A DNA stretch of 64,000 nucleotides from Amyloporia xantha. Its lineage: Eukaryota > Basidiomycota > Agaricomycetes > Polyporales > Adustoporiaceae. How positions within the stretch are numbered: position 1 is the stretch's first letter; the number at the start of each line of letters is the position of its first letter. Positions 1 through 64,000 of this stretch are shown here, in pieces. A model generated the notes under the pieces. It was not told where the DNA came from. It did no database searches and saw nothing but the letters and a program-made list of their open reading frames with translations. The position numbers and the translations under genes are program-made. Location: assembly GCA_036971615.1 (NCBI GenBank), contig JAYKKR010000011.1, positions 434,001 through 498,000 of the forward strand. The letters are read 5' to 3'.

Positions 1-1570
1 CTTCTAAGAAGGTCCACGGGCGGCCGTCGCGTGTAGGAGCATCCACGGTATCATTGTACCATTCTGCTGCCTTTCCTTTGAGGAATTGGCCCAGTAAATA
101 GAGTCTCTCTTTGTCGAGTGTCTGCCCACCTAGACGATGCAGACTCATCCAACGAAGTAATGACTTAAGCCAATTCTCAAATAGCTCATAATCATCCTCA
201 CCGCCATACTTGTCAGGCGTGGGGATGTTCTTGATGTTTTTTAGCGCAGTGCTGTCAGGCATTGCATCCGAGAGCTTTTCCCTGATCAGCTGTCGAATCA
301 TACGGATACCTTCCCGTCTGAAGGTATCATCGTACTCAGGGTCATATGTATTACGGAGCTCATGATTGGTATTGCGTGTATTCGGAATAAATACACGCGC
401 ATCAGCTAGGTACGTGGGGCTACGAGTAAAATGTCGGCCGAATCCACGCATGGATTCATGCGCCTCCGGCTCCTCATCCTCATCTCGCGCATCGTCCGGG
501 TCGGCGGGTTCATTCGACCCACCATCCCCATCGTCGCCTCCATCTGGTGGGCCGCCACCAGGTGGTGGTGGTGGTGGTGCGCCGTTCCCTTGTGCGCCTT
601 CTCCCGGATTACGGCAGTGGTCGCGTGGGGGTCGGCCCCCGCATGAAGAGTCACGTCGCGACCCGTTGCTCAGATCGTCATCCGGGTTGTGGTCCTCTGG
701 TGGGCCAGCTGGTGGTGCACGTCGGCCGTGCATCGGGTCATTCTGCCGGTCGGCGTATGGGTCACCGCCATGTCGTTCAGCGATGCTTCGCCAGGTGCGC
801 TCGATGAGCGCAGCGCGTTCGCGTTGACGACGATCTAGCCCCTGTTGATCGAGGAACTGATCGCGTAAGGCGACACGCGCAGCGAACTGCTCATCTGTTT
901 CCTGACGGCTTCTCGCAGCAAAGAGGGCATCGAGGGACATACCTTGCGGTAGCCACTCGTGCACGGGGAGTACCGGCTCCAAATAGTCCTCATCGCGTAG
1001 ATGCGGCGAGGGTTGTCCTCTATTGCTAGGGTGTGGAGAGGAACGAGGGTCACGATTACCATCACGTACCTCGTCTTCGTCTTCAGCCGGATCGTATCCA
1101 AGACGGTCCAGTTGCCTTCGGATGTTCTCGAACATCGTCCGTGTGATGTTGCGGGTCTCGGCTGCTCGTTGCTGGGCTGCCATGACATCACGCAATGCAT
1201 TGTTTGCGAAGCTCGCCGCGTTTCGGATGACTTCGTCCGATTCTTCGAGACGGTCATCGATCATCTCAAAGAACTGCTGGCACATATCGCGCACGCTGGC
1301 CTCGGACGTGCATCGCGTCTGCGAGCGAATCGACGGCGTAGGGGATGGAGCGGCGCGCGGGAGCGGTGTGCTCTCGCGCTCGGGTACCTGTTCCTCGTGT
1401 TGAGGCGAAGGGGTTCTGCGTGCAAAACCGTCAGGTATAGGTGAGCGGGGCGGTATTTGCTCACCCTGGTCCTCGGGGCGACGATCGTCGACGTCCCGGG
1501 TATCGGTTTGGGCGTGCATCGTAGCTTGGCTAGATGCACGGGTGACGGGTCGGCTAGTCGAAGTCTGCTG

Positions 1571-2581
1571 CATCAGGAAAAATCTCCCTTACTTATTAGA
1601 GCTCATTGAATACTTACCATTCTTATCCAACTTATATGTCTCTTATTCTACTCATCTGATTCTTATTGACTGCTAATCTATCTCACACATCTCTAATTCC
1701 ACTCATCAGATTCTTACTGAATGCTCATCTATCTTATATTTCTCTAATTCTACTCATCAGATTCTTATTGAGTGCTAATTTGTCTCAAGATGCTAATCAA
1801 ACTCTCAGAAAGTTGTTATGAGATCTTCCAATTGCTCACTTACTTCAGCTGTGCTGTGCTAGTAACTAGTATGGACTAGATATGTAGAATGAGCACCATT
1901 ATAAACAAGCCTCTGTATTTATAGACTTACATTGTACTCCTTGAACAAGGTCACAAAGATACACCTTAAGAGATTATTCTTTTTTTATCTCAATCTGAGA
2001 AAGAAAATACTGCAAAAAGGACTTGCATTTGATAGAGAGCCTTCTGTTTAGCCAGAAAAATGAAGTGGAGATATAATTGCATCAAATGTCTATGGAGGAG
2101 TATAGCAGCAGCCAAGCAACAAAAAGACACAAGTCTTCATACTCAGGAAGGCATATATTGATGAGAGTGAGTTAGAAAAGGTGTGGACTTGTGGTGTAGT
2201 GGTAAAGTGCTACAGGTCATGCCTTATAAGGCAGTCAATCCTGAGAGGTCACTGGTTCAATCCTGTGTTGTGGCAGAAGATACTTATTTTTTAAAATTTT
2301 ATTCCAACCTTCTGTTATTAACCTGTCATTGCTAATGGCATAAAGACACTCTTTAATTGATGATTTTCACCATTTGGTAAGCAACATTGTTTTTCCTTCC
2401 TCTCACTTAGTTCTCATCAAGTACTCATGAGTACTCATTATGCACTTATGATGCTTATCTGAGAGGCAATTAGCAAGTGGGTAAAATAATAAGTACTTAT
2501 GACACTTATGTGACTTATGTGACTTTTTTATCTCAACAAGTGCTAATAAGAGCTAATAAGTAAGGGAGATTTTCCCTGATG
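1571..2581. mobile_element. CATCAG-ended MITE inside the gag gene (1011 bp)
   Basis: The ends are inverted repeats: CATCAGGAAAAATCTCCCTT at 1571 and its near-perfect reverse complement ending in CCTGATG at 2581 (one mismatch over the first 27 bases). It is flanked by TG on both sides, a 2-bp target duplication, and removing the element with one TG rejoins the gag reading frame. It is AT-rich, has no long ORF, and contains a tRNA-like module at about 2189-2272. The first bases match the ends of the Plavaka element at 33658-45063 (CATCAGGAAAAA), so it is probably a non-autonomous relative moved by that type of transposase (inference). Confidence 0.85.
2189..2272 (+). repeat. tRNA-like (SINE-type) module in the MITE
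   Basis: An A-box-like TGGTGTAGTGG (about 2192) is followed by a B-box-like GGTTCAATCC (about 2254) with tRNA-like spacing, and CAC/GTG can pair around the B-box loop. I could not build a convincing acceptor stem, so this is a tRNA-derived promoter module rather than a working tRNA gene. The same two boxes occur twice in the MITE at 8540-9319. Confidence 0.5.
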
Positions 2582-2619
2582 TGAGCCCGTCTTTTGGTTT
2601 TGGTTGTCGTGGTAGACAT

Positions 2620-3165
2620 GGTTGTAGATGGATGGCTGGCGCGAGGGTTGGATGAAGAGAGCTAGGAGTCGAGAATTGAGAGTCAGAGAGTAGCAGGTAC
2701 GGCTCTTCGATTTAACGAAGACGGTAGCGTAAAAAGATGTAAAGGTTATGGTCCTCTCGAACGCCGTATACGCTAGCCAAAGCCGTATATATTCGGGGGC
2801 GAGCAGTAGTACAGCGAGAGGGGAGAAGACAAGGTAAGGTAGCTACGTGTTCGTCTCATATATTGGCTTCGGCCAAATCCGAAGAGCTGACTAAACGCCA
2901 AGACTCCGTATCCTTACACCGAGTCTCCATCCAATACAACTTCGGCAGGGGTACTCGTCCACGTTAGCGCTGCCTGCTGCGCACCGCCTATATGCCGAAG
3001 TAAGTCGTCAGCACCAAGCTCAGAACCCGGCGAAGGAAGCTATACACGAGGCTGAAGAACTCCAGTCCCGCAGCAAGCCGTCCACAGAGCTGCAAAGCTC
3101 GCTGCCGGACGGAGTCGTCATCTAACCATCCTGAGGATCAAATGACATGACTATGTCGCTGACGG
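2620..3165 (-). other. Probable leader / 5' LTR of the gag element
   Basis: This stretch lies directly upstream of the minus-strand gag start and has no supportable gene. The 5' LTR and leader of the gag-containing retroelement should lie here, but the second LTR is outside the window, so the borders cannot be set. I could not identify a primer-binding site. The right limit must lie left of the TATA box of the dioxygenase-like gene at 3171. Confidence 0.4.
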
Positions 3166-3170
3166 GTGAG

Positions 3171-3177
3171 TATAAAG
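3171..3177 (+). promoter_or_regulatory. TATA box of the DOPA dioxygenase-like gene
   Basis: TATAAAG lies 70 bp upstream of the ATG at 3241, a usual distance for a fungal core promoter. Confidence 0.55.
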
Positions 3178-3240
3178 GCTGCAGGTGAGTCTTCAGACGT
3201 CCCACACTCGACCGTCACAACCTACAACGATATCGGGATC

Positions 3241-3967
3241 ATGGCATACAAATCTCCTTTGGCTGGGTATGAGAACGCGGAGCCTCTGCCCACCACACTC
3301 AACCCGGATGGGAGGACCTTGTGCAATCCGCCCGGACCTCAGTCGATTGCCTACGAAAAGTTCCTGGAGCCTATCAGGCAATCTAACAATGGCTTCGACT
3401 TCCACAGTGAGTAACAAAATTTTGTCAGGTCTACCGATGACTGAATTACCCATCATTACACAGTCTATTATATGCAGCACAGCGAGGCAGAGACGAAGTA
3501 TGCGAAGGAGCTGCACGAGCGCATAAGGAGGGAATTCCCGGAGGTGACTACAGTTTTCTGTCCTTAGAATGATTTGGTCATTAACTGACGACGCCGGTCG
3601 CCCATCAGCTTCCCATCAACAATATACGGGAGAGGCCAACTGGTAAGGCATTCTCGCATTGTATCCAGCTTGCTCACGACATGTGGATGTAGGCCCTCAT
3701 CCCGTCGCCCAGTTCGAGGTGGACACCTTGACTCCGCACCAGACTGACGTATTCTTCTCCTGGCTCACAGTGTATCGTGGTCCCCTCTCGTACGTTCCCC
3801 AGCTATGACTCCCTAGACCCTATGTACTGAATGAGGTTGTTGATAGGGTCCTTGTCCACCCCAACACCGACGACGCCATCAAAGATCATACGGAACTCGA
3901 GTCGTGGATGGGGAGGCCGTGGCCCCTCCTCAATTTCCTGCAGCCAGGGGTCCCAAAACCATTCTGA
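3241..3967 (+). CDS. DOPA 4,5-dioxygenase-like protein
   Basis: Five exons join cleanly: 3241-3406, 3464-3543, 3609-3642, 3693-3789, 3847-3967. The phase-1 junction 3406/3464 creates the Ile of FDFHIYYMQ, which supports the splice choice. Motifs typical of the DOPA dioxygenase family (Pfam DOPA_dioxygen) follow in order: FDFHIYY, EFPELPINN, GPHPVAQFEV, YRGPLSVLVHPNT and DHTELESWMGRP. The His residues in these motifs are the expected metal ligands. The family cleaves the catechol ring of DOPA-like substrates (betalain-type pigment chemistry in Amanita), but most fungal members are of unknown role, so the substrate here is not assigned. The model is about 165 residues, the normal size, with no damage seen. 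Its promoter lies beside the retroelement on its left. Confidence 0.85.
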
Positions 3968-4069
3968 TAAGCCTGATGCGGCTGAGCAGGATCCATGTTG
4001 GAGCTGATCCTGGGCGTCCTTGATACAATTCATGAAATCGACGGGCGATATACGCTATACGAATTCCTT

Positions 4070-4930
4070 TTCACAATCTCTCGTTCACTTGATTATATGT
4101 AAATACCGTGACAGAGAGATGTCTGCTAATGTCTTGTAAGCGGCATTTTATATGCCGAGACAGATAGAGGCCGTGTCGTCGTGCGCGATGGGAATCAGTA
4201 AGTCGAGGGGTGAGCACGGTCAATACTACGCGTCGTTCCTGACCGGATAAGAAACCTGCACCTGCGCTGCATTGTACTCTGCAAACCCAGTCTTCAAGAA
4301 GATGTCCCCCTGCAGCGTCATTGTCGGGCTGCGCTTTGTCTTCCGAGTGCTCAGACTCTTCAGACTCTGTTGCCCAATTTGACTCTTCACCTTTAGAGCC
4401 TTCCCGGTCCAACGCCTCAGCTCCTGATCCCTCACAATTCGCCTCTTCTGGATCTGAGATATCATGACCAGACCCTGGTTCGGATATTTCATAGTCAGAA
4501 TCCAGAGCCCGGTAGACCATATAATATCGTCTCTTGGGAAGGGAACATATGCACTGGATGGGAGCCATCCTGGCATTCTACCGTGTGGTTTGCCCAGTCG
4601 GCCTTTGACATTGTGTGCTACAGTAATAGATCTTCAGCGATGGACTCGCTGAGAGAATAGACCCGAGCAGCGTACTCTTTTACACCGACCGCAACATTTT
4701 ATCTTGGCGCCTGTACCTTCTATGAGGCTCCAATCTTCCACTTCACAATGCTTGAAGAAGGGCCCACCATCGAGACCGAGTCTAGCTTTCTGCTCGATCG
4801 CAAGGCGGGGACGTGGGTCTGTACCCAGTTCAATATATTTTTCTATAGCATTTTTCCAAGTCTGAGAACGCAGCTGACACTCCAGCTTGCTGAATTGTTT
4901 CTCCCAGGGGCTACACACTGTCATTTAAGC
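4070..4930 (-). pseudogene. MYND zinc-finger protein gene, frameshifted
   Basis: Minus strand: an exon at about 4924-4667 carries an all-alpha-like stretch ending in IKCCGRCKR. After an intron of about 45 bp (GTACGC...TGAAG) it continues with IYYCSTQCQ. The rest of the finger, KADWANHTVEC, is one frame off, so a base appears to be missing in the AAA run at about 4594. With that indel the Cys/His pattern is MYND. Downstream lies an acidic, Ser/Glu-rich tail (about 4540-4270). The start is not fixed: an upstream exon in 4960-5190 is possible. Either a pseudogene or one consensus error. MYND fingers bind proline-rich partners and are abundant in mushroom fungi; no function is inferred. Confidence 0.5.
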
Positions 4931-5251
4931 GCAAAGTAGTGCAAGAAAAGAAGGCCCACGTACATAGGAAATGTCCCCACACATGGACCCATACTTGCAT
5001 ACATATGCTGGACTAGATTTTGTCATGATCATTGTTCGCGTTGGAAACTGCAGGGAGATTTCTCTCATGCCGCCGGCGCCCAGGAGTCGAATTGCGATCT
5101 ACGACACCTGCCATTCTCGGAATCTGCCACACAATGGTATAGCGCCCAGCGCTTGTTCTGCCTCCTAGCCTCTCGAGCGCGTTTCATTGTCCGTCTGATG
5201 GCCCCGCCAAATTCTACTGTGCTAGTCAACCGCTAATCCCAACACTCTATC

Positions 5252-7978
5252 ATGCAAGACAAACAGGTGATTGAGATTATCTCTTCACCAGACTCGTCTC
5301 CTAAACCTGAAGCTCGGCGTGTACGACCTCGACCTCGAAGAGGAAAAAATACCAGGCGCGCGCAACCTATCCCCGCCGAGGGCGTCATCGAACTCACCGA
5401 TTCTGAAGATGACAGCTTGTCGAGAGCAAAACCCGTGCCCGTTTCGCGATCCAAACAGGTAGAGGATGTAGCACCAGTGGCGGGCCCATCTCGGGTGGTA
5501 CTCTCAGAGAAAGAACCAGCTCTCTTCTACCCCGAGTCAGACGGAGAACACGCCGCTGGTCCGTCAAGAAAGGTAGAAGAAGAACTCCCACCGCCCGGAC
5601 CTGTGTCAGAACCCGTAGTTGAGGAGCCCTTTGTACCCAAACCCGCCTCAGCACCAGGTTCATTGCTCGTCGAAGCCGAAGCGGTGCCGAGCGACCCCTT
5701 TGATGGCTACGTAGCGCAGGTGCTCGAGATTATCCCAAACGTGCTTCCAGAACATGTGCGTGTACTTGCTGAACAGCACTTCCCCGCGCACAAAGAGAAG
5801 GTTGTCGAGACGGTGCTGCACCTGCTCTTCGAGGATCCGACGTATCCCAAGGCTGATCCAAAGGGAAAGGGGAAACGAAAGATGGAAGAAGTGGATGACG
5901 TAGGAGAAGAAGTGAAAAACGTGAAAGCGAAGGTCGATTACGGGAGCAAGGATCGCCAAATTGAAGGCGGACGAGGATATGTCGCGCAGGCTCTTGTATG
6001 TATTCTCACCGCTTTCTATGCTGAGTTGCCACTCACTCTTGACCAGCAACAACTCTACATCGACTTCCCCAGGATACCGGTTATGCATGTGCGGCAGCGA
6101 TTCAACGCGCACAACACGTTGTACGCACCCACATATCTGCACTTGTACGAAGAAGCGAGCAAGCCGAATCTTCCCTACAAATTGAAATCAGCTTCAAGGG
6201 CAGGCAAAGGCAAAGAGGTAGTTCTAGACGACCCGGAACTCAAGAAGGAGATCGAATGGATCAAGCTGAAGATGCAGGGAACTGACCCCGGCGTTGAACA
6301 CGAAAGCGAAGATACAGAGGACGGCATCGAGTGTGGATGTTGCTTCACATCGTACCCCTTCGTGCGTCGCGCTCCATCGAACTTCCACACCGACTACTGA
6401 CGCATCCAACGCGCACCAGGACAAAATGATCCAGTGTCCGGAGGCGCATCTCTTCTGTACAGATTGCATGACGACATATGCCGAGACTCTGCTCGGTTCA
6501 CATGATGCGAATATCGTATGTATGGACCAGTCCGGTTGCAAGCTCCCCTTCCCTGAGTCGGAGCTGCGGCGATTCCTATCGTCAAAGCTGCTGGGGCTGT
6601 ACGACCGAGTGAAGCAGCGCAAGGAGATCGAGGCGGCTGGACTGGAGAACCTCGAGGAGTGCCCGTTCTGCGACTACAAATGTGTGATCGAGAACGAGCA
6701 GGAGAAGTTGTTTCGGTGCGAGAACCAGGACTGTATGGCAGTTACATGTCGGGAGTGTAAAAAACCTGTGAGTTGGATATATGTTCTGCAGGGTGTGGGA
6801 CGCTAATTGGACGTTATTTGCAGGACCATTTGCCTAAGAACTGCAAAGGTGCAGGTTATCTCTTCTATCCAGGCTTATCTTTTACTTAGTATAATGCACA
6901 GAGGTTGACGATGATAAAAAGTTGGATGTTCGACACGCAATAGAGGAAGCGATGAGTAAGATCATCATTTTCTCGCCTATAACAAGATACTTAAGAATGT
7001 CATTCAGCTCGTGCCCTTATGAGGAACTGTCCGAACTGTAACAAAGGTGTGCTAATTCATGCTGATTGATAGGGTTGACGTACCAACGCGGATTTCTTTC
7101 TTGAAACTGCAGCATTTGTTAAAGAGATGGGCGTGCGTTGCATCAAGTTGCATCGTTTATCCCGCAAGGCTGACAAACGTTTTCTAGTGCAACAAAATGA
7201 GATGCCCTCAATGTCAGACCATGTCCTGCTATGTATGTCGCCGTGTAATCACAGGGTACGAGCACTTCAGCAACGTACGTGTGTTACAACATTTAGTCGC
7301 ACTGAACCTGACATCATTCCGCCAGCCACCACCATACAATGGACGAGCAGACCCCAACAAATGTCAACTATGGGACTCCGTGGAACAACGTCATAGTGAT
7401 GAAGTGTGTTGGATTCGCTATTGCTGCCATCCCTGGTTCTAACAGAGATATGGTCACAGGTGACTGCGGCAGCTAAGAAGGCTATGGAAGAATTCAAAAG
7501 CGCACATCCAGAATTTGCTGATGAGGACCTCCATGTTGACCTCCCGCCTCCCCCACCAGCTCCTGGACCTTCCAATGTTCCCGCCGCCGCTCCCGCTCCG
7601 CAAGCGCACGTGCATCGCGGGGGCTTGCAAGCATTGGGCGCCGCAGTGCTAGACTATCAAGACCGGCTAGCGCACATTTTCCAGCGCCCAGTGGGTGCGG
7701 TGCCCAACGTCCATGTCAATATCAACAACGCGCAACAACCTCCTTACCAGCTGTTGCCCCTGCCTCGTGTGGCGCGTCTTCCTGCTGTCGTGCCGCCGCC
7801 TGCTCCTGCAGTTGTACAAGCCCCCGTACATGTGCACCTGCCTCCCTACCAGCCATTGCCTGTACCTCGTGCAGGGCGCCGCGCAGCACGCCTTCCTGCC
7901 CCTGCCGCTGTACAGGCCCCCGCTCGTGTGCGCCCACCTCGACGAGCGGCAAGAGCCGTGAGAGCACGAGCACCGTAA
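5252..7978 (+). CDS. RBR-type E3 ubiquitin ligase, RNF216-like
   Basis: Ten exons: 5252-5995, 6047-6361, 6420-6767, 6824-6848, 6902-6955, 7008-7046, 7113-7132, 7188-7274, 7326-7403, 7460-7978, giving about 742 residues. (The 51-bp intron 5996-6046 is in frame, so retention would also be readable.) The N-terminal 150 residues are disordered with SUMO-interaction-like VIEIISS and VIELTDS. A helical region follows, then RING1 (ECGCCF...CPEAHLFCTDCM), IBR (ECPFCDYKC...CRECKKP) and RING2 (RNCPNCNKAFVKEMGCNKMRCPQC, here cited by position 7021-7210). The Cys of KEMGCNKM is the expected catalytic thioester residue. The C-terminus is Pro/Ala-rich. The layout matches RNF216/TRIAD3; RBR ligases pass ubiquitin through the RING2 Cys. 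All junctions keep frame and no damage was seen. Confidence 0.9.
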
Positions 7979-8660
7979 TTAAGATCTTACTTAATCGCGT
8001 CCGTAGCGCATCATGCTCACGGTAGATCACTTCATGTATCGGTAGTTTACTTGAATACTTACAAGAGGTTCCAAATGACCTGTCATTTGGTTATCAATCT
8101 ATGTACGGTGAGGGGATTTTACGTAAGGGCTCCACTCTGCTGCATCCGAAAGGTTTAGCCGGCTTTCGTAAGCTGTCCGTTTCTGGCCATACAGTACTTG
8201 TAGGGAGTTGGCGCTGCTCCGCCCGCCCAAGTCCAAATGACCTCAAAACAGGATTTATACCTGAGATAATTTGGTGACGGAGCCTTCAGCAACTCAATAG
8301 CAATTTTTATTAACAAGTGTACCAAACACGAAGAAGTACATCTTCAAACAACGAACCTCACTCATCTAATCAATCTAACAAAAGCTAATAGACGGCCTCC
8401 AGTCGTGTAATTTACAATTGCAGACCAGAGATCATATACCCTGATCACCATATGAGAAGAGAATAGGGTATGTGACATCAACTCAATGTCCCATCACTTA
8501 GCCAGTTTGACAGTGGTATGCCTGTGAGATAAAGAGGAACATCAGCACTTTTGCATATTCCTGACACCCTGACAGCCCTGACATAATTTCGTCAGGCTGT
8601 CAGAGCCGTCAGGCCACAGGGACATTAGTTTAAAACCGAATATAATATGGAAAATAAAAT

Positions 8661-8738
8661 GCACTCATACAGAATTGAACCCCAAGACTTAGACAAACAA
8701 GAAGTAAACATTAAGTATGACCACCACACCACAAGACC
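8661..8738 (-). repeat. tRNA-like module, left copy
   Basis: Read on the minus strand: A-box-like TGGTGTGGTGG and B-box-like GGTTCAATTC at tRNA spacing. It is the inverted partner of the module at 9057-9140; both are followed by GCATTTTATTTTC. Confidence 0.45.
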
Positions 8739-9056
8739 ATAAACATATCAAACTACTTAAACATTATGGTCTGAAGTTTCTCCAAGGGTTTCAATCTATT
8801 TGGACTTCAACAAATTTCGACTTTTTGACTTCTTTTATATTGAGTCAAATTAAGCCAGATTAGGGAAATACCAATTCAGATACAGACTTATGCAATGCTG
8901 ATTATCTTCAAAACAATTTCAAATAGTATTGCATAGACTCCACCATTATAATATATCAAGTTGCATGTAATTCCAAGCCTTGTTAGAGTGCACATATTTG
9001 AAGACCCTTGGGGATTCATTATGATATATTGATTGAATAGTCAGCTTTAGAGAAGC

Positions 9057-9140
9057 TCTTATGGTGTAGTGGTTATGTTGCACTCATACTTATCATATAT
9101 ATTAATGCATGAGTTCAATTCCTGCAAATGGCATTTTATT
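9057..9140 (+). repeat. tRNA-like module, right copy
   Basis: A-box-like TGGTGTAGTGG at 9062 and B-box-like AGTTCAATTCC at 9112, followed by GCATTTTATTTTC. No acceptor stem could be closed, so it is not called as a tRNA. Confidence 0.45.
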
Positions 9141-10398
9141 TTCAGAGTTTTAGTTAGTTCTCTGACAAACACTGACAACCCTGAGCATCCTGACGGGTTT
9201 TTTCTGATGGAGTATCTAACCCAAACTGACAGCTGGTGTCCTGACATCCCTGACAGGTCCTGAAAGGCCCTGACAAGCCGTTTGTCAGGGCTGTCAGGGC
9301 ATTTGCAGAAGTTCTGATGAAGATAACAGGTACTGGATAAGAAACGAAAAGAGACAGAAAGTTATCGACATAAGCGGCCGCTACGGAGCAACTGAGTAAC
9401 CATACTGAAGTATGGTAGGGATTTCTCACCAAACAGCAGTAACAGCAATTGGGCCAGACGGCATCTCGTCAAGGTAAGCATACCGGCCACCACTCACTCG
9501 CAAACGAGACAAGAGGCGAGCTCGTCGACATCGTTAGCATTCGACGAATCTGAAAGAGAACCGCAAGGCACGATGAGCACTGTCCATGCCAAGAAAGATA
9601 CACCGTGGCCCTGGTCCCGTCCGTGAGTTATGACGATCAAACTGAATAGTGAGAAAGGCCAGGGAAGAGACGACTCCTACTGTAGCAATTTTGAGTGACT
9701 GTAGGAGTACTGTATGGTGACTGTATGTACTACTGTATGTACCGACCGATCAAGCCAGTGGCCAGAAACGGACAGCTTACGAAAGCCGGCTAAACCTTTC
9801 GGATGCAGCAGAGTGGAGCCCTTACGTAAAATCCCCTCACCGTACATAGATTGATAACCAAATGACAGGTCATTTGGAACTCCTGCAGTCACTCAAAATT
9901 GCTACAGTAGGAGTCGTCTCTTCCCTGGCCTTTCTCACTATTCAGTTTGATCGTCATACATCATGGACGGGACCAGGGCCACGGTGTATATTTCTTGGCA
10001 TGGACAGTGCTCACCGTGCCTTGCGGTTCTCTTTCAGATTCGTCAAATGCTAACGATGTCTCGTTTGCGAGGGAGTGGTGGCCGGTATACTTACCTTGAC
10101 AAGATGCCGCTGGCCCAATTGCTGTTACTGCTGTTTGGTGAGAAATCCCTACCATACTTCAGGAATCAGTATGGTTACTCAGTTGCTCCAAGAGCGCCGC
10201 TTATGTCGATAACTTTCTCTCTTTCGTCTCTTATCTGGTGATCCTTGTAACTCTTCTTTGCTATGTCTGTTTTGCAGGGGTATATGATCTCTGGTCTGCG
10301 ATTGTAGATTACACGACTGGAGGCCATCTATTAGCTATTGTTAGATTGATAAGATGAGTGAGGTTCGTTGTTTGAAGATGTATTTCTTTATGTTTGGT

Positions 10399-10936
10399 TA
10401 AGGCTCCAACTATTTAGTTTATGTTTACAGAAAATCAGTATTTAAACAGTAAATAGTATATAGATAGTAAATAAACAGTAAATAAACGGTATAAATGGTA
10501 CATATACATATAAGAAAAAGAAAGCAGTATGTCCTCAAAATCTTCAATAACCCTTTATACAGCCAACACTCAGTGCCACAGTCTGTGCCTGTGATGAATA
10601 TCATCAACACAAAGATGGTATGAAAAGAAATTAGTCATGATTTTTTATCAAAATGGGAGTATTTCCCTCCTTCTCTCAAATAACTGTGCAAATATCTCCC
10701 AATAAAAGTGATTATCTATCAAGTGAAGCCAGTTACATGTGACTTCTGGATGTCAGACCTGTTCTGGCCTTGTTGGATGCATGATATTTAACATCTCCTA
10801 GAAAAAATGTGTCACATCTGTTTACTGTTTACATACTGTTTATTTACCATTTACCGGGGTAGGGGTAGTTAAACATAAACAGTATACAGTTATAACCATT
10901 TATAAACGGTAAATAGATGAAATGGTTGGAGCCTTA
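10399..10936. mobile_element. hAT-like MITE (538 bp) in the right arm
   Basis: It starts TAAGGCTCCAACTATTT and ends in the reverse complement of TAAGGCTCCAACCATTT. An exact 8-bp duplication TGTTTGGT flanks it (10391-10398 and 10937-10944). The left arm of the inverted repeat keeps the empty site (reverse complement of TGTTTGGTACAC near 8320). The interior is AT-rich with many copies of AAACAGTAAATA-like words and no ORF. An 8-bp duplication is the hallmark of hAT elements. Confidence 0.85.
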
Positions 10937-11458
10937 TGTTTGGTACACTTGTTAATAAAAATTGCTATTGAGTTGCTGAAGGCTTCGTCACCAAATTATC
11001 TCAGGTATAAATCCTGTTTTGAGGTCATTTGGACTTGGGCGGGCGGAGCAGCGCCAACTCCCTACAAGTCAAATATTAATCCTGCGGCCTGGGCCTATAT
11101 CAGTGACCCTTTTACTCTCCGTAGAGAGCTCTTCAGCGAATAACGAAGGCTTGGATCTCAACGGAAGACAAAACCAGGAATGGCAACGACAATCAGTTTG
11201 ACCGGACCGTCTTTGCCGAGGATGCTAAATAGTTTCAACTTTCGAGCAAAATTCTACGTACTGTAATCCGTTGCTGTCCGTTGATACCAGCCATGCAAGT
11301 ACTGGACTGGTAGATATGACCTAAGCACACCTGGATCTCATGTTTGTCACCATTGTCTGAAGTTCATAATTGTCGATGCTGAACCATGCCTTCTCTAGCT
11401 TCAGAAGACCCTGACACGGCCAAATCCCCACTGCAGAGGAACTCAAGCCGAGCTCTCA

Positions 11459-12534
11459 ATGCACAACTTGCCAGTGGAATTGTACAGAGAGATACTGCAA
11501 TATGTCTCTTCAAAGCGCGACTTCTGTGCTCTGAGCGTCACATCTCGAGCCCTCCAAGCCGAGGCAGAATATTTCCTCTACCACTTCATACAGTCAAGCT
11601 CTCGAGCGCAAACACTTAGAATCTGCAACGCCATTACCCTATATCCCCGCTTCGGCCCAATAGTGCGCTCGATTTCTATCCAGAATGCGGACAGGACCAT
11701 GCCGTCCACCTCGGCATACTGGCGAAGTATTGCCCTGGCCCTGGAGAGGCTACCCGACCTCGAGTCACTCACGATATCAGATCAGGGCAACAAGACTAAT
11801 GCCTGGATTTTTGATCGCTGCACATTCTCTCTCAAAGAACTGCAATGCGACTTTGCGCCCGATGATGCGTTCAGAGCATTCTTGTGGACGCAGCGTGCGC
11901 TGCATAGGTTTAATTGGATGTTCAGCACCGCGATTATCGATCCCACGAATTGCTTGCCGCAAGACCCAGAGTTTCTCCCATCGCTCCGCGAGATATCTGT
12001 CAACATACCCAGTCTTGCATACGAGATGATGATTGCCCATCCATTGACGCATCTGGGGATCCGCGGCCCATTTACTGTCGAGGAGGGGTCTGCATATACC
12101 GCCGAAAACGGTCTTATCAAGCCTTGTTTGCGTTCTCTGCGCCTCAACTTCTCTTATGACCAACGAGAGATAGTGCCATTTCTCGCTGCCATGGCTGTGC
12201 TTGCACCTGAGCTTCGTTCGCTTGGATTTCTGCCTCCCTTCAGAATGCAGGTTTGTGTTTTGTCCTCACCGTTACCGATTATGCCGATTTGTATTTTCAG
12301 GACTCCGAGCTCATAACAGTGCTCTCCGCATTCAAGCATCTAGAGTCTCTAGGGACGTGGAACGTGATCACTGCCGAGGCCGCCTTCGTGCTTGCGCAGG
12401 CATGCCCGTCCCTTCGCCTAGTGGCCTGCTTGCACTATTCGTACTCCCATGAATACGTCTTCCTGCCCGTCAATCCCATGGGTGTTCCCCGTCCAGTGCA
12501 CGATCCAGACTTTAGGCTATGGAGAGATGCCTGA
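11459..12534 (+). CDS. F-box / leucine-rich-repeat-like protein
   Basis: Two exons, 11459-12250 and 12301-12534, joined across a 50-bp intron; 341 residues. The N-terminus LPVELYREILQYV followed by FCALSVTSRALQAEAE is an F-box (binds Skp1 in SCF ligases). Behind it are leucine-rich segments such as LPDLESLTI, LREISVNIP, LTHLGIRGPF and LRSLRLNFSY, the usual layout of mushroom F-box proteins. An ATG at 11386 opens another frame and is not used. Substrate unknown. No damage seen. Confidence 0.8.
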
Positions 12535-12875
12535 GCTGAAACTACAGCTGGCAGGCTTTCAGGTTTGGGAAGTCCCAGTGTAGTAGCATATCTGATAACT
12601 CATGCTTAGCAGAAGTTACAGGACACGGTCTACGAATCCTGACACAGTTTCTATACAAACCCTTTTCTGCGTAGGCTCGTGTATCAATATATCGTCCTGA
12701 TCAACGAAATCGTTACACATATAGAGGAACACAGACAGATACATCGCTCCAAAGACACATCAGCACTCGATATTGTTAATGGGGTAAATAGGAGTACAGT
12801 AACAGGGGGGAAATCGGTATGAATATCAATAAAGAATATGGGCTGTTGAAAGCCCGCCCTTCGAGTCTGCAACCA

Positions 12876-15552
12876 TCAGGCCGTTCCAGTCTCAGAGGTA
12901 GGCGCTTTAATCATCTTCAGCCATAAGCCGTGCTGTATACGCAATTGTTTTTAGGATCAACGCAGTATAAATCCAAGACGTTCACTCACCTTGACATACA
13001 TAGTCAGATTGATACTAAACCACGCCGTGTCTTTCCCATCGCAGCCTATGGATTGCGTGAATGTGTCTGGTGGAATAGACTCAGGGTTCACCCAAGGTGT
13101 CAGCTCGATCGCCGCGAACTGCTGTAGCAGGCGGATGAGCATGAATGAGATCTCGTTGTACGCGAACTGGGAGCGTACATGAGTTATGCAGACGAGACAA
13201 CTATAAGAGCGCGTGCATACGCACCTGCTGCCCCAGACAGATCCGAGGTCCAGCATTGAAAGGGAGGAAAACGAACGGGTTCGGCGTGAGGTACTTATGG
13301 ACTCGGTCGTCAAGGAATCGGTCAGGATCGAAGTCGAGAGCTATTAGAAACGCGATCAAGGAGTGAGTGCGTCGTGATGTAGTGTAAACATCCCTCCCAC
13401 CATCTGGTCCCCATAGATCTTTACGGCGATGCATGACGAACACAGAATATTGAATCCTAGCTGGATTTAAGTCTTAGTGAGACAGCAGAGTCAATTTCAA
13501 TACTCACCGCGTGTTGGCAGGAATGAAGTACGGTTTTCCATCAGGCGTCTTTGACGGTAGCAACGTATCCTCAGTAGTGGAGCTAGAGCAACACTTAGAA
13601 ACGAAACACTCGTGAATAATAAGAATTATCCTACCGGAGATTGAATGGGCTGAACAATGAGGATTTATTAGCATGGGCGAGTCGCTATTCATTGATACTG
13701 ATACCACGTACACAGACGGGTACAATCGCAACGTCTCATTGACGACGGCACGCAGATATTTCATATCTTTGATGTCGTCGTAATTAGGGCGCCTTGAGCT
13801 CCCAATCTTCTCCAGAATCTCCTGGCGCAAACGCCGAAGGATATTGGGGTTTTGTGCGAGTTTATACACAGCGAATGTCAAAGTGGCCGCAGTGGTATCA
13901 CGACCCGCAATGAGGATGTTCAGCGTTTCATCCTTGATGACCTGTGCATCTGTGGGATTCATCAATCTTCAACGAGTGAAATTTTGTAAAATGCGTATGC
14001 TCACCGTCGGTAAGCTTCGCAAGGTGCTCGAGGAGAGTTTCCTGATCCTCGTTCTCATCATCCTTCACATCCATCGCACGCTTTTCAGCCTTCTTTCTCA
14101 ACAGGCCGGCCAGAATCGGGTCGACAAACCGGTCGATAGGTTTCAAGTGCTTCTTCGCCTTGTCGGCCCAGAACTCGAAGAGCGGCCATCTGGTGACGAA
14201 CCTGGAGCGCATAAGGCATGCCAGCTGAGCCTTTGCGAAGGCGCGGGCAAAGTCGTTGGCAGGATCGGTGACACTCCTGTCTGTCTGGGCGAGCGCGGAG
14301 GGAGGCGGGTAGGGCAGACCGGCGGAGAGGGAGCGCACGTCCTCACCAAAGAGAAACTCGGTAGCTGAGTCGAGGGTGAAGCGGGAAACGAGGTCCTGAA
14401 CGGACATGTATACATGAGTGCACTGCATGGTAAAAGCAACAAGTGAGGAGAAGCACGGACTTGCCAATCAACTGAATAGCCCTCCTTGAAACGGGCCTTC
14501 ATTTGACGAAAGGCATCATCGACGTGTCTGTGCCCTGGTGAGTCAAGGAGCTATTCTAGCAATATGGCAAGCGTACCGATCGAAGATGTCAAAATGACAA
14601 ATGCGATCCTTATTGAAAAAGGGCCTGGTCATTCCTCGGTGAAATCTGTCATCGCAGTCTGGTGAGGAATTTATAATGTGTCATAATTGTTCAGTCTTAC
14701 TTCCACATCTCTCCTGTAGACATCATCAGAGTCTGGGGTGTTCAGGACATTTCCGGACGCACCGTCTGAATTGAAAACACCAGTTCCCAACAGGCTACTC
14801 ATCTGATTGCGAAACACGGGTCCTGGTAAAGACGGTTACCGTTAGAAGGCCACAAGTCTCGCATTATGGTACTGACCTTTCTCAAAGCTCTGAAAGTTTG
14901 TCGACAAAATTGTCTAGAAGGATCAATCAGCATAACGGGGCGGGGACCTTAGTTTCGTGTGAAAGTGCTATTTGGCAGGATACGCAGATAGACACGATCA
15001 AACGTTATTGGTCAAGAGAACTCACCTTGATATGCTCAGGCTCCGAGGTGAAGATCTGTCGATTCCCAGTGTCAGCCTTGCGACCAGGATATAACACCAC
15101 GAACTGCCTACTCTCTGCTCAAATAGCACCTCGCGAGCGTACATGTGGCCGTACTTTACACTCCAATTGAATAGCCAATCACCTACAGGCTGACATGACA
15201 TCTCCGTATGTTACACCACAATTGGCCTCTACATACCGAGAAAGCATTTGTCAAAGCTGCGTGACACGATTAGTACAAGATCTATGCCACCCAGCCATTT
15301 ATGCTCCACCCTAGGAGGTAGAACAGCTCCCAAAGCAGCAGCCTTTCTCCTGTTAGAATACCTCCTCCATTGCACCATCACCAGAAGCGTAAACGGGAAG
15401 GACAGTACGCCAACCAGTATGAGGATCCATTTTGGAAGCGTGATATCGAACCACTCGCAGAATAGACGATAGATGAAGTATGCGAGGCCGGGCGGCAGTG
15501 CAAGGCGAGGTAACTCTCGAGCTAAGTATCTCGGACCAGGTGGAAGAGACAT
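12876..15552 (-). CDS. Cytochrome P450 monooxygenase, CYP63-like
   Basis: A gene of at least ten exons on the minus strand. The N-terminus (15552 leftward) has [16 protein letters not shown] and a hydrophobic membrane anchor. Then come KYGHMYARE, the exon pair VLFEQR / [10 protein letters not shown], a WKFHRG-type block near 14640, helix [13 protein letters not shown] (about 13880), the ExxR motif [10 protein letters not shown] (about 13740), the PERF-like FDPDRFLDD and the haem loop [15 protein letters not shown] (about 13230), whose Cys binds haem. The last exon ends [14 protein letters not shown] with the stop at 12876-12878. Order and length (about 600 residues) are normal for the CYP63 group, which oxidises hydrophobic and aromatic compounds in wood-decay fungi. 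The family within P450 is by resemblance; the P450 call is firm. It looks intact. Confidence 0.88.
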
Positions 15553-17736
15553 CGTGGTGGTCTAGGTTCAGGACCCAGGAGCAGACAGCTGTTACGGCAT
15601 AGAGTGATGGGTTCTTATATATCCCCACTCACTGGCAGGCGTCAAGCAGCGAATTTGCACTCTAGTAAATGCCGTGTAATTCTGCACGTCCCAGCAAAGG
15701 TGGAGTCGTAAATGAGGCCTAATAGCAAGCTATCAGTCGTACTAACTACTAGCGGTTGTACTAAGAGATCACGAAGTCCATGGGTCGAATTTGAGGGCAC
15801 TGAAGACGATCAGGGAAGAAGAGAGGCGGCAGGCTGTCACGGCAATTATTCATCACTGATCGTAAGATATTACCATGTCCGCGGCTCCAGCTCGAGGGTG
15901 CCAGCAAATCGTCGATCGTGACTTGGCAAACACTCTCCGTTATTCGCTTCCGCATATTGGAGGCCGGAATGTAGCGAACAGCGCTGTAGGCATGGATCAT
16001 GCTACACAACGCAAGGCTCGGGCTACAGAGTGTTCCGGTTGAATTGAATCTGGTCCAGCCAGTTAATGGGACCTATACAAACTGTCCTAGATATTTTGTG
16101 TGTCCGCCGTAAAGTGGGAAATCATGATTGATGAAGTACAAACAGGTGCGCGCTGCTACGTCATTGAGCACTCATCGCTAGGATTTCGAGCTTCTGCTAT
16201 TAGTAAGGTATGTCCTATTTAACTACAAAAATCGAAGAGTTGGTGATCTGTCTGCTACAGTGCTAGACGATTGGATAGTCCTGAACTTCTGCCTCCGAAT
16301 ATGGAGTTTGCAAAATTGGCCGGCTCCTCGAGCTCACTCGTAATTTGCTGATACGATAACTGTCGGATTAGTGAGTAGAATTGTCAATACTTCCATTGAA
16401 CCCAACGCTAACGACCCTCTGCGTATCGTCTTATCGCTCATTTGGTAGTGCCAGGCACGCTGGGTATCCACAATACTAACGTCAGACCATAATCCGTAGC
16501 TGCTTTGAAACTATACATCATTTACAACATTCCTCCCTCTGCGAATCGATCACGTCGTCTAGTAGGATTGACAAGCCAGTCACTCCACAATGGATCATGA
16601 ACATGATTTCGACTCTCGTGCACCTGACGTAGGTCAGGCAAGTTCGTTTTGGCTCCGGACATGTTTGAAGGGAACAGTATTTATGGTATGTCCGAGTCGG
16701 GATTCGATATGATGTGTGGTCCGCGCTTAAGCGACCAGAAGACCGGGTATCACGGAGAAGTCATATTCTGACTAGGATTGGGATCCATTCAACTGAGAAC
16801 CTTACCATCAGCGCTGGAATACGAAGGATTCCGAGCGTCCGCGCCAAGAACGTTTTATCGGAGCTGTTCCAAACTATGCTCGGTGGTTAGGGCTCCACCG
16901 AAGAGGCATGAACGGAAGAATACAGATCATGGTATGTGTGACAGGGTGGCGATTCGGAATTGGCGCAGCGGAGGCTCTTGCGTAAGGTTCGTCATACAAA
17001 CCATGGAAGACGCTGCCTGTGTGGAAGTGATGTCATCGGCGACTCATCGCGGGGAGGGGCCTAGAGCAACGATCGCATTTCGGCCTTCCAGCTCATCCCA
17101 CGATTGACTACTCGGTTCGTTGATTGTCGATGTGGATCTTATCCTCGGATCCTTGCATCTTCGGATCTGTAACTAGCATCTCCCATCAAATGTTCGCGAG
17201 TCGGCTGCAATAAGAACTGAGTGATTTCCCTCGGGTTCGTCCCTAGCGTGCACTCCGTGGAGGACGGACCAACTTCAATTTCTTGACGCTGGAGGGCTCC
17301 CCCTTTAAGGACCTCGGTATCTCAAAGCTGTGGCTCGTTAACCTGTTATTGCAGGATTCATGACATCTTCACCGACCTCAGTAACAGTGCCTGCGAACTT
17401 CTGTACGCCTCCATCGTCAGAGTCAGTTCATTATCGTCAGCCCATTGCATGGCACAAGAGGACCTGGAGACTTGCAATCCGAGTAGCAGTTTTCAAAGGT
17501 GCCACCTGTGGTTTTGAATCATTTGACGAATCATACGAGTTACGTCCAGCGGCCGAGGGGCGGACATAGGGCTCTTTCACTCCACTCGCTAACAAATACG
17601 GCAAACCGACTAACCTTTAAGATTCCGCGGAAATATGGAATATACAAAAGTGAGCACCACGGCTACGCAGGTACTAACGCACAACAGTCAACAGCACCCG
17701 AGTCTTCAGTGAGTCACTTAGCCTCCTCGACCATTT
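15553..17736. other. Intergenic, about 2.2 kb, no gene seen
   Basis: Only short frames with no recognisable protein pattern, no repeat structure, and no transposon ends. It is the shared upstream side of the P450 gene and the downstream side of the JmjC gene. Nothing further supported. Confidence 0.5.
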
Positions 17737-19383
17737 TCACCGCTTTGCCTTTTTCTGCGAGCTCCCCTCCCCATCCTCTCGCTTCCTCTTCCCCTCTGGG
17801 AGAGGCTCCATCTCCGCCCTCGCTTTTCCCTTTCCGTTCTGAGTCTTCCTCGCCTGCTCTCTGAGATGCTCCCAGACGAGCTTGTCCGCATACGGTTCCT
17901 CAAACACGTCCGCATCCGGGGGATAGAACCAGTAGTTGAACGCCATGTGCACGTCTTCGCCGCCTCCTTCGCCCTCCCCGCCCGCAGCAGAAGAAGAGGT
18001 GACTTCGTGCCACCATGATGCGGGCAAATAAAGCATCTCGCCGGCGGAGAGCTCCACGATGTAGGGTGCCCTCGCCTTGACGAGATTGGGGAAGTCAGCC
18101 GACGACGAGTCTGTGGGCGAGACGGCAGTTGTGGGGAGGTTGAGGTGTTTGTGCAGATAGGCAGTGGGGATGCGTGAGAAGGATGCAGGTTCTTCTGCCT
18201 GTGATAATTCGATTTGTTCGGCAGCGGCGCCGTCACTATCATCAGGTTGAGCCACGCCGGACGAACCAGCGAGGGCGTCATCATCTCCCAAGTTGCCCAT
18301 AAGCACCTCATAATCATCCTGTCCATCTTCCAAGTCTCCAGCCAGCGAACCGAAGTCATCATCGGCGTCTTCTTCCTCTTCCTCTTCCTCTTCCTCTTCC
18401 TCGCTCTCCTCTCCGCTGTTGTCTTCCATGTCGCTCAAAGGGAAGCCGTACTCTTCATCCATGGCCAATTTAGCATAGTCCTCGCGAGCATTGTCTAGCT
18501 CTTCTTCTAGTCGTTTCTGTTCTGCCGTCACGCGTATCTTGCCCTTACCCTTGCCTTGTACAGCCGTTTCGTCGCGCAGATTGCGCTCAAGAGCGTCGAT
18601 GCGTGCCTTCATGGCGACACGGACATCCAGTCCGTCGGCACGGAGAACCCAGTCATATGCGATGACGCCATTTTTGTACAGCTCGTAAACAGGCTTATGC
18701 GGATAGAGATTCTCGTGCTCTTGAGGTGGGTAGAGCACGAACCGCTTGCGGCCCTTCAATAAGCAGTATAGATTGTCATGGAAGTCGTGGTGCTGCAAGA
18801 GCAGTGATTAACATTGAAAGGAGAACAATACGACACAGACAGAACCAGTACATACAAGACCAGAAGACGATCCGGCCTGCGACTTGCCCAGCCATAGATT
18901 GACTTGCTGGAGAAGGAGATTGCCCATTAGTCTAGGGACGGCAGGAAAGTCGTCTACGAGCGCATTAGTGGGCGGCGATAAAACAGTCAGCTGGTCCCAT
19001 TCCTCGCCAGAATACTGCGTTGTGAGGTAGTTGCTAGGTCCGCCCTCGTCCTTCAGCGATTGAAGGAATTGTCCAAATTGCATCGGTAAACGTTTGACGT
19101 CCGTGCCAAACTGTCGTGTGGAGAGATGCATGGGTTCCACTAGAACTGGAGTGTCGCCTGCTTTCGAAGAGAGATAGTCGAGGTCTGTCTAGCTTCACCG
19201 ACTCTGATTCATCGTGGATATTATAAGAGGATACGCTTCAAATCGACGTACCCATTTCTGAGCCTGGAACGAAGAGTCGTCCGGAAGACCCTTGATAATC
19301 ACAGGCCTTCTTTGGGAGACATAGTCTCTGAAGAACTTGTCCGCACTTAGTCCAGGCTCGATGTAGTTCATGCTCTGCTGCAT
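17737..19383 (-). CDS. JmjC / cupin-8 oxygenase-like protein
   Basis: Three exons, 19252-19383, 18856-19188 and 17737-18792, giving 506 residues. The N-terminus has SQRRPVIIKGLPDD, the start of cupin-8 JmjC domains. Then come NLWLGKSQAGSSSGL and, across the junction, HHDFHDNLY with the first metal ligands, KGRKRFVLYPP, and in the C-terminal part LSAGEMLYLPASWWHEV with the distal His. These belong to 2-oxoglutarate/Fe(II) enzymes of the JMJD7/FIH type, which hydroxylate proteins. A disordered insert of roughly 180 residues with a long poly-Glu run (about 18370-18410) splits the core between the two metal motifs. The C-terminus is basic (KGKARAE, KRKREDG), a likely nuclear signal. Looks intact; substrate unknown. 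Confidence 0.85.
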
Positions 19384-20210
19384 GGTATCCTTGTGATGCG
19401 ATAGCAGATTCAGTCAACAGTGACAACGTAAGTTTTGCTAGACTATTGGTATGAAGATGTGTAGCAAGGCGTTGTTGAATTCCAACCTGAGGGCACGGAA
19501 TGAAGGGGTAGGGAAATCGGAATTCGTAGTGCATATGGGCCCGGCTAGCCAGCCTAGCCTAAGGGCCTGCGAGGCAAGATCCTGATCAGATCCAGAACCG
19601 ATCCTCAATGTTCACGTGATCGGGACGCGTCTCGACGCGTCGTGTAACACTGTTGTTGACTAACGATCTTTTTACTACCTTTATCGACTCAAAATCTATC
19701 TTTCACCTGAAAATATCATAATCAAGCTAGTAATTTTCTTTCAGATGTCTATGAAAGACCCGTGATAGATGGAATGCATGCTTGGCTGAATAAGGTGCGA
19801 GTCTGATAGTTCGCTTTTCGGTGATTGCTGTTTTAATTTCCAAGACGTCCCTAAACAGCTTCAGTCATTCATTCAACTTGAGGCTTATAATGTATCTGAA
19901 TGGGTCGGACGACGTTGTTCTAATACAATTGATTGATTATTTGTAATCTCATCTCTACCATGAACATCAAGGTCAACATCTAATTACTCCATCGGCCTTC
20001 TCACCTATGGAACCAACTACATATTTCTATCGTTGCTTGTTGTTCCCTCAGCACGTTGAGGCTGAAGGCATCGAAAGTCTGCTTTTGGCAACCAATACTA
20101 AGAAGTACAAATGGTGTGCTCCTCAGGAGAAAGATAAATATGACTCAGGCTGATGTTTGGTACGATCCTGCAATTTTACTCCTCTCATCAAGCTTCTTTT
20201 CACTCTTGCT
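19384..20210. other. Intergenic, about 0.8 kb
   Basis: AT-rich, no frame that resembles a protein and no transposon ends found. Confidence 0.45.
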
Positions 20211-21298
20211 TCAGACCGACGCCAAGAATCTCTTGTACGTTCCCGTATCCTCAGGGCCGACGGAAGCGATCGTCTTCAGGAGCTGTTTCACCGAGTGCTC
20301 TGGGGTGTCAAATTCTACTTTAGCCTCGCGGAACCTCACCATCTGCCTCTCCAAATCGGCATTCGCAGCTTCATCACCTATATACACAGGCGTCGGACAT
20401 TTCTCTCAGTGGGTGACCTTGAAAACTGGAGCCTATTGAGAAGACTTACGCTCATCGACAGCAGTATCAGACACATCGACAAGCCCCGGGCTTAGGGACA
20501 CGACGACGAAGCCTTCGTTCTCGAGAAGCGCTGCATACTTCGTCGCGATCATGTTTGCCGCGGCTTTGGTCGTTCCGTAGGCCGCCATGCTGTGGATACG
20601 CAGATTCCACACGGTTTCGCGCTCGCCGCCTCCACTGGAGACGATAACGATTTTCTTGGTTGAGCCTTTCCGAAGTAGAGGTAGGAAAGCATTGACGGAG
20701 TGTATGACTCCCAGCGCGTTCACCCGGAACTGAGACAGCCCAAAAATATGGGTGAGAATATAACACATATAACAACACATTCTCACAGATTGTATGAATT
20801 CTGCGTCAAGCTGGTCTTCATCGAGACTGCACAGGTGGTGAGAAAGTAGTTCACTTGTAACGAAATTTAACTCACTAATCGGTAAGTCCACGATATAGGT
20901 TGGCATTCTCCATGCGCGCAGCGTTGTGTATGAGCACATCCAAAGTACCTCCATTGACACGTGCGACCTCTTCTGCCGCCACCTTTGGGGCCGTGTAAGG
21001 GACTTCCACAAATTGCGAAAGTGATAATAAGTACCTTCAACTGGCGGTGGTCCACGACATCCGCTTGCAAGACGTGCACGTTCTTGTCATCTGGCTTCAA
21101 GCTGGAAATCAAGCTGTTGAGATGAGTGGAAGTCGCCTTGTTCCGTACAGTGACGAAGACAGTGTTTGCAGGGTCGCTGGCCTAGAAAGCTTTGCTCGAG
21201 ATATGCAGCAAGGAGATGCCGGATCGGGTGCGTACCAATTGGCGGACGAACTCTAGACCTATTCCTCGTGAACCACCGATGACAGCGTAAGACGGCAT
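20211..21298 (-). CDS. Short-chain dehydrogenase/reductase (SDR)
   Basis: Start ATG at 21298 gives MPSYAVIGGSRGIGLEFV; the GGSRGIG loop binds NAD(P). Next come NTVFVTVRNK, NVHVLQADVVD, an NAG-equivalent LIHNAA (about 20910), FRVNALGVIHSVNAFLPLL, KIVIVSSGGG and the catalytic YGTTKAAAN (Tyr-x3-Lys, about 20570). The last exon (about 20211-20390) encodes LERQMVRFREAKVEF and ends KRFLASV. At least five exons. The pattern is that of small sniffer/C-factor-like SDRs of about 250-280 residues. Substrate unknown. A second gene with the same pattern ends the window at 63549-64000. Confidence 0.85.
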
Positions 21299-22150
21299 AT
21301 GGGCGAATGGTGAGTAAGTGATGAAAATGACTCTGCAATATCTAAGGGGATGAAGAATGGACACAATGCGGGCTTATTTATACTCCGAAGGAGCTCCAGA
21401 CACTAAGATGAATTCAGAGATTCTTTGTGCTGCGGTGTTCATGCTGACTTGTCCGCTTCTGGCGCTCCGTTATAAGTGATTCACAGCTATCAAAGCGTGA
21501 CATTGTTTCGGAAAGAAATGTGGGTCATGATAAAGTTAGCGCACAGGTGGAGACTATGCATGTATTCACTGGCCTAAGGAAGTGCTGTCGTGTTCGCGTC
21601 CCATGACGCCGGAACCGGCTAATTGAAGTCTCCAGCCCACTGTTTCATATCTAAGGGTATGATTACAACCAACAGCGGGTAATGCACCGACGTTTCAAGC
21701 GTATACAATATTAGTGTTCGAAGCAAGCGCAAGACATCAGCACAGCCTCCACGAACCTTGTATTTACTCAGCAGGTAATCACTCCAATAAACAATGCATA
21801 ATGAACAAGCCCGCTCTCAATCCTTTGGGAATTCGGCTAAAGTATATCCTTCAGCCGACCGCAATAAGCCATCATCAGTTTGGCTTATTGGGTCGATGAC
21901 CCTGAGCAACTGCTTCACGCCGTCGTCAAGTGTGAGGAGGCTCATATCGACGTCTGGATTGCGTTGACGAAATTGTGAAGGGGGATTACCCTCAGTTTGG
22001 TCAAATTAATGACCGATCAATAAGAGCCGAACCAAATAAATCCTATATTTCGTTGTACAACAAATCGGTGCAAGAGAGGACAGTTATGCGACTACTGCTC
22101 AATAAACTCGTATTCGCTCGTCAGCTGGAGTAGCAGGTGGTGAGACACAG
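21299..22150. other. Intergenic, about 0.85 kb
   Basis: Contains the promoter side of the SDR gene and the 3' flank of the protease remnant. No further gene or repeat seen. Confidence 0.45.
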
Positions 22151-23274
22151 TCACGACTCACTGTTCGGTGCGAATCTTATCGTCTGGTTTCCAATGTCCC
22201 ACACGCTGTAATAATGTTTCAACAAGCTGCCGCCGAGGAGGTCGAAGTCTGCCAATGCGTTAATGATAGTCTGACAGATGGTCACATCGCTCTCGAAAGG
22301 CTCGAGATTGAACTCGGAGCTGGGAATCGTCAAGTTAAACAGTTCTCCGGTAACCGTTGTGAAGGTGACAGATATTTCGGCGAGAAGCAGGTCAATCTTT
22401 TTGCAAGCGATCCCATATGCCCCTGGCTCCGGGGCGTAAGGTTGGATTTCGGGAGAAATCATTTCGTAGATGGCCTGAAAGATGAGCTCGTATTGGAGAG
22501 GAATGTCGAAATCACTACTTTTACTTACATTGGTCGTATTGGGGTCAAAATAGACGTTCGGGGTGCCGCTATCAAACAATATGGTACGATTTGTCGTGAG
22601 GAGCGGAGAGCTCTCCCCGTTAACAAATATCTGAGGGGAAGCAAGCTGCCAGGATGCGGAGTTGTCTGGTAGCGAAGAATACTTCAGATCTCCTGTACTC
22701 GTCGGTCAGAGACAGTTCGACCACTGGTCATGGGCGCAGATTAACCACGGAATTTCGTCTTGTCAATACCGCCAATAGTCAATTCTGCATTGCCGACGGC
22801 CTTCGGGGTCAAATACATCCCAAACAAGGCTACGAGACGCAATTCAGTCAATTATATTCCAGTCGTAGGCGAGGGGTGTTGTCTCACCAGGGTATCCCTG
22901 ATCTATGAGCTTAGCCATGAATCCTTGTGCTTGTGGTGACATGCCTGTAATGGCATTTTTCAGGCAAGAACAGTGACTCAGAGACGGTACATCTACCTTG
23001 AATACCACTAAAAGGATCCAAGGTGAAAGCAGCCGTCTGATTATAGATGGTATACAACGTCAAATTGGGGGTGGCAATGCCACCCACAGTGACGGTATCT
23101 CGGCCCTCGAGGACGTCAAGAACAAATGAAGTCTCGGATTTATGGCAACAGGGACTGATCTGCTCCACCAGAGACTGCTCTGCTGTAAACAAAGAGGCCC
23201 GGCATGGGATGCCGCTCGTGTGCCTGTGCTGCCGTGCCCTCTCGGACCTCGAAAACCGCTGAGTGTCATGACTC
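22151..23274 (-). pseudogene. Aspartic protease (A1 family), 5' part lost
   Basis: Exons on the minus strand give, in order: LEGRDTVTVGGIATPNLTLY, FSGIQGMGMSPQAQGFMAKL, GMYLTPKAVGNAELTIGG and then ILFDSGTPNVYFDP, the second catalytic Asp motif (DSGT, about 22570). The C-terminal end is LGGSLLKHYYSVWDIGNQTI with the stop at 22151. These are pepsin-family features (secreted or vacuolar endopeptidase). The first catalytic DTGS motif and the signal peptide are not found: homology fades just left of the Tc1 insertion at 23276, and nothing matching continues right of it. So it is a 3' remnant. At least five exons remain readable. Confidence 0.7.
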
Positions 23275-23621
23275 GTACAGTGGCGGCCAAAAGTAATGCC
23301 CGCGCTTACCAAATTGCCATAATGGGCGATCGCCTTCATATCACACAATTCTTTTTTCACACAAATGGACTAGACTATGACTATATTGTGTGTCCAAAGT
23401 ACAGTAGAAAATTAATTCAATTTGACTGAGCTATGGAGGAATCAAACGAGTGGTTGTATCTAAATAGAGTGCTTATAACAGTAGCATCGAGAATAAAACA
23501 GGGATAAATGGCAAAATGAGTGAAAAAAAGTTTAGTACTTTGTATAGGATCCACGAGCATCATCTAGGGCTGTAGACGATTTGGCATCGACCTGTATAAC
23601 TCCTTAATAGTGTCCAGATCC

Positions 23622-24493
23622 TAGTGTCTCCTAAGTTCAGTTCGGTTCGGTTCAGCGGGGATTTTGGCCGAACCCCGAACCGAACCTGCATGCATATGGC
23701 TGAACCTGAACCTGAACCTGAACTGAACCTGCTGAACCGGTTCAGCAGGTTCAGTTCAGGTTCATAACCGGTTCGAACCTTCTGAACCTGTGATTTTCTA
23801 AGTAATTTTTTTTTTTCATTTTATGCTAGTCTACTGTACATGTCCATAGTGTGGTGATACTTGTCTGGATAGATTTAATTCCCTGAGGTTGATCAGGCGA
23901 AGGTGACTCAATTGCAAGCGTGAGTGCTGGCAATACCCTGTCAGATCGACACTCGGGGGCAGCACATCTGTGGCACGAGGTTAGCTGTCAGCAGTAGCGG
24001 CCGCGGCGTCGCGCACCTGTAGGGGCCCTGCTGCTACTACCAGCGCCGGTCGCGTTGTGTTGTTGTGCTTGCCCGGCGTTGGCTGCGCGAAGAACGCGCG
24101 GATTCCACGTCGCCCTGCATTACCTGCCATATGGGCTTGCGAACGCTTGTGCCGGCGACGCGCAACGCGGGGTTCCGTTCGAGAGTCGCAGTGCTGGCAG
24201 AGAGAGGGCGTTAGGAGCACGTGAGACATCTCGAGTCTGCACGCAGGGAGAGCGCGAGCGAAAATTGACCGAAACGGCGAAGATTGATCTCCATCTGATT
24301 GATCGGACCCCATCCCCCGGTTCGCGGTTCGGACGCGTTCGCACCGCGTTCAGGCAACGCACTGCAAGCCCGAACCCCGGACCGAACCTGACGGCCCATG
24401 GCCGGACCGAACCTGGACCGGACCTGAACCTCAGGTCCGGTTCGGCGGTTCGGGGTTCGGACCTAGGTTCTGGACTGAACTTAGGAGACGCTA
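23622..24493. mobile_element. hAT-like MITE 1 in Tc1 (872 bp)
   Basis: It begins TAGTGTCTCCTAAGTTC and ends in the reverse complement of TAGCGTCTCCTAAGTTC. Exact 8-bp duplication CCAGATCC (23614-23621 and 24494-24501). The terminal 150 bp hold dense copies of GAACCTGAACC-like words in both orientations. The interior resembles, inverted, a part of the second MITE. Confidence 0.9.
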
Positions 24494-24501
24494 CCAGATC
24501 C

Positions 24502-26989
24502 AACCGCTCCCACTCCTCCTTCAACATGAGCCAAAGTTGATCGAGATTCTGCGGGAGAGGTGTGCGAGCATGAATTCTGTGGTCTAGGAGGTTCCAGGCA
24601 TGTTCTATGATGTTCATGTCAGGGGAGGAAGGAGGCCACGGGAGAACAATGATGTTGTGTTTTTCAAACCAGGTGGTGGCTGCACGGGACATGTGCTTTG
24701 GATCATTATCCTGCTGAAAAATAATGGTGCGAGGTGAAAGGGAATGGTCGGATAGGGTACCCAGGAGGGATTTGGAGAGAATATCGCAGTATTGGGCTGC
24801 AGTCAAGTTGCCATCGATGCGGTGGAGCCGCCCTGTCCCTTTCGATGTGATGCAGCCCCAGACCATGAGACTACCACTGCCATGTTTCACCTTCTTATCA
24901 ACATTTCTCTCCAGGAATTCCTCCCCAACCCTTCTCCTGCAATAATGGCGACCATCAGAGCCAAAAAGATTGAATTTGGACTCGTCAGAGAAGACCACCA
25001 GCTCCCAGTTCTTCTCCGTCCACTCCAGAAACCCCTTGGCCCAAACCTTTCTAGCGTCTCCTAAGTTCGGTCCTGAACCTAGGTCCGAACCCCGAACCGG
25101 TGAACCGGACCTAGGGTTCAGGTCCGGTCCAGGTTCGGTCCGGCCGCTGGCCGTTAGGTTCGGTCCGCGGTTCTGGTGTGGCAGCGCGTTGGTCGAACCC
25201 GGTGCGAACGCGTTCGAACCAAGAACCGAATTGGGAAAGTTGATCGATCTGATCAAGATTGATCTTCATCGCGCGTCCCAATTTTCGTTTTCGCAAGTGC
25301 TTTCTCTCGCTTTTCTGAGCGCGAACTGTGCCCTCAACGCGGATGGCCGGCTTAACAGTGCCGCCTACCACCACCCCGAAGGTGAGGAACAGCCTTTCCA
25401 CACGGCGCCTTCGCTGTTTCCTTCCACAGTCCTAACACTTAGCTTACCTGCCAGCACTGCTACTCAAGAACCAAACACCCGTGAAGTTGCGCATCGCCCG
25501 TGCGCGCGTTCGCAAGCCCACCTCAAAGGTAGCTCAGAGCGACGCCGATTCACTCGGCATCCAAGCGTTCTTCGTGCAGCCAACACCAGGCAAGCACAAT
25601 GACACAACACGACTGGCACCGTCAAGCTCGAGTGCCGGTAGTAGCAGCAGGGGCCCTACAGGTGCGTGACGCCGCGGCCACTACTGCTGACAGCTAACCT
25701 CGCGCCACAGACGTATTGCCCCTGAGCGTCGATCTGCTAGGGGGCTCCGCATCGAGTGCAAACTCGACAGGCGCGCCGCCGAAACGCACGGCATCTACAC
25801 CCTGCGCCGGTGTTGCGCACTGCAAAGGCGCGCCTTTGGTAACGCCGAGCGACTCGGATCCCCTCGGGAACCGAGCGTTCTTCGCGCAGTCAACATGGGG
25901 CAAGCAGACCAACGACAGCAGCCGTTGCGGCACCACCGGCACGTTCGCAAGCCGGTGACGTTGGGCAAGAAACCTCAAGGGAGTGGCATACAGCCATCAT
26001 CAAGCTCGGGCGCAGCTACTAGTGCAGGCTCCAAAGGTGCGTGCGCAAGCCAAACTAAGTGTACCGTTGTCTTGCTGAACTTTGCGTGGAGGTTGTACTG
26101 GATGTGAGGAGGGCATCAGTGGACTTTAGGCCCCGCACGTTTGCGCCATCGTTTGCAGTGATGGAGTACATGTGGACGGTCATTCGTGCACTGCAGAGGG
26201 GGTGATTAGCCATTGGATCGAGCAGCTGCAGCTGATGGCCCCAGTGCATCTCGCAAAGGGTCCAGACAAAATTGGAGTTTTCATTGTCTGGTGGAGAGTG
26301 CATGTACTAGAGGAGTGTGTTATGAGGGCTTTCTAGCAGGCATGGCTGTGTCACTTGTGCTGCTGTATGATCACGTTGTGGATGTGTGCAGTACTCTAGT
26401 GTAAATTGATTTAAATTTTGTTTATTTGGTAAATTACAGGTTCAGAAGGTTCGAACTGGTTATGAACCTGAACTGAACCTGCTGAACCGGTTCGGCAGGT
26501 TCAGTTCAGGTTCAGGTTCAGGTTCGGGCATATGGATGCAGGTTCGGTTCAGGGTTCGGCCAAAATACCTGCCGAACTGAACTGAACTGAACTTAGGAGA
26601 CACTAAACCTTTCGCTGCGCCACGTGTGATTTTGTCAAGAAAGGCTTCTTTCGACGGATCCTACCATTCAACCCGATGCTACAGAGCTCGCGGTGAACAG
26701 TTCGGGCACTGACATCTGGAAACATCTGCCGCTGGAGGTCGGTTGCATCTTGTGCAAAGCCACTTGTTATGGCCCGGGCTGCACGACGAAGTGCACGACA
26801 ATCTAACCGCTTGGGACGACCGAATTTTGACTTCATGGCATAGTAGTCATGTGTGTCACGCACACATGCCCAGTTGCGCGCAATGGTTCGGCGGTCGATT
26901 CCAAGGATGTGGCCAATGTCGGTGAAGCTCTTGCCTTGCTCCCGGTAGAGGACGATACAAGCCTTTTTGGTGGGCGTACAAAGAACCAT
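24502..26989 (-). pseudogene. Tc1 transposase (DD34E), split
   Basis: The N-terminal part (26989-26614) has a helix-turn-helix start with FTDIGHILGIDRRTIARNW and a GRP-like SKFGRPKRL. The C-terminal part (25043-24502) has the catalytic motifs VVFSDESKF (first Asp), IIFQQDNDPKH (second Asp) and SPDMNIIEHAW (Glu). Exactly 34 residues lie between the second Asp and the Glu, so this is the Tc1 DD34E class. MITE 2 separates the halves. MITE 1 cuts the 3' end after LDLV, and the frame runs on into the MITE, giving a chimeric tail. The pieces alone show no other stop. Confidence 0.88.
25052..26605. mobile_element. hAT-like MITE 2 in Tc1 (1554 bp)
   Basis: Ends TAGCGTCTCCTAAGTTC / reverse complement of TAGTGTCTCCTAAGTTC; exact 8-bp duplication AACCTTTC (25044-25051 and 26606-26613). 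The right terminus matches the left terminus of MITE 1 over about 190 bp. The interior has repeated exon-like units that read QAFFVQPTPGKHND and RAFFAQSTWGKQTND, which may be remnants of a captured or degenerate gene. Confidence 0.9.
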
Positions 26990-27312
26990 ATTAGTGTAGA
27001 ATTATAGGGATGGTATAAGGGAGACGTGATATGCGTGTGTTCAGAGTGAAGTGAGTCGTTAACGAGGCGCGTTTGTGCCAACTGGCATGACCGCGACATG
27101 ACACACGACATGACTTCCGGCATTCTCCGCGCGGATTCGCTTGCCCCAGGTTGGTCACTTTCTGAATTTCTTAGAAGTTTTTATATTGTGTTCTCGACGT
27201 CCATAGCCACGTATATAAGTGCATAATTATCAGTAGAAAGCGTGTGATTCAATTGTGTAAGCAACTTATTCGATGCGCGCGCGCGCGGGCATTACTTTTG
27301 GCCGCCACTGTA

Positions 27313-27801
27313 TGTTGACACCTTTTTCGTATGGCGATATTTGATACAGAATTCTTTGGACATTTACTCAGCAATGGCCTACGAGTCTGCTTTCGCGTTA
27401 TTCATTCAAGATACATTTTGAAGCATGCTACTTTAAGTTCATCATTAGTGCTTTGGCATGTTCACGGAGCACTAGTTAATTACATAATACATATCGCCAA
27501 CGCGAATTCGTGGCTTTCACCTGTAGCGCTGCGCTGTAGGATATGATTCACATCTGTGTTCTCTTTTGTCTTATGTTCCTTTCTTCTTGTTCATTGTTGT
27601 GGGCTCTACCAACCTTTTGAATGAAGGCCCTTCGAATTATGCATATGGTGAATAGGCCGAGTAGCAGTCAACCAAGGCCGCGGTTGCCTGTTAAGGAAGT
27701 TACTTACCTAATCACCTCAACTTGCGATCACCACAACTCCATTCATTCCTGCTGGGACGGAAGAAAGCTACAGTCTCGGCTTTGTGTTTGCCGCCTTGAT
27801 T
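27313..27801. other. Between Tc1 and the integrase remnant
   Basis: No gene or transposon end recognised in about 490 bp. Confidence 0.4.
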
Positions 27802-29765
27802 ATGCCAAATCAGCACAAGCCACTACGTGAGTAGCCTGTATGTCGCATTTCTTATCATGCGCTTTGACTGAGGCTGCACATTGAAAGCTCCCGACGATGA
27901 GGTTCGCCCATGGGTCGAATACTACTGGCGGATGGGTCTCAACGACGTTGAGTTGGTCAGTCAAGTACATGATCATATTGATCTTGACTGTTATGGATTT
28001 AGGTCAGTCTTGCACCAAGCCTTTTAACGTGAGTGTGGACTACTTTGCACTCATCTATGATCTGTCGACAGTGTTGCTTCTCTCAAACGAAAGCGCAAAG
28101 AGTGGGGTTTAAAAAGCACACGTCAATAAAAGCAGACCATCGACGGGATCCACGGAGCAATTCAAGATATACGGAGCAGGTTTCCTAGCATGGGGGCACG
28201 CACGATGGTAAGCGTGCTGCGCCAGGATTATGGTGATATTCGAGTTCCTGAGTAAGTACTTCTCTATACTCTCGATGTTCTTACTGATTACTGCTTGTTC
28301 TAGACAGGTGGTTGCCAACTATCTTAAACAACTCGAGCCGGATGCCGTGCAAGCATGAAAACATAAGCGCTGGAAACGGAAGCGGTTCTGGTCAGCAGGA
28401 GTGAACGATGTCATTGCTGTTGACCAGCATGACAAATGGCAACACTTTGGACTTTTCTTTCACATTGCAGTTGAACTGTTTGCCGGACGCATTGTTTGGC
28501 TGAAGGTCTGGTGGACAAATCATAACCCACGCCTAATTACAAGCTTCTACATCGAGGCTGGGCGAAAGGCCGGAGGTAAGAGGATCACATTTTTATATCA
28601 TTTCATTGTCTTCTGTGTTAACATGTGGGGCTTAGGTGTTCCTCTTGTCACGCAGAGTGATCCTGGCACTGAGAATTTTGGAATCGCCAATTGTCACACC
28701 AATATCCGCCATCGCCTTGATCCATCCCTTGCGGATACCCTCCAGCATCGCTGGATGAGAAATAAGGCTAATGTAAAGCCAAAAATTGCATGGGCAGGTC
28801 TGCGACGTGGTTGGTCAGAAGGTTTTGAGAACATCTTGGATTTCGGACACCTCAATGGACTCTATGACCCGGACGAACCTATCGAAAAGTGAGTTTTTCG
28901 TGTGCTCTGAGTCGAGAGAACAGACAATGTTCAATATAGTGTATCTCGCAGACTGCTTTTCCGTTGGCTGGCCATTCCATGGATTCAAGCCGAACTTGAT
29001 GCGTATAAGCATAGGTTCAACACGACTTCACGGCGAGCGGACAAAAACAAGGTGTTACCTCATGGTATCCCTGACCTCATCACAGCAAAACCGGAGCGCT
29101 TTGGCTCATGTGACTTCAAGGTAAATGTCTACATATATTTGAGTGGTTTGTATTTTCATAGATATATACAGGTCATTGTGCCTGCTGAACTTTTTGATGA
29201 GATGGAACAGAAATGGGCCCCTCCCGAGCATCCTGTCTTTGAACTCGTTCCACCTGTGTTTGCAACACTCATGCAGGAGTTGTATTCACAATTGGGATCA
29301 CCTGTCGTAACATCGCACACATTCTGGGATGTTTATACACAATTACTAATCGCTCTACGCCATGCTCCCGAGGACTCTGCACCAATATATCAAGCATCCC
29401 GCCGAATTGAAAGTCATGAAGCTGAGGAGAATGCCGGCTTACATGATATTCCTTTGCTGCCGAATCTTCGAAATCTGCGCTACGGGGCCCAAGTGGTCGG
29501 GCGAGGTGGATATTGTTACATGGGTGGGTTAGAGAAACCACCAGCTTTACCCGAAGTGATAGTAGATAAACCAGAAAGTGACGATGAAGCAGACACGAGA
29601 AGCAGTGACACGAGTTGGGACTCAGAGGAAGATGAAGATCGCCGACTCTTCGCATCTATTACAGCCGCGCGTTCATCAGGGAGCCAACCTGACAGCAATG
29701 GGCAATCATCTGATGAAAGGATTTTTGCGAGTATAACCGAGTGCAGTAGGAATATGTTTGATTAG
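27802..29765 (+). pseudogene. Integrase-like (rve-type) protein, two nonsense codons
   Basis: Exons 27802-27826, 27888-about 28000 and later ones read MPNQHKPLPPDDEVRPWVEY, then KRKEWGLKSTRQ and FPSMGARTMVSVLRQDYGD. The integrase-like core has VDQHDKWQHFG (first Asp), VTQSDPGTENFG (second Asp and Glu region), LQHRWMRNKANVKPKIAW and LLFRWLAIPWIQAELD. The family is common in agaricomycetes and resembles DDE integrases of domesticated transposons; its role is unknown. Two in-frame stops break it: TAA at 28127 and TGA at 28356, each where related proteins have Gln or Arg as I recall them. The C-terminal tail (29560-29765) is acidic. A pseudogene as read. Confidence 0.72.
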
Positions 29766-32193
29766 CATAGCAGTATGTTTCAAATGGTATACATCACACT
29801 GGCAGTCAACGATCCAAGTGCATGGCTATATTTGTCCCAGAATATGGCCGAATAGATGGAGTGCAAGATGCCATCAAAGTTGGCCTCGAGGCTGCGTTCT
29901 GCGCAATGAGCTTGCCCGCTCATCTACGGTTTGTCCAGAGGTGGTCTATTCTCTCTTGCGTTGACTGGACCTCCTTGGCATAGTGGCACCTCCTCCATAA
30001 TTATCAATTATTCATACTTAGCAGGGCATACTAAACGGCTGAGCACTTGGAGGCCCGGGACTTGAGGCTTTATTACTGCATCTGGTGACGACTCGGATGG
30101 AGTCACTCTAGCTTCCAAGTAGTACTGTGTGCGAGTTTCATATGGATCTTATCATACTCACTAAAGTGCTGAGTCTTCGCTTGAAGACTGCGATCTGGCG
30201 GTGTTCTAGTTGTGCGCAATCCAGGTATGCCGAGGCTATACATGTCTTTTGGTTGCTCATAGAATCACTGACTACAAACACTCTCGTTAGGGATTACAAG
30301 GATGCTTGTGTTACTCAAATACTAGTCTGCGCACGTGCAACGGGCGCATTGTTGAGCTGCTTCATGTACACCATGTTTGTGTCCGTGCTGCAGCACCAGT
30401 AGGGACGGTGGCGCGTGGCTGAGCGTGAGGCGACAGGGCGTGCACATCCCTTTCGGTGAACTCATCCTTCCTGTGAAGGCTGAGTCAAACGTCGCTCATG
30501 ATCCATGATGTGCTGATTTGTTTATTCTATCCAAAAGATGACGAGAGGGTGTGGAACTTCATTGTACGTGGCTCACTCTGGAGTCATTTCGGCGGACATT
30601 GCTGTGACACCTGGCATGCACCACTACAACTCTCAAGGCGAGATCAGAGTTCTGCATCTGGAGATCTCCCTGAGTACGACCCATCCATACATCCAGGTAC
30701 ACTCGCAATTTGTCTTTGCCTGGCGTTTAGTCTTTTGATCCATCACTACAATCACACAGCGACTGATCGGGGCACCTGCACCGCAGTCAGCAGTGTGCCG
30801 CGTCAGTCCTCCATTCGAAATCCAAGATGTCGAACACCCGCGACGGCTGAGAGTACGAGTCAACATCTAGGGCACGGCATTCACAGAGTTTGGGAGGGTA
30901 CGTACCACCCTTCGCTTCGCCATTCTGTCTGTTTCTCATACCGTGCTGTCCGTGACAGTCGATTCTCGCAATCGGATGCCACAGCCAAGTCGCGCACATA
31001 TGTATGAGTTGAGGGGCGCTGTTCAGGGGCCGTACGACTCGCATAGGACACTTTTGCGTCTGCTCTGACTGTGCCCCGTCCGCCCCGCATGCCCTGCATT
31101 TGATATTCAATTGTCTCGCAGGCCATTCGGACGACTATTCGAAGATTTCCTCGTCCGTCGACATGGCATAGTGAGCATCCCTGGGCATAGGGGGCATGAT
31201 TCGGGGAGATCATTCGAGAACTATGGGCCTTGCGCGCGATGCACGATCTGGATGGCTGGAGATAGACACCCGACGGGATGTCAGTGAGCGCAAATGGCGT
31301 CACGACGTCAGGGGACACACTGGACGTTCTCGCTGCGTCTCCAGCGGGTCGTGGGCATCTTTCCGCATGGGTATTGTGTCGGCCCTGTGCCTCTGTCAAG
31401 CGCGCCGGACAAAATTTGAGCATTTGTCGTCCAGCGAGATGGCTAGGGGCGCCGTCTGGGCGGAATGAGACGGTGCATACATGCTTGCGCTGTCGATCGT
31501 GAGCACGCCCTACCCCTCTGAACGTTGTGCAAGCGAAATTGAAGAACTTGCGTTCTGGCGAAACGGCCGGGTCGGCGAGTCGGCGAGTCGGAGAACGTAC
31601 GGGATGTCTGCTCTGTTGTGCGGACCATCTTGCAAGTTCGAATCATTGTTTCTTGGGCTCACACAATGGACAGGCAGAGCCGATGCATAAACAGCATTGA
31701 TTTGGAGACAAACCCCTCGCGAGCCGCTGTGGGATAGCGTGATAGGGTTCGGGTCTATCTCACCAGGGTTGAGCACACGTCCTTGGTGGGCCCTATTGGC
31801 AAGCAGCCTCCTTGCCGCCGGCCATGTGCTATGGCCCATGGGAGAAGGTGTTCGGGACGAGGTCGATTTGGATTCGTTTGAACGTGTCGGCGGGTGCATG
31901 TCCCTGGAGGAGCGACTTGGCTATTGTGCGGATCGAGGGGAGTGATTCATCGAGCGATGCACTTGCCAAAGCGGGTGCAGCGATGAGGGCTGCGAGTACG
32001 GAGAAATGCATTGCGAAGGCGCGACTGCTTGCCAGTCGCATTGACCTTCCACTGAGCGCCACCCTGATCTGAGTCAGGTGCTAAGAAGGAGTCTGGCAGG
32101 CGACTGTGAAGGCATGTCAATTTTCAAACACTGTCTGTCGCCCATTTTTCTTGAGCTTCTTGTTTGCTAGCTTATTCACAAAATATCCCCCTC
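29766..32193. other. About 2.4 kb without a recognised gene
   Basis: Frames up to 180 codons occur on both strands but none shows a domain, a splice pattern or a codon trend I can support. No transposon ends found. It is upstream of the alpha-kinase gene. Confidence 0.4.
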
Positions 32194-33007
32194 ATGAGCT
32201 CATCCTTGGGGCCTCCCGAGCCTCCCAACTTGGAGCCTGTAGGGACTCTGGCTGCCGAGTTAACAGAGCAACCGGAAAATGGGGCCTTCTTTGATTGTGA
32301 GCGCGGGGCATGCGAGAAGAAACACTATCCCCCCGGTGAGACGGGTCGCCATTATGTACATAATCAACATTTTGATGCTTCTTCCGGAGGCATTTGGGTC
32401 TGTGATCGATGCAATGCCTATTACCAAAGCAAGAGAGGCACTGTGCGGCGCACCAAGGGTAGGGTTACTTGTTCACTCTTGCTGCCACATTTCATGTTGA
32501 CTAAACGGTGGGTTTCCAGATGCGAAAAAGAAAAAGCAAAACATTCCATTCTGGCCTGAAGACAGGGGACTGGAGATTCAAAAACATGTAGCGCAAAGTC
32601 AGCGTGGCGGTTGGTGGAATTCCAAATCCAAACCCTAATTGACAGCTGACGTGATGCATGCTCCAGAGCCTAGCGTCGCAGTGCAGGCAATTGGGCCAGC
32701 TGGGAGACCTACCGCAAACTTCGGACCACTACCACCCCAGTTCGGTGTACCACCCTTTGGGAACCCACAGCAACCTTCCGGCGCTGCAGGTCAGGTTCTC
32801 CCATGGAGCGCATATGCTCCTTCAAGTTCCCAGACTGCACATGCGATGGGACGTGGGCCAATTTTCCCTGGTGGCCCGAACATCGCGCTCCCTGGTGGCT
32901 ACGTCAACTTATTTCCACAACCGCCACAAGTCACTCGCCCGCTAGTCAATCTGGGATACACCCACAGCCACGCATCATGGAGTCAGATGCAAGCAATCAT
33001 GCAGCAG

Positions 33008-33657
33008 TGTTAAGAACCAGGGTAGTACTAGTACCTAAGCTCGTATACCGGTAACGGATAGGATAATAAAAATACTTAGACTGTATGCTTGAGTCCTAAT
33101 GGCTAGTTAGGAGTGGAATGCCGGTATACCAAGTAAGAAGTATAAGACCGTAGGGTCTTATGTTAGAGATTGGCGTGAGCCTAAGAGTATCGCTCAAGAC
33201 CGAAGGTCGTTAGGTTAAGACCGACTTAGAGAGATACCGCTTATGTTCACGCAGAGATAAGGTTTAAAGGTAGAACTTCCTAAACAAAGATAACTCAAAT
33301 CCTTCGCAAGTATTGTTGCCAGACCAAGGGCTTTAGGTAGCGCGAAGCAATACCGAAGACCGCTACTTAGCGCGAAGCTATAAGTAGTTTGTCAAGTCTG
33401 GGATAGATCTCTTTACCAGCGCGTAGCTATGGTAAGATCTACAATGATATGTGAAGGAGACAAGGTCTCGTTGTGCTAAGAGCTCAGAGGTAAAATAGAT
33501 TGCTTGAAACCGAAGACCGTCGGTCTTCTTAAATACAAGTGAGAAATGCTAGAACCTTCTAAACACGCGTAGTCCGTACTTCTACAATACACTGCCCAAT
33601 ACCTGTGCATCTATTGTTCTCTACGCACTGCCTTGAATACTCACTGAGACCACGCTG
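33008..33657 (-). repeat. 3' LTR, outer part
   Basis: Identical by eye to 54751-55400 except for A in place of G in GAGACC(A/G)CGCTG just before the Plavaka end. Carries six AGACCG/CGGTCT copies, including the inverted pair AGACCGTCGGTCT, and short hairpins around AGCGCGAAGC. Confidence 0.93.
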
Positions 33658-33684
33658 CATCAGGAAAAACACTTTTGCTCTAGG

Positions 33685-33785
33685 TTCACCTGGGTCACTC
33701 TGGCAAACCTGAGATTTCTCAGGTTGTCTCAGGTCATCTCAGGTTACCCCAGGTCAACCTGAGTTGCTTTGAGCTTCTCTGACGT
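33685..33785. repeat. Left subterminal repeats of the Plavaka element
   Basis: About six copies of a CTCAGGT / ACCTGAG word within 100 bp of the end, in both orientations. The right end has counterparts (44800-45010: repeated CTGAGGT, GCTCTGAGT). In CACTA-like elements such arrays bind the transposition proteins; here that role is inferred. Confidence 0.65.
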
Positions 33786-33838
33786 ATCACTAGCTTACTT
33801 GCATTGTATAATTTTGTACTTTGAATTATACCATAATA

Positions 33839-36800
33839 TTACCAGACGGTTTGATACGTATACAAATCTGTCCAACTATTTACAGCAAATGTAGTAGTTT
33901 TGTCAAGAACATTATTAGATGCTAAGCCGTCCATGGCTGTTGCTCCATGAATTGGAATCAACATACAGCTTTGTCGGATGCTAGAGAGTGGTATAACAGC
34001 ACCAGCAATGGATCCGTCAGAGCGTAACAGCCGCTTCACAGTGTACATGTTGTGAGCAGGCTCAGCAGTAGGCTTCAGAGTTGTATACCATTCGACATAA
34101 GCCAGAGGATCTTTTGGCCAGCATGACGGAGTTGGTGTATGATCTAAACTTTCTGGTAGTTTAAATATCACCCGTACTCGCGCAATGCGTGTTCCTATAT
34201 CATCAAGTTGAAAATAGACTATCCAATAAACTATTAAATTACGCACCTTCTAGACCAGTAGCTTCAGCATTTTCCCCATGTAATACCACCACAGTATCGA
34301 AACGACCTCCATGACGTGTCCGAGATGATATTGCCTTGACCACATCACACTCCTCCTCTCCGTCATCAAGGCTAGCAGGATGAAACTTGAGAATATGATA
34401 GACATCCAGACGATCAAAAGGAAGATGATGCAAAACAGCATTGCGGATGGACGCTGGATGTGGCAGCAGGGCATTCAAAAACTCTTTGAGATGCGCAGAG
34501 AATTCTGGTGCACAATGTTCTTCTTGAATATGTGCGATGCGTTTGCGGGCCTGGGTTGGAAATTTGGGTAAAGATAGTAGCTTTCCTGTCGCCTTGGCAC
34601 GCAAAGCCTTGTCTGCATTTGGGGGCCGGTTTTGCTTTGTTTCCTTCCACGCAATGTAGTTCTGAAATGAGGACATCTTTTCTTGTCGTGACAACCAGCA
34701 AGTCATCTGGGGAAACGCATCACGGTGATTGGAGGCGCGCCATCCTTCCTTTGCAAAATCAATGTGAAGTCGCTCAAACATCTCTGTATTATAGTTGTCT
34801 GTGGTACCCAGATGGCGAATGGATTGGGCGTAGTGGAGCAAAGAATGGAACTTTGGAATGTTAAAGTCGTCACGCACGCCCGTGTCAATGAAATAAGACT
34901 TGTTTTTATGGAACAATTTCAGGGCGTCTTCAAGATATCCCAGAGTGATGTCGTCATGAGTGCTGTACTGAGCCAGGTAAATGAAGTCCAATAAGGCGCG
35001 ACAGGCCGTAAGAGCCTTCTTGGGAAAGATGCCAACCAAACAGCCCAGAAGGATTTTCGCCATATTTTTGCGCTCTGTGCCTGAGATTTGTGACAACGCA
35101 GATATGCCATTTTTGAAATGTCGTACACCATAGGTTGGAGGAAGTGAGCGTATCCTGTAGTCGAGTTCTTCTGCGCTCATAATGCGCGTGCACCAATGGA
35201 CAAGATGTTTAAAGACACCCTGATATAACTGGTGAAGAACGTCGGGAGTGATAGCAGTGTGAATGTCGGTATAGGGAAGACCATTCCAGAATGGTTGGTA
35301 GACGCTCCCAGAGACCTCCTGCTCCATGCATAGTTTGTGGAACTCTCCCGTTGTATCAGCCATGCGCTTGGCCTCCTCCACAACACTAGTCGTCCAAGTC
35401 TGAGTGCGTAATGGTGAAGGCTTTGGATCTTCAAGCTTGTCGGCTGGACAGCGACATTTTGGACATGTACCATACTTGGAGCAAATCACAAGACATTGCT
35501 CGGGATAGTCGGCCACATATGCAGCCAAGATTGGATAGACTCGCCGAATGGCACCATCTCCGCCTGTCATCTCAACCCCCTGCTTGCCGGCCTTCAATAA
35601 CGGAGAAAGAATATGGCGCATTGACTCGTGAAAGAGTCGCTGATTGCGTGCACGCTGCTCTTGCTGTGTCAGCTTGCTTCGCGAGATTTTGTCCACCGAA
35701 AGATAGCCCAGCAAGACACAGGCATGCTGAGACGGCTTGCGACGAATGGATTTAGGCAGGTTGCCAAGAGTGAGATAGATGGGATATGCGGATTTGCCTC
35801 CCGTGAATTGTGTCAGCTGTGTCTTGTCTGTCGCTATAATCAAAGGTGCCAGTGTGGCACCAGGCGGAAGACAACTCTGAATTTCTTGGTCAATACGTAA
35901 TGATTCACATATCAAAAGGAATACTCACTTGTACAGCGTGCCACCATGAGCCTGTCCACATCTCATTGTAAATCCTGTTGGTCCGACTTGCATCAGAGAA
36001 TATCTTCTTCGGCTTGTAGACCATGTGTTTCGCTAGCCCAGGATCTCCCCATAGACATCGCACAGCTTCCACAATGTCTCTGTGACGAATGACATGAATC
36101 TCCTGAGGACGTTCTTTGAAGGCCAAGTGCTTCACATGCCACTTCCCTGCACGATCAGGTATACTGTCGACAATCTGATTGAGGGCCCGAGTGTTCTCGT
36201 AGGAGAGACCCAGCTTTTCCTTAACCTGTCTCCCCATGTGTTACATCTTTTCCGCAAAGAATAGAGGGAAAGGAGACCTACACCAGGGATAGCCAACAAG
36301 CGATTGAAGGCATTGTGGCCGGGGTTGTCCTTGATCATCCAATTTGCAATACGCCAGTCCATCTCCGAGTTGAATGGATAGAAGAAGCCCCTGTCTTTCT
36401 CTCCGGAATCTGAGTCGGTGTCTTCATCAACATCCATTCTATCCTCCTCTGCATCTTGCCCAAAAGACTTCCGCCATCTCTCATGAAGATTGTCATTCAT
36501 GCGAATGACCTTGGCTGCCCCAGAGTAGACATCCTCCACTCGAGAATCCTCATCATCATCCAGAACACGGGATTGGGCAGCACAAGAGCCATGAGCGAGA
36601 GTGGATGGACCAGGGCCTGCCTGTCCGATAGCAGGGTTCTCCAAAGGGATGAAATGGAATAGATCATTCTCTTCAGATATCTCCTCCATGACATCCGCAA
36701 CGTCTTCATCTTCATCGGTCTGTGCTTGTCCAACATCCACATCTGCCACGACTTCCATGGGTCCCCCCTCCCCTTCCAAGTCCAGTGGGCCGAGGTCCGC

Positions 36801-36920
36801 AAGCTTTCCACAACGATACCAAGAACATGAGTGGGAACTGGTGAGATGCGAATTGCAACCTTTCCTAGTGGAGAAATATCGCCCACAAGCAGGACAAATG
36901 TGATTATCCAGGATGTCCAT
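33839..36920 (-). CDS. Plavaka transposase, intact
   Basis: Four exons, 36282-36920, 35929-36225, 34247-35876 and 33839-34194, add up to 974 codons with all phases consistent. The N-terminus has a C2H2 finger (CPACGRYFSTRKGCNSH), then an acidic linker and FNRLLAIPGVKEKLGLSYEN. The second exon ends EMWTGSWWHAVQ. The core has GATLAPLIIATDKTQLTQF with the first acidic residue, DYPEQCLVICSKYGTCPKCR, TPDVLHQLYQGVFKHLVHW and TEMFERLHIDFAKEGW. The last exon has VRVIFKLP and IIP-like VIPLSSIRQSC. These are the landmarks of the Plavaka family (Pfam Plavaka transposase). No stop or frameshift was seen, so it may be active. It is divergent from the dioxygenase gene across about 2.6 kb. Confidence 0.92.
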
Positions 36921-37139
36921 AGAGGAATAATGTCGAGGAGTTTCAGAAGAGGCTCAGTCGTCAGATTCACGCTGATTACAATAGAGATAACATTGATCAT
37001 GATTTTCTCTCCGTAGCTTGATAAGCACTAGTACAATAGTATTAGATCTGATCCTATCATTTCGTAGTGGTAATACTACACCTACACAACAAGAATAATG
37101 CATTATTCATCTATACCACACTCACTTCAACCCCAGAGT

Positions 37140-39065
37140 CGGAACAAATGGCCGGGTGCAGAAATCCCCCAATCGACGGGCGGGGTGGAGGAATCGACGG
37201 CGGAGTGTTACTAGAGTCAACAGCGGGCTGGAGGAATCGCAGCGAGGAGACACGCGCGTTGGCAGGGTGGAGGAATCGACGGCAGGCTGTATGAATCAAC
37301 GGTGGAGGAATTCGCGGAGGGCCGACGTGAGCCAGGTGCACGAGTCGACAGGCAGGGGCAGGTGCACGAGTCGATGGGCAGGGGCTGGGTTTGACGAGCG
37401 GGTGTGCGAATCGACGGGCGGGGGCTAGAATGGACAGGTGCAGGTGCGAATCGACAGGCGCAAGCTCGAATCAATGGGTGGGGGCTCGAGCCGATGAGTG
37501 GGGGCTCGAATCAACAGGCGTGGGGTAGCCAGCGGGCTTGAATCGATGGGCGCAGGCTCGAATCAATGGGTGGGACCACGAATCGACAGCTGGGGGCGCC
37601 AGTCGAAGGGCGCGGGTCTCGTTGTCGGCCCTTGCTCTCGCTTTCCTTCGTCGGCCCTCCTCCTCGCTCTCAATCCTTGCCTCCCTCCCGCTCACCATCC
37701 ACCGGCTGCTGGGCGACTTCCCCTCCCTTCCCCTCCCTCCCTTTCCTTTTCCCTTTCCCTGTCCCCTTCCCTTCCTAGACGGCCAGGATCGAACAATGGT
37801 GCAAACGAAACGATGGAGGGGTGTCGAACCGGACAGCGAGGCGAGCAGGCGGACAGCAAGGCGAGCAGGCGGACAGCGAGGCGAGCAGACGGACGGCCGG
37901 GCAAGCAGACAGACGGCGCGCGAACACGACGGGCGCGGGGCAGGGCGGAAACAGACGGCCGGGGTGGATTCGACGGAGGGGCGTTGAATCGAACAGCGGG
38001 GTGTCAAATCGAGCGGCGAGGGCTCAATTCGAGTGGCGGGGCATAGAATCGAGGGGCGGGGTGTAGGTACCAACGGCGGGGTGTCGAATCGAGCAGCGAG
38101 AGCTCGATTCGAGTGGCGGGGCGTAGAATCGAGGGGCGGGCGTAGGTACCAACGGCGGGGGCTCGAATCGAGCGGCGGGGGCTTGAGTGCGGAAACAGAC
38201 GGCCGGGGTGGATTCGACGGAGGGGCGTCGAGTCGAACAGCGGGGAGTCAAATCAAGCGGAGGGGGCGTATTCGACGAGCAGCGTGCTGTGCAGGCTCGA
38301 GTCGGTCGGTGGGGGCTCGCTTCGACGGCTGGGGCTCGAGTCGACGGGCGCGAGCGCAAATCGACAGCTGGGGGCTCGCTTCGACGGCTGGGGCTCGATT
38401 CGACGAGCGGGAGCGCGAATCGAGCGGCGGGTGCTCAAATCGACAGACGGGGGCGCGAGTCGAGCGGCGGGGCGTCGAATCAACCGGCAGGGGCTCGGTT
38501 CGAGCAGCAGGGCCTGGAGTCGAGCGGCGGGGGCGCGAATCGAGCGGTGGGTGCTCGAATCAACCGGCAGGGTGTCAAATCGACAGGCGGGCATGCGAGT
38601 CGAAAGGCAGGGGCGCGAATCGAAAGGCGGGGGCGCGAATCGAAAGGCGGGGGCGCGAATCGAGCGGTGGGTGCTCGAATCGACCGGCGGGGCCTTGAGT
38701 CGACCGGCGGGGCGTCGAATCGACCGGCAGGGGCTCGATTCGAGCAGCAGGGCCTGGAGTCGAGCGGCGGGGGGTCGAATTGAGTGGCGGGGTGTCGAAT
38801 CGACAGGCGGGGGCGCGAGTCGAAAGGCGGGGGCTCGAATCGACCGGTGGGGGGTGGGCACCAACAGCGGGGCCACGAATCGACCGGCCGCGAGGGTATT
38901 CAACGGGCGTTGGGCGGATGCGAGCGTCGGGGGCGCGAATCAACGGTGAGGGGTGGGAATCGACGGGGTGGGCGCGAATCGACTGGCGGGGCGTCGAAGC
39001 GAGTGGCAGGGCGTCGAATCGACCGGCGGGGGAGGTATTCGATGAGCGGCGGGGGGCTGAGACCA
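37140..39065. repeat. CpG-dense 20-bp minisatellite in divergent promoter
   Basis: The best-ordered part (37970-39065) repeats GAATCGACCGGCGGGGGCTC with changes at positions 8-9 and in the last five bases; for example GAATCGAAAGGCGGGGGCGC recurs without spacing at about 38618-38670. The left part (37140-37620) is more diverged, and 37620-37960 is a pyrimidine-rich insert plus an AGGCGAGCAGGCGGACAGCG array. Each unit has 3-4 CpGs and a G-run that could form G-quadruplexes. Because 20 is not a multiple of 3, all frames stay open for long stretches; I treat those as non-coding. Confidence 0.85.
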
Positions 39066-39393
39066 ACGGCTAGTAGATATTGCACTTACCTGAATGCCCT
39101 TCCCTTGCACCCTGCTTCTCCTTCTCCCCTCCCTGCCTCCTATTTCGATATGTATCCTGTTGAGGATACAAGCGGGCGTGAGCCGCGAGCGAGCGGCTGC
39201 GGCGATGACGGCGGGGTGATCTATGCAGTATACAGACGACGAGCGGGAGATCGATGTGCTGTCGAAAAGACGGCGAGAACAGCTCGCGTGAAAGCAGACT
39301 AGTGAAGACGGCGCGCTGGCGCCAGCGCAGTAGTGAACACTGAAGAAAGAGTGTTCCGCACAAGGGGTAGGGAGGGCAGCGCGAGTATGCCTT

Positions 39394-39433
39394 CCCGAAT
39401 AGGCAGCGTGCCATGGCACGCTGCCTATTCGGG
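39394..39433. promoter_or_regulatory. Perfect 40-bp palindrome before TET/JBP start
   Basis: CCCGAATAGGCAGCGTGCCA is followed at once by its exact reverse complement, with no spacer. It ends 86 bp before the ATG at 39520. It may be an operator-like protein site, a cruciform, or a transcript hairpin; the sequence alone cannot say. Confidence 0.8.
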
Positions 39434-39519
39434 CACGTCCAACGCGAAGTTCAACTTGCGCGTTGATCGTTCGACGTTCGCGTTCCTCTGTTACTCGCTG
39501 CGTGGGCCTCAGCTCTACG

Positions 39520-42500
39520 ATGCCACACACACAGGCTGGTCTCTCATTGTCACATTCCGATGCTGATGTTCTTATCAACTATCTTGTGGCTCAACGGGAT
39601 TCTCATGGTCTCCCACTGCAGGTCTCTGCAGTGCTATCCCGGCTTGAAGCTTTGAGCAACAATGACCTACTAGTGCCGGTTGCCTTGCCTGTTCTGGAAT
39701 CACTTAGACATCCTTGTTATCCTACACCCTCAGCCTCTCCTGGGCCTGAGCCCTCTCACTGTGAAGTGGTTCATCTGGAATCCCAACCTCCATCTTCTGT
39801 TCTGCCCCCGACTCCGGTGATCTCTTGACTCCAAGGCTGGCCGCATTGTCGCCGGTGAGTACAGCTGCTCAGTGAATGTCTATATGATCTCATCACACAT
39901 ACTTCTTCCAGGCCCCAAGTTCGTTAATGCCTCCTGTTGGGCCCGATTCACCTCCGCGCAAGCGACGCAAAAGAACACAACAGGCCTCTGTTCAGGGCCC
40001 CTTAATGGTGTCTGACGTCTGTCGTGGTGGGTTCCCTATCCCACCTAATCCTTCTGCCAGAGCTCAGGAGGGCGAGCACTCGGTGGAGGAGGGATATTCT
40101 GTGCGTGCGAAGTGGAGAGTTGCGAAGCGACCAGCAGTTGTCAAAGCGCGTGTTGCCAAGACTGCTGTTGAGCTCATCTCGCATCTCTCACAAGGTCCCC
40201 GGAGTAATCTGGACAGTCCCGAATGTCAGGAGTGGATTGCCCACATGAAAAAGATGATAGAGGGGCGAATGTGGAAGGAGTTTGAGGGCGTATATGTTAC
40301 GAATGATCTGTGGTCGCTCGTGAGGCGAGTCTCTCAAGTGGAGCGTATGAAGACTGGGGTGGATTACCTTTCTATTATGTCCAAGATTGAGCTTGCAGCG
40401 AAGATTCAGAGGTACGCCAGTGTGCTCTTATTTCTTTTCGTTCTTATCTCATTCTCCATCCAGCATGATGGCTCACAATGCCAGTCTAGATGTTCAAACC
40501 ATATATACGACCAAAATTGCTGGACAACAAGATGCTCCTGCAAAACGGACATTTGAGACTTGGGTTGCCCAAGGCAACAAGTTTGCAGCACTGGCTGGGG
40601 CGGGTATGTTGGTCTGCTTGTCTTATTTGAAAATAGTCTTATGCCATGTTCAGGTTCTGTCTACTTGCTCATGATTGTTGCTGCGAGAGACAAACAGCGA
40701 GATATTTGTCGTGCCCCCTATCCGCAAATCTACAACATGTGTAACATGCTTCGGTTCCCCAAAGCTGGTAAGATACTCCTGGTTGTCATCTCTCTTTCTT
40801 CTAGATCACTTATCGTGCATTGTTAGACACCGATGTTGGACGGGATGTGATTGATCGGTTGATACCTTTGGTCGCTCATCTGCGAGCAACCATTCCTTTG
40901 CATATATCAACCGTCTTGTCCATGGTCATTTTGCAGGAATGCAACCTACCCATGGAGTTAGACTGTCGCAATTTGGATCATACAGATATTTTTTTTGACA
41001 AGTTGAGACAAAAGTATGTCTTGCTTTCTTATGGTGATATAATTTCTCATGTCTATGCCAGTGTTTTCAATGCTCTGAAAAGGGACCGGAACACATGGGC
41101 ATCCTGTCTGACACCCATCTCTGCTGCCGACGCTCCTCTCTCTCTACACATTCTGGGACACAGTCTTCTTGAATCTGGTGCTATTACTGATGGCCCGCCT
41201 TCACCCTGCTCTGACTCCGAAGACGAACATGATATACAAAGTGACAACAATGATGCGCTTTTCGCCATGCAAGATGAAGACTTATATGGTCAGTTCTATT
41301 ATCCTGATGCTACAAACACAAACTACTGCGTCCTCAATACCCATTTTGACCTCTCCGCATCTGAACTTGCACGTGAGCCATATGGAAGAGGCAATCCTCA
41401 GGCACGTTTGAGCTGGACCAATAAGCAAAGGGCTTTGGCAGCAAAAGCCCCAGTCGCAAATGGTTTAGATGAATTTGCGAACAAAGTGAGTTCTTCCCTT
41501 GACTGTTTTCTCCATTATTCTAATTCCTTCAATCCAGATGGAGAGCCATTACAACAAGAAAGGTGTGCGGAAGGCAGATAGTGATTATATTCACATGTCG
41601 CATGAAATGTTGGCTGAGTGCGTCAACAAGATAAACCAATCGAGCATCTTTCTGACTTTTTCATAGCAAGGAGATTGATATCCGCTGTTCGGATGGCAGC
41701 TTATTGGCCTTTATCGCATCTGACATGCCAGCAACCATGCGTGAAAGCCTTACCCGCAATATTCGCACCGCTTTATTGGTCGAGGGCCGTGATGGATTTG
41801 TTCTCACGCACAAAGACAGTTCTGAAGAAGGAAGTAACCATGGGTTTCCTTGTCTGCACTTTTCTTGGTATGCCCGCAATGTTACTCGCGTGAGGATGAC
41901 TTTTCTTTCTCTACCAAATATGTTGCTCACATTGTTGATAGGGAGAAGACGCACCACAGGATGTGCATCCTCTGAACCTGCGGCGCACAGGTACCTCCCA
42001 AACCAACCATCAGCAATTCTCTGCATACGTCTCCAAAGAGCGCGAACAACATGAATATGAGTATGAAAACTTGTGCAACGCTTTTCAGGAATTCTTTGAT
42101 TGGATGCGTGCCAAGGTAAGCCATCATTTCTCATTGCCTATATAAGCTCATGCAATGTCAATAGCTTGAAGCACGTTTGCCTGACGTATGCAAGACATTG
42201 TCTGTGTTTGTGGATGCGTTGCCTGGCTGAGAGACATCTGCGTGTCATCCATTTGGTGGCTTTGTTCTCAATGTCAATGTGGCCACCCATGGACACAGAG
42301 ATGTCAAGGATCTTGCAGCTTGTTTGGTCCTGGCTATTGGAGATTATCAAGGCGGAGAGTTATGTTTGGCTGAGCCGGGCTTAGTGATCCCACTACGCAA
42401 TGGAGATCTGGTTGTTTTTCCGTCAGGCAAGATCACTCATTTTAACTTGCATTATAGTGGTCAACGGGCATCTATTGTACTTCATTCTGACGGTGCAGGA

Positions 42501-42578
42501 GCCAAGTACAGTGAGAATCTGGGTGGTTGGAGAGATCATGGACATATGCATTCGTCGTGGAATTTGTCTACTTTGTAG
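39520..42578 (+). CDS. TET/JBP-type 2-OG/Fe(II) dioxygenase
   Basis: About ten exons, starting MPHTQAGLSLSHSD. Exon 2 (39912-40410) has a nuclear-signal-like PPRKRRKRTQQ and WIAHMKKMIEGRMWKEFEGV. Middle exons give VYLLMIVAARDKQRDICRAP and an acidic region (41200-41290). The catalytic part, about 42250-42520, reads HPFGGFVLNVNVATHGHRD with the HxD iron motif, then GDYQGGELCL, RNGDLVVFPSGKITHFN with the distal His, and GQRASIVLHSD with the Arg that binds 2-oxoglutarate. This is the fungal TET/JBP pattern (oxidation of 5-methylcytosine or thymine in DNA). TET/JBP genes inside fungal DNA transposons are known (KDZ class, Iyer and colleagues). All catalytic residues are present; exact exon borders are not all verified. 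Likely acts in the nucleus on DNA. Confidence 0.82.
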
Positions 42579-42614
42579 TTTCACACGTGACAACAAATAA
42601 ACACGCATGATCAC

Positions 42615-44587
42615 ATGTCACTTCTTGTCTTTCTTCCGTCACCACCCTTGTGTCTTGCCACCGTTTCTCTCATTCAATGGCTGCCAAAAAAGCGTGCAGC
42701 TGCACGCAAAACTTCATCTACTTCTGCTAAGGCATCTAAAGGCAAAGAACCTCAAAACCCGACAGCCTCTGAGTCATCCACACCTGCCCCGTCAGAGTCG
42801 TCTGGCCTGACAGCAGAAGAAAAAGCTCTGTTCAAGAAGCTTCAGGCTAAGTCGCAGAATGCTGCAGCTGCATTGCGCCAGAAGGAAGATGAAGGCCTGT
42901 TCCATTTCCGTGAGATTGCATTGCTGTATTGATTTCTGGTGTAGGTATTCGCAAACGCAACGCAGAGATGCTTGCACAAGATGACGACAGTGACAACAAT
43001 GATGGCAATGGTTCACAGCAAGGACAAAGGAAGAAACAAAAAAGTGCTGGGGAAGATAATCTGGATGATGTTGAGCGTGACATGGCAAAGCAGTTGGGTG
43101 GACACAATTCAGATGATGACGGTGAGAATTATTTGCATTTGGATCTTCCTATTATCAATCATCTATTTTCTCAGAGGACGGAGAGAATGGAGGCCACAAC
43201 AAGGAGAAGGAGGATGACAACAATGAGCCTGGGGTTGATGACGTGTATGAAGTAGATGACCCCAACCATCCGTCCAATATTCCTATGGATGAAGAAGATA
43301 ACGGAGTACGTGTCAGTTGTTTTCATTCCAATCTTGCATTGGCTGAGCTTTGACAGATTCAGATCAGTGAGGATGGCAGAGAGGCGTCTTCTCATAGACA
43401 GCGTGCCCGATCATTGGCCTCGTCACGCATGTCTTCTCGTGCATCTTCTCCAATCTCACACAGGACCAAGGTCACCATGAATGATTTCACATTGTCGACA
43501 GGTAATCTTGCTGTCTTGTCCAAAAGCATCACCCGTGAACGCATTGCCCTTGTCGACGGATTTCCGACAAACACTGATCTATTTTGCTGGGAGTCTGTGC
43601 AGACTGCTGGTGCCAGTGCTTCATCTTTGCAAAGAGGAGTGGAGGAAGCTAACACTAATGTCGACTTGCGGGATAATCTCATCACTTACGTTAAGTTTAT
43701 TTCATGAATCCTTTTTCAACATATATTAACTGATGCATTCCGTAGGCTGGATACGGTATGACTGCACTGCGAGGGGATCTCAAAAGCAAAAGCAAACTCA
43801 AGATCAATGGTCATTATGGCATCACGCCTCAGACGCCAGCTGCTACTGTGCAAAATACTGTTCGCTGGCTGCTGGAAAAGTCCAACTTCATGTACGGTGG
43901 AATGGAGATTGCGGTGAGCATAAATATAATAATTCTCAAATCATAGACTCATCACAATGTTGTCAACAGGATCAGACCGTTGATCGTCAGCAGCCCTTTT
44001 CACATCCTATTCTCACAGATATCATTCGTCAACAATGGTTTGGAAGGGGTAAGGCAGATGTACGTGCGTATCAGAAGATGGTTTCTCAGAAGATGGTCTT
44101 TGGGCGTATCATTGTGCTTGTGGTCACAGCGGTATGGGGTTTCTTCATGTACTAATATGTTAATGCCTTAACTGATTGGAACACACTGGCAGGTGGAATG
44201 CGCAATCATGGAATTTGAGACAGGCATACAACGTCAGATATCCTTCAGTGATGATATCATGAGTACAAGGTAGTTGCGCTCAGTGTTTCACATCCTCATG
44301 GCTGACAAGAATATCTGTATAGATATCACGCAAACTGGAAGGCCTGGCTTAAAGTGGAAAAAGGCAGTCCTAACTGGATCACTATGCTTCAGATGGATAT
44401 GTTTACGGATATTGTGTAAGTTCATGCCTTTAACATATCTATTTTCTGACATTCAAGTTTGCGCAGGACATCTGTGAACAAGGCGCATTTACATCTGGCC
44501 ATTGATAATGACAACCTTGACGATCTGAACTTTGCCCTGTTAGAGGCCAAGGCTGGGCTTGGCAGAGATGAGGGCAGAGATGAATGA
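42615..44587 (+). CDS. Third Plavaka gene, DUF6532-like
   Basis: Begins 37 bp after the dioxygenase stop, same strand. The N-terminal half is disordered and charged: KKRAAARKTSSTSAKASKGK, a short helix TAEEKALFKKLQAKSQNAAA, RKKQKSAGEDNLDDVERDMA and acidic DVYEVDDPNHPSN. The C-terminal half is folded: SHPILTDIIRQQWFGRGKAD, VECAIMEFETGIQ and YHANWKAWLKVEKGSPNW, which resembles DUF6532 of mushroom fungi. The last codons read AKAGLGRDEGRDE. Several introns. A start at the ATG near 42678 (MAAKK) would fit better if one base of the A-run were missing or extra. Possibly an accessory DNA-binding or regulatory factor of the transposon; function unknown. Confidence 0.6.
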
Positions 44588-44699
44588 TTGTCATAGGCGA
44601 CACATTTACTTTTTACTTTCTCGCTGGTCGCTGCTTGGATTCATCTGAGATTTGATTTGATTAATCGTGTCATTCGTTATATTGCAATCTATTCCCAAG

Positions 44700-45045
44700 T
44701 CGTCTTGCATAAGCTTCGGAGTGTTCTGAGAGTAGACTGAAATCAACCTGAAAGAATATGAGAGATATGAAGCGATTGAGGCCTATCCTGAGGTAACTCT
44801 TAGGGTGCGTTGAGATGCATGCAAGGTCTGCTTGGGACAATCTAAGGTCTGACTGAGGTCTGACTGAGGTAGCTCTCAGATTCAGCTTGGGATCAATCTG
44901 AGACGTGACTGAGGTCAACCTGGGTTCCAAAACCTAAATAACTTTTCTCTGAAAGCAACCTGGGTTGCTCTGAGTGCTCTGAGTGCTCTGGGTGCTCTGA
45001 GTGCCCTAGGGCAGCCTAGGTCACTCCTAGGTGAACCTAGGGCCA
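44700..45045. repeat. Right subterminal repeats of the Plavaka element
   Basis: Multiple CTGAGGT words (44780-44920), then GAGTGCTCT repeated four times at about 44970-45000, then CCTAGGT words (45005-45040). These mirror the CTCAGGT array at the left end. Confidence 0.65.
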
Positions 45046-45063
45046 AAGGGGTTTTTCCTGATG

Positions 45064-45201
45064 AAGTATGTGCGCTTGCGGGTCTTGTTGATCCGCGCGG
45101 TCTTGGAGGGTAGTGAAGGACTACCCGTTGATGGAAGACCGAGTCCTTTCTGGGAAAGAACTCGATTATAAGAAGGTCAAGCTGGAATATCCATAACATA
45201 G
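45064..45201 (-). repeat. 3' LTR, inner part
   Basis: Identical by eye to 55666-55800 and ends ATATCCATAACA. It resumes the LTR after the Plavaka insert; the 265 bp between the two pieces are lost. Confidence 0.92.
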
Positions 45202-45245
45202 CCCCCCCAGTCCGTCACTATCCCTTCCAAGACCGCTTAGTCCCA

Positions 45246-46541
45246 CCATGTCTTTGCTCTCGCTACGCGACATTCCTGAGGAATCGATTCCGGATCATTT
45301 TGAAATTCCTACCGCCCCTCGCGTTGGACTCCCGACCTCTTGCGAGCGTTTGAAGCAGCTCTTCACGAAGTCCTCCGGCCGGAGCGGTACGAATGGACTC
45401 TAATCGACGCCATTCACCGCGCGTTCATGGTAAGCGGAATTGACTTTCTAAGAATCTTGCTAACGTTGGTCGGTCTTGTTAGAATGACGATATCTTGGAT
45501 TCCCTGGAGGAGCAGCCCGAAATGGTCTTGCCTCCGATAATGGACGCTCTGACGGTCTGGAGATTAGACCGTGACGACTTACCGCCCACCTATCCCGCCT
45601 ATCTAGCTTCGCTAGATATCATAGACGCAGATCCTGAGTATTGGTTGGGTGAGTAGTATGCGTTTATATCCTCGAGTTTGTCGTGCTAATCCCTTTCCTA
45701 TTCCGTTGCTTAGTGGCAGGAGAGCACGACCATATCGAGACCGACGCGCTTCACGAAGCGGTGGACATGATGGCGAGCGTAGGTGTGATTAAATACCTTG
45801 GAGTGATTACTGTCTGAAAGCACGACTTCAACAGTTTGAAGATGACCGTCGCTGCGACAGGTGCAAAACCGCCGGTCTTGACGTGTGCGAGATCATGAGG
45901 CCAGGAGGGGCCTGCTCTCACTGTAGCCAGCGGAAACAGAAGTGCTCCTTGAGCACAGGAAGAGGCCGTTACCGTCGTCGTACAGGCGAAACCGTCGGTC
46001 TTCCGGTGGCTTCTCCTGACCGTGCTTTCTCTGCCTCCACCAAGCGTTCGAGTAAGTAACCTTGAGCTTGATTTCCTTTCAAAGGCTGACGTTTCTGTTG
46101 CTCAGTTTCTCCCTCCGAGCAGTCTAGTCGCTCCAAGCGGTCTCGCAGGACCGTCAGGTCATCTCGCGCTACAACTCCCCGGTTACGCCCCTTGATACCG
46201 ACGAGTTCGAGCCGTGGGGCGGTATTGAGGTCGCTGGCGGGGATTCTCCGATGGAGGGGGTTGCGGTCTTGTATGACCCTCCAGCTGTGAGCGAGACCGC
46301 GGGAGCTGGTCCGGGGCCCGCTACTCTAGCTCAGCAAGAACGCGCTCAGTTGGAAGCGCAGATTGCGGAGCTAAAGTGCCAGCTGGATGAGCAAACCCGT
46401 CGTCAGCGGTCTAAGAATGCCGAGAAGAAACGTCGCCAGCGGGAGAAAAAGAAAAGTCGCAAGAATGTCGGTTCTGGGAAGGGAAAAGAGGTAGACCGCG
46501 AGGAGGAGGAGGAGGCTGAGTCCGACGAGGAGGACTCGTAA
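45246..46541 (+). CDS. Antisense accessory gene with Zn2Cys6-like cluster
   Basis: Antisense to gag-pol, between pol and the 3' LTR. Exons with good splice sites give LRPERYEWTLIDAIHRAFM (45370-45428), NDDILDSLEEQPEMVLPPIM (45483 on), VAGEHDHIETDALHEAVDMM and a Cys-rich exon (about 45830-46050). Its spacing is C-x2-C-x7-C-x8-C-x2-C-x6-C (CDRCK...VC...ACSHCSQRKQKC), close to fungal Zn2Cys6 clusters, which use x6 at the first gap. Then follow Arg-rich segments and a coiled coil LAQQERAQLEAQIAELKCQL with a basic-then-acidic tail. Frame changes near 45330 and 46150 need an indel or another splice; so it may be damaged. Zn2Cys6 proteins usually bind CGG triplets. I infer a DNA-binding element factor. 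Confidence 0.55.
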
Positions 46542-46761
46542 AATAAGGACTTTATTTACGGCGTAGCTGTACTTATCGGTTTCCTCCTAATGCATCTTTG
46601 CGACGAACCAAGACCGATATATGAGGCGATAAATATTTCATGAATTGTTGGTACAGACAAAACATATAGTCCTCTTATCAGTCCTTCCTCCTAGCCGGTC
46701 TTGTCCCTAAGCCTGAGGAAACCGACTGCCGCATCCATGGTATTCATGGGTATTCCCACAT

Positions 46762-47502
46762 CTATCCCCCCCCCACCAAAATGAAGTCCTCATCAGAGTC
46801 CTCCGAGTCATCAGCCATCGTAGTGTCGTCGGTCTCGCTGGTTACCCTGTCGAAATAAGGCGAGACCGGGTCATACTCTTCTGCACGACGGATGGAAAGG
46901 GTCGGATGGAGAATGAGGTCTCGACATTCATTGGCGGATTCGCCTTCTGTGAAACCGGGCCATCCAATGGACTTGTAGTACGAGACCAACTGGCGGTCGA
47001 CGGTCTCGACACCCGTAAGACCATTGGGGAGCTCCAGACAGGCATGCACAAATTCCCCTACCCAGGAAACTGCATCCACGCCGTCTCGCTGGGCGTCGGC
47101 AACCGCAGTCATAGCCTCCTCTTCCGTCGAAAAGAATCGATTCAACTCGTTGAAACCTCCGTGGAAAGGGTTGGTAAGAAAGACCGGTGGAGACCGAATG
47201 CCTAGTTCGCGACAAGCGAGCTTGATCTGGGGCGTGATGGTGAACTGCGTATGGACGGTTTCCAAAGCAAGCCATAATGCCGCTGCGAAACCGGTATGGA
47301 TGATAGTGCGGTCAGGAAGACCGACTTGGGTGATATATATGGGGAAAGGCGGAGTCCAGGTGAAGAAATTTCCGACAAACATGGTCGAAGGGAAATAAGG
47401 GTTGGTGACTTGAGCGATGGGGACAGTGGGGATGAGAGCGAGCTCTCTGGTAGCTGTAGTGAGGGCGGCCATGGAGCGGTCTTCGTCGAATACAGTGGAC
47501 AT
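46762..47502 (-). CDS. Element-encoded protein of unknown function (246 aa)
   Basis: Single exon on the gag-pol strand, downstream of pol. Starts MSTVFDEDRSMAALTTATRE; middle NPFHGGFNELNRFFSTEEEA and VSWVGEFVHACLELP; ends in an acidic SEDSDEDFILVGGG. The FHGGF...FFSTEEEAMTAV stretch recalls the small fold shared by caulimovirus viroplasmin and the RNase H1 N-terminus, but too weakly to call. Intact frame with five or more AGACCG/CGGTCT copies. Confidence 0.6.
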   Translation of the reverse strand: MSTVFDEDRSMAALTTATRELALIPTVPIAQVTNPYFPSTMFVGNFFTWTPPFPIYITQVGLPDRTIIHTGFAAALWLALETVHTQFTITPQIKLACRELGIRSPPVFLTNPFHGGFNELNRFFSTEEEAMTAVADAQRDGVDAVSWVGEFVHACLELPNGLTGVETVDRQLVSYYKSIGWPGFTEGESANECRDLILHPTLSIRRAEEYDPVSPYFDRVTSETDDTTMADDSEDSDEDFILVGGG

Positions 47503-47767
47503 GATATGAAATAGGCTGAAGAGTTGGTGAACTTCTGAAGGGAGTAGAGAAGACGGATTGCTGAGAGACCGAGGAAAACCGAACTCCTTAAATAATGGTT
47601 CTGTAAGGGTATAGATATAGTCCTTGAAGACCGAACCAGCGGATAATTAACTTATTGTGCAGAGTGGCACACTGGATTGTGGGAGACCGCTAGAGAGAGG
47701 AAAGAGGGACGAACTCACCAGGGGCGTCGGTCTTCGATCCACGAAACCGTATTGAGCCCGTCTTGCA

Positions 47768-50700
47768 TTATGCCACTGAGGTCTGGCTAAGCTTGCTAGC
47801 CACTACCGCTCGGTCTCGACGGTTTTGCCAAGCCTTCAGAATATCAGGAGCGTTTCGTAGCTGAGTGCGCGTTAGCCACTCATCGTATTCTGGACCATAC
47901 CCGACGAAGCAAGTCTTGAACAGGGCGACTCTTCGTCCGTTACGGCTTTCGAGACCGTTCCGCTATAATGGATTCCACCTCAAATTCTGGTAATTCATTG
48001 AAATCTTGCCGAGCAAGATCCTTGGTCGGTCTTACCCCAAATTCAGGGCGACTCATGGTATCGCTCTAAGTGCGCAATGTTGATTACGGGATGAATACCG
48101 TAGGAAGCGGGCAGACGGACTTGATAGGCTACGGAGCTGATTTTTCGGATAATTTCGAATGGTCCGTCATACTTCATAAGGAGCTTCCTTCCGCGACCAG
48201 CTTGAGACCGAAGAAGCTCCAATGAATCCACATTGAGCACTACTTTGTCCCCAACCTCGAATTCGGTCATGATTCTGCCGTTATTGTATGCTCGCTTCTG
48301 GTGAACTTGACCCAGATATAGGGCTTCTTGAGTGTCATGCCGGTCAGCCATAAAACCGTCTACCATATCTCCAGCCTCGGGGTGGCTTGTATCTGAGACC
48401 GATCGCGGTATTGAAGGACCGGGGTTCATTAATGTGCCCCCTGTGATCGGATGATAACCGCGGAGTAGATAAGCTGGGGAATACCCCGTGGCTGAGTGCG
48501 GACTCGTGTTATAGGACAATCGAAGACCGTCCAGGTGATCGGACCAATCGTCCCGAGATGGACCGATATAGGCTCGAAGAGCGATTTCCAAGGTTTGATT
48601 CAAGATTTCGGTCTGACCATCCGCTTGAGGATGGTATGACGTAGTAAGAGACCGTTCAATCTTCATGAGTCGACAGACTTCCTTCCAGAAATCTCCCCTC
48701 CAGCGTACGTCTCGGTCGGAAATGATCTGCTTGGGAAGACCGTATTCACTGAAAATATGTTTGAACAGAAGAGCGGCGGTCTCCTTTTCCGTGATCTTAG
48801 TAGTGGTTGGTATAAATAAACCGTACTTGGTCAGCTTGTCCACTATCACCAGTATATTGTCGAAACCGCTGGAATTGGGTAATTCAGGGATGAAGTCCAT
48901 GGTGATAACCTCGAAAGGGCGTGTCGGAATTGGAATAGGTTGCAGAAGACCGACAGGCGCATGCCTCCGCGGTTTTGACTTCTGGCATACGTCGCAGGTG
49001 GAAACATATTTCTTGATATCGCGAGACATCCTGGGCCAGTAATAAGTAGAGGCGATCCTGTTGTAAGACCGATGATAGCCTGAATGGGCCCCTTCAGTCA
49101 TTAAGTCATGCGCTTCCTTCATTACTTGGACCCAAAGTTCCTCTGGTACGCAGAGCCGACTATTACCTTGGTGATCCTCAAAATATACAAGTCCCTCTGG
49201 AGTGGTTGTGTATTGCGGAAATTCAGGATTAGACCAGTCAGTCTCGGTTTCCAAGTTCTTCTTGACGATCTTGAAGTGTTCATCCTTGCTATAAGCCTTC
49301 TTCCAAGTCTGGACCTCGCCAGGAGTAATACCGACTAGCAGCGAGTGCTTAGAAGATGCTTGATAGACCGAGCTCCAGGGGTTCTCGGTATCTTCTGAAC
49401 TGTGAGTTGCAAACAAAACCATCAGTTCCTCACCTTCATCTTCTTGGTCCAGGGTTTCGCAAAACCGAGAGGCTACCTTGATTAGCTTTTCTTCGAACTG
49501 CGGTCCTAATTCCTCATACATGTCTTTCAGCGGGTCCTCTAATTCCTGATGAAGCTGAAGAGCGTCGGTAGGATCAGAGGAAGGACCATCCTGGTAAGGG
49601 ATCCTCCGTCGAAGTCTCGAGATAGGATCTACGTTTGAGTGAACTCTTCCTGCTCAATGAATGATCTTGAGACCGGGGTATGCTGCGAAAACCGTTCCCC
49701 AGGTGAGTAATCGTCGGTTTACGTTCTGAAAGGTCCGACTCCAGGTTAAGGCTGCATGATCAGTGATAGCCAATACCGAAGATCCTTCCAAGAACGACTG
49801 AAACTTAATTAACCCTTCCTTAAGAGCGAGGGCCTCCCGTTCTGTAGGAGAGTAATTGCGCTCGGCGGCTTTCAGAATGCGAGACCAATAAGCGATAACC
49901 CTTTCAACGTAGACCGTAGTGTCTTCAAAACGCTCCGCCCATTTACCAGGAGACGGTACATCACTCTCTGTGGGCGAGACCGAGACCACTAAGTTCGGTA
50001 TTGGTTCCTTATTGTCAAATGCCTTCTTTAACCGTTCATAAATCTTGGTACCTCGCAAGTCCTTGATTAACATAGGTTGAACCTGTTGAAGGATAGCGGC
50101 GAGACCATAATCACAGGCGTCGGTATATAATCGGTACGGTCTTCCAGGCATGGCATAAGCTCGAACTGGAGCGTTGACCAGGACTTGCTTACAAAGGTTA
50201 AAAGCTTCTTGGTGAACGTCAGTCCATTCCCACCCTAATCCTTCTTTCTTGAGAAGACCGAATAATGGAGCAGCAATCCAGGCGTAAAAAGGGATGTAAG
50301 ACGAGAAGTATACCATCATTCCTAGGAAGACTTGCAGCTCCTTTACGTTCCGTGGTTCCATGAGACCGACGATAGCGTCTACCTTTTCCTTGTGGGTGGA
50401 TATTCCGAGCCTAGACACCTTTTGGCCTAGTAGAAGCAGGGACTGATAGGCCAGGTGACACTTTCCTGGAGACAAGGTGATACCGGCTTGTTCTATGGCG
50501 AGGAAGACCGAGTCGAGATGCTTGACATGATCTTCAAACGAAGTAGAATACACCACAATATCATCGATGTATACCAGAGCGAATATCCATAGAAATGGTG
50601 CCAGTATGTTCTGCATGACCCTCTGAAAGACACTCGGACCGTTCCTAAAACCGAAAGGCATACGACGGAATTGGTGAAGACCGCGGTGAGTCCGAAAGGC

Positions 50701-52736
50701 AGTCTTCTCCTTATCCTTGTCTGCCATTTCTAACTGAGTAAAACCGGAGAGCGCATCGAGAGTCGACAGCCATTGAGCACCGGTAAGGGCTTGTAGAATG
50801 TCCTCCTGTTTGGGTAGAGGAAACTCATCCGGTATTACTTGGTCATTTAACTTTCGAAAATCAATGACCATCCTTGGTTTCCCATTTCGGTATACGATAA
50901 ATGCTGGAGCACCCCAGGGACTCTTAGAGGGTTCGATTACTCCCAGTTCTAGCCAAGTATCCATCTGCTTATCCATAACTTCACGCTTAGCCGGGGACGA
51001 AGGAAACGGAGGAAGGGAGACTGGGGTAGAATTCGGTTTCAATGGCACTTCAACCTTAGCGTTGTAATGTCCTAGCCGTCCGTTGAGGCTGAAAGCTAGC
51101 TTATGCTTTAGGACCACTTGTTCCAAAACCGAACGCTGGGAGTCCGATACATGGCTGCTAAAATCGACCTCTTTAAGGAGCTGAGACTCATCGATAATCT
51201 CTTCTGGGGGCTCGCCGGTCTTAGGTCCGCCTTCCAACGGTTCCGTAGATGAAGGGTCTTCTACGGTGTCCTTTCCTCGACTGGTGATTAGGTCTTGAAC
51301 GGAGCTGGAGACCGTCTGCCCTTGAACTAGGTGACTAAGGACGTCTATCGACCCGTTACTCTCTATTAGTAAACGAATAAACCGAGCATGGGTTACCGCC
51401 TTAGTCCAGGCGGTCTTACCCATGGTTTCTGATCGGTCTAGCCATTTATTCGGGTCGAATGCCTTGCCAAGGACCTGACCTGAAGGAATAACCATAGGAT
51501 GCTTGCTGAAGTTTGCGACATGCAGCGCTGGTCTCTCAGAAGAGATGAACGAGTCTGTGGTTGCAAATACGTCGTCCACATTCTTATGAGTTTGAAAAGA
51601 CCGTTCCACAAATAAAGTCTTCAAGTTGTCTTCGAAGGGCACGTAGACCGATACTAACTTGGAAGATTCAGGAGGAATGATAACCATTTGCTTGGCTCGG
51701 ACTAAGTTATCTTGAGACCGAGAGCGTTGTTGACGCTTTCGTCGCTGATTCTTCTTATGCAGTCTCGTCCTCCCCGTGCGGTCTCCCGATCCAATGAAGA
51801 CCTTGAAGGCTTGTCCATGGTCATCCTTAAGGGAAGAAGTCGAATTCTCCACCTCTAGGGAGATGCCAGTGTCCGCAAACTGTATAGCGGTCTTACCGTC
51901 TTGCCTCAGGACCGAAAGTGAGTATTGGTCCGCGAAGTCGTTGCCTAAAATGAAAGGGGTTGTCATTCCTTTAACGACATAAGCCTCGACGTTCATTTTA
52001 ATAGACCGCTCGTCGGTCTTGAAGATCAAGTCGATAGGAACATAACCAGAAATCTTAGCTCGCCCAGTGACCTGTACCAAGTTGATTTTCTGGCCCGCCT
52101 TGATTTTGGGAGGATGTATCATCGCCTCTAAACACTTAGCAGAGATGAGAGTGATGTCTGATCCCGAGTCAATGATAATATCCTGCATTTCGACCTCTTG
52201 GTCTCCCAAAAATCCGCGGGCCTTTGTAGCCTTTGATCCAAGGAAGGAACAGCCGGGCGGTCTAGCAAGGTGTTTACGAAGTTCTAAGACCGGCTGGTTA
52301 TCTAGGGAAACTGGTCCTTGGAAAAGAGACCGAAGGTTCTTAGTAGCTAGACGTCGACTGCGTCGTAGAGGAGGAGGAGCTGGGTGTGCGCTATAAACCG
52401 TGACGGATTTAGTTTCCTGAGTAGCCGAGGGGACTGCCTCTCCCTCCAGGGCCTTACCTGCTGCTTCGGTCTTGCTAGGCTGAGCAAGATATACAGAGGG
52501 TTCGGTAGACTGGAGGGATTTACGAAAATCCTGCTCGGTCTCCGATTCGACGTCTGACAATCCTAAGTAAGCGATCTCATAGTCCTCCTCTGCGCGTAGT
52601 TCCTCTTCAGAAAGCTGGATAAAATTGGTTCGGGCAAACCGCTGTCCTTGTCGAGCGTGCTTACATTCGTTGTCCCAGTGGAAAGGACTATCACAGTGCC
52701 GACAAGGTCGCTTGCCTAATTCCTGCGGAGTTTTTC
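47768..52736 (-). pseudogene. Ty3 pol (protease, RT, RNase H, integrase, chromodomain), broken
   Basis: The frame opens at 52736 with a zinc knuckle CRHCDSPFHWDNEC. Then come the protease DIIIDSGSDITL (about 52190), RT with LSTLDALSGFTQLEM and FALVYIDDIVVYS (about 50560), RNase H with RLYTDACDYGLAAIL (about 50120), the integrase HHCC finger near 49000 (CDVCQKSKPR), and catalytic VITMDFIPEL, ISDRDVRW and QTEILNQTLE. A TGA at 49654 breaks the RNase H/integrase joint (IIH*AGRVHSNVD); the rest continues in frame to 48043. One frameshift at about 48045 leads to EFGVRPTKDL, another near 47955 to a chromodomain-like FVGYGPEYDEWLTRTQLRNA, ending at 47768. The chromodomain marks it as a chromovirus. 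Pol lies in the -1 frame relative to gag, with no canonical slippery heptamer. Confidence 0.88.
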
Positions 52737-54681
52737 AAGCTTAGACCGGTTGGAATCGTCTCGAGGAAACTTAGGTGGAGACCGGTTAGGAGTAGTGGAG
52801 TCCGCGGCATTAGAACGTGAATCCCTAAACCGATTTCGTCGGTCTTCAAAGGAGGGCTTCAACGGCTCCTTCGAATCAGTACCAAGGCCGACAAGGGTTT
52901 CTTCATAGTACTTAATGGCGTTCTGAAGATCGACGACCTTAGCATATAGGTGAGGGGATAGAACGGTGTTCCACATGACCGGGGCTCCGTCAAGGATTTC
53001 ACCAACCAATTCGGTTTCAGTGTAATCATATACGAATTCGAGCAGTTCCAACTTGCGAATGTAATATTCAGAAGGCAATTCCCTCTGATTTCCGCTGTCT
53101 CGGTATCGAGCACGGTTGGCTTTAGACTTTTGTTGGTCTAACCAAGCCTTGTTCATGTAGTGCTTTCCAATAGCTTTCCGCAAGGAGGTCCACCCTTTCT
53201 GAATGCGCTCTCGTTCATAACCAGGAAGCGAGAAATACCAGTTTTCCGCATGAGACCGAAGGCGCCTAGGTACGACGGATCCAAGCTGTTTGGCTATCCT
53301 GGAAGATCCTTCAGCTATTTGATTGACCTTCATAATCCATCGAGCTAGAGTCTCGGTATCTCCGTCCCAAGTGGGTACTACATCGATTTTCAGCTTGAGA
53401 TCAAACCGAGGGACCTCTGCTGGTCTAGGATCATCGCTGTCGGAGTTGGAATTCTTCGGTTTTCGTTTCGAAGGAATAGGACCCGTCGGTTTCTTGGGAG
53501 GTCCGGTCGGTTTCCCATCATCTGAAGAGTCTGACGGATCGCTGGGATCATCTCCAGGAAACCGTCTCATACGCGGTATTCCCCCTTTACCGAATAATTC
53601 CGTGATGCGGCGACCATGCCTGGCGGGCTCTGCTCGCTTCTTCTTGGCCTTCTCCCTCATTCCCGGGATCCTTGAGGTTGGGTCTTGATCCTCGTCATGA
53701 GGGGGTTCTTCAGCCTCGGATTCTTGAGGAGCGGGAGCGGTGTCTACTAGAGCGGTTTCAGTCGGTCTTGCGTTATCCTCCATATGAGGCGGTTTGGGTC
53801 GGTTAGAAAACGGAGTTCGTCGAAGAGCGGAAGAAACAGTAGGGACCTCTGCTGGAGTTGTCGGTCTTGCGCTTCGAACTGACACATTACTATGCCGACT
53901 AGATACTCGGGGAGGTGTTTCATCCTCATCCTCATCGGGTACTACCTTCTGACGAATCCCTAACACCCTTCCTAGAAACAACAGAAAGGTCTCGACCTCC
54001 GCTCGGTATGCTACTCCTAGAATCTGAAAATCGTTGACTGAATAAACCACCTCCTTGGACAGTCCTGTTTTGTCGAACTTAGGGAAAGGAGGAGGAGTAG
54101 AACCGCAAGCCTGAATGCGGTTTCCGTAGGTATAAGTAAGCTTTCCGAGTAAAGCGTTAAGCTTATTATAAAGATTAAGGTCTGGACATACTCCTATAAT
54201 ATCGTTATCGGAGGAGTATAGAATAGGGTTGCGTAGCAGTTGGTCTAGTAGATCTATTTCCTTATACCAATACCGACTCTCCGTTCGAGATAGGTGCGTG
54301 CCATCGCGACCGTCTGGAAGAGTGTAAGGGGCGCTTTAAGTATTCTTGAGCTAGCAGGGTTGCGTCGTACCTACGGCCAAATACTGCACCAAGTGGTCCG
54401 TCGGTGTTAGCAAGGTCGCGCAAAGCATTGGTTATCGGAAATTCCAAGGGGACCGAACTTACGTTGGTAAACCGTACTGAATCGACCGGTCTTGCTCCTT
54501 TGACGGCGACAAGGTCGGTCTCGAATAGTGATTGATCCACGAGTTCCTCGTCTTCTTCGGAATTGTTTTCCCTAGGAGATGAACCTGGAAGGGGATGATC
54601 CGCTGGGTCATCTCGGTCTTGAAGACCTTGCTGGTAAGAGGCGGCATCCTCGCTTCCTACTGCTACAAAGGACATTGACAT
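52716..54681 (-). pseudogene. Ty3 gag, one frameshift
   Basis: Starts MSMSFVAVGSEDAASYQQGL at 54681. After KRP near 54330 the frame must change by one base, in a CCCC run, to enter the second open frame (YTLPDGRDGTHLSRTE ... to 52716). The capsid region has IDVVPTWDGDTETLARWIMK, YFSLPGYERERIQKGWTSLR and ELVGEILDGAP, typical Ty3 gag. It ends SKLEKLRRN* where the zinc knuckle frame of pol takes over. Either decay or one consensus error. Confidence 0.82.
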
Positions 54682-54732
54682 TGTTAGTGAATCTATACTG
54701 AAGGAAATGTGAGTAACTTTTCAAAAGGAAGT

Positions 54733-54750
54733 TCCCAGTGCGTCCACCAA
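54733..54750 (-). promoter_or_regulatory. Putative primer-binding site
   Basis: Just inside the 5' LTR on the minus strand: TGGTGGACGCACTGGGAA, starting with TGG as expected for pairing with a tRNA 3' CCA, two bases from the LTR end. The tRNA was not identified. Confidence 0.55.
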
Positions 54751-55800
54751 TGTTAAGAACCAGGGTAGTACTAGTACCTAAGCTCGTATACCGGTAACGG
54801 ATAGGATAATAAAAATACTTAGACTGTATGCTTGAGTCCTAATGGCTAGTTAGGAGTGGAATGCCGGTATACCAAGTAAGAAGTATAAGACCGTAGGGTC
54901 TTATGTTAGAGATTGGCGTGAGCCTAAGAGTATCGCTCAAGACCGAAGGTCGTTAGGTTAAGACCGACTTAGAGAGATACCGCTTATGTTCACGCAGAGA
55001 TAAGGTTTAAAGGTAGAACTTCCTAAACAAAGATAACTCAAATCCTTCGCAAGTATTGTTGCCAGACCAAGGGCTTTAGGTAGCGCGAAGCAATACCGAA
55101 GACCGCTACTTAGCGCGAAGCTATAAGTAGTTTGTCAAGTCTGGGATAGATCTCTTTACCAGCGCGTAGCTATGGTAAGATCTACAATGATATGTGAAGG
55201 AGACAAGGTCTCGTTGTGCTAAGAGCTCAGAGGTAAAATAGATTGCTTGAAACCGAAGACCGTCGGTCTTCTTAAATACAAGTGAGAAATGCTAGAACCT
55301 TCTAAACACGCGTAGTCCGTACTTCTACAATACACTGCCCAATACCTGTGCATCTATTGTTCTCTACGCACTGCCTTGAATACTCACTGAGACCGCGCTG
55401 CTATCCTCGTGTGGCGGAGTGGCGCACCTCGGGCATTCATCGGTCTTGCCTCGGTCTTCCTCGATCCATAAGGTGAGATCGGTCCGCTCTCCGTAGGTCG
55501 GATTGTGCTACCGGTCCTCGAGGTGTTTCACGGGACTCGACCTCTCACGCGAAGTGTGGGCGTTTGTGGGTCCCGAGGATCCGCTTTCCTCCAAGAAGGG
55601 CATGGAGGACTACCCGTTGAGCGGGAGACCGAGTCATCGTCCCAAAGAGTATCGGTTTCGCACGCAAGTATGTGCGCTTGCGGGTCTTGTTGATCCGCGC
55701 GGTCTTGGAGGGTAGTGAAGGACTACCCGTTGATGGAAGACCGAGTCCTTTCTGGGAAAGAACTCGATTATAAGAAGGTCAAGCTGGAATATCCATAACA
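54751..55800 (-). repeat. 5' LTR, complete (1050 bp)
   Basis: TG...CA ends, 12 AGACCG/CGGTCT copies. Its last 260 bp contain an imperfect tandem duplication of about 118 bp (GGACTACCCGTTGA near 55605 and again near 55721). The first unit plus upstream sequence (55401-55665) is what the left LTR lacks. Confidence 0.93.
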
Positions 55801-58269
55801 AGCAGCAAGCCTACCGTGATGTGAGTGGCAAGGTGGTCGTCGTTGATGCTCAACTGGTACGAGAGGAGCCAGGAAAAACTAAAAAGACACCTATCGTTGT
55901 ATGTTATCCTGCTGATAGTTTCTAATGCGCCGGTTCATATGTTGACTGTGTGATAAATATAGCACGAAGTCGTTGATAATGTTCCTGTTGATATCAGCGT
56001 CAGGGAACTGAAGAGAATTTGCTTCACTGCGATTCACGAAGAATGGAATCGCATCAACAATGGCATTCCATTCGAGCTCCCCTTCGACCAACTCCAACTT
56101 TGCAACAAGCTCGGGGTCAGATTGGAGACACCGGTCAATCCATCAGAGCCTGATAATGCGGCCATTCGGAAGGAGTTCTACAAGGTCCCGGGGGGCAAGA
56201 ATGCAGGGAAGGCAGGTGAGAAGTTCAAAACAGGCAAGACCATCGTCTATTTGCAGATGCCAGAGAACGTCCATCGTGAATGGCAAAACTGGCTCGATGA
56301 CCTCTATGCAGCCGAATTAGAGAGTGAATACCGAAGCACAAATGCTCAGCAATTGCCAGTCCCTGTGAACTCGAAGGATGTGAAACAGAAGCGAAACGTC
56401 AAGGGGGAAAGGCGCCGCGATGCTAGTGGTCCAGGTGGAAACCAAAGGCAGCCCTCTGAGCGCGTGTTGCGCTCCAGATCAACGCTCCGGACCACAAATG
56501 GAACAGTGCGTCTAACTTCCTTCAGTTGAGCCATCACTCAGATAACAACTTGTTACAGCACGGTGTCAGAGAGACAATGGTCGACTCCGAGTCCAGGATG
56601 GACTCTGAAAATTATGTCAGTGCTGGTGGCTCCCTGACTGGTGTCTCGAAGGCAATGTCAGAAGCGGATGAGCAGCAACCGCTTTTCTACAGTCCGATGA
56701 GGCACTCGGAGATGATGAGTAGTGCTCGTCTGACCCCCGACTCGCAGGCATCGGCCATGGGTAAAGGTTTTCGAGGCTTGCAGATCGAGGTTGGCGCGGA
56801 TGTATTCCAGTTCAACACCCAGAGAACTGACTGATAATATTTCAGGCCTCCGAGTCGTCCAACTTGAATAGGACTAATGACAAACCCTCAGCGCTTCCAA
56901 TTGGACGCCGTGACCACAACTTGAAGCATGCGAAGCATTCTTTATCGGTACGTTCACCATTACCTCACGACTTGACCAGAATATGAGTGACTCAGTTGTA
57001 CCAGGACCATACACTAGCAGACTCAGATTCACCCGCTGCATCGACATCAAGCAGTCTGCCTTCAAAGCGTCCTCGTCTTGAGAACCACTTGACACCGGAT
57101 CTGCGAGTCAACCTTCTTTCGGCCCTTCAAGCACAAGGCCAACGAAAGGGCACTGTACCGATCGCTCGCACTTTATGTATGTGTATCATGACACTGCTTT
57201 CTTCAATTTCTAAACTCACACTGAATGACACTACAAGTCGACGCCCGTTCGGTGCCCGTCATCGTCAGAAGGGTCATACATCCAAGCTCTTTCGCAGCTG
57301 TCTGTGCAGCGACAGAGTCGCAAAAGGGACACTTTGGTCCTGCGCTCTCGGGCACGATTGTACTTGAAAACGCGAAGCGTGCTGACATGAATGGCTCGTT
57401 CAAGAAAGCATGGTTCGGCACAATCAATGTCACGCCTTCATTGTTTTCATCTGTCGATCGGCAAGTCTGTATCAAGCAGACATTCTATAGGCAGAACGGT
57501 GAACTCCTGACTTACGATGGAAGGCGCCAAGCGAAAGACTTGATCGTCGAAGTACATTGTCTCGTATGGGCCCAGGTGCTCCTAGCCCTGGCCAAAACGT
57601 GGATTGAGGAGCGCCTCGTCATGCTTGGAGACTTGCCCTTCGAGCTCCCTGACATGCGCTATGTTGATGCAGCCTTGGCGAATGAAAAAGGCGGCGAGAA
57701 GGCAGTGTACCTTGTTGAAGAGATCATAGGTAGCGGAGAAGGCAAATTCACGAAGTACATTAACAACGACTCAGCGATTCCACTGCAGCAGCGCTCTCAG
57801 GAGGCGAATCTGCGAGCTGAGTATCTTGCATTTACACAGCATGTACAGTACTGGCAGACAGGGAAGGTTGCATACATCACAGACTACCAAGGTATGTTCG
57901 TAATCATGATCTATGTAGCGGTGTAATGAGGACTCGTACTAAAATATTTCGCAGGTGGACGCACACTCCTGACAGACCCCCAGATCATGACCCATCCGTG
58001 CGCATCTTTCGCTCCACATGCAGCGACGATGACAACACACTAACCCCTGGTTATACAGTGCTCTTGGCCCCATTTTTGCTGAAGGAAACATACCAGCAGG
58101 CTATCATGAGTTCGAACGTCAACACCAGTGCAACCAGTTCTGCGAATTCTTTGAAGTCCCCAGCGACTATGATGCATGGCCTCTTGACGCACTTCTTCAA
58201 GCTTGGGAGGATGAGCAGCGAGACGAGAACATGGTGTTGGAAACGGCAGAGGCAGCCCCAAAATCATAG

Positions 58270-59804
58270 ATATCGGGCAACGCAGAGACCACGTATTCAA
58301 CGTGAAATTGTGAATGTGAATTTGTTTGTAGAGAAATAACATTCAAACGTAACATGGTGCATATCGCCCAATCTATGAACGATGTCCAATGTCCAAGTTA
58401 GAACACGATGTACGACAGCCCGACTGCCTACGATCGAACTCGAAGGAGTTGCCTGAACAGGCAACTCAAAATAGGCGCCCGAAACTGCCGTGTCCCAATG
58501 GATGCATAATTGAAGTAATACTCCTGGGGCATAAATTGCTAAGCAAAAAGGAGTAGTCCATGGGCTCATACTATACAAAATAGACTTTTGGGCCACTAAA
58601 AATTGTAACTCCTGGGAGGATGAACATATGCTTTTGCTTTCGCCGAAAAGTGGGCGCCAATGCTGGCGGGTCACATGAGAGCTGGTGGCATGTGACTGTC
58701 TGTCTTGCTGGCGCCGCTGACCTTAGGCTTTGGTGCCTTCGCTGAGCTCGATGGTTCCCTTTATGATCTTCCAAGCTCCCCGTCCTCAGGCTCTCGTCTT
58801 CGACAGGGCCTTGAGGAACGACATGAGGAATCGGTTTCGTGAGAGTCCGCCTCGCTCGCGAACAACAGCTCGCATGCCTCTCGCTCGCGAATAACAGCTC
58901 GCGTGCCCCCTAAGTACGCACCGTCTCCAGATGCCTCGCACTGTCATACAGCCCCGTCGTCCTGTGGGAGTACGACGTGACATTTCGCAGCGAAGGCACT
59001 CTGCTCCATGTGCCCTTGCTGACTCTGCCATCAGCTGTCAGGGCGGTCGCTTCTCCACGCTGCGCCCGCATTCGTTGTACTGGTGAACGCCGTCCACTCC
59101 CTGCGATAGTTTCGGCAATCGTGTGCATCATTGCCCCCGATCTGTTCTGCACCTGATGGCAGTACGCGCCGTGACAGCCTTAGTATGCCTGTAAACATCA
59201 GGATATCCACCGCTTTTCGAGCGAGGGCTCCGTTCAGCTGAGCTTTCACCTGATCACTCGCTGCAGCCGCAACTTCCACCATAGAGCTGGCTCGGTTATT
59301 GGAAGTGATATTCTTGGCTAGTACTTCGTTATTGCTTTACAGTACTTCATTCTTGCTTTACAGTGATAGACAATAGAGAAAATATGTTATTTTTCGGTAT
59401 GAATAAATACATTACATTATCGCAGTGGCAAAGTCTGCTGAGTCGAAAGGCTGACCGTAGGTGGCAAGGCCATGCTGTACTTGCAGATAGCACATGCCCG
59501 ATCAACATGTCCGGGGTCCTTGCACCCGGCAGACCGGCAAAGCCAAATAAGATCAGTGGCACCGAGCAGATCAGTCCCTGTTGCCATACGGATTGAATCG
59601 GATCGACACCAATGCCTGTAGTGAAGATAATCTCTGAAGTGGTATTGAGGTATATGTAGATTGAACTCTTGTCGGGGTCAAATCTTGTTTGATTTCCACA
59701 CGGTGCTCCACACTGGATGCCTATTTTCAGACCACTCTATTACGGGGAGCTGCATTCCTACCACGACCTCGCCGTCGCAGTGCGCTACCGCTGAACGCTC
59801 TCGG
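58270..59804. other. About 1.5 kb, no complete gene
   Basis: No domain recognised. 59563-59587 repeats, inverted, a 25-bp piece of the protease remnant (23148-23172); the surrounding minus-strand frame reads TGTDLLGATDLIWL, possibly a scrap of an aspartic protease. Confidence 0.4.
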
Positions 59805-59964
59805 CATCAGCAAAAGTGCAGACTGTAGATAATCATAGATAATGTAGTTGTAACCGTAGATAATCGTAGATAATCATAGATAAACCCAGGCAACCTATTG
59901 AAAACCTATATAATCCCATGTAAAGCTTAACGGAGGTTGCCGGCAATCTGCACTTTTGCTGATG
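59805..59964. mobile_element. Short CATCAG-ended MITE (160 bp)
   Basis: Starts CATCAGCAAAAGTGCAGA and ends in the reverse complement of CATCAGCAAAAGTGCAGA (18/18). Inside are tandem GTAGATAATCATAGATAATC-like words. No clear target duplication (GG left, TC right). Ends resemble the other CATCAG elements of the window. Confidence 0.7.
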
Positions 59965-60937
59965 TCCGATCTTCGACTACGCGTCCGCCTTGTTATTTCC
60001 CAGAATACTTCCCTCTGCGTTAGGATCCCGTCTGTGCACCCCACCCACCTTGTATGCCTTTACGAGCCAGTGCGCTACACCATGATGCTGATACTAGAAT
60101 GAACGGATGAATAGTAAGCTTAAGTACTCCGAGGCTATCTCTGCCGTCCAACTCCTCGAAAGTAAGTTACTAAGTACATCGCGATCGTGCTCGGTGGAAG
60201 TGCGCATTGCCGATTATTGAAGCTTCCTCACTAAGAGGCCAAGAGGACACGCATCGATGACCAAGCAGGTCGTGGAAAGTACGCTTTCACAGCTCAAACG
60301 GGTGACCCGCGTTACAGTACTCTTCTACGACCTCGAGTGCAATATCAAGGTTCGATTTATAGACCATCATCATAAATAACACGTCGCTAGCACGTCCCTG
60401 GGGCTCTTGACCCGTTGCCTGCTTGTCGAGCAGTCTTCAGAGTTATGCTCGTATCCTGGTCTGGCAGCTTCCCGCTGACGTCTCAAAGGTCATCTAGGTC
60501 ACACCTCCAGACAACTGATAGCACTGATGCGGGAGGCATGGTGGTCCGTATATGTGTCTTCAAGTTGCGGCGTTCGTTGGGGACTTGCCGGACTATGACT
60601 GGTACGTTCGCACGACCCTTGTCTTTTGACTCTTTTTCTCTGCGCATGGCTTGCTCTTGTGAGCTGTTTTCTGCTTTCCCAGACGATAGGAGTGTGTTGT
60701 TGCTGTACGGATAGACATACGACGCGGCTCTTTGCTCGAGTTGATATGGTTGTGGGTTGAGTACCGTTTCGTATTTGACAGTGTTTCAATGCATCCTACT
60801 TCACCGTCATACATGTGCTGAGACGTTCTTGTACGACTACAGTTTTGATATCGGGAAATGCTACACTGCTCCGCTTCCTGCAATTTCAGAATGACAGTCT
60901 TGCTAATGACATACCCACTATACGCCTACCGATCCAT

Positions 60938-61400
60938 CTACATCCTGGACCACAGCCAAGAGCAGAACGTGCGGGCGCGCGAATACATGTTCCGGCCGAT
61001 GCTGCAAATGCGGTCCCACCAGCTCCTTCCATCGTAACCTCCACCATTTCCACTGAACCAACCCCACAGGGCGCCTGCGATGGCACCGATTCCACCAGCG
61101 GCCATGGTCCAGAGAAAGGGGATCGCGCCGGCTCGCCCCGATGGCCTGACAACTGGCAAAAAGAGATCCTGCAACGACGTTGCCGATGGATGAATGGATT
61201 ACCGCTGACGCTGTCGCTGTGATCAAATGTGAGTAAAGTAATGTTTACTGCAGGGGGCGAATTTAGCACACACCGGCACCGACTCTAGCCGCTCCGAAGC
61301 CTATGGCTCCCAGCATTGGAGGCACGATTATTACTACGACGATTGCAAACAAAGCACCGCCGATCAAAGCGTAAAGTATAATTCTTCTACTCGCTATCAT
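60938..61400 (-). CDS. Small ISG12-like (Ifi6/27) membrane protein
   Basis: Start ATG at 61400: MIASRRIILYALIGGALFAI, a hydrophobic start. Then PPMLGAIGFGAARVGA, an intron (about 61218-61275), ATASAVIHSSIGNVVAGSLF and ASCQAIGA: the Gly/Ala-rich pattern of the ISG12/Ifi6-16 family, small mitochondrial or ER membrane proteins. The expected continuation GAIPFLWTMAAGGIGAIAGA (ending at 60938) is in another frame, one base off near 61133. Without the shift the frame runs on to 60918 with a basic, unrelated tail. Damaged gene or one consensus error. Confidence 0.6.
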
Positions 61401-61907
61401 GGTTTTGAGAAGATGCGTCGATGTCGATTACGTGGGGAGTTGGGGTATGGATTATAACACTCAAACTTGGTTTATATCTACTCCCTCAATACTAGTAGCA
61501 GCTGTGCGATCAGCATTCGACACCTCGTGGTGCTCAAGGATGGTCATATTGAAACTTCTTTTCATATTCACTGCGGGTCAGCACAGGAACACCACCAGTA
61601 CAAGATATTTCGAGGCGTGAGTACTCCTAGTTCTTCACCTCAGACATGATTGCTAGGTCTTTCGTAGAAATTGATAGACTGCGCCTCGGTGAACGTGTCG
61701 CGAAACACCGCATGTAAATACGTAGATCATAAACAGGTTACAGGAGCCATGCACACACACATCGTGCACCGTCTTCCCCGATTGCTTTTAACAGCAAGAA
61801 CATCTCAAGATTTGGTATAAAAGGTCCCACAATCCTCCTTTGTCTTTAATCGACCACGGATCCGCATAGCTATCTCGCACTCTGCAGCTTCCGGTGCCCA
61901 TACAACT

Positions 61908-62414
61908 CTATGGGCCTGTCCCAGCGCCGATACCGGCCAATCCAGCTGCCACCGCCGCATAATTGTATATCTGTGCCGCCTTTTTGCCCACGATGTTTCT
62001 ATACCTAGCCAACAACGACCTGATGCTAGCCGTCGTGGATTCTACTGAGTGTGAGCGTTCTATTCGCTTGACGAGTAATATGTCGCACTGACCGTGGACA
62101 TAATCTGCCTTCTCGTCGCTAACGTAAGTCAATACCGCAGGCGTCACTATCGGTGCCAACGCGGACGCTGCGCAGACAATCGCTCCTCCGGCGGATATCA
62201 TGACGCCGATCCTCTTAGCTCTGAGAAAGAGGTCCATCAGTTATTTCACAGACCGTGACGCGAGAACTCACCTGCACAGGGGACACTTCCGTGTTGTCTC
62301 CTTCAGACAGAAGGCATGAAACGCATGGGGACAGCCGAATCGCCTCACAGTGTGTTCGCGAGGAGGTCCGTAGAAAAGCTGCCGGCTACAGATATCACAC
62401 CGTGTCTCGCCCAT
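61908..62414 (-). CDS. Small RING-H2 protein with hydrophobic segments
   Basis: Two exons, 62272-62414 and 61908-62220; 151 residues. The N-terminus is a RING-H2 finger: ETRCDICSRQL, FGCPHAFHAFCL, KCPLCR (C3H2C3). The second exon has a hydrophobic helix VMISAGGAIVCAASALAPIV and a C-terminal AAVAAGLAGIGAGTGP. Such proteins are usually membrane-linked E3 ubiquitin ligases. No damage seen. It is about 0.5 kb upstream of the ISG12-like gene, same strand; whether they act together is unknown. Confidence 0.7.
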
Positions 62415-63548
62415 GGTGAGGAGAATCACAAGAAGTTGCAGCTTGTGAACACGGGGAGTGAGTGTTTATAGCGTCGTTTGCAGATATCTGAAGCGATGGG
62501 CGGCGCGAAAGGCGTCGCATGGCTGGCGATGCTTCCTGTACATGTCAATGGGGAATGTTATGGTATCGTACGAGCTGCAGAAGTCTGAGAGATACGCCTC
62601 TCTCTGTGATGCAAGTAATCGAGAACGCAGGTTCCAATTAGGGCCAGGGCGTGCATGGCAGCCGAACAGGACCACGGCGCCTCACTTCGAGAGGCCAATC
62701 AGGCAAATTCGGCGTGCAATCTGCCATTGCGACCTCATGCATGACGTATGTTGACACTTGGAATAGACGAGTAATCAAATCAGATGTGAGCTCTGCGTTG
62801 TGTGTGACGCATTTTGAACTTGCGTGGCATGCGCCGCCTTGAGGTGATGGGATGTTTGTTCTGACAATATTCTTCTGAGACAGACATGTGGTAGACGGGC
62901 GTGCTCATGTAGTAGGCGAGTTGGCTCTGCAAGTATTGGAAATGATCAATCAGCTAACTTCATGGAAGCATGAACGAGCGCTGGGAGGGCAAAGTACAGA
63001 GATCAGTTTCTGACGTCGGGCACTAAGGAGCACCCCAAGATACCTCGAGGATGAATATCTGTTACCTCCGTATATGACCTCTAAATGTATCGGGCACACC
63101 AGCGGGATACTGACGGGAACTAGAATACACTAGTGTCAGTGGCCGACGTTGTGTTACGGAATCATGCCCCAAAAACCCTACAACGATGAAGGTTCTGCCT
63201 CATATCAGAGCTCCAGAGGATACATGAATTTTGTCGACCGGGACCCCGTAACTAGCTAGAAGAAATGAGGACATGGGCACCCTCCGGTCCCGAACGCGCC
63301 ACACTACAAGCGAACTAGGCTGTTCCAGTGAACCGACGGACAGCACTGTTCGTTTCGAGACGATGCAGAGTCCGTTGTCGTCGGTGGCCACACCCAGAAA
63401 GGATATCACCTTCGAAAGCTATATTCCCTGAACGGGGTCTCGTACTCTCGGTACCTACATATTCACCAGAGCTCGAGACAATACAATGACAAAGACCCAC
63501 AGGCATCCCACGGCGCGGGTTGTCTGAAACCTTGGTCATCTGAGCGAA
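62415..63548. other. Intergenic, about 1.1 kb
   Basis: No gene or repeat recognised. Confidence 0.4.
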
Positions 63549-64000
63549 TTACTTCCGATGGATAACCGATCCGGTATCAGCAGCGCCTGCAAGATCAATA
63601 GTCTTCAAGATCCAATTGACGGCGAATGCAGGCGAAACGGGCGCCGAGTCGAAGTTGGGAAAGATCGCGCTGATTTTCTGCGTCATCCTGGCTATTGCTG
63701 CGTCGCGGTCATCGTCAGCTGTAAGTATAGGATAGATGTACGATGTAAGCACACACACTATCCGTGGATTGAAGCAAGAGATACTCACGTTGAACTGGTT
63801 CTATAGCAGTTGCTGTGACGTCGACATATCCAGGGGCCAGTGCGATCACAACAAATCCCTCGCTCTCCAAGAGCGCAGCGTATTTGGTCATCGCCATGTC
63901 GGCAGCAGCCTTCGTCATCCCGTACGCGGCTTGATCCTCTAGCCGTACTTTCCATATCATCTCACGATCACCCGCGCTACTGCTAATCAACACGAGCTTT
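63549..64000 (-). CDS. SDR paralogue, 5' part beyond the window
   Basis: From the right edge: KLVLISSSAGDREMIWKVRL, catalytic YGMTKAAADMAMTKYAALLE and VVIALAPGYVDVTATAIEPV, an intron (about 63720-63790), and the last exon DDDRDAAIARMTQKISAIFP ... GSVIHRK with the stop at 63549. It closely follows the SDR at 20211-21298 (KYAALLENEGFVVVSLSPGL there), so the two are paralogues. Confidence 0.8.

Follow-up and report, generated by a model that had tools for sequence, protein, structure and literature searches.

A Ty3 retrotransposon lineage of Amyloporia xantha is saturated with a hexanucleotide word and carries a predicted antisense zinc-cluster gene

In the VANC21/VANDAL21 anti-silencing system of Arabidopsis, the motif YAGTATTAY is located mainly in non-coding tandem repeats and in one orientation, as given in the available part of its description (PMC5735166). 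Plant Retand Ty3 elements harbor antisense TRP28 ORFs, about half of them with tandem repeats there, and retroviral antisense genes such as HBZ of HTLV-1 are mentioned in the available sections of the same report (PMC11963269). Among the titles and abstract openings of the open-licence literature, no report was found of a Ty3 element that combines a saturating word with an antisense gene for a zinc-cluster protein. VANDALs are DNA transposons, not LTR retrotransposons; HBZ is a bZIP protein, and we know of no saturation of the HTLV-1 genome with its site.

The window, a 64,000-nucleotide stretch of the Amyloporia xantha genome, contains a complete Ty3 element that is split by a Plavaka transposon into 33008-33661 and 45064-55800, with LTR termini TGTTA...TAACA and a 5-bp direct repeat, AGCAG, at its borders (33003-33007 and 55801-55805). 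In Ty3 elements RT and RNase H are followed by integrase, and this order, together with the LTRs and the target-site duplication, places the element in Ty3/gypsy. The hexamer AGACCG/CGGTCT, hereafter the word, recurs throughout. The minus strand carries the right (5') LTR (54751-55800; 12 word copies in 54745-55804), a gag-like ORF called by its position and without a Pfam match (52716-54050), a protease-RT-RNase H ORF (49654-52560; 24 word copies), an integrase ORF in which Pfam recognized H2C2, rve and Tf2-1 SH3 domains (48043-49521), and an extra sense ORF, ORFx, again without a Pfam match (46765-47646 from stop to stop, ATG at 47502). The left (3') LTR, on the same strand, is cut by the Plavaka insertion into a first part with six word copies (33008-33661) and a remainder with two (45064-45198), the latter identical to 55666-55800; blastn aligns the first part with the right LTR at 99.4% over 661 positions. 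A stretch at 47771-47962 of the minus strand appears chromodomain-like by eye and has no Pfam match. The comparison Ty3 locus L060 carries a Pfam Chromo domain (E=8.2e-14), so that at least one Ty3 family in the genome is a chromovirus.

Exact counting yielded 85 copies of the word in 45064-55800 (48 AGACCG and 37 CGGTCT), on average about one per 126 letters, against 7.0 expected under an order-1 Markov model. The first-pass annotation had arrived by hand at about 80 copies, close to this figure, and at a chance expectation of about 5, the strong excess itself being borne out; its six copies in the left LTR piece and two in the Plavaka insert (33658-45063) were reproduced. The rest of the window, Plavaka insert included and 33001-33700 and the element left out, holds 11 sites in 52,563 bases. 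The word ranks first among the hexamers of 45064-55800 both by count and by ratio, and most other high-ranking hexamers either share part of its letters (AAGACC, GACCGA, GAGACC) or belong to its position-2 variants, of which AAACCG occurs 38 times against 5.4 expected, ATACCG 22 against 3.8, and ACACCG 4 against 3.8. Tolerance thus resides chiefly at position 2 (G>A>T), with A or G favored before the word and A after it, and the extended word on both strands of 45064-55800, with its 85 core copies, can be written R-A-[G>A>T]-ACCG-[A/C], a substitution pattern that resembles the site specificity of DNA-binding proteins. Neither of the outcomes that the annotation had set against its own claim, comparable counts after a codon-preserving shuffle or equal enrichment of unrelated hexamers, arose, since the five sense ORFs contain 52 copies against a shuffled mean of 10.38 (maximum 18 in 400 shuffles), and the further hexamers exceeding a z of 5 (GACCGA, GAGACC, AAGACC and AAACCG) either share letters with the word or represent a variant of it.

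The word occurs in all three codon frames and in both orientations (48/37, p=0.28), is present in gag, RT, integrase and the antisense gene alike, and reaches 4.3-14.4 copies per kb in each of nine tabulated subregions, the LTRs being among the densest. A protein motif as its source is contradicted by the frames, the orientations and the codon shuffle together, in agreement with what had been proposed from the first reading, and tandem duplication by the finding of a single weak 11-bp array, confined to the LTR. Inverted pairs had also been pointed out; the pair AGACCGTCGGTCT at 55257-55269 is real but atypical, and a role for such pairs is not supported, as adjacent sites have the same orientation in 41 cases and opposite orientations in 43, and sites less than 40 bp apart are rarer than random (14 against 22.5, P about 0.01). 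Regular spacing is not enriched either: the distances are near random, with no fixed period. Orientation symmetry combined with near-random spacing is as would be expected for a factor that binds double-stranded DNA at independent sites.

A sister subfamily, 82.6% identical to the window element in pol, was used for comparison. In pol, 64 of 87 word sites are retained between the two, against 29.5% for all hexamers, and retention between the subfamilies amounts to 32/40 and 32/47 word sites against 0.29-0.30 for other hexamers. Pol has diverged with a dS of 1.27 and a dN of 0.024; synonymous third positions are conserved at 39/45 inside word sites against 478/846 (p=3.5e-5), the third-codon-position check that the annotation had called for, and fourfold sites at 28/34 against 217/407 (p=0.001). 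In the LTR (10/19 word sites retained against 28.4%) and the 5' part of the antisense gene (6/22 against 8.2%), the excess of conservation comes from few sites. In recent copies, 300 of 319 window sites (0.94) and 300 of 340 copy sites (0.88) are kept, and other hexamers at 0.88-0.91; a strong mutation cold spot is rejected because recent copies lose the word about as fast as other hexamers. As judged from these comparisons, the word is preserved by selection at the DNA level, even where the protein is unaffected, and synonymous conservation, the codon shuffle, orientation symmetry and ordinary decay in recent copies support the proposed signal, one residing in the DNA and dispersed over the whole element.

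The same data bear on two further readings. That the word reflects an RNA-level signal or a mutational bias would suit its shortness and dispersal, as well as the slightly better preservation of window sites in recent copies (0.94 against 0.89-0.90), but the near-equal orientations, the shuffle excess and the single weak array argue against it, as does the contrast between the normal decay of copy sites and their retention between subfamilies; we regard this reading as very improbable. That the word marks the element for silencing, either by the host or as self-limitation, through methylation or repressor recruitment, draws on the CpG within it and on the commonest altered forms in the copies, AGACCA and AGACTG, which are CpG decay products; however, the sites are kept by purifying selection in the lineage, whereas a purely harmful mark would be expected to disappear, and this role appears improbable.

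The plus strand carries, antisense to gag-pol and starting just inside the LTR, a predicted spliced gene (45248-46541, hand-made model), within which the codons 45853-45945 specify the zinc cluster C-X2-C-X7-C-X8-C-X2-C-X6-C. In the sister subfamily the corresponding gene is open, with five GT-AG exons and 357 predicted amino acids; measured against it, exons 1 and 5 of the window gene leave a single frame, and the window copy looks frame-broken. Third-position excess is evident in exon 2 (11/8/35 for codon positions 1/2/3), exon 4 (23/17/49) and the C-terminal 71 codons (11/15/42). The product is predicted to combine a Zn2Cys6-like domain with a basic/coiled-coil C-terminus: its six cysteines form two triplets as in Zn_clus (C-X2-C-X6-or-so-C), the first with X7, and all six, together with one lysine, are invariant among four sequences. 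Pfam Zn_clus (PF00172) matches the window domain over the second triplet at E=0.0015 and 19 bits and the L056 domain at 12.8 bits, both below the curated cut-off of 21, and does not match the sister domain; a single-sequence structure model of the 63-residue domain was poor (pLDDT 60). The zinc-cluster protein found no relative in a PDB sequence search, the sister protein none reaching E 0.01 among 8000 protein database candidates scored; viral contigs gave four pattern matches, no relative among them, and a plasmid collection gave no match. Three other copies share the antisense region of the window element at 99-100%, and five copies are no more than 83-86% identical to it in this region; as the window gene looks frame-broken, recent copies apparently needed no protein of their own. 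A copy on contig C48 was discarded as an intron-free version of the gene, since it lacks part of the sequence that spans the zinc cluster.

In this genome, word saturation is confined to the window and sister subfamilies. Fourteen other Ty3 loci with homologous pol (L037-L045, L048, L054, L060, L064 and L065) hold 40 sites in 68,320 bases. The loci L022 and L023 (7 sites in 7,251 bases) were excluded from this count because of their overlap with L044 and L043, and L024 was excluded as well. L024 (65% match, 18 sites) was rejected as a distant saturated family, since 16 of its 18 sites belong to the LTR and the beginning of the antisense gene in a window-family copy on contig C6, and candidate saturating words of L032, L048, L049, L051 and L053 proved to be mainly 86-bp-step arrays or other dense flank repeats. 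The flank of L033 contains dense GC words. Apart from weak paralogs and three matches at E 0.1 or worse, a translated search with the antisense gene recovered only the two saturated subfamilies, and it gave no match in the other Ty3 loci, of which one 3' region (L060) was also read. A three-site word pattern was uninformative genome-wide (2 matches against 4 for the reversed control).

Fungi possess many zinc-cluster factors, and the word could be a host transcription factor site gained for element expression, with another role for the antisense gene. The dense LTRs would suit such a factor; yet what it needs is sites near promoters, whereas the word pervades the coding parts as well (gag, RT, integrase, antisense gene). 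Word pairs genome-wide stay near the reversed-word control (363 against 328), and the other Ty3 loci of the same host do without saturation. We consider a host factor unlikely, though the most credible of the alternatives.

We hypothesize, with a probability of roughly 0.5, that the word is the binding site of the element's own antisense zinc-cluster protein, spread for anti-silencing or activation. An element-encoded factor, already suggested by the first-pass annotation, is favored because the antisense gene has a Zn2Cys6-like domain and tracks saturation in this genome, the binding itself being putative. Zn2Cys6 domains typically read a CGG triplet, which the word contains. The lineage would have been filled over its full length, coding parts included, with CGGT-C/T/A-T sites for a sequence-specific DNA-binding protein, whose likeliest source is the spliced gene running from the 3' LTR against gag-pol. 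Through many independent monomer-type sites the protein may cover chromosomal copies in trans and so preserve their capacity for expression, much as VANC proteins act on VANDAL elements; trans supply is assumed for copies with an apparently frame-broken gene. Weighing against the element's own protein are the sub-cut-off Pfam score, the missing sister match and PDB relative and the low pLDDT, as well as the apparently frame-broken window gene and the related zinc-cluster genes on contigs C57 and C59, which sit in DNA without AGACCG saturation. The zinc-cluster exon is 59% identical between window and sister, yet both subfamilies share the same word.

Alternatively, the antisense protein, ORFx or integrase could bind the word on cDNA or resident copies and serve packaging, the pre-integration complex or self-targeted integration, not chromatin. 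Coverage of the whole length is as expected for coating of cDNA, and at C34:2.37 Mb and C59:0.51 Mb the two subfamilies have LTR matches separated by about 0.3 and 1.0 kb; other Ty3 families, however, manage without the word, and it is not obvious how an antisense-transcribed, nuclear-type protein would enter the particle, which makes this a rather improbable role. Returning to anti-silencing or activation by the antisense protein, we tentatively propose, at somewhat less than even odds, that a retroelement rewrote its entire genome, down to its synonymous codons, to carry the 6-bp site recognized by its own antisense protein, each copy being self-labelled end to end by a code of self-recognition. 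If so, element-coded motif saturation arose outside plant VANDALs, in a retroelement, via point changes in coding sequence; transposon escape from silencing, or its steering, would become directly testable in fungi, and transposon codon choice could be set by a DNA-binding code.

Among known systems, the other, 48%-identical Ty3 families of this genome share homologous pol but show neither saturation nor a match to the antisense protein. As with HTLV-1 HBZ, mentioned in the available sections of PMC11963269, a candidate nuclear regulatory protein is encoded antisense to gag-pol. Retand resembles our element in that a gene reading against gag-pol lies between pol and the 3' LTR of a Ty3 element, with a product predicted to bind DNA, but differs in domain and kingdom, and no saturating motif is seen for Retand in those sections (PMC11963269). 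Compared with VANC21/VANDAL21 as described in the available part of PMC5735166, a dense short motif likewise marks one element family, is rare in others and is accompanied by an element-encoded, here candidate, reader; in contrast to the same-orientation, mainly non-coding tandem arrays of VANDAL, the word fills an LTR retrotransposon in both orientations, in coding and non-coding DNA, with hardly any tandem repeats, with retention at synonymous sites and with putative binding.

The element at 45064–55800 is a Ty3 LTR retrotransposon on the minus strand, with the rest of its left LTR at 33008–33661. It carries a gag-like ORF assigned by position (52716–54050, minus strand; no Pfam match), a protease–RT–RNase H ORF (49654–52560, minus strand), an integrase ORF (48043–49521, minus strand), a chromodomain-like stretch recognised by eye only, and an extra sense ORF, ORFx (46765–47646, minus strand), without a Pfam match. 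The LTRs start with TGTTA and end with TAACA, and the repeat AGCAG flanks the insertion at both 33003–33007 and 55801–55805. The left LTR is interrupted by a DNA transposon (33662–45063), whose ORF at 34239–35915 (minus strand) matches Pfam Plavaka (4.6e-91) and which contains an array of ~20-bp units at ~37342–39061. Left and right LTRs are 99.4% identical over 661 aligned positions, the last 135 being identical, and the insertion is therefore recent. Elsewhere in the window, the segments 8068–11069 and 23622–26605 are similar, in opposite orientation, and 75–100% identical.

The element contains 85 copies of the hexamer AGACCG/CGGTCT (48 + 37), against a dinucleotide expectation of 7.0, and this word ranks first of hexamers on count and on ratio alike. 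The first-pass annotation had put the number at about 80 in the 10.7-kb element, with six more in the left LTR piece and about two in the Plavaka insert; exact counting bears it out, with six and two for the latter, while the remaining 52,563 bases of the window, Plavaka insert included, hold 11. The codon-preserving shuffle named there as a check gave, for the five sense ORFs, a mean of 10.4 and a maximum of 18 over 400 trials against 52 observed, and it is conservative because the codon usage it retains is already shaped by the word. Outside these ORFs, 33 more sites lie in 3,714 bases. The enrichment is a solid observation, and saturation by one word is surprising to a specialist. Sites tend to be preceded by A/G and followed by A/C, flanking bases contributing little. 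Of the words that differ from it by a single base, the position-2 forms AAACCG (38 vs 5.4 expected) and ATACCG (22 vs 3.8) show clear enrichment and ACACCG (4 vs 3.8) does not, while AGACCA (13 vs 5.9) and AGAGCG (14 vs 6.7) show an approximately twofold excess; this profile looks like that of a protein–DNA site.

Site density ranges from 4.3 to 14.4 per kb across all nine tabulated subregions, with its minimum in the 5' leader and gag. The gaps between sites vary about as much as under random placement (coefficient of variation 0.88 vs 0.98, P 0.17), and the only tandem array is a weak 11-bp one in the LTR. Inverted pairs had been proposed as part of the signal; this was not upheld, as adjacent sites less than 40 bp apart are somewhat rarer than random (14 vs 22.5, P ~0.01) and neighbours are oriented alike in 41 cases and oppositely in 43. 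These statistics thus give no sign of dimer geometry, strand preference or tandem origin. Genome-wide, pairs of the word at most 30 bases apart number 363, vs 328 for the reversed word. A 30-base string that starts and ends with the word recurs on many contigs (e.g., C4:27108–27137) and is probably another repeat family.

Fourteen loci of other Ty3 elements in the genome hold 40 sites in 68,320 bases; they include the nearest relatives, L064 and L065 (~59–65% protein identity). Two further loci with 7 sites in 7,251 bases, L022 and L023, are excluded from this count because they overlap two of the counted ones, and so is L024, 16 of whose 18 sites fall within a member of the family to which the window element belongs. 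A related LTR, L063, also bears the word (9 in 1.8 kb). L065 (C6:927900–929818) is a Ty3 pol piece beside telomere-type CCTAAC repeats at a contig end, the locus being partly telomere repeat, and at L032, L049 and L053 arrays of 86-bp step adjoin fragments of the window's family.

A genome search with pol DNA recovered four long copies at 97–100%, the window's own among them, a sister subfamily of four copies at 84%, 13 fragments at 96–100% and three matches at 65–66%. The sister is likewise saturated, with 47 sites in 5.9 kb of pol vs 40 in the window element. Between the two, pol retains 64 of 87 sites, counting in both directions, vs 29.5% of all hexamers. The word thereby ranks fourth of 95 hexamers with at least 14 occurrences each, behind two words that overlap it (GACCGA and AAGACC) and one that is unrelated by overlap (AAAGGA). 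Retention is also 20/37 vs 16.4% in the ORFx/antisense stretch and, in low numbers, 6/22 vs 8.2% in the 5' part of the antisense gene and 10/19 vs 28.4% in the LTR. In the protease–RT–RNase H ORF (dS 1.27, dN 0.024), third positions of same-amino-acid codons are conserved in 39/45 cases within sites and 478/846 outside (p 3.5e-5), and fourfold sites in 28/34 and 217/407 (p 0.001). Within the window's family (16 copies or fragments, some belonging to one element), 300 sites are kept, of 319 in the window (0.94) and 340 in the copies (0.88), against 0.88–0.91 for other hexamers. Since the word is thus lost within the family about as other hexamers are, the best explanation of its retention between subfamilies is that the active lineage was under selection to keep it, rather than a low mutation rate. 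Private sites in pol (8/40 of the window, 15/47 of the sister) indicate that sites are gained or lost too.

Antisense to gag-pol, a hand-made model predicts a spliced plus-strand gene (~45248–46541) that begins just inside the LTR edge. One predicted exon encodes CDRCKTAGLDVCEIMRPGGACSHCSQRKQKC, with the cysteine pattern C-X2-C-X7-C-X8-C-X2-C-X6-C, near the spacing of a Zn2Cys6 cluster; its two halves look swapped in order relative to Gal4. Pfam Zn_clus matched the window domain under the cut-off (E 0.0015) and over the second cysteine triplet only; the sister's domain gave no Zn_clus match in the Pfam search. The sister gene, read from copy L055, is open across five GT-AG exons (357 aa). Differences between window and sister by codon position are 11/8/35 in exon 2, 23/17/49 in exon 4 and 11/15/42 in the C-terminal 71 codons, a third-position excess indicating that the protein has been under selection, though much more relaxed than that on pol. 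In exon 5, read in the exon-4 frame, no such excess is seen (95/77/89), because the window copy changes frame there; exon 1 of this copy likewise fails to keep a single frame. Judged from its reading frames, the window gene looks broken, unless spliced otherwise, and the region is common, at 99–100%, to the window and three other copies; the protein, if it matters, would therefore have to be supplied in trans. In five further copies (C24, C21, C34 at 2.26 Mb, C25 and C18) the antisense region is 83–86% identical to the window's, whereas pol pieces are ~97–98% identical and adjoining LTRs (C24, C21, C25, C18) 96–98%. The antisense module thus appears to evolve, or be exchanged, faster than the rest, the pattern expected if the protein takes part in an arms race or its specificity is changing, though this is suggestive only.

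A translated genome search with the sister protein matched only the two subfamilies, including a C48 copy missing the zinc-cluster stretch, a few weakly similar paralogs (on C57, C15 and C59), and three sequences at E of at least 0.1. The paralogs (L056 at C57:33600–35400, C15:80–376 and C59:259642–259938) form a family with a similar swapped-looking cluster, those on C57 and C59 having the same cysteine pattern; AGACCG saturation was not found in the surroundings of these two, and at locus L057 some AT-rich words are raised (e.g., TACAAA, 22 vs 4.5). The 3' region of L060, the sole one inspected from another Ty3 family, has no such pattern; this element has a chromodomain after integrase, then a 981-aa stop-free sense frame.

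The word is composed of CGG and TCT, and CGG is the usual triplet read by Zn2Cys6 proteins. As a well-motivated guess, the likeliest reader of the word is the antisense zinc-cluster protein, which would occupy monomer-type sites throughout chromosomal copies. An anti-silencing or activating role would agree with selection on the number of sites; alternatively, the word may serve packaging or integration, or may be read by a host factor. A literature search of titles and abstract starts found no report of the combination of features seen in this element. The closest working model for the saturated element is VANC21 of the Arabidopsis VANDAL21 anti-silencing system, which induces loss of methylation and whose motif is rare in other transposons (PMC5735166). 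In plants, Retand elements carry antisense genes whose products are predicted to have a DNA-binding domain (PMC11963269).
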